A stretch of 27,432 nt of DNA from a virus, in IMG/VR virus record IMGVR_UViG_3300033064_006098, positions 1-27,432 of that record, one strand, 5' to 3'. Shown piece by piece: positions 1 to 27,432 of this stretch (the stretch's first letter is position 1; every line of letters begins with the position of its first letter). A program made the translations under genes and the position numbers. Under the pieces are notes generated by a model that saw nothing but the letters and a program-made list of their open reading frames with translations, did no database searches and was not told where the DNA came from.

Positions 1-3
1 AAA

Positions 4-399
4 ATGCTTTATCGTCAGGAAGATATTGTACTTGTGATGTCCAGACCGGATGTCCCGCCATCGGAAGAAGAAGTAAAGATATGTCATGAGGCGGTGTTGT
101 TTGGGATGCCGTTATCCAATAAGGCAGTGGCTGGAAACAGCATATTTATAGCTATAACCTGTGCCGACTTATTCGGTGTACGCATTGAGAGAATACAACA
201 AGCTATTTCTAAGGAAGTCCCAGCAGAAGCGATCCAACATGCAGTAACATTGTTCAAATCCGAAGACCCCTTACATTGGTCAGCCGCAGAAGCAACATTG
301 AGGCAATGGGAAAGTCCGTATGGAACACGAAAGAAGATAGAACCTGGTGGGCAAATGTTTATTCCGGAGATAACCTCTGGAAAGAAAAAGCAGAAATAA
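4..399 (+). CDS. Hypothetical protein, possibly 5'-truncated
   Basis: A 131-residue protein whose first ATG lies three bases from the window edge, so the true start may be upstream. It has no signal peptide and no membrane segment. The middle is a mixed hydrophobic/helical stretch (residues about 25-95) and the C-terminus is basic (ending GKKKQK). I do not recognise the family. It is the first gene of a head-gene run (connector-like, beta-helix, TerS-like, TerL), so a virion or packaging role is possible by position only. A 59-base gap without a gene follows. The frame is supported by codon-like composition and the lack of any competing long frame; the opposite-strand frame looks like a shadow. 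Confidence 0.6.
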   Translation: MLYRQEDIVLVMSRPDVPPSEEEVKICHEAVLFGMPLSNKAVAGNSIFIAITCADLFGVRIERIQQAISKEVPAEAIQHAVTLFKSEDPLHWSAAEATLRQWESPYGTRKKIEPGGQMFIPEITSGKKKQK

Positions 400-458
400 T
401 CAATGGGCATTTCAATTATGTGGTAACAAAAACAGTGCCTTGATGTTATGCTATATGT

Positions 459-800
459 ATGGCAACATACACAACTGCGGCTTTAGTTCGCAAGACAGTG
501 GAAAACATAGATGCGTCCTTACTAGATGCTGACATTGATGCGTTTATAGAAGAAGCCGAATCTATCGTAGATTGTGTTATGGGGATGAGCTTTATAACCT
601 CCTTTGATGCAACTAAACATGGAATTTTGCGTGCTGCAGCTAACAAATGGGCAGCTATCTGTTGTACTGCGTTCAACCCAAGCGATTTTGAATCTATAGG
701 AGAATGGAGTGAAATGGTCAATTTGCTATGGGATCAATGGGGTATGGCATTAGACTACCTTACACTAGATGCTATAGTTCGCTACCTGGAATCCTTATGA
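459..800 (+). CDS. Head-tail connector-like (gp6-type) small virion protein
   Basis: A 113-residue, mostly helical protein. The N-terminus (MATYTTAALVRKTVENIDAS) followed by an acidic DADIDAFIEEAE segment resembles gp6-like head-tail connector/adaptor proteins. These typically begin 'YTT...VR' and have a 'SDADIDxFIxxAE' helix before a helical bundle. The rest (residues 50-110) is amphipathic helix with several Cys and Trp residues. Connector proteins of this type form a ring below the portal and bind the neck. Its stop overlaps the ATG of the next gene (ATGA), so the two are probably translationally coupled. No clear Shine-Dalgarno is visible. The match is by sequence pattern and neighbourhood, not by a search, and lying upstream of terminase is not the usual place for a connector. 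Confidence 0.5.
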   Translation: MATYTTAALVRKTVENIDASLLDADIDAFIEEAESIVDCVMGMSFITSFDATKHGILRAAANKWAAICCTAFNPSDFESIGEWSEMVNLLWDQWGMALDYLTLDAIVRYLESL

Positions 801-1702
801 AAAATCATCCTATTAAAGGTATACGTGGGATACGCGGTCTTAGAAGCGAAATAGTCAATGACAAAATTAGATACACCCGTGCAGCTTCATTATCGTTTCC
901 TGATATGGTCAAGCACGCAAACTATTTCCCAACTATACTAACTGTTGGAATATATGGTGGAGAACAGTTCAGAACTATCGCTAATGCCTTAACTTCAATT
1001 AAAGATTCAGCCTCTAATAAATGGTATCTTGTAATGTTATCGGGAGGCACATTTAACGAAAATATCACAATCCCCCCATATGTTGTGTTAAAAGGGAATC
1101 ACGCAGCGCAAATAACAGGAACTATTACTATTAGCGGTAATGCTGTGTTAGATTCCGTGAAGGTGAATGCAACAACAGCAATCTCAATACCAGGTGATAT
1201 TCAATTAGATTTATGGGACTGTGATATTACAGGGGCGTGGAATGTGACTGACTCCACAATTACTTGCCATCAATTAGCTGGTGTCGGTGATTTGACATTT
1301 CAAGGTGATTCTTATGTTCATATCTGGGATTCTGAGTTAGTTTCTACAATGACTAAAACTGATGCCGGAATCTGGAATGTCGGCATTTATTACTCTCGAA
1401 TAGTAGGTCGTATTTATGCTGTGAATGCGACAAGCCAATTAATTATAACGAACACTGCAATATGGCGCCTTACCCCTGGTGCTGCAATTGAACTTGAGGC
1501 TGGAATAGCAAACTCATATGTTAGAATGCGGTATTCCACATTACAGACCCAGGCGGGTGGTAATACAATTGAGGTATCAGGTGGAATTGGCAACTTAGAT
1601 GTCTGGACTGCTTTTAATGCTCTTGCAGGGTGGTATGGGGCACAAGTAAACGAGAATATTGCAATCCCTTATAATTTAATAGATGCGGGGTTTACATTAT
1701 GA
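797..1702 (+). CDS. Beta-helix-like virion protein
   Basis: A 301-residue protein. I chose the ATG at 797 (MKNHPIKGIRGI) because it overlaps the previous stop as ATGA; an upstream in-frame ATG at 728 lies wholly inside the previous gene. From residue about 75 on, the protein is short beta strands alternating with turns. It contains a 'GGTFNENITIPPYVVLKG' stretch typical of pectate-lyase/pectinesterase-like right-handed beta-helices (compare 'GxYxENVxIPxxVxLxG'). Rungs of about 20-25 residues rich in I/V/T/N/G follow. No catalytic residues were identified, so I call the fold and not an enzyme. In phages such proteins are usually fibres, spikes or decoration. Here it sits directly before the terminase genes and overlaps the next gene by ATGA. 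Confidence 0.6.
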   Translation: MKNHPIKGIRGIRGLRSEIVNDKIRYTRAASLSFPDMVKHANYFPTILTVGIYGGEQFRTIANALTSIKDSASNKWYLVMLSGGTFNENITIPPYVVLKGNHAAQITGTITISGNAVLDSVKVNATTAISIPGDIQLDLWDCDITGAWNVTDSTITCHQLAGVGDLTFQGDSYVHIWDSELVSTMTKTDAGIWNVGIYYSRIVGRIYAVNATSQLIITNTAIWRLTPGAAIELEAGIANSYVRMRYSTLQTQAGGNTIEVSGGIGNLDVWTAFNALAGWYGAQVNENIAIPYNLIDAGFTL

Positions 1703-1989
1703 ACCAATTAAATTTTTTGCCAACAGATGATGCGGAAAAAGAAGATTCAATAGTTTCAATGGTGGAAGAGAAATGCAGAGATTCAGCTCTAAGGTGCGCG
1801 CAAATTCTTATCGAAATGGCAATAGGTGAGCGGGAAACAAACAAGGAGTTGCGTCTTGCTTGTTGTGACGTGTTAAACATTGCATATAGAACAAAATTCA
1901 GGAGCAGTGGAAGACCCAAAACACATCAAGGTAATGCAGATAATGATGATAAAGCGATGTATGCTAATTTGATGAAGACACTGCAATAA
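1699..1989 (+). CDS. Small helical protein, candidate terminase small subunit
   Basis: A 96-residue helical protein overlapping the upstream stop (ATGA) and ending 15 bases before TerL. Residues about 28-75 (helical, with 'LRLACCDVLNIAYRTKFRSSGRPK') resemble the 'RxxAAxxILDRxxGKPxQ' pattern of one group of small-terminase-like proteins. These carry a helix pair, then a basic Gly-Arg-Pro-Lys end. No clear DNA-binding helix-turn-helix is visible at the N-terminus, which is acidic. The position immediately before terL and the size fit a small terminase subunit (genome recognition for packaging). The sequence evidence is weak; it could equally be an unrelated small head protein. Confidence 0.4.
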   Translation: MNQLNFLPTDDAEKEDSIVSMVEEKCRDSALRCAQILIEMAIGERETNKELRLACCDVLNIAYRTKFRSSGRPKTHQGNADNDDKAMYANLMKTLQ

Positions 1990-2004
1990 AAAACATTTCA
2001 AATC

Positions 2005-3480
2005 ATGAAAATTGACTTAATAAAAACACAGCGGGAATTTGCAAAATGTGCAAAGGATATTTTTTACTTTGCCACGCATTACGTCTATACATTTGACCAG
2101 AGCAAAGGGCAGAAGTCACTTGTACCTGAGTGGGAATATGTTGAGATGGTATTAAATGAGATAGCTGAACCAGGTGACTTGTATTTAGAGAAATCAAGAG
2201 ACATGATGGTTTCTTGGACGGTGATGGTATATTTTATTCATTCAATGTTGTTTAATGAGAACTGGGCTGGATTTGCCATTTCAAGAAAACAAGCTGAAGT
2301 GGATGATGGTGGAGATAATAGCACACCTGAATCTTTGTTCGGACGGATTAAGTTTATGTGGTCAAACCTGCCATTCTGGATGAAACCCAACTTCACATTT
2401 TCTCTCCTGAAAATCAAAAATCAAGATACTGATTCGTATTGTACAGGTGAATCAGCCAATCCAAACAGCGGTCGGAATGTTGCATGTACATTCAAATTCT
2501 GTGATGAGTTTGCCTTCTTACCTTTAAATGACCAGGAAACTATTAATCAAGCTATGCGGTATGGTTCATATAAAACGTTACTTTACGTCACAACAGCTAA
2601 AGCTGGCACACTTGCAGAGAGAATAAGCAGAGAGGGAATGGGATTCAAGAAGATACAGGTCCCCTGGTATCTACGTCCTGATAAAGACAAGGCATGGTAC
2701 GAGAAGAAAAGTGCAGGTGCTTCAGGGAATGAAGTGGCTGAGGAATTAGACATTAGTTATGCACCGAAGGGATCTGAAAGAGTGGTCGCCCAATACTGGA
2801 ATGAATCAGAAGATATTCTTGCCCCAGAGGACATTCCACAAATCGCACAGTTTGAACGCGTGGCTTGTGGATTAGATTATGGTTTCATCCGTACAGCAGT
2901 AGAACTGGGGGGGCTTTATCAAGGCGTCTGGTATATTTTCCATGAGATATACGATTTTGAAAAAACACCTGAAGAAGTGACAGCTTTGATTGACCATTTG
3001 AGACGAACCTATGGGGTGGATTTCCCCGTGTTCTGTGGCAAAGACAGACCTGATCTCCTGAAGTCATTGCTATTAGGTGGTTTTGTTGTTACTGGATTCC
3101 AGGAACCCGTTGGGGTTCGCATGGGAACTATTGTTTCTATTTTTAAGACAAAACGAATCAAGGTTATCAGCACTGCAACTGGATTATTAACTGAGATACC
3201 TCGCTATCGCAGGCACAAAGAAGGCGGCATCTTAACAGATGCGCCTCACCGTCATGATGTTGACGAGGCAATGGATGCTATTGGGTATTTGCTCATGGGG
3301 GCTGGTGAACATGCAAATGCGGGTGAATGGGAGAGTGACTGGGATACAGACCCTTACCAGTTGCAAGAGACTTCTGGGAGAGACTGGGCATCTGAAGACT
3401 GGGAGGATGCTAGCCGTTACCGTCATAATAAATTCCGGTGGACTTATGATTATAGCCGGATAAGAGAAAGGTTGACTTAA
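2005..3480 (+). CDS. terL: Terminase large subunit (packaging ATPase-nuclease)
   Basis: A 491-residue protein of usual TerL length. It pumps genomic DNA into the prohead through the portal and cuts it. ATPase domain: a variant Walker A at K63-S-R-D-M-M-V-S70 (classic 'EKSRxMxVSW'), Walker B at F165-C-D167-E168, and the coupling motif around L193-Y-V-T-T. The RNase H-like nuclease domain has candidate metal-binding acids at D291 (GLDYG), D347 (GKDRPD) and D420/D424 in HDVDEAMDAIGY near the C-terminus. All key motifs look intact. The ATG at 2005 follows a 15-base gap with no strong Shine-Dalgarno, so it may be read by coupling. Its TAA shares a base with the ATG of the portal gene (TAATG). Confidence 0.95.
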   Translation: MKIDLIKTQREFAKCAKDIFYFATHYVYTFDQSKGQKSLVPEWEYVEMVLNEIAEPGDLYLEKSRDMMVSWTVMVYFIHSMLFNENWAGFAISRKQAEVDDGGDNSTPESLFGRIKFMWSNLPFWMKPNFTFSLLKIKNQDTDSYCTGESANPNSGRNVACTFKFCDEFAFLPLNDQETINQAMRYGSYKTLLYVTTAKAGTLAERISREGMGFKKIQVPWYLRPDKDKAWYEKKSAGASGNEVAEELDISYAPKGSERVVAQYWNESEDILAPEDIPQIAQFERVACGLDYGFIRTAVELGGLYQGVWYIFHEIYDFEKTPEEVTALIDHLRRTYGVDFPVFCGKDRPDLLKSLLLGGFVVTGFQEPVGVRMGTIVSIFKTKRIKVISTATGLLTEIPRYRRHKEGGILTDAPHRHDVDEAMDAIGYLLMGAGEHANAGEWESDWDTDPYQLQETSGRDWASEDWEDASRYRHNKFRWTYDYSRIRERLT

Positions 3481-4925
3481 TGCCTGAACTCTGGGTACCA
3501 AATAAGTATAGAGACGCATATCAACATCTCCATCGTAAATTAGAAACTGAAAGAGCACAAATGGGGACAGAAGAAACATGGATGCTAGATAATGAGAGTG
3601 AGGATGCAGTAGACCACTATTTATTGTCACAGAAACTAAAGGAATCGAATGTCTATTCATCCAGCACTTCATCATCGCTTTGGACAGAATTAGGCGGGAC
3701 TAAAGAATGGGAGTTATCCGATGGTGAACGACGGACTCTTCAAGTACAGTGCTTGAAGTTGTACCACCTAAATGCGTTTGCCGGCAGTATCATTGATAAG
3801 TATAGTTTCTATGTTATGGGAGATGAAGGACTCCAAGTAAACTGGGCGAATGAGGCAGCGACTGATTGGTGGGATATGTTAGTGAGGCGAAATAAATGGA
3901 TAGGGCTAACAAAGGACATCTGCCAGGTAACTTTTATTACGGGCGAATGTTACGGCATCTCATTCCCGCTCATTGACCCAGAAGCTGAGATGCAAAAGAA
4001 AAAGTTGGATATTATTCAAGTAATCCCGACTGAGATAACAAAAATACACACCAGTAACAATGACCGTAGAGTGATTACAGGTTATGAAAGAGATACAGGG
4101 AGTATATTTCATCCTCAAGATGTAACCCATTTCAAGATACGTGCTGTTGGAGGTGCTCTCCACGGGAGACCAATTCTTGAAAGAGTGCTGCATCCGTTAG
4201 TGATGTATGATGACTGGTTAATTTCCCTTGTACAACTTGCCCGTACACGCTCACGAATCCCGCTTATCAGATACCGAAGTGGGTTAAAAAAATCAAGTAT
4301 TCCTATAAAATCCTTGCCAGAAAGTGGTGCTGTTATTGATGCTCATGAAGGTATTGAACGGTGGGAGTTTCCAACAATGAATATTAGCGCAGGAGATTCT
4401 GCTCAAGTAGGATTAGAAATAAAGCAATACATTGCATCAGGAGTTAATCTGCCGGGATATATGGTATTTGGCGAAGGAGGTTCCAGTGGTGTTATTGAGG
4501 CAACCCCACTAACATTATTTCAAAGCTTGCAAGGGATCTTTCGCGAATATTTCGATGAACTCATCCGCGAGATGATGCCATCAGAAATCAAGCAGGAAAT
4601 ACCTACTCTTACATTCCCGTTAGTCGATTTACGGAATTTCGCTGAGAAATCACGCGCTGTGACTAATGAAGTTTCATCAGGATTAAGGTCAAAACGGTCA
4701 GCGCAACTCATGTTAGGGCTAGATCCTGAAGAGGAAGACCTGTGGATGAGAAAAGAATTAGGACTTGAGGATGAAGACCTCGGCATGCTTCCTGAAGGGA
4801 TGCTAAAGAAAATAGTTGATTCAGTTCTATTTCATGCTCCCGCAATTAGAAAAGGGGTACTAAACAATCCGTTTTTAGAGAGATTAGTCGAGATATTTGA
4901 TCAACGCGGGATTTTAAATAATTAA
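3480..4925 (+). CDS. Portal protein
   Basis: A 481-residue phage portal, the dodecameric DNA gate at the capsid vertex and docking site of the terminase. It shows the usual order. A mixed N-terminal wing with 'LNAFAGSIIDKYSFYVMGDEGL' comes first. The beta-rich centre reads 'IQVIPTEITKI' and 'HFKIRAVGGALHGRPILERV'. A helical stem/crown region carries 'IASGVNLPGYMVFGEGGSSGVIEATPLTL', very typical of this portal group. The C-terminus (residues about 400-481) is helical and acidic. It starts at the TAATG overlap with terL. There is no fused MuF domain, and the gene after the portal that often encodes MuF is absent here; small paralogues and the ligase block follow. Confidence 0.92.
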   Translation: MPELWVPNKYRDAYQHLHRKLETERAQMGTEETWMLDNESEDAVDHYLLSQKLKESNVYSSSTSSSLWTELGGTKEWELSDGERRTLQVQCLKLYHLNAFAGSIIDKYSFYVMGDEGLQVNWANEAATDWWDMLVRRNKWIGLTKDICQVTFITGECYGISFPLIDPEAEMQKKKLDIIQVIPTEITKIHTSNNDRRVITGYERDTGSIFHPQDVTHFKIRAVGGALHGRPILERVLHPLVMYDDWLISLVQLARTRSRIPLIRYRSGLKKSSIPIKSLPESGAVIDAHEGIERWEFPTMNISAGDSAQVGLEIKQYIASGVNLPGYMVFGEGGSSGVIEATPLTLFQSLQGIFREYFDELIREMMPSEIKQEIPTLTFPLVDLRNFAEKSRAVTNEVSSGLRSKRSAQLMLGLDPEEEDLWMRKELGLEDEDLGMLPEGMLKKIVDSVLFHAPAIRKGVLNNPFLERLVEIFDQRGILNN

Positions 4926-4944
4926 AGCAAAGTAGGAGGGAAAC

Positions 4945-5295
4945 ATGATTCGTTCAGAAGAATTAAGAGCTAATGCTACCATTATTGCGATAGGTCCTGT
5001 AATTCCTAACCGTGATATAATTGATACTGCTGCTACAATTATGGCGCGTATTATAGGTGATGCTACTCGCATAAAATCCTCATCACCAGTTGTTGAACTT
5101 ACAGGAGAGAATTATCGTATCGTTGTACGAGTAAGTGGGCTATCTGCATCCTATGTTAGTTCATGGTCACCAGATTTGGCTGCTCAAGTTGCACTTGACT
5201 TTGAAGCAGAGGCGATTCAGTGGAATTGTAACATTGCTGCAGATATAACTTTATCTTCATATCAACGCTCTGCTGCAAATTATAGCGAGCGATGA
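4945..5295 (+). CDS. Small tandem-family protein 1 (unknown function)
   Basis: A 116-residue protein with a strong Shine-Dalgarno (TAGGAGGG at 4933-4940) four bases before the ATG. It is preceded by a short gap after the portal. It shares with the next two genes an N-terminal strand followed by a 'GxVIPNxxxxxxxxA' motif (here GPVIPNRDIIDTAA), a helix, and a final strand with alternating hydrophobic residues, so it looks like a distant member of the same family. No signal peptide and no membrane segment. Size and position suggest a minor virion or assembly protein, but no function can be assigned. The stop overlaps an ATG at 5292 that I did not use as the next start. Confidence 0.75.
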   Translation: MIRSEELRANATIIAIGPVIPNRDIIDTAATIMARIIGDATRIKSSSPVVELTGENYRIVVRVSGLSASYVSSWSPDLAAQVALDFEAEAIQWNCNIAADITLSSYQRSAANYSER

Positions 5296-5318
5296 ATTTC
5301 TATTTTGGAAGGATTACA

Positions 5319-5726
5319 ATGTTAAACAAAATTAGAGTCAAAGAGATATTGGAACGGGAGTTTAGAATTGCAATCACAGGGAACGTTATACCAGACCCTG
5401 CTGGAACTGTAGCTAATGATGCAGCAGTTGCTGCCAGGCGTGTTTTCCGGGAGCAAATACTAAAAATGTTTGAGGTTAGTCTTTTGCCATCACGCATAGA
5501 TGCTAATGAAAGGAGAGGAACATTTGGTTTAATCATGACAGCAACAGCATTTCATGACTCTCCCCAAAGCATAAGAAGAGGCATCGCTGCTGAATTAGCA
5601 CAGAATATTGCCGAGGATATAAAATTAGGTTCCACAGATCCTTTTAGTAAGATGATTACAAGGGCAATAATAAAGGTAGATATTAACTTCACTTTTGAAG
5701 AAGAAGTTAGTGCCAAAGTACCATAG
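5319..5726 (+). CDS. Small tandem-family protein 2 (unknown function)
   Basis: A 135-residue protein. I place the start at the ATG at 5319 (MLNKIRVKEIL) because GGAAGG at 5307-5312 is well placed before it. The alternative ATG at 5292 overlaps the previous gene and has no such site. It is clearly paralogous to the following gene. Shared landmarks in the same order are 'F-x-I', 'GNVIPDPAG' versus 'GRVIPNPGE', 'GTFGL' versus 'GTFAL', 'F-x-D-(S/T)-P-x-S-(I/V)', 'I-A-A-(E/D)', and a closing 'IIKVDINFTFEEE' versus 'FIKITIKFIFDEH'. The predicted alpha/beta fold has no recognisable catalytic motif. The function is unknown. Confidence 0.75.
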   Translation: MLNKIRVKEILEREFRIAITGNVIPDPAGTVANDAAVAARRVFREQILKMFEVSLLPSRIDANERRGTFGLIMTATAFHDSPQSIRRGIAAELAQNIAEDIKLGSTDPFSKMITRAIIKVDINFTFEEEVSAKVP

Positions 5727-5749
5727 TTAAGCAAGAAGGGAGTGTATAA

Positions 5750-6154
5750 ATGAAAGCTAAAGTCATGGAAAGATTTGAGATAGATTTTAATATTGGAATA
5801 GCTGGGAGAGTCATACCCAATCCTGGTGAAAAACCAGCGCAACTTGCAACGCAAAGCATGAAAATGGTTTTTCGCACTATAGTAGAGGAAACCTTCGCAG
5901 GAATCACGCTTCCTACTTATGCGCCCAGATATGATGAAAGTGAAGGAACATTTGCCTTGACCTTCCGTCCTCCTGTGTTTGAAGATACACCTGAATCTGT
6001 TAAGCAAGAAATTGCCGCCGATATGATGCGCAAGATTGTCGAAGCTGTAAGGTCGGGAGCTATAGACCCCAATACTTTGTTAATCACTACTGGGTTTATA
6101 AAGATAACAATTAAATTCATTTTCGATGAACATGAAGAAGTTACCATCAGATAA
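5750..6154 (+). CDS. Small tandem-family protein 3 (unknown function)
   Basis: A 134-residue paralogue of the preceding gene, with conserved 'GRVIPNPGE' near residue 24, 'EGTFAL' near residue 67 and a C-terminal hydrophobic strand 'FIKITIKFIF'. The Shine-Dalgarno AAGGGAG lies at 5736-5742, seven bases from the ATG. The stop is two bases from the start of the giant ligase gene, whose own ribosome site is weak, so this gene probably drives its translation by coupling. Whether the product works with the ligase proteins or with the portal is unknown. Confidence 0.78.
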   Translation: MKAKVMERFEIDFNIGIAGRVIPNPGEKPAQLATQSMKMVFRTIVEETFAGITLPTYAPRYDESEGTFALTFRPPVFEDTPESVKQEIAADMMRKIVEAVRSGAIDPNTLLITTGFIKITIKFIFDEHEEVTIR

Positions 6155-6156
6155 GA

Positions 6157-9100
6157 ATGAATATCACAACAAATTACAATACTAAATTAGAATGGTTCAC
6201 GCAATCGCTCCAGCTTGATAGTACAAGTGTGGGAACATATCTATTTACAGAAAACATCTCCCTGAATGTAAAACCAGCAATTCTTCAAATCTCAGGTGAA
6301 ATGGAATTAGTTTTACAATGCAGAATTCAAGGCAGTACTTCATTGCAAGAAGCAATGGATGTCGCATCCCAAACTCTACAGAAGCTAAATGTGAAACCCA
6401 TCACTGATAATGATAGTGTTGCCTATGATGGATTCTTGTGTTCAACTATAGCTCAGTATTACTTCTTCTGTTCACCTGATTTACCCGATGGGGCAAATAC
6501 ATCTTTTGCTATGTCAGCTTTCCAGAATCTGCCTGTAATTGGTGAACTTCCCGAATTGCTACCATTAAGTCCCTCTGGACATATCGAAGGTGATGAGATA
6601 CAGGTTAACGAATTCTTATCTCATATTAGGCCATTCATCATAAAAAAGGATTGGATTACTCTTGTAGGCGGGTTAGCAGCTAATGAACATACAAGAAATG
6701 ATATTGATATTGTAGTAGCAGAGATGTCACCTGAACAATTGGAGAAAACAGCACGGTTCAGGTTTCTAAGAGGAATGCCTGACTATCTTGCACACAGAAT
6801 ATCATTCTTGCCGCAGAATAATATTAAGGGACCGATAACGTCTTATTATCCATTGGGTGATTTAGTATTCCTACCAAACGAGATATTCAGGAGGGTGGCA
6901 ATGTCACATACATCAGATATCCAGACAACATCACTGCCCTTGTTTACCGTTAATGGCAAACAAGCAACACGACTGACCGGCGCCACAGGCTTACTGGGAA
7001 AAGATGCTACGATTAATGAGATAAAAGAGACACCAGAGGACTACCTTGAGAAATCAGTGAAAATCACAGATACGAAAGCCCTGAATGATGATCACAGGCT
7101 ACTTCATTTATGGGCTGTACAAAAAGACAGAAGACCCGATGGTTGGACTGACGACATTATTAAGGATGCGCATAATAAAGTGGTGGCAAGATTGAAAGAA
7201 TTGTTTGCTAAAGATGGCAAGAAATACAATCATAAATCGCCGATGAAATTTACAAATGAATCGCTTGATATCACATCTCAAATGGACGAGTTATCCAACT
7301 GGGTATCAAATACGCTAAAAGGCAAATGTACGCAAGAAGATGACGGCATTTTTGTGTTCCCATCATGGGAAAATGCAAAGTATATCTTTATGGCTTTCCC
7401 TGTGATTCTATATAACATTGGTGATGCCTATTCATCGGTTCTGGCTTGCGAGGGCTGGATACTCTCAAAAGATTACCAGCTATTAGCTGATGAGTTAGCA
7501 TTACTTTCAGCTAATGAAACCCTGGATGCACTTCAAGTTCACCCTTTTTGCGATTCTGATTCTGGGGGATTGGAACACTTCCTAATTCCCTGCCAAAATG
7601 GTCATCGTTTCTACTGCTCTCCTGATTTTCCAGCGGGTTGGAATGCCAATCATATTTTGCCACCTTCAGGTCAACTTAATAAAGTAATTGAACAATTAAG
7701 GGCAGCGCCTAAGAATATTGAGCAACAAGCCAAACAAACACAACGTGAAGATAGAATCTCTATCTCGCGGATGTTCTATCCTATGAAACCAGTTCGCGGG
7801 GCTTCCATGGGCGAACCTCAAACGATAGAGAACTTTATGCGCTTGATTGAAAAAGAAGCTTACCCTTGCCTGACTTCAAAAAAGTTTGACGGGAACACTA
7901 TGATTATATTCAAACTCGCAGATGAAGTCAGAATTTATTCCGACGATGGCAGAAATAATACGAGTAAGTTACCATCTTTGGTAAGTGAGATTGTGAAATA
8001 TTCTGTGACCTCTTTTATTGCACTCGCTGAACTTGAACTATGGGTCGATGGAGTACATTACCCGCGCGAATCCGTCAGGCAAGCGATGTCATCACGTCCT
8101 CAATATGAACCGCATCTATCAGCCAATATTTTTGAGTTAGTTTATGTCAATGGACGTGACTTACATAAATACAATGCTTTCAAACGTCATTCAGTTGCAA
8201 AGCAGGTTTTTGCGCATTTGCCCCCCGCTGAAGTTGCAGCAGGAGAGAATAGAGTGGCATTGGCGACACAGTACCCTGTGCGCAATCGGAGAGAATTAAG
8301 GGAGCAAATTGACAAGTTGTCTAATTTATCAGGGTCAGAAGGAATTGTTATGAAAAAGGGTGATTACTCACTTGATGGGCGTGCTACATCTAAACAGGCA
8401 ATTAAATATCACAAATCGGCTGTTAGCAATGTTATGATAATGAATTCTACACTTACAAAAAATGGTACCTATGTATACGAATTAGGATTGTTAGCAAGTG
8501 GTCCTTCAGGTTCTCCGTCTCAACCACAGCAAGAAATAGAAGGCATTGGTTTTGTCATAACAGTTGGCAAAACTTTTGCAACAAAACGGAAAGTTGATAT
8601 AGGACAAGTAGTGAAACTCAGTTTTGAGACTCTTAACTTCATTACACGAAATGAAGAAAGTTACAAGCTGACTTTATGGGTACCTATGCTTCTAAACCGA
8701 ACTAATGAGAAGCTAAACAGTACAGGTGATGCAATCGTGATAGCACGCAATGCTGGTGTTCTACAAGAAAAGTGGGTAGTTGGTCAGGAAATCTATTATG
8801 ATAAAGCTAAAGTGCCAAAAGTTAAGACAAAATCGGAAGCCAATAAGATTACTATAAAGCAAATCAGTGAAGATGTTGAAACATTTGCAGCAAGTTTCAT
8901 TCAACGCGCAGATGACGGGAAATGGCTCAAGAAGATTCAAGAGAAACTCGGATTAGAAAAATCATCTCTTGGTGGATGTGACGGGCTTCATCTTACGATT
9001 GCGTTGTATAAACAGGTGAGTAGTTTAGATGTAATTGAAGATGTTACAAAGAAATTGGAAAACATCAAGCCGTTTGATTTTGTTGTTGATAAGATAGAAT

Positions 9101-10197
9101 TATTTGGGGAGGAACAGAATACTCTTGTTTTATCAGGTACAGTTCCGCCTGCTATTACGAAGGTAGTTGAGAAACTACGAAGGGAAGATGATACGACATG
9201 GGATTTCGAGCCTCATATCACTATCGGCAATATGGAAGGATCAGAGTTCGGATTTGATGAGATAGTTGACATGATAAAGCCTGAATTACCTCGCCGCATT
9301 TCGATGTCGCAACCTGTGGTAATGTGTGAATCTCCTACGCAAGAACAAATTGGCAAAGACCCGTATCTAGAATATCCTGAACATGGCAAACAACTTAAAG
9401 TGATGCGACACTTGCACGGGCGAGGAAAATCTGTTTCGGACAGAACTCCGATTGTCATTAGAAAAAATGAAAATATCGAAGTTATTCCAATCAAAGACTT
9501 ATTTTCTTACTCGGAGAGGGAAAAAGAACAGATTATGGAGAAAGAAGTAGAAGGGATAGAAACCTGGACGAAATCAGGATGGAGCAAAATCAGCTATGCC
9601 ATGCGACACAAACAAGATGCCCCAATCAGGAGAGTTTTGACTTGTGAAGGATTGATAGATGTTACCGACGACCATTCACTTTTTCGTAATAACACTTTAT
9701 TTAATGAAGGTGCCCCTGTTAAAACATCTGACTTGAATATTGGAGATGATATAGAACTAATTGAACTTCCTAAGCTAGAAGGAGAAACTGATGTCGATAA
9801 GAATTTGGCCTGGCTATACGGTTTTTATTTAGCAGAAGGAAATACTCATGGGCGTCGTTCTGGCATTGAAATCACCTCCACTGAATGGAAGATAATTCCA
9901 AAGTGTGTCTTTTCCTGGAATAAGGAAAGTCAAGAAGCTTTCTTAAAAGGATTCTTCGATGGAGATGGCATCGATATCAATTATGAAAAGGGGAGAATTG
10001 AATGGGCAAGTGCATCTCAGATTGTGGCGCAAGGAATACTTTTGCTTACTCAACGAGTTTTCCCATTTCCTTTCTTCAGAATCAAATATCAGGATTCTGT
10101 TATCAGGATAAGTTTAGCAAATGAGGAAAGAGAAGAAAGGAATGTGATAAAAATCGTTGGAAACCGCGAGGATGCACTCAAGATATGGAATAGATAA
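6157..10197 (+). CDS. Giant end-processing protein, N-terminal part: NTase-like, ATP-DNA ligase, 2H phosphoesterase, then N-intein
   Basis: A 1346-residue protein. Order of parts: a beta-rich N-terminus (1-150). A nucleotidyltransferase-like segment with G171-G172 and D182-x-D184 ('VGGLA...NDIDIVV'). A 'DDHRLLHLWA...GWTDDIIKDAH' His-rich helical stretch near 310-345. An unassigned region to about 530. Then an ATP-dependent DNA ligase core with motif I K576-F-D-G, motif III E625-L-E627-L, motif IV E728-G-I-V-M-K and motif V I749-K-Y-H-K753. An OB-like domain follows (about 760-870). A 2H/LigT-type phosphoesterase has H945-x-T947 and H1020-x-T1022. An 'HLHGRGK' half-motif ends at K1091. From S1092 the sequence is an intein that runs out of frame at the stop. 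The ligase joins nicks and 2H enzymes open or trim cyclic phosphates; the combination suggests end repair. No signal peptide. The motifs look active, but domain limits are approximate. Confidence 0.88.
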   Translation: MNITTNYNTKLEWFTQSLQLDSTSVGTYLFTENISLNVKPAILQISGEMELVLQCRIQGSTSLQEAMDVASQTLQKLNVKPITDNDSVAYDGFLCSTIAQYYFFCSPDLPDGANTSFAMSAFQNLPVIGELPELLPLSPSGHIEGDEIQVNEFLSHIRPFIIKKDWITLVGGLAANEHTRNDIDIVVAEMSPEQLEKTARFRFLRGMPDYLAHRISFLPQNNIKGPITSYYPLGDLVFLPNEIFRRVAMSHTSDIQTTSLPLFTVNGKQATRLTGATGLLGKDATINEIKETPEDYLEKSVKITDTKALNDDHRLLHLWAVQKDRRPDGWTDDIIKDAHNKVVARLKELFAKDGKKYNHKSPMKFTNESLDITSQMDELSNWVSNTLKGKCTQEDDGIFVFPSWENAKYIFMAFPVILYNIGDAYSSVLACEGWILSKDYQLLADELALLSANETLDALQVHPFCDSDSGGLEHFLIPCQNGHRFYCSPDFPAGWNANHILPPSGQLNKVIEQLRAAPKNIEQQAKQTQREDRISISRMFYPMKPVRGASMGEPQTIENFMRLIEKEAYPCLTSKKFDGNTMIIFKLADEVRIYSDDGRNNTSKLPSLVSEIVKYSVTSFIALAELELWVDGVHYPRESVRQAMSSRPQYEPHLSANIFELVYVNGRDLHKYNAFKRHSVAKQVFAHLPPAEVAAGENRVALATQYPVRNRRELREQIDKLSNLSGSEGIVMKKGDYSLDGRATSKQAIKYHKSAVSNVMIMNSTLTKNGTYVYELGLLASGPSGSPSQPQQEIEGIGFVITVGKTFATKRKVDIGQVVKLSFETLNFITRNEESYKLTLWVPMLLNRTNEKLNSTGDAIVIARNAGVLQEKWVVGQEIYYDKAKVPKVKTKSEANKITIKQISEDVETFAASFIQRADDGKWLKKIQEKLGLEKSSLGGCDGLHLTIALYKQVSSLDVIEDVTKKLENIKPFDFVVDKIELFGEEQNTLVLSGTVPPAITKVVEKLRREDDTTWDFEPHITIGNMEGSEFGFDEIVDMIKPELPRRISMSQPVVMCESPTQEQIGKDPYLEYPEHGKQLKVMRHLHGRGKSVSDRTPIVIRKNENIEVIPIKDLFSYSEREKEQIMEKEVEGIETWTKSGWSKISYAMRHKQDAPIRRVLTCEGLIDVTDDHSLFRNNTLFNEGAPVKTSDLNIGDDIELIELPKLEGETDVDKNLAWLYGFYLAEGNTHGRRSGIEITSTEWKIIPKCVFSWNKESQEAFLKGFFDGDGIDINYEKGRIEWASASQIVAQGILLLTQRVFPFPFFRIKYQDSVIRISLANEEREERNVIKIVGNREDALKIWNR

Positions 10198-10348
10198 TCC
10201 CAACTTCAAGACGGGAGAATATGCCTCAAAGTTTCTTCCTTATTCTCTAAAAGATGTCTGGCACTATTCTAAAAACAGGTGGGTCTATGATATCGAAACT
10301 GAGAATCATGATTTTTTAGCAGGAGTTGGTAAGATAAGAGCTCATAAT
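9430..10348 (+). mobile_element. LAGLIDADG-type intein, frame-disrupted (split or decayed)
   Basis: An intein sits inside a phosphoesterase motif. It starts at S1092 of the upstream gene (SVSDRTPIVIR, block A of the Ser-type Pol-intein class). Block B is T1170-D-D-H1173. The homing-endonuclease motifs are 'LYGFYLAEG' (1220-1228) and 'FLKGFFDGDG' (1262-1271). Blocks F/G are 'VYDIETENHDFLAG' and 'IRAHN' followed by Ser, which end at N64 of the next gene. Removing it joins 'HGRGK' to 'SVHFDVR'. The span is 919 bases, one more than a multiple of three. Frame 1 ends at 10197, and the C-intein frame is open only from about 10151. A one-base insertion, a real split intein (C-intein 64 residues from TTG 10157 or 59 from ATG 10172) or a sequencing error would each explain this. 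The two endonuclease motifs are only 33 residues apart, far below the usual distance of about 100, so the nuclease is probably dead. Confidence 0.85.
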
Positions 10349-12226
10349 TCTGTGCATTTTGATGTCAGGCGACAGTTTGATAACGACTGGCTTGTCGGCT
10401 GGACTGAGAATGTCCAAATAGAGGGTGCTGTTGATTTTGACGTGGATACATTAGAAGAAGCGCACAAGGTGTTTGACGGATATTCAGTAGATGACGGCAA
10501 TGACTATCTTAAGCCTCTCGGTTCACCGTCAAAGTTAGTAGCTGAAGTTCTGGAGAAACAAGTCCATGACGAGAAAGCAAAAGAACCTATTGAGTGGATG
10601 TCTTACGTTGGTGTTAAACCACCAGGTGAGGTCGGTTCTACGAAGGAACACGAAGGCACTTTACTCATTATAGATGAAGGCACGACTGAGTGGGGGGCAT
10701 CAAAACCTGCGTATCATGAATACTTTGACAGCGATGGCAAGATATTCAACGGACGCTATATCGTTCGACTTCTCAGGGATGCTTGGAATCTTACGCCTGA
10801 AAAGATGGTCTGGATGGCGTGGTACGCAGATGACCCTACACCTTACGTTCTATCTAAACGTGCAGTGAAACTCGGTTGGATGCCGCCAGATGGGCAATCA
10901 GCACTGCCGAAAATAATCAGAGATGTTATTCCAAATGAATACTATTACTGGAAGGAAACTGGTGATAAAGCAAAACGGATAAGAGATAAACTTGTCAATG
11001 ATAATATTGTGAGCCAAGGTTTCAGGTTTAATCAAAAAGGCGAAGTGATTCCAAATAAGATTAGTGTAGTAGAGGGGGAAGTGAATCTCTATCGTGTAGC
11101 TAAACGTGTATCAGTATCTAGTAAGGTACAATATGCTCTTATGATTCAAGCTAATGGGAAATTCTATAGTTACTTATTTGAGCAAGACCCACGAAAAAAT
11201 ACGCCATTAGAATTTCAATTTGGCGACGCTGGCGAAATAGACATATTTTCTCATGACGGGGTCGTCCCAATCGGATTTGCTGCAAACCGTTCAGATGAGG
11301 ATTTTACACAGGAAATCTTAGAGAAGGGATATGTGTCAACAATAGTAAATCTTCCTTCCTTGCAATCTTTCAATTTTAATTCTCCCGGCGATGACGACAA
11401 TTGGCAAAGAAGTTTCAGTTTGTTGCAAGCTGAAACGGGTGATGGTGCTATGATAATTGATGTAGCGGGTGACAAATACAAACCCATGAAGCCATCTGTG
11501 CGATATGAGTTAGAAGAACCATCTCTTAAAAGTATGCAGGAGATATGGAATCAGTGGGCCAAGGAACACGCGAATCCAATGATAATGCAAGAGAAAATTA
11601 ACGGGATACGTCTGATAGCTACTTTTAAAAATGGCGATTTACAGAAACTTGAAAATGATGATGGTGATGATGTTTTAGCTGATTTTTTACAAGGAATCCA
11701 AGTCGAAAGAATTGACACAATAAAAAATGGTGATTATGTTCTTGACTTCGAAATGATGTCTGATGGTAGACTTTACTTACTCACAGTTATGCAGTTTAAT
11801 GGGGTTGATGTCAGGATGGCTCATGAGATTGATAGAATGAAATTGGTAAGACAACTGTTAAAGGGGAGCTCCTTGAAACTGCCTTCCACTGTCCTTATTA
11901 AGAATGCGCAGGAATTTTATAAAACTTTCGAGTTGTTTTTTGATAAGATTATTGAGGGATTAATGCTAAAAGATGGTACTTCTGTTTATGACAGGATGGA
12001 AACTAATCAGTGGGCTAAAATATTAAAGGTCTCTTTTGCGGAAGCTATGGTTGAAGAGAAACAAGAACTATCTGATGGACGCTTCGTTTATGTCATTAAG
12101 GTAAACGACACCCTTCTGCAGACTCAAGCAACTGGAATTAATGTTAATATTGGTGAGAAATTGCAAGTCACAATCCCAGCTGACAGCTCACCAAGGGTGG
12201 TGAAAGCAATTGAATTGTCTGTGTAA
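10157..12226 (+). CDS. Giant end-processing protein, C-terminal part: C-intein, LigD phosphoesterase-like, ligase-like domain 2
   Basis: A 689-residue frame starting at TTG 10157 (or ATG 10172) and overlapping the upstream gene by 41 bases. Residues 1-64 are the C-intein, ending H63-N64. From S65 the extein reads S-V-H67-F-D69-V-R71, matching the H-x-D-x-R core of LigD-type 3'-phosphoesterase domains ('HYDLR') and completed by the upstream 'HLHGRGK'. 'GTLLIIDEGTTEWG' and 'HEYFDSDGKIFNGRY' further on fit the rest of that fold. After an unassigned beta-rich region, a second ligase-type core has motif I K480-I-N482-G-I-R (Asp replaced by Asn), D530-F-E532, E600-G-L-M-L-K605 and W619-A-K-I-L-K624, then an OB-like end. 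The spliced or frame-corrected protein would be about 1716 residues. Activity of ligase domain 2 is doubtful. The stop overlaps the next gene by 17 bases. Confidence 0.85.
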   Translation: METARMHSRYGIDNPNFKTGEYASKFLPYSLKDVWHYSKNRWVYDIETENHDFLAGVGKIRAHNSVHFDVRRQFDNDWLVGWTENVQIEGAVDFDVDTLEEAHKVFDGYSVDDGNDYLKPLGSPSKLVAEVLEKQVHDEKAKEPIEWMSYVGVKPPGEVGSTKEHEGTLLIIDEGTTEWGASKPAYHEYFDSDGKIFNGRYIVRLLRDAWNLTPEKMVWMAWYADDPTPYVLSKRAVKLGWMPPDGQSALPKIIRDVIPNEYYYWKETGDKAKRIRDKLVNDNIVSQGFRFNQKGEVIPNKISVVEGEVNLYRVAKRVSVSSKVQYALMIQANGKFYSYLFEQDPRKNTPLEFQFGDAGEIDIFSHDGVVPIGFAANRSDEDFTQEILEKGYVSTIVNLPSLQSFNFNSPGDDDNWQRSFSLLQAETGDGAMIIDVAGDKYKPMKPSVRYELEEPSLKSMQEIWNQWAKEHANPMIMQEKINGIRLIATFKNGDLQKLENDDGDDVLADFLQGIQVERIDTIKNGDYVLDFEMMSDGRLYLLTVMQFNGVDVRMAHEIDRMKLVRQLLKGSSLKLPSTVLIKNAQEFYKTFELFFDKIIEGLMLKDGTSVYDRMETNQWAKILKVSFAEAMVEEKQELSDGRFVYVIKVNDTLLQTQATGINVNIGEKLQVTIPADSSPRVVKAIELSV

Positions 12227-15200
12227 ATCACGCCTTCCAGAGGACTTACGCAAACAGGTAGAAGAATCAGGAACTTATACATGGGAGATACTCGAAACCC
12301 TTGATGTGCTTGCCCGCACCTCAACTGATTGTGAGATGCTCGCAGGGGTTCTTGAGGCGGCGATGGATGCAATCTCACAAGCAATCTATACATCCGAAGC
12401 TGATTTCCTAATGGGTGTGATAGGACATGCAGGTGATTCAATTTCCAAAAACTGCGCAGGGGAAGAGAAAACAATAACAGGTTCTATTTTCCCATCCAGC
12501 GATGCCGGCTCGGTCTCTTTTAAACTAAACCTTGATGTTGCCCCGCCGACGGAGGACGTAGTTCGCGCAACAATCGCACTCCTTGTTGCTGGAAAAGCGG
12601 GGATTGAGTGGTATGATTATGGAGAAACATTCTGGGCATGGGAAGTCATCAGTGGTAAAAGCAAATTAGGCACCAAATATACGATGGGCACTTATGTGCT
12701 CTCTCATTATCAAATCACGCTTTTTACTATTGCTGTCTCAGCCTTGGTTGCAGGACTTACATTACTGGGGCAAGCTATCTGGGAAGGACGCGCCATAGAT
12801 GAACTAAAGAAAGATAACCCACCATTCCAATTCCCTGACGATAATGATGTCTCTACTTTCGCAGGATTAACATTCGATTGGGAAGTTACAGAAAATCTTA
12901 ATTGGCATTTTGATTCTATTGAGGCTGCGGGAGCAACTATTTTGTTTGATGGCACTCACAATGGGAAAATTACCATCTGGGACGATACAACAATCATAGC
13001 TAAATTCAGAGAAGGGAATTATTTCCTGGTGACAAATAGCAGTCCACCAGAAGCTGGAAGTGTTCAACCTGCCGGGCAAACCCCGTACCCACCTGGTACT
13101 AGTGTTAAAGTGTCTGCAAATGCAAATGAAGGATGGCAATTTCAAAAGTGGAGTATAGACGCAACGGGTATAGTATCTCCTGTGGAAGTTTTAATGGATG
13201 ATGATAAAACTGTCACTGCTGTTTTTCAAAAGGTCTGGATTTTAAAAACAGCACCTTTGCCACCCGAAGGAGGCGTTACATCTCCAACGGAAATAGAAGT
13301 GCCAGATGGAACTCCTGTAGAAATCGTAGCAAGGGCTAATGAAGGATTTCTCTTCTCTCTCTGGAAAGATGCTGAAACTGGTGAAATTATGGCGCCTGCG
13401 GAAACAGCCACTATCTCAGTTGATGACGATATTTCTTTATTAGCTGTTTTTGATAAAGCATACACGCTTACAACCTCCATAAACATTCCGGAAAGTGGCA
13501 TAGTGTGGCCAGCTGGTGAAACTAGGCACAAAGAGGGTGCGGAAGTTGAAATCAAAGCAGACCCAGCACCTGGATTCGACTTTGTAGAATGGTCTGGTGA
13601 TGCCTCTGGTAGGAGCACTACTATCGTAATTACGATGGACAGCAACAAGGGGGTTATAGCTGACTTCATCAAACAACTCAAATTAACCACGGCGGTTTCG
13701 CCACCGGAGATGGGAGCAATATCGCCTACTGGTGAAACATTCTGGTATGAAGATGAGGTTGCCACAATTACTACAGACCCAGTTAAACAACACGACTTTA
13801 ACTACTTTTCTATTGTGCCAGAAGGATTACCAGAAACCATGTCTGAGGAAAACCCTTTGCTCTGGCAGATGGTATCTGATGTAGTTGTAACAGCTGTTTT
13901 GCATCCACCTGTGACATTGATTACATCAACAGGAGAAGGGGGAGATATTTCACCGTTGGGCGAAACCACTTACCGATATGAGGAAATTGCTATTATTACA
14001 GCATCTCCTGACACTGGTTACTATTTTGATATTTGGACGGGTGACGCTTCAGGTATGACTAACCCGCTTAGTTTACCTATGGATGGAGATAAAACTGTTG
14101 CAGCAACATTTCAGGAGTGGATAATATTGACAACAGAAGCTGGGAAAGGTGGTAATGTTTCGCTTGAGAGAGTAACAAAATGGAGACGAGATGATGAAGT
14201 CAATGTTGTAGCTACTCCAGAGGCAGACTTTCTTTTTGATATCTGGTCTGGTGATGTTGAGAATACTGAAGCCTCCATCAAATTCATTATTGCTGAAGAT
14301 ATGACAATTAAGGCTAACTTCGTTCCAAAAAGAACTCTGGTGATTGCTGCAACCAAAGGTGGCAGTACATCACCGTCAGGAACCATGGAATTGAAAGATA
14401 GTTCTACTATTCAAGTCAAAGCTATACCCTTAATAGGCTTCTCTTTTCTCAAATGGTCTGGTGACATTGAAAGCACTGCAAATCCAGTTGAAATAATTAT
14501 GGATGATGATAAAAACATCACTGCTGAATTCCTTGATAAATACAAACTGACTACCACGGCTATTCCAGCAGAGGGCGGAACAGTTTCACCTTCAGGGGAG
14601 ACTGATTATTTGCAAGGAGAGTCAGTCCGCATTTCAGCCACATCTATATCGGATTTTGAATTTGCAGGTTGGTCAGGTGATGTTTATGGGTCTGAAACTC
14701 CAATTACAGTTGTTATGGATAGTGATAAAACGGTAACTGCAAATTTTAGCAAGATGGTAACTATCACCACATCGGTAGAAGGAAATGGCACAATTTCAGT
14801 ACCACAAGAGTTCAAGGTGGCGGCCGGAACCGACCTTGTAATCCACGCCACTCCCGATAGTGGTTGGTGGTTAACCAATTGGATAGTTGGTGTTGTTGAT
14901 ACAGGGGCTATTAATCCCCTGCAATATTATATTACAGAGGACATCCATATTACGGCTTTTTTTAAGCAATATTTTGAATTGACTACCGATGTATCACCTG
15001 ATGAAGAGAAACCTGTTGGATCTGTAATTCCCTCTGGTACTACTCTATGGTCTAAGGACACTGGAGTCTGGTGCGCCGCATCAGGAACGCCCGGAACTCA
15101 AGTGGAACCTGCTTTTGTTTTTACCTACTGGTCTGGAGATATTGAAGGAGATGTTACTTGGAATCCGGGGTTGGTAGCAATGGATGATAATAAAGAGATC

Positions 15201-15443
15201 ACCGCCCACTTTTTGCGACAGTATAGATTAACTATTAAGGTGAATGGGAAGGGCAGAACTGAACCGGCAGAGTTTGCCTTCTATTTTCCTGATGAAACGG
15301 CTTATGCATATGCCATTTCTGCTGATGTACCCGGTGGTATGTTCTTATATTGGACAGGTGATTTTACTGGATTGTCAAACCCTGCTGTTGTGGCTATGAC
15401 TAGAAATAAAACTATCATGGCGCATTTTTCAACACCAGGTTAA
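12210..15443 (+). CDS. Large repeat protein: C-x40-C segment, one membrane-like helix, about 11 InlB-like B-repeats
   Basis: A 1077-residue protein. The start is TTG 12210, the only start-like codon near the frame's beginning, with AGGGTGG at 12193-12199 upstream. Residues 6-82 (KSRL...ESGT...C41-x40-C82) match a segment of the 15481-17613 protein. Residues 169-190 form one hydrophobic helix (ITLFTIAVSALVAGLTLLGQ). From residue 271 to the end come about 11 copies of a 65-80-residue unit of the divergent InlB B-repeat (Flg_new_2) type. The consensus is 'LTTxxxPxxGxxSPxGET', then 'FxxWSGD', then 'MDxDKTVTAxF'. Such repeats are small beta-grasp-like domains of surface or adhesive proteins. There is no signal peptide, which suits a virion protein better than an exported one. 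The preceding gene ends in an OB fold, so this may be the detached tail of that protein. Confidence 0.85.
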   Translation: MNCLCKSRLPEDLRKQVEESGTYTWEILETLDVLARTSTDCEMLAGVLEAAMDAISQAIYTSEADFLMGVIGHAGDSISKNCAGEEKTITGSIFPSSDAGSVSFKLNLDVAPPTEDVVRATIALLVAGKAGIEWYDYGETFWAWEVISGKSKLGTKYTMGTYVLSHYQITLFTIAVSALVAGLTLLGQAIWEGRAIDELKKDNPPFQFPDDNDVSTFAGLTFDWEVTENLNWHFDSIEAAGATILFDGTHNGKITIWDDTTIIAKFREGNYFLVTNSSPPEAGSVQPAGQTPYPPGTSVKVSANANEGWQFQKWSIDATGIVSPVEVLMDDDKTVTAVFQKVWILKTAPLPPEGGVTSPTEIEVPDGTPVEIVARANEGFLFSLWKDAETGEIMAPAETATISVDDDISLLAVFDKAYTLTTSINIPESGIVWPAGETRHKEGAEVEIKADPAPGFDFVEWSGDASGRSTTIVITMDSNKGVIADFIKQLKLTTAVSPPEMGAISPTGETFWYEDEVATITTDPVKQHDFNYFSIVPEGLPETMSEENPLLWQMVSDVVVTAVLHPPVTLITSTGEGGDISPLGETTYRYEEIAIITASPDTGYYFDIWTGDASGMTNPLSLPMDGDKTVAATFQEWIILTTEAGKGGNVSLERVTKWRRDDEVNVVATPEADFLFDIWSGDVENTEASIKFIIAEDMTIKANFVPKRTLVIAATKGGSTSPSGTMELKDSSTIQVKAIPLIGFSFLKWSGDIESTANPVEIIMDDDKNITAEFLDKYKLTTTAIPAEGGTVSPSGETDYLQGESVRISATSISDFEFAGWSGDVYGSETPITVVMDSDKTVTANFSKMVTITTSVEGNGTISVPQEFKVAAGTDLVIHATPDSGWWLTNWIVGVVDTGAINPLQYYITEDIHITAFFKQYFELTTDVSPDEEKPVGSVIPSGTTLWSKDTGVWCAASGTPGTQVEPAFVFTYWSGDIEGDVTWNPGLVAMDDNKEITAHFLRQYRLTIKVNGKGRTEPAEFAFYFPDETAYAYAISADVPGGMFLYWTGDFTGLSNPAVVAMTRNKTIMAHFSTPG
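13020..15437 (+). repeat. About 11 tandem InlB-like B-repeat units (protein-level)
   Basis: Units of about 195-245 bases (65-80 residues) run head to tail inside the 12210-15443 gene. They begin near residues 271, 343, 418 and 490, then continue to the C-terminus. Units 1, 3, 5, 7 and 8 are closest to the consensus (WSGD or WTGD, then a 'MD-x-D-K-x-V-T-A' end). Units 2, 4, 9 and 10 are diverged, and unit 10 carries an insertion. DNA identity between units is low, so the array is old and not freshly amplified. Confidence 0.85.
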
Positions 15444-15480
15444 GTTACAATTTACAGGTAGGGATGTTACTATTATAACA

Positions 15481-17613
15481 ATGCCTAAAAGATTATCATA
15501 TAGATTACTATATCGCTCATGGAAAGGGCAGCAAGTTATCCGTGGTGCTCGTCGGGGAAATTGCTGGATAATCTCATACCCTAATCAGGATGGAAGGTAC
15601 ACAGAAATCCATTGTGCTAAATCTCCATTAATGATGGATAATGTAGCAGCGGTAATTATTCTATCAAATGGCAACTTATTCGACTTCGAAGGCGAATTAT
15701 CCGCGGATCATCCAGCGAATCCGCTCAAGAAAATACCGATGGAGCAGAAAATCCTTGATAGCGGTTATATAATCGTTGAGAATGGGAAAGAGCCAACTCT
15801 CCTTGACATTAGAGGTGACATTCTAAATGGTATTTTTGAAGTGGTGGCGGATGAGAGTGATATAGTCTATATCAAGCGTGAATTCACCAACGCCTTACGG
15901 CTTATGGAGGTAACCAGTCCTTTACGGTTTACTGCTGGCGAATCTCAACCATTACCTATTCATATCCCGCAGAAAACTTCACTGCGGTTTGAGATAAATA
16001 TTGATGACCCAGATTATACGGAAGCGTTAGCATGGATTACAGCACGTGAGAATGACATATTTGTAGAACCAAAACTGGTGGGGCTTCGCACAATAGCATC
16101 TAAAGACGCTATTTATCTGGAAGGCAGCGAGGTCAATCAGATTAAGCGATTTCCTGAGTTAGCAGCAGAATTATCAACACTTGATGAGAAGTCATCAGGT
16201 ATCGTATTAGATGGTGAACTGGTGCAGGCTGCCTTGCACGTGTTTTCTGTTCTCAAGACATCAGAGCAAGATTTACGTGGTGAATCAGAGGAAGTTCGAC
16301 TTGAAGCTCTTGAGCAACTGGGGATTGATAAAAACGAATGGATACAGAAAATCCCGTATGCGAGATTAAAGAAGGGTGCTAGCAAAGATGACTGGGGAAA
16401 AGCCCTCCAAGTAGCGTTCGACGCCGAAAACTCTGAAGGCGCCATGCTCAAGCACGTTTTGTCTACTACCAACCAGAAATGGAATAGTGACTGGGCAAAA
16501 GTAAAACTTGTGCGCTATTATGTTGGGAGAGTTTTAGGGAAGACGCAAGTAGATGATCCTAACAGAGATACATGGGTTTACGAGCTTGGTTTCAAAAACA
16601 AGCACGGCAAGCTAGTATCATTAGGCACATCAATGGCAACAGGAATTGAACTAAAGAAAGGTGATTATGCGGTTGTCGCACTACCTGCGAGTGGTGTCTG
16701 GGAAACACCTATTGTTAAAGGAAAATCAGATAGAAAAACAGTTGATGATTTTGTGCCTAAGAGCAGATTTGGAGAGTCAGGAACTCCACTTTGGGTTGAA
16801 TGCGAAGAAATGGAGGCAGAGCTGGCCGCTGGCGTTAACTGCGGTAGACTTCGAGAAGTTGTAGCTCGTTCATGGGAAATTTATTCAACAGACTGGGTCT
16901 ACCCAGGCGAACGAGATTATGCCTACTCAATATGGAATGAAGCCTCTGGTGACGAAGCACGCTGCACACCATCCATTTCGCGTGAAACTGATACAATGGA
17001 TTTTGGCGACGTTCAGGTTGATGAAACAGGAATCATTAGTACGTGGATTTCAAATGATGCAGATACAGAGGGTGACGACCTTGATATTGAGATTGTAATA
17101 GTTGGAAGTACTACTTTATTTTCAGTCTCAGAAAATAGTTTCACAGTTCAACCAGGGGAAACACGAAATTTTGATTTCTATGCAACATCGGAGAGCCCGG
17201 GAGACCGAAGTGCAGCTTTTGAGGTAACAACTAATGACATTCATAATCCGATTCTCTGGTATTCAGTTTCAGCAATATTTACAGGCGGTGAACCTAAATT
17301 AACCTATGATTGGAGCTCTTATGATTTTGGTTCGGTGTCTGTCTACGATTACGGTGAAATGGATCAAGTCATCACGAATGACGGCACAGGGGATTTGGAA
17401 TTATCCAATTTTTATGTAGAAACTGATGGTGCTATTTTTCGTATCATTGGAGATGACAGCGATGTGACAGTAGCACCAGGTGATAGTTATAGTTTAACAG
17501 TAGGTTTCTTCCCCCCGGAGATCGGTTTTTGGGGCGGCACCCTGTGGATGAACTCAAATGACCCCGTCTGGGCACAAATTGGTTTTAGATTGTATGGTGG
17601 AGGCGAAGAATAA
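15481..17613 (+). CDS. Ligase-like domain 3 fused to C-x40-C segment and two ASH/Ig-like domains
   Basis: A 710-residue protein. Residues 1-165 are beta-rich and unassigned. A ligase-type core follows with motif I K198-L-V200-G-L-R203 (the Asp of KxDG is Val), motif III D244-G-E246-L, motif IV E319-G-A-M-L-K324 and motif V W338-A-K-V-K342. An OB-like domain with 'GRVLG' and 'ELKKGDYAVVALP' comes next. The 'KSRFGESGT' linker leads to C454-x40-C495. Two tandem Ig-like domains of the ASH/choice-of-anchor-D type complete it: about 500-600 with 'MDFGDVQVDETG', and 608-708 with 'YDFGSVSVYDYG', each ending 'TTND' or 'NSND'. KxVG probably cannot be adenylated normally, so a binding or structural role is likely. 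Only 37 bases separate it from the repeat protein upstream, and a protease-scaffold gene follows. Confidence 0.85.
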   Translation: MPKRLSYRLLYRSWKGQQVIRGARRGNCWIISYPNQDGRYTEIHCAKSPLMMDNVAAVIILSNGNLFDFEGELSADHPANPLKKIPMEQKILDSGYIIVENGKEPTLLDIRGDILNGIFEVVADESDIVYIKREFTNALRLMEVTSPLRFTAGESQPLPIHIPQKTSLRFEINIDDPDYTEALAWITARENDIFVEPKLVGLRTIASKDAIYLEGSEVNQIKRFPELAAELSTLDEKSSGIVLDGELVQAALHVFSVLKTSEQDLRGESEEVRLEALEQLGIDKNEWIQKIPYARLKKGASKDDWGKALQVAFDAENSEGAMLKHVLSTTNQKWNSDWAKVKLVRYYVGRVLGKTQVDDPNRDTWVYELGFKNKHGKLVSLGTSMATGIELKKGDYAVVALPASGVWETPIVKGKSDRKTVDDFVPKSRFGESGTPLWVECEEMEAELAAGVNCGRLREVVARSWEIYSTDWVYPGERDYAYSIWNEASGDEARCTPSISRETDTMDFGDVQVDETGIISTWISNDADTEGDDLDIEIVIVGSTTLFSVSENSFTVQPGETRNFDFYATSESPGDRSAAFEVTTNDIHNPILWYSVSAIFTGGEPKLTYDWSSYDFGSVSVYDYGEMDQVITNDGTGDLELSNFYVETDGAIFRIIGDDSDVTVAPGDSYSLTVGFFPPEIGFWGGTLWMNSNDPVWAQIGFRLYGGGEE

Positions 17614-17662
17614 ACGATAGAATGGCGGAAGCTCACGCGGTAAATAATGGAAGGAATAACTT

Positions 17663-19615
17663 ATGCCTAAGAAAGCTATCAAAGTACAATGTAGTTCGAC
17701 AGAAAAGGGCGCTGACCCCTCTGGCTCACTCTGGGAAGTATCAGTGTTAGTTGAGGGACGGTCAGCCAACGGCCCTTATTACCCTCCTGAAGTTCTGGAA
17801 GCCTGTTATGAACGGGTAAATGGTATCAACTCATACTTATACCAACTGCAAGATGGGTTGTTTCACTTACCAGAAGAATTTCAGCGGGAATACGATAACC
17901 AATTATTAGGTAATGTCATCGGCTGGTTTAGTGACCCGCGAATTGGTGTAGCAGATGGCAAGAAAGCTATAGTTGCCAATTTGTACATCCACAAAGTAGC
18001 CCAGTCAGTTCGTGATTTTTTTAAGGAATGTTGGGAACACGGGAAACAAATTGGTTTTTCAATTACTGCACTGGCAGAATATGAACCGCGAGTTATCGCA
18101 GACGAGACAGTCGAATGGGTAACCAACCTGTGGTTTATGTCTGCTGACCCTGTGAGCCAGCCAGCGGTTGCTGGTGCGCAGGCAATTAGATTATTAGAAT
18201 CAGTTAAGGAGGTAAGAAAGAGTATTATGAAAGAATTACAGAAGGGATTAGAAGACCTTGTAAAAAGGGTCACGCCTGATTTACAAGTGGACGAATTGGA
18301 CCGCACTAAGGCGGTTGCATTAGTAACACAAATTATTGAATCATTATCACCAGATCTTTTTCCAGATGCGCCTTTTAGAGAAAAGCTGGTTCGACTACGA
18401 GATGCGATAGAACATGAGCGAGATGATGAAGCTAAAACTCTGCTTGACGCACTGTTAGTTGCTCAAGAAGCGATTAAGCCTGATGTCAAAACTTCTCTTG
18501 AATCACTTCAGGTAATGGTCAAGGATTCAGAATGGGATGATGCCAAAAAGTCAGTAGCACAATTGATAGCAGTTTCGGAAGCTGTAATTGGTGATGCAAA
18601 AGTAGAAATAGACAGCACTGAACTCGTCGAGATGCTGAAGAAACTACAATTGATGATTGAAGATAAAGAATTAGAAGCAGCTGAAATGATGCTTGCTGCT
18701 TTGATAAAAACTCTGACTGACACTGAGGAAGAGGGTGAAGATGAACCTCCTACTCCCCCAGAAGATGAATACCCATTGCCACCAGAAATACCGGCGGTAG
18801 ATGAAGAAGAACCAGCTGGGGAATCCACTCAAGATGTCACTGATGAGTTTGCCCAACTTGAAAAAGAACTTGACGCTATACTTGACGAAACATCAACGGA
18901 AGAAATACCAATAAGCAAGGAGGGTGGAATAATGGCAGAAACAGTACGGGAAAGCTCTCCTGTCCGGACTGCTAGGTTAGAACTGGAAAGTTTACTAAAT
19001 ACAGCAGCCTTGCCAGATAAAGCTAAGAAGAAGATTGCCGAGGCATTTACAGGAAGAGAGGCATCTAAAACAGAGATGCAAAACGCAATTATTGCAGAGG
19101 CAGATTATCTAAAGGCTGTCGGTGTTAATCTTGATATGGTTCCGACTGAAGTGCAACGGGCTGTTGATACTGCTGTGCAGATAGCTTCCCAGGCATTGGA
19201 GGCTGAAATTTCTAAATTCAGACAGAAAGTCTCTAAATCAGAGAATGAGACTAAATCTATTCAAGAGACGATACAGGACGAAATTAGCTCCTTCAAGCAG
19301 GTTGTTACTGATATACGTAAGGAAGCTGATAAAGCACGGACAGCGAAATTGTTGGAAACTTTAGTTCCTATGACCCCGCTACCAAAATCCAGCGTGAAAC
19401 GTGTTATGGAACAATTTAGCGGGACGACAGCTACTGAAGTAGAGATAAAGGAAGCAATTCAGAGAGAAGCAACTATGGCAAACGAAGTCTTAGGCGAACT
19501 CACGTCAACTGTGCTTGGGTTTGGCAGTGAAGATGTGCCTTCCACTGAGGAAGAAGCTATATCTTCAGTAGAAAGCTTCTTTGCCGATAGATTAGGTGTT
19601 ACCTCTGATAATTAA
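17663..19615 (+). CDS. Prohead maturation protease fused to scaffold
   Basis: A 650-residue protein with AAGGA before ATG 17663. The N-terminal 185 residues are a phage prohead protease: 'VLVEGRSANGPYYPPEVLE' (28-46), candidate catalytic H68 (LFHLPEE), 'GNVIGWF', candidate catalytic S133 in 'GFSITA' (typical GLSIxA), and 'SADPVSQPA' (160-168). The third catalytic residue is not certain. Residues 188-370 are helical. A Pro/Glu/Asp-rich linker (about 355-400) leads to a coiled-coil scaffold from M424, which contains two copies of one about 50-residue unit ('TARLELESLL...' and 'TAKLLETLV...'). The protease cuts scaffold and head proteins during maturation and usually removes its own scaffold. 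Two internal Shine-Dalgarno sites suggest nested products. Position before decoration and capsid genes is canonical. Confidence 0.88.
   Translation: MPKKAIKVQCSSTEKGADPSGSLWEVSVLVEGRSANGPYYPPEVLEACYERVNGINSYLYQLQDGLFHLPEEFQREYDNQLLGNVIGWFSDPRIGVADGKKAIVANLYIHKVAQSVRDFFKECWEHGKQIGFSITALAEYEPRVIADETVEWVTNLWFMSADPVSQPAVAGAQAIRLLESVKEVRKSIMKELQKGLEDLVKRVTPDLQVDELDRTKAVALVTQIIESLSPDLFPDAPFREKLVRLRDAIEHERDDEAKTLLDALLVAQEAIKPDVKTSLESLQVMVKDSEWDDAKKSVAQLIAVSEAVIGDAKVEIDSTELVEMLKKLQLMIEDKELEAAEMMLAALIKTLTDTEEEGEDEPPTPPEDEYPLPPEIPAVDEEEPAGESTQDVTDEFAQLEKELDAILDETSTEEIPISKEGGIMAETVRESSPVRTARLELESLLNTAALPDKAKKKIAEAFTGREASKTEMQNAIIAEADYLKAVGVNLDMVPTEVQRAVDTAVQIASQALEAEISKFRQKVSKSENETKSIQETIQDEISSFKQVVTDIRKEADKARTAKLLETLVPMTPLPKSSVKRVMEQFSGTTATEVEIKEAIQREATMANEVLGELTSTVLGFGSEDVPSTEEEAISSVESFFADRLGVTSDN
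18205..18229 (+). promoter_or_regulatory. Internal Shine-Dalgarno with in-frame ATG at 18227
   Basis: TAAGGAGGT at 18205-18212 is a near-perfect Shine-Dalgarno inside the protease-scaffold gene. It is followed by an in-frame ATG at 18227 (M188, MKELQKG), right where the protease domain ends. The spacing of about 14 bases is long, so initiation here would be inefficient. The product would be a protease-free helical/scaffold protein. Confidence 0.4.
18932..19615 (+). CDS. Nested scaffold protein from internal start
   Basis: In frame within the protease-scaffold gene, AAGGAGGGTGG at 18917-18927 lies 4 bases before an ATG at 18932 (MAETVRESSPV). It would give a 227-residue, coiled-coil-rich, acidic scaffold lacking the protease and the linker. 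This copies the well-known lambda C/Nu3 and other phage arrangements, where a scaffold is made in excess from an internal start of the protease gene. The site is stronger than many true gene starts in this window. It is not proof of use, since purine-rich stretches can arise by chance from Glu/Gly codons (here KEGGI). Confidence 0.6.
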   Translation: MAETVRESSPVRTARLELESLLNTAALPDKAKKKIAEAFTGREASKTEMQNAIIAEADYLKAVGVNLDMVPTEVQRAVDTAVQIASQALEAEISKFRQKVSKSENETKSIQETIQDEISSFKQVVTDIRKEADKARTAKLLETLVPMTPLPKSSVKRVMEQFSGTTATEVEIKEAIQREATMANEVLGELTSTVLGFGSEDVPSTEEEAISSVESFFADRLGVTSDN

Positions 19616-19649
19616 GTTGAAGCCCTTTTTTTGATAAGGAGGTTTAATC

Positions 19650-20060
19650 ATGGCTCAAGCAACATTCAAACGTGGTAATTATGTGCCTGTGACATTGCCC
19701 AACAATTCCGGAGCTGCTATTAGTGCAGGGGATTTAGTAGAGGATGATGCCTCAAATGGTATCAAGGCTCTCACAGATGGTGGGAGTTTTTTGGGCGTGG
19801 CACATGATGATATTGCTGATAGTGCCAGTGGCGTAGTCTGGATTCCAAGTGGAAACTCAGTTTGGGAAGTAGATCTTGCTACTGCTTTCAACCCTGCGCA
19901 ACTAGATTCGATTTATGCCGCAGGCTCTGGTACTTTTGATGCTGGCACATCTTCAGATCCCATATGCGGATTTATTGTTGATACAGACCCTGCGAGTGGG
20001 GTAGCCACCGCTCGTGCTGTTTTAATCAGCCAGAAACTTAATCCTGATGTACATGCTTAA
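19650..20060 (+). CDS. Capsid decoration/head-stabilising protein (DUF2190-like)
   Basis: A 136-residue protein with a perfect AAGGAGGT (19636-19643) six bases before the ATG, so it is likely made in large amounts. The layout 'GNYVPVTLPNNSGAAISAGDLV', then a 'FLGVAHDDIADSASGVVW' loop and a 'VWEVDLATAFNPAQLDSIY' strand, resembles small beta-barrel decoration proteins of the DUF2190 type, which sit on the capsid surface and strengthen it. It stands between scaffold and major capsid genes, the usual place for such a protein. The family call is from pattern memory. Confidence 0.7.
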   Translation: MAQATFKRGNYVPVTLPNNSGAAISAGDLVEDDASNGIKALTDGGSFLGVAHDDIADSASGVVWIPSGNSVWEVDLATAFNPAQLDSIYAAGSGTFDAGTSSDPICGFIVDTDPASGVATARAVLISQKLNPDVHA

Positions 20061-20089
20061 TAAAAAGTTAATTAGGAGGTGCTAATTAG

Positions 20090-21118
20090 ATGGATGTTTC
20101 TCTTGCACAATTACGAGAAAAGACGCACACAAGACTTGAATGGCAAAAAGCTGCTCAATTGTTAGAGGTAATTAAAAGAACTGGTGCTTCTGTGAGGCTG
20201 GACATTCTGCGGGAATCCATGTCGCCCGATATTTTTGATGCTTTGCTTGGTGACAATATGGAGAAGCGACTTGCAAAAGGATATAGTATCTGGTCTCCTA
20301 ACTGGCAAAGCGTTGTTAATATTCGAAAGAACGTTAGCATGCTAACCCAGCACACAATTCGGATGGGACAATTTGCCAATTTGGATGCAACCGCTGAGAC
20401 AGGTGGAGAATTTCAGGAGTTTACAGCACCAAGTGACGCGGATATTAGCTACACAGTTGGAAGTTACGGTAATATTATTGCGGTTGATTTCAAAACAAAA
20501 CAATCTGACCATCTGAATTATTTTGGTGATGTATCAGAAGAAGCTGGAAAAGCTGGTCGCAGAACTCTTGATAAGTGGATTTTCTATACAATGGTTCAGC
20601 AAAATCCTACGGTAGATGATGGGAACTCACTGTTTGATACCACTAATCATGCTAATGATAATGACCCCTCTACCGTCGGCAAAGCGCTTACTTATGCTAA
20701 TGTCCACACTACGAATGAACTCCTTCTTGCTCAAACTGATGGTAATAGTGAACCCATCTTTATAGAGGGTAGTTGGATTGTCTGCGGAACAGCTAATAAG
20801 GCAGCCGCTGAAACAATTGTGAAATCAGAGTATAATCCCGATAGTGCTAATAGAGAGCCTAACTACTTCAAGGGACTTTTGAAGGGAGTCATTGTTTCCC
20901 CTTACCTTGGCAATGACTGGTACGTGTCCGCTGATAAGGGCGACATAGAAGGATTAGAAATAGGTTTTCTTGATGACAAAACTGAACCTCAACTATTCTA
21001 TCTTAATCCTGACGTATCTGACACTCACTTTACAACCCTGAAATATATGTGGAGAGTACAGAGTTTTTTGGGGTGGAAACTGGGTAGATTGGCGTGGAAT
21101 CGCAAGAGGGTCAACTAA
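20090..21118 (+). CDS. Major capsid protein (Mu gpT-like, HK97 fold)
   Basis: A 342-residue protein with AGGAGGT at 20074-20080, nine bases from the ATG. It builds the icosahedral shell. The features fit Mu gpT-like capsid proteins: a helical N-terminus; 'ATAETGGEFQEFTAPSDADISYTVG' leading into the E-loop/P-domain; 'YFGDVSEEAGKAGRRTLDKWIF' as the long spine helix; 'NSLFDTTNHAND' (the gpT 'LF...HGN' site); a beta-rich A-domain with 'WIVCGTANKAAAETIVKS'; and the C-terminal 'VQSFLGWKLGRLAWNRKRVN'. The N-terminus is not strongly coiled-coil, consistent with the separate scaffold upstream. A structured intergenic region follows. Confidence 0.88.
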   Translation: MDVSLAQLREKTHTRLEWQKAAQLLEVIKRTGASVRLDILRESMSPDIFDALLGDNMEKRLAKGYSIWSPNWQSVVNIRKNVSMLTQHTIRMGQFANLDATAETGGEFQEFTAPSDADISYTVGSYGNIIAVDFKTKQSDHLNYFGDVSEEAGKAGRRTLDKWIFYTMVQQNPTVDDGNSLFDTTNHANDNDPSTVGKALTYANVHTTNELLLAQTDGNSEPIFIEGSWIVCGTANKAAAETIVKSEYNPDSANREPNYFKGLLKGVIVSPYLGNDWYVSADKGDIEGLEIGFLDDKTEPQLFYLNPDVSDTHFTTLKYMWRVQSFLGWKLGRLAWNRKRVN

Positions 21119-21235
21119 TACGTAATTTGGTAGCATGGCATAGTGCATTAGGTATTATGCCACTATCGCTATCAATGCTGAAAATCCCGTAAAGCGGGCG
21201 GTTTCTATATTGATATAGAAAGGAGAGAACAGTGC
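21119..21235 (+). promoter_or_regulatory. Structured intergenic region after the capsid gene
   Basis: Three inverted repeats occupy 117 non-coding bases. (1) 21136-21146 pairs with 21152-21162: an 11-bp stem with two G-U pairs and a 5-base loop. (2) CCCG 21186-21189 pairs with CGGG 21195-21198. (3) Nine-base arms 21202-21210 and 21213-21221 meet around a 2-base centre and overlap the start of the AAAGGAG ribosome site (21219-21225) of the next gene. None is followed by a clear T-run, so simple intrinsic terminators are not well supported. An attenuator, mRNA processing site or translational switch that lowers expression after the capsid gene fits better. No convincing promoter was seen. Confidence 0.5.
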
Positions 21236-22270
21236 ATGAATGAGACTTACACAGAAATTAACGGATTGAAAGTTGTTCGCAATGACAGAGTTAGCGGGAT
21301 GGCTGACTTAGTAAGATTAGAGAATTACTCAGAGGATAATGTTCCAGCGGTAGATGATGGTATTGGCATTGTACATTTCATGGAAAACTCGGTAGGGCGC
21401 GTGGAAGAGTGGGGTGCAATTGATCTCGTACAAGGCGACGTCACTGATGGAGCTGAGGCTGCAAATTGGGTTTTCCGCCAGATGATTGGAGGGGTTGAAT
21501 CATATATGCTTGCGCTCAATGCGGCTGGCTTTTCATTGAACCCCATTGGCGGCTACAATGCACAAGAAGGTATGAATAATAGATATCGACTTACATGGAC
21601 TGCTGGACAGCGCGGGAAACCAGGTATCAACGGTGACATCCAGGATGCAGCAGAAGCTACTCGCATGGTTGCTGACCCTGATTTTGAGATACTTGGCACA
21701 AATTCTACTTCTGCGCTCTCTACATTTGCCGCTGAAGGCGGTATCACTATAACAACAGATGTTTTGGCAGCAGATCAGATGATACTTGCCCCGCACCTGG
21801 ATGCTAATCAATCTGGATGGACGCAAGTAACATGGGGGACAGACCAGTCAACACGTTGGGAATGTCGCTTGAGAACAGGCGCCTCCATTGCTGACGCTAT
21901 TATTTGGGCAGGATTGAAACTAACAAACACCGCTGTAACTATAACAGATGCCAATCAGGTTTTCTTCCGTTATGAAGAAGGCGTAGTAACTGGAAATTGG
22001 CAAGCGATTGATTCTATTGCCAATGTAGATAATGCGGTAGATTCAAGTGTTACTGTTGCTATTAATACGGATTATCATTTGGTTATAGAAATAGATTCAG
22101 CACGACTTGCCCGCTTCTACATTGATGGTGTACTAATATCTACTTCAGCAGCACTGACAACTGCTGTGGATTTAATTCCTTATATCGGAGTTGAGGTTCA
22201 AGCAGGCGGTGTTGCAGGCGCGAAAGCTGTAACGGTTCGCGGACAGGCAATATCACGTTCTTTCGCATAG
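21236..22270 (+). CDS. Fibre/decoration-like virion protein with shared N-domain
   Basis: A 344-residue protein starting at ATG 21236 with AAAGGAG at 21219-21225. Residues about 20-105 ('DLVRLENYSEDNVPAVDDGIGI' to 'NAAGFSL') align with the N-terminus of the following giant protein and probably form a common virion-attachment domain. Residues about 140-344 are beta-rich. The end carries 'DYHLVIEIDSARLARFYIDGVLI', the pattern of concanavalin-like jelly-roll domains, where a strand pair 'YHLxIExDxxxxARFYIDGxLV' is typical. Carbohydrate binding is possible but no binding residues were identified. It has no signal peptide. Confidence 0.72.
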   Translation: MNETYTEINGLKVVRNDRVSGMADLVRLENYSEDNVPAVDDGIGIVHFMENSVGRVEEWGAIDLVQGDVTDGAEAANWVFRQMIGGVESYMLALNAAGFSLNPIGGYNAQEGMNNRYRLTWTAGQRGKPGINGDIQDAAEATRMVADPDFEILGTNSTSALSTFAAEGGITITTDVLAADQMILAPHLDANQSGWTQVTWGTDQSTRWECRLRTGASIADAIIWAGLKLTNTAVTITDANQVFFRYEEGVVTGNWQAIDSIANVDNAVDSSVTVAINTDYHLVIEIDSARLARFYIDGVLISTSAALTTAVDLIPYIGVEVQAGGVAGAKAVTVRGQAISRSFA

Positions 22271-22306
22271 ACTAAATCAACAGACCAACAAGAGGTGAAT
22301 TAAACA

Positions 22307-25300
22307 GTGCAAACAGATTTCACAGGATTAAGCAGGCTTGAACTCATACGAGTTGATTTGGATGATGGCGTTGTTGATATGGTTGAGCTTGAACATTCCA
22401 GTGATAACAATTCTCCCACAGCAAATGATGGTATTGGTTTCACATGGGGATTGCAAGATGGAACTACGAATTCTAAGCTGATATACGAGGCTGCCGCGCT
22501 GGATATTGTAGCTACCGATATAGGTTCTGCGTCTCAGGATGTTGACCTTAACTTTTATCAACGCATTGCAGGAGTCCAAACTAACACCTGGTCTATTGAC
22601 GCTGACGGTGGTTTCAAAATAAACATATCCCCACTGGTACTGACAAGCAATGCCGCAACAACAGAATTTCAGATAAATAATACTGCGGTAGATGGTGACT
22701 CATATTTATCATGGGCATTATCAGGAGTACGACAATTCTCATTCGGAGTAGATGATGGCGATAGCGATAAGTTGAAATTAGGCACAACTGCTATAGGTAC
22801 TGGGACTATTCTCGAAGTGACAACAGGCGGAACTCTGGCGAAGTTTCTTGTGCCTACAGAAATAGAAAACCCTGTTGCTGGTGGCGCACAAGCTCTCCTG
22901 GTTGACAATAACGATACCAATCAAATAGCGCTTGATATTGAAGCATCGAACATAGATGCCGATATTATCAATATTCAGGCAGCAACTCTGACATCTGCAA
23001 AAGCAATTGACATTAGTAATTTAGATGCTTTAGACACGGGCAAGGCTATCCATGTAGACGCAACAGGCAATACGCAAACGACTGGTATTTTAGTACATAT
23101 TGACAGTGCTTCCACTGTTCTAACGGGTGTGGGTAGGTTACTTCTCGTAGATTCCACTGGTGACTTCAATGATGCTACTGGTACTGTAGCTGAAATTCAA
23201 ACAGTCCATACTACTGGCACAGGTCTAGCTCTTACGATGGATGCGATGACTGATGGCACTGGAATGTTTGGCACGTTTGATTCTTTAACATTAGGTATCG
23301 GTGTAGCATTGACCCATGCTACATCTGTTATTGCAGATACAGGTTCTTTATTAAGGCTGACTTCTTCTGGTATCAATACAGGCGGGGCCACTAATGGCAC
23401 CGTACTTGATGTAGTAGCAAGCGCTCAAGCAGTAGGCACAGTTGCAAAAATAACATCAAGTGGAACTACGACAGGTGACGTGTTGGATATTACTGTCACG
23501 GGGCTAACTTCCGGAAATGGTATTATAGTTAATGGCGGGGGCGCAAATATGATTGCAGGCGGGGCTTTAGGTCGCCTGGATATGGGCGCGGCAACTGCTG
23601 GTTCAGGACTTGAGATTGTAACAAGTGGGGTATATGCTGGAACTGAAGGGTTACTTGATATATCGGCAACACTTCTGCAAGTTGGTACAGCACTGGATAT
23701 TGGTGACTTAGATACTCTTGCCACAGGTATTGGAATTAATGTTGTATCAGATTCCGAAATTATCTCTTCTGGCGAATTGGTTACGTTGGCTTTGACTTCA
23801 CATGGTTCTTTTCTCACAGCGAAAACAGGGGCATTGATGTCTATTTCGTCCAGCAGGACAGAAACAGCAATTGCTGCTACGCCTGACAACTATGATGTTT
23901 TATCAATCACAAGAACAAATATAACTCAAGTAGTAGGCGTGCTTACTGCTGATGGGAGTGTAGCACGACTTGAAAACGTAGCTACACAAACAGCCGGAAC
24001 GCTTACCGATAACGTTGATGTCCTTGAAATAGTGCAGGACGTGAACTCTACTGGATTTGGCATAGAATTACAAACAGGCAATACAAATGCAGCTCACTTC
24101 GATGGCACAGCCGCGACAACTCAAGTTCAGATAGACAATTCAGCCGTAGACGGAGACCCATATATTGCGTTTGCTTTAAGCGGGACGAATCAGTTTAGTC
24201 TTGGCGTTGATGATGGCGACAGCGATAAATTAAAGATGGGAACGACTGCCATAGGAACAGCGACGATATTTGAAGTGCCAACTGGTGGAGGCTCCTTTAA
24301 AACATTAGTGCCAACAGAAATAGAAAACCCGGTAGCTGGTGGTGCTGCGGCGTTGACTATAGACAATGATGATACTGACGAAATTGCACTGGATATTGAA
24401 GCAGATAATATAGATGCTAATGTTGTTCGAATAATTAGTAATGCCATTACTACCTCAAACATAATTGATATTAGTAGCAATTCGCTTCAAACAGGGCATG
24501 TCTTAAACCTAAGTAATGATAGTGCTGTAGTGACGAGTGGTGGTTTGGTATATTCACGCATGAATATAGTTGGCGATTCACTCGCGAACTACGCTGGTAA
24601 TGCACATACTTTTGATTTAAGCAGACACGAAGAGAGAACAGCCGGAACAACTACTGATAATGGCAATGCAGTATATATACGCAAGATGACCCGGATCACT
24701 GGCGCAGGTGGAACGCTGGATTCATCAGGAGCCGTTCTGCAGTTGGTGAACACAGTTATCCCTACTGCTGGTACGTTAAATGATACTACGCCTGTTTTGG
24801 AGATCTTTCAGGATGCTGATAGTACGGGACCATCTATCAAAGCAAGCCATAGTGGTACTGGCAATGCGGTTAATATAGTTCTTTCTGCTGTCGCACAAGC
24901 CATTAACATTGATGCAGATACCACTGACCATACCGCAGGAAATATAATCGACGTTGACCTCGGAGTTAATTCAGCGAGTATCAACGTAATCAATGCCAAT
25001 ATTGACATCAGCACAATACTAACTGCTGGCGAGATAGTTCGCGGAATTTATCTTGATGTTAATGAAGCTGTGGTGAATGAAACTACTTCTCAAATAATTG
25101 GCTCAGAATACCAGATGACTTCGTTTGCTACTTCAATCAATGACCTAATTGGTTTTGAAGTGAATTTCGATGGGACTAAATCTGCCACTGCTGATGTTTG
25201 GGGCGTTCATATTAACTCTGACAGCTTAACAATGAATGATGCTTCAGCTACTTATGCTGGCGTGTTCGTAGATGCAAGTGGTATGACTAACACAAGTTCG

Positions 25301-25966
25301 GCTACCGCTTACGGTATTCACTCGTTAGTAGGCGCAACAGCGGATGCGTCTATATTTGCTTCTGATGGTACACAAACAGTAACTTTATCAGATGGAACTA
25401 ACTCTATCACAGCCAATAGTGCTATTGTAAGTAGCCTGAATACTGATGCAGTACTTCCCGTTCCAGCGGCAGGTACAATAACAGCGCGTGAATACGGTGA
25501 TGGAGCGCATCATATCACAGTTCTTACGCTTACTGTTGCGAGAATTGGTGCGGTGGCTGGCGCAGCTTTAGCAATAGGTACTCAAATTTACGAATTACCC
25601 GCAGGTGTTCAGTTTTTCCAAGTATCAGACATCAACATCGCGTTTGATAATGATGATACAAGTTGTGATGCTGATGACCCTGTTTATGGCATTGGTTCTG
25701 TTGTGGGTGCTGGTGCGGCTGCAGTTCTGAATGGAACGGCAACGTTCATGGACTATCATACAGAACAAACCTCAACAAACTGTGATGGTACTGTTGGTGC
25801 TGTTTCGGGTCCGCTTGCTGTTACCGCTGGCATTGGTACTGGAATAGCCCTTAATGCTGCTGGTAGCACAAAAACAATTTTCTTTAACTGTGCCGAAACT
25901 TGGACAGGTACAACTAATATCACTGCTACAGGAACAATAACTTTAGTTTGGGATACATTAAGATAA
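22307..25966 (+). CDS. Giant fibre-like structural protein
   Basis: A 1219-residue protein from GTG 22307 with AGAGGTG at 22291-22297. Composition is very rich in T, A, D, G, I and V, with few Lys and almost no Cys until the end. The N-terminus matches the previous gene's N-domain. Residues 118-223 and 604-709 are a duplicated module. Between and after them run beta-helix-like rungs of 'G-x-x-L-x-I-x-x-x-x-L-x-T-G' type common in phage fibres. The C-terminal about 170 residues ('GDGAHHITVLTLTVARIG' to 'ITLVWDTLR') look like a compact jelly-roll head domain found in marine phage structural proteins. It is likely a trimeric fibre or capsid-surface spike. The stop abuts the next gene without a gap (TAAATG). 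Confidence 0.82.
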   Translation: MQTDFTGLSRLELIRVDLDDGVVDMVELEHSSDNNSPTANDGIGFTWGLQDGTTNSKLIYEAAALDIVATDIGSASQDVDLNFYQRIAGVQTNTWSIDADGGFKINISPLVLTSNAATTEFQINNTAVDGDSYLSWALSGVRQFSFGVDDGDSDKLKLGTTAIGTGTILEVTTGGTLAKFLVPTEIENPVAGGAQALLVDNNDTNQIALDIEASNIDADIINIQAATLTSAKAIDISNLDALDTGKAIHVDATGNTQTTGILVHIDSASTVLTGVGRLLLVDSTGDFNDATGTVAEIQTVHTTGTGLALTMDAMTDGTGMFGTFDSLTLGIGVALTHATSVIADTGSLLRLTSSGINTGGATNGTVLDVVASAQAVGTVAKITSSGTTTGDVLDITVTGLTSGNGIIVNGGGANMIAGGALGRLDMGAATAGSGLEIVTSGVYAGTEGLLDISATLLQVGTALDIGDLDTLATGIGINVVSDSEIISSGELVTLALTSHGSFLTAKTGALMSISSSRTETAIAATPDNYDVLSITRTNITQVVGVLTADGSVARLENVATQTAGTLTDNVDVLEIVQDVNSTGFGIELQTGNTNAAHFDGTAATTQVQIDNSAVDGDPYIAFALSGTNQFSLGVDDGDSDKLKMGTTAIGTATIFEVPTGGGSFKTLVPTEIENPVAGGAAALTIDNDDTDEIALDIEADNIDANVVRIISNAITTSNIIDISSNSLQTGHVLNLSNDSAVVTSGGLVYSRMNIVGDSLANYAGNAHTFDLSRHEERTAGTTTDNGNAVYIRKMTRITGAGGTLDSSGAVLQLVNTVIPTAGTLNDTTPVLEIFQDADSTGPSIKASHSGTGNAVNIVLSAVAQAINIDADTTDHTAGNIIDVDLGVNSASINVINANIDISTILTAGEIVRGIYLDVNEAVVNETTSQIIGSEYQMTSFATSINDLIGFEVNFDGTKSATADVWGVHINSDSLTMNDASATYAGVFVDASGMTNTSSATAYGIHSLVGATADASIFASDGTQTVTLSDGTNSITANSAIVSSLNTDAVLPVPAAGTITAREYGDGAHHITVLTLTVARIGAVAGAALAIGTQIYELPAGVQFFQVSDINIAFDNDDTSCDADDPVYGIGSVVGAGAAAVLNGTATFMDYHTEQTSTNCDGTVGAVSGPLAVTAGIGTGIALNAAGSTKTIFFNCAETWTGTTNITATGTITLVWDTLR
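22658..22975 (+). repeat. Duplicated fibre module, copy A
   Basis: About 105 residues beginning TTEFQINNTAVDGD and running through VDDGDSDKLKLGTTAIGT and PTEIENPVAGGA. It matches copy B at 24116-24435 in the same gene over its whole length, at roughly two thirds identical residues by eye. Confidence 0.85.
24116..24435 (+). repeat. Duplicated fibre module, copy B
   Basis: About 105 residues beginning TTQVQIDNSAVDGD, with VDDGDSDKLKMGTTAIGT and PTEIENPVAGGA exactly as in copy A (22658-22975). At the DNA level the copies differ at many third positions, so the duplication is not recent. Confidence 0.85.
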
Positions 25967-27121
25967 ATGGCATACTCTACGAATGACAGCGTTCTTGTGG
26001 TATATAACTCATCAACCACTGCGAATGCCAATTACAGTGACATTACGCAATCGCAAGATATTGCTGATTACGCAGAAGCCACATTCGCAGGTTGTCATAA
26101 GATTGGCATCCCGATAGTTGATGGTATCAGGTCAGGAACTTACGGCGAGAATATTACACGGGCTGATTATGAGGCTTACATTCGTGATGTCATCAGGACG
26201 GAGATAGCTTCAGGCGGCTGGACAATTTATTACATCGTCCTTTGCAAAGGCATTCCCCATCGCATAGCTGGTTCAGGAACTACTTATAGTTCCGTGGATT
26301 GCGAGCTTTGTACGCTTGAAGATGACTGCAATGGTGTGTACAATCCATCCGCCTTAGCTTACAATGCTGGTGCTAATCCATACTACAATTATAGTTTCGA
26401 TATGTCCGGTGATGATGACTTCTTTAGTTCGTTCAATGGCACTAATGGGGTTTTTAGTGGAGATGGTGTCAGTTACCTTGTAACAAGGCTAGATGGTTAT
26501 ATGGTGGCTCAAGTAAAGTCTATGATAGATAAGGCTGCCATGACTTATCAGGCTGGTGGGGCTTATTATGTTCTGGATGATGATCCTGATGTTTTCAATG
26601 GACAAATGGTGGATGCCAATACGCGCTTAATTGGTGCAGGTGAAAACGTCGATTTTGATAATACAAATACGTTCATTACAACAACTTCCGGTGATGTTAT
26701 GGCTTATGTTGGACATGGCATCCATCATACGCCAGCGCCCCCCAGCGGGTCAACTTATATTTTGGATGACCTATCCTTTACGCTAAAGAACGGTGCAATA
26801 TGCACAGCTTATGAAAGTTACTTTTGCTGGTCTTTTGGCAAACATGATGGTTCCGCAACCGGGCGCAACGGACAAGGACAAATTTCTGACTGGATACAAA
26901 TCGGAGGGAGTGGAGGTTGCGGATACTGTTATGAGCCTTACGAATCGGGTATAGCCCATGAAGAGATATTCATGTTAGCTTATTCCGCGGGATATGTTTT
27001 TGCGGATGCCTTTTATCTATCTTTAGCGTGGATGTCTTGGGTGTCAATGGTCATAGGCTGGCCTTTGATGAGAATTAATAGTAATATGACTGCTTTTAGA
27101 CTAAGATACTGGATATATTAG
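25967..27121 (+). CDS. TIGR03790-family-like protein (caspase/gingipain-like fold suspected)
   Basis: A 384-residue protein whose ATG directly follows the previous TAA. Landmarks fit the TIGR03790 family: 'YIVLCKGIPHRI' (89-100), a 'YLVTRLDG' segment, 'MIDKA', 'AYVGHGIHH' (246-254), 'GAICTAYESYFCWSFG' (276-291), 'GQGQISDWIQIGGSGGCGYCYEP', 'ESGIAHEEIF', and a C-terminal 'FADAFYLSLAWMSWVSMVIG'. TIGR03790 is of unknown function and known mainly from exosortase-carrying bacteria. The strand-Gly-His250-Gly turn followed by a strand with C279/C287 recalls clan CD cysteine peptidases, but catalysis is speculative. Unlike many bacterial members it has no signal peptide. Its coupling to the fibre gene suggests a virion or tip-associated protein. 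Confidence 0.75.
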   Translation: MAYSTNDSVLVVYNSSTTANANYSDITQSQDIADYAEATFAGCHKIGIPIVDGIRSGTYGENITRADYEAYIRDVIRTEIASGGWTIYYIVLCKGIPHRIAGSGTTYSSVDCELCTLEDDCNGVYNPSALAYNAGANPYYNYSFDMSGDDDFFSSFNGTNGVFSGDGVSYLVTRLDGYMVAQVKSMIDKAAMTYQAGGAYYVLDDDPDVFNGQMVDANTRLIGAGENVDFDNTNTFITTTSGDVMAYVGHGIHHTPAPPSGSTYILDDLSFTLKNGAICTAYESYFCWSFGKHDGSATGRNGQGQISDWIQIGGSGGCGYCYEPYESGIAHEEIFMLAYSAGYVFADAFYLSLAWMSWVSMVIGWPLMRINSNMTAFRLRYWIY

Positions 27122-27432
27122 AAGAAGAAAAAAGCGTAGTAGTGAATTAACCGGGCGGATATACTCATCCACAGACTAGGCAAGGAACTCCATGCAATCG
27201 CTCTAATGTGCAATCGTAACTTTCGCAGACACGTCACGCATATGACCCGGTCAATAGTACGACTTCTCGTCCACCCAATTAGAGAAAAGTGGCACATCAA
27301 TGGCGTCGCCCCACGAAGTGGTCAGTAACACGGGCTGTTTGCTACTAACGGTGGACGGGGATAGTTGTGAACCTGGGTGCAGGGTATACGTGACACAAAC
27401 CGTTTTTACCAAGTTGGGTGAACGAGAGTAGT
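27122..27432. other. No convincing gene; slightly GC-richer terminal stretch
   Basis: By hand count, 27121-27420 is about 49% G+C against about 42-50% in sampled coding lines. All six frames are broken by stops. A 43-codon frame (27300-27431, +) and a 60-codon minus frame exist, but neither has a Shine-Dalgarno site, family signal or phage-gene-like spacing. No tRNA cloverleaf, CRISPR or strong hairpin was seen. It may be a long intergenic region, the window edge of a gene not yet reached, or a low-quality contig end. Confidence 0.5.

Follow-up and report, generated by a model that had tools for sequence, protein, structure and literature searches.

The window analysed here is the whole 27,432-nucleotide stretch of virus record IMGVR_UViG_3300033064_006098, and all the features described below lie on its plus strand. 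A terminase large subunit gene (TerL; positions 2005–3480; PHROG 5989, E 3.8e-20) is followed by a candidate portal gene (3480–4925), which gave no database match and is assigned by size and by position, as in relatives, only. ORF1 (6157–10197, 1346 residues) carries a helical domain, a nucleotidyltransferase (NTase), a DNA ligase core with an OB-like domain, a 2H phosphoesterase, the start of a LigD-type 3'-phosphoesterase (PE) and the N-terminal part of an intein with a LAGLIDADG endonuclease; it belongs to no PHROGs family. ORF2 (10157–12226, 689 residues) contains the C-terminal part of the intein, the remainder of the PE and a second ligase-like core. ORF4 (15481–17613, 710 residues) belongs to the same module; in it a PE-like segment (15499–15858) is followed by a third ligase-like core with the motif K-L-V-G (15967–16677), outside the 6157–12226 interval of ORF1 and ORF2, and by ASH/HYDIN Ig-like repeats. 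Downstream are a candidate head protease/scaffold gene (17663–19615), to which the window chain is not fused, and the major capsid protein gene (MCP; 20090–21118; Pfam PF25209, E 7.7e-24; PHROG 4523). Residues 32–182 of the candidate protease resemble an 823-residue ORF of locus L005 (E 5e-6), which is the product directly after the L005 ligase gene and is also matched by our own MCP profile.

Residues 158–238 of ORF1 (6628–6870) form a minimal NTase domain (own profile, E 2e-26) with Gly171-Gly172, Asp182 and Asp184, and this GG(x)nDxD motif is kept at ≥90% in 16–18 aligned sequences. The domain is tentatively assigned to the Pol beta type on the basis of its motifs and weak profile scores, the best PDB matches being TdT/Pol beta/Pol mu at E 0.04. 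A small His-rich helical domain (residues 303–373; 7063–7275), overlooked in the preliminary description of this DNA, is common to at least nine aligned relatives; it has no PDB match, although three of the ten members give a match to the T4 endonuclease V-like Pfam family Pyr_excise.

The ATP-dependent DNA ligase core and OB-like domain of ORF1 (residues 542–854; 7780–8718) match Pfam DNA_ligase_A_M (E 1.3e-11), the archaeal ligase 4eq5 by profile (E 1.6e-26) and DNA ligases by fold over core and OB together (Foldseek E 6e-19; VIA Z 25.8). Lys576, Asp578, Gly579, Glu625 (motif III), Glu728-Gly729 (motif IV) and Lys750 (motif V) are invariant in 16 aligned relatives. Motif I reads KFDGNT, without the usual Arg of KxDGxR, a position taken by His in ANMV-1 and L025, and motif IIIa is FE rather than FD. 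Profile comparison places the domain nearer the archaeal/eukaryotic replicative ligases. RNA ligase or capping enzyme was dropped as the identity of this core, DNA ligases winning by both profile and fold, and the fold search confirmed the proposed ligase assignment (DNA ligases, Z about 25). The divergent second core (11483–12169), earlier taken as ligase-like, is recognised as such by Pfam DNA_ligase_A_M (E 6.3e-8) and by our own profile (E 7e-55), but its motif I is K-I-N-G, not KxDG; the motif I Asp is lost both here and in the KLVG core of ORF4.

The 2H domain (ORF1 residues 896–1050; 8842–9306) contains the motifs H945-L-T and H1020-I-T, separated by about 75 residues, and its PF13563/LigT-like matches exceed the Pfam cut-offs (PF13563, 29.5 bits against 27, E 8.7e-7; LigT_PEase, 26.5 against 23.3). 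The model of ORF1 residues 875–1091 is mostly below pLDDT 50, and the alignment contains no relatives in that region.

The PE domain is split by the intein. Its N-terminal strand (9358–9429), ending in HLHGRGK1091, aligns with ANMV-1 HIHGRGKSVHGD (PE alignment A3), and His1087 within it is likely to become the equivalent of LigD His42 after splicing. The remainder (10349–10957) carries the HxDxR residues His67, Asp69 and Arg71 of ORF2, which are invariant in 19 sequences; counting His1087, the Mn-binding set of LigD (His42, His48 and Asp50, together with Arg52) is kept. The first matches of the model of ORF2 residues 63–295 are the archaeal LigD PE 3p43 (VIA Z 11.4 over 113 residues) and 3p4h (10.9), with LigD PEs at 8.0–9.5 and the next entry at 2.2. 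Foldseek (E 3.3e-4 for 3p43) gave probability 1.00 for these two structures only, and the PE profile matches 3p43 at E 1.4e-4; the LigD-PE fold proposed for this region was therefore found. In the alignment to 3p43, the positions of LigD His84 and Tyr88, both essential in P. aeruginosa LigD (PMC8656161), are occupied by Glu (Gln in others) and an invariant Trp. Because these catalytic residues are not kept, the activity of the window PE is uncertain.

The intein (9430–10348; LAGLIDADG_3, E 2.8e-6), whose splicing blocks can be read directly, lies between Lys1091 of ORF1 and Ser65 of ORF2 and interrupts the PE at HGRGK/SVHFDVR. The joined site HGRGKSVH is uninterrupted in ANMV-1, and an intein in this exact place was found in none of the relatives; intein sites in the family lie in the NTase (L003) and in the PE (window and L015). 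Both window exteins are open throughout (1091 and 625 codons). The frames of ORF1 and ORF2, which overlap at 10157–10197, are one base apart, with a frameshift inside the intein between about 10148 and 10197, so that a 1716-residue protein could arise only by frameshifting or trans-splicing, unless the record is misassembled here. A single intact 1716-residue frame is accordingly rejected for this record. The motif positions given in the preliminary description (GG171 to D182xD184, K576FDG, H945, H1020 and HxDxR after splicing) were all recovered. Its domain assignments are supported, as are its placing of an intein within the PE and the connection it drew to the healing and sealing of ends by LigD-type enzymes. 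The further idea of one protein able to repair nearly every kind of DNA end is not supported as worded, given the broken frame, a second core without the motif I Asp, a ligase without the motif I Arg, and Glu/Gln and Trp in the PE where LigD needs His84 and Tyr88.

With three short DNA patterns, 73 viral loci were retrieved, which group into 60 clusters at 90% identity; a DNA pattern for PGEVGxTK led to relatives, and IMG/VR protein-pattern searches with the window protein, ANMV-1 or a two-sequence alignment returned none, and phmmer against the PDB gave only noise. NTase, ligase and PE share a single ORF in 28 of the 73 loci. One relative, located after TerL and portal, encodes NTase-ligase-2H-PE in a single uninterrupted ORF of 1632 residues, demonstrating that the order sought in metagenomic viruses exists as one polypeptide; in ANMV-1, a virus of methanotrophic archaea, NTase-ligase-PE is contained within 866 residues. 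The architecture is not unique: the family, missed in the preliminary description, is widespread, and the ANMV-1 relative, which has no 2H domain, had already been deposited as 'ATP-dependent DNA ligase'. dN/dS values of 0.07–0.25 in seven divergent pairs indicate purifying selection. Relatives carry additional DNA-processing domains (metallo-beta-lactamase, Dam and Pyr_excise). Ku was not found in 22 virus records, which are fragments, and Pfam scans of the window and relatives contained no primase-type POL domain. Chance motif matches were dropped as an explanation, since relatives have the same motifs. The family is carried by tailed viruses, some clearly of archaea. A cellular origin is not evident, PE relatives occurring in 6 of 393 genomes of the L083 phylum, most of which, where examined, encode viral-type chains. 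Only 4 of 102 pattern matches in genome_contigs encode relatives, most others being chance, and the plasmids searched contained ordinary ligases only.

Genomic context tells more about the role of the chain than does its list of domains. The gene order in relatives is TerL-portal-[chain]-protease-MCP. A sizeable minority, 17 loci according to our own profile, have an XkdF capsid protease fused to the chain, a fusion confirmed by Pfam in L014, L019, L020, L173, L180 and L188 and in 8 of the 24 members of A7. We give an even chance to the reading that ORF1 and ORF2 are an intein-split copy of a viral head-module DNA-end repair family whose product would enter the head as cargo, either linked to the protease or neighbouring it. 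Both the head loading and the end-repair reaction are inferred from sequence; loading is suggested by the protease, whose site of action has to be the interior of the procapsid. Counted against head loading, the late-gene position also fits a role at the packaging stage without injection. In the proposed sequence of events, the window chain would require splicing and a frame change, or trans-splicing, of ORF1 and ORF2, would enter the head linked to or neighbouring the protease, and would be delivered with the linear genome or act on it. At that stage 3' ends would be trimmed or dephosphorylated by the PE, perhaps with the 2H domain; nucleotide addition, or nucleotidylation of a target, might be the task of the NTase; and the ligase would seal nicks or join ends, for example in repair or circularisation of incoming DNA without Ku. 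The more specific proposition of a Ku-independent, virion-delivered end-joining machine, with protease-fused head loading, genome repair or circularisation on entry and split-intein assembly in the window virus, we regard as doubtful. Such a machine would consist of NTase, ligase and PE, with 2H, metallo-beta-lactamase, Dam and glycosylase-like domains as optional parts.

The chain could instead serve in the infected cell, sealing nicks and cleaning the ends of replicated DNA before packaging by terminase and portal or in its course, and not be delivered onward. The position of the gene directly behind TerL and portal, the nick-sealing ligase fold, and the Dam and metallo-beta-lactamase domains of relatives are all consistent with this, yet the XkdF fusion in 17 loci points to the head interior rather than the packaging motor, and we consider such a cell-acting role unlikely. 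We judge quite unlikely an anti-defence or RNA-repair polyprotein, in which 2H, PE, NTase and ligase would undo nuclease damage to tRNA or other RNA or destroy nucleotide signals, a role already proposed for the 2H domains of phage polyvalent proteins (PMC5512222). The window has a 2H domain, a type specialised for 2',3'-cyclic and 2'-5' linkages (PMC5512222), LigD PE acts also on 3' ribonucleotides (PMC8656161), and some relatives give weak PF09414 RNA_ligase scores. However, by profile and fold the ligase matches DNA ligases with an OB domain rather than RNA ligases, just one further 2H motif pair occurs among the ligase/PE ORFs of the recovered loci, and no 5'-kinase was found among the family members scanned.

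Whatever the family does, the window copy itself might be a decaying pseudogene losing its function in this virus, as the frameshift and the eroded motifs KFDGNT, KING and KLVG could suggest. The frame break is, however, confined to the intein, the exteins are fully open, and the PE His/Asp/Arg and ligase Lys/Glu/Lys residues are kept; we likewise judge decay quite unlikely.

Our best reading of the family is as a head-loaded polyprotein for DNA end healing and sealing, which would add a new branch to the polyvalent proteins. DNA end repair would thereby be tied to virus head assembly, in a family that is widespread, under selection and now hidden beneath labels such as 'ATP-dependent DNA ligase'. 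As far as the literature was searched, a DNA repair polyprotein as the N-terminal part of a capsid protease is undescribed. Through this family it becomes possible to test how, in the absence of Ku, genome ends that are broken or open are dealt with by viruses of uncultured anaerobic archaea, and the family would offer a natural head-loading signal for enzymes.

Virus-encoded end joining is also represented by the Ku proteins of mycobacteriophages Omega and Corndog, which are thought to circularise the incoming genome and for which packaging in the capsid has been proposed (PMC3706429, PMC3898472). Omega/Corndog Ku recruits host LigD, whereas the window-type viruses carry their own ligase and PE, with no Ku found. 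Like bacterial LigD and the archaeal NHEJ ligase-PE enzymes, the window family unites a LigD-fold 3'-PE with an ATP-dependent DNA ligase in one protein and has in common with them the metal-binding His/His/Asp and Arg52; in contrast to LigD, it has a putative Pol beta-type NTase instead of a primase-type POL and is encoded in a virus head operon. The ANMV-1 protein (AJP62006.1; KP703175) shares the NTase-ligase-PE order and is encoded directly downstream of a portal gene, with identities to the window of 35–38% by BLAST in the PE and 26–33% in NTase and ligase. Unlike the window chain, it lies in one frame without 2H or intein and has a second PE-like copy in place of the second ligase core; it is annotated as a ligase only, and its paper does not discuss PE, NTase or head context (PMC4372165). 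The main text of the polyvalent-protein paper mentions neither DNA ligase nor LigD PE nor XkdF fusions, and reports 2H domains of such proteins as never occurring with RNA ligases (Iyer et al., 2017; PMC5512222). Polyvalent proteins are very large, multi-domain products of late or virion genes in portal-terminase viruses, with disparate activities, and some have 2H and NTase domains (PMC5512222). The window family likewise encodes very large multi-domain proteins of disparate activities among virion genes, and would extend the theme to archaeal viruses, where polyvalent proteins are reported to be scarce (PMC5512222).

ORF1 (6157–10197) and ORF2 (10157–12226) of this 27,432-base viral record (IMG/VR) lie in a head-morphogenesis block, as judged from the surrounding genes for TerL (2005–3480), a portal candidate assigned by position only (3480–4925), a protease/scaffold candidate (17663–19615), and the major capsid protein (20090–21118). 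Three small genes separate the portal candidate from ORF1; two of these (5292–5726 and 5750–6154) form a paralogous pair (36% identity over 129 aa) that matched no PHROGs family, and the third (4945–5295) has no BLAST match to either paralog. The end of ORF2 is overlapped by a gene (12210–15443) whose 1077-aa product carries nine InlB-like (Flg_new_2) repeats and which lies between the repair chain and ORF4 (15481–17613). ORF4, downstream in the same operon, has ASH/HYDIN Ig-like domains together with a segment resembling the LigD-type 3'-phosphoesterase (PE) domain and a third ligase-like core (KLVG).

A model of the ORF2 PE domain (233 residues, mean pLDDT 78; the ORF1-encoded strand is not included) gave the archaeal LigD 3'-phosphoesterases 3p43 and 3p4h as its top Foldseek matches; in VIA-align, six LigD PE entries scored Z 8.0–11.4 and the next 2.2, bearing out the LigD-PE fold proposed in the preliminary description. 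A profile of 19 PE sequences also matched 3p43 (E 1.4e-4), Pfam LigD_N was matched in 12 of the 19 members, and their alignment identifies H67, D69, and R71 of ORF2 as invariant. LigD PE has a further essential pair, His84 and Tyr88 (PMC8656161), whereas the viral family has E/Q and W at these places. Because the fold matches and the H/D/R set is invariant but the His84/Tyr88 pair is replaced, the viral PE is LigD-like in fold and metal site with a changed phosphate site, and is a putative enzyme.

The ORF1 ligase contains K576FDG and the downstream motifs (Pfam E 1.3e-11), and a 16-sequence ligase profile matched the archaeal DNA ligase 4eq5 (E 1.6e-26). Its model matched DNA ligases across the core and OB domain, and not RNA ligases. 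K576, D578, G579, E625, E728, G729, and K750 are invariant; a Thr replaces the motif I Arg in the window ligase, and motif I of ligase-like cores 2 and 3 reads KING and KLVG, respectively. The nucleotidyltransferase (NTase) motif of ORF1, GG171..D182xD184, is conserved among relatives. Two HxT motifs (H945 and H1020) lie in a domain whose scores exceed the Pfam thresholds of two 2H families, and the putative 2H assignment is based on Pfam and these motifs. All motifs named in the preliminary description are in place in ORF1 and ORF2, and its domain assignment is largely right: PE and ligase hold by profile and model, whereas the 2H region is poorly modelled and the NTase profile matches Pol beta/TdT weakly (E 0.04). 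Its proposal of a protein able to heal and seal almost any end is an overstatement, given the broken reading frame, the replaced PE pair, the lost motif I Arg, and the KING core.

Beyond these domains, ORF1 runs through ...DPYLEYPEHGKQLKVMRHLHGRGK into an intein with a LAGLIDADG endonuclease; in ORF2, the intein terminus is VYDIETENHDFLAGVGKIRAHN, followed by SVHFDVRRQF. ANMV-1, a virus of methanotrophic archaea, reads HIHGRGKSVHGD at the counterpart site without interruption, which gives good support to K|S as the extein junction. The intein spans 9430–10348, with its N- and C-parts in different frames: the frames of ORF1 and ORF2 differ by one base, and their overlap (10157–10197) falls inside it. 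The record as it stands therefore encodes two ORFs and not the single protein of 1716 residues previously proposed. The frame break may come from misassembly, from damage to the intein, or from an intein that is naturally split; ORF2 has an ATG within its overlap with ORF1, so that the two parts of a naturally split intein may be made by coupled translation. Inteins also occur within the NTase of one relative (L003, 7355–11362) and at another conserved PE site, GAQK|C, in a second (L015, 1–3933), positions that fit essential conserved sites. The TerL ORFs of loci L004 and L021 are ~850 aa long versus 475, and are possibly also intein-bearing.

Protein-derived patterns recovered no relatives; the PGEVGxTK DNA pattern matched 27 contigs, with relatives in most, and two further DNA patterns were added for the full locus set. 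The PE family is present in 73 viral loci (60 clusters at 90% identity), of which 36 combine ligase and PE in a single ORF and 28 have all three of NTase, ligase, and PE together; elsewhere (e.g., L003, L006, L011, L013, and L028) ligase and PE have separate genes, adjacent or close to each other. Domain order varies, NTase-LIG-PE being commonest, with NTase-PE-LIG and LIG-NTase-PE also present. The NTase-ligase-2H-PE order predicted for the window recurs in a single open 1632-aa ORF at locus L216 (75 kb record), shortly downstream of TerL- and portal-like genes (NTase 442–519, ligase 552–868, 2H H1096/H1164, PE 1210–1461, and a second PE-like copy). In seven sufficiently diverged pairs dN/dS is 0.07–0.25, and the chain is therefore maintained by selection. 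Other members have metallo-beta-lactamase, Dam methylase, or Pyr_excise-like domains. A Dam-type adenine methylase lies inside the same polypeptide in L005:3763–8958, L162:1–4881, L188:5877–11189, and L022:968–4606, suggesting that the cargo activities of these chains extend to DNA modification.

Where flanks are present, the usual order is TerL, portal, repair chain, head protease, MCP. An XkdF capsid protease forms the chain C-terminus in 17 loci (14 clusters; own profile), a fusion that Pfam confirms in L014, L019, L020, L173, L180, and L188, as well as in 8 of another 24 members. In ANMV-1, the gene after the ligase (L002:5868–9368) encodes a giant protein of Cys-rich repeats, with a motif at its end (TCDYC...LPPYHEHCRC) that resembles Mu gpF/SPP1 gp7 minor head proteins. 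Both ANMV-1 and the L004 virus have a gene for a TATA-binding protein, and archaea are hosts of at least part of the family. Matches in MAGs comprise Archaeoglobales, Thermoplasmata, a Deltaproteobacterium, and a Dehalococcoides bin; such viral contigs may be binned with their hosts or misbinned. Member L075 lies on a 112.9-kb contig from a bin labelled Dehalococcoides, and L083 on a 24.1-kb contig from one labelled Archaeoglobales; the latter contig equals the L013 contig (IMG/VR) in length, and their PE proteins are identical.

The data directly establish which domains the chain combines, its conserved order variants, its maintenance by selection, its place in the head operon, and the protease fusion. 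The larger find is the family itself: this viral polyprotein for DNA-end repair is widespread, under selection, and wired into capsid assembly. Because the head protease acts inside the procapsid, a chain fused to it would enter the head, where the simplest use of a ligase with a 3'-end healing enzyme would be to repair, protect, or join genome ends at delivery. The main texts of the ANMV-1 (PMC4372165) and ANME-1 virome (PMC9894754) papers make no mention of a ligase enzyme. Virion-borne multi-domain proteins are the subject of the polyvalent-protein concept (PMC5512222), the main text of which describes such proteins as scarce in archaea and makes no mention of DNA ligase combined with LigD PE or of XkdF fusions. 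No Ku gene was found among 22 virus records searched. For mycobacteriophage Ku, which was not detected in particles, a proposal has been made (PMC3706429; PMC3898472) that is comparable to the genome-end role proposed here for the viral repair chain.
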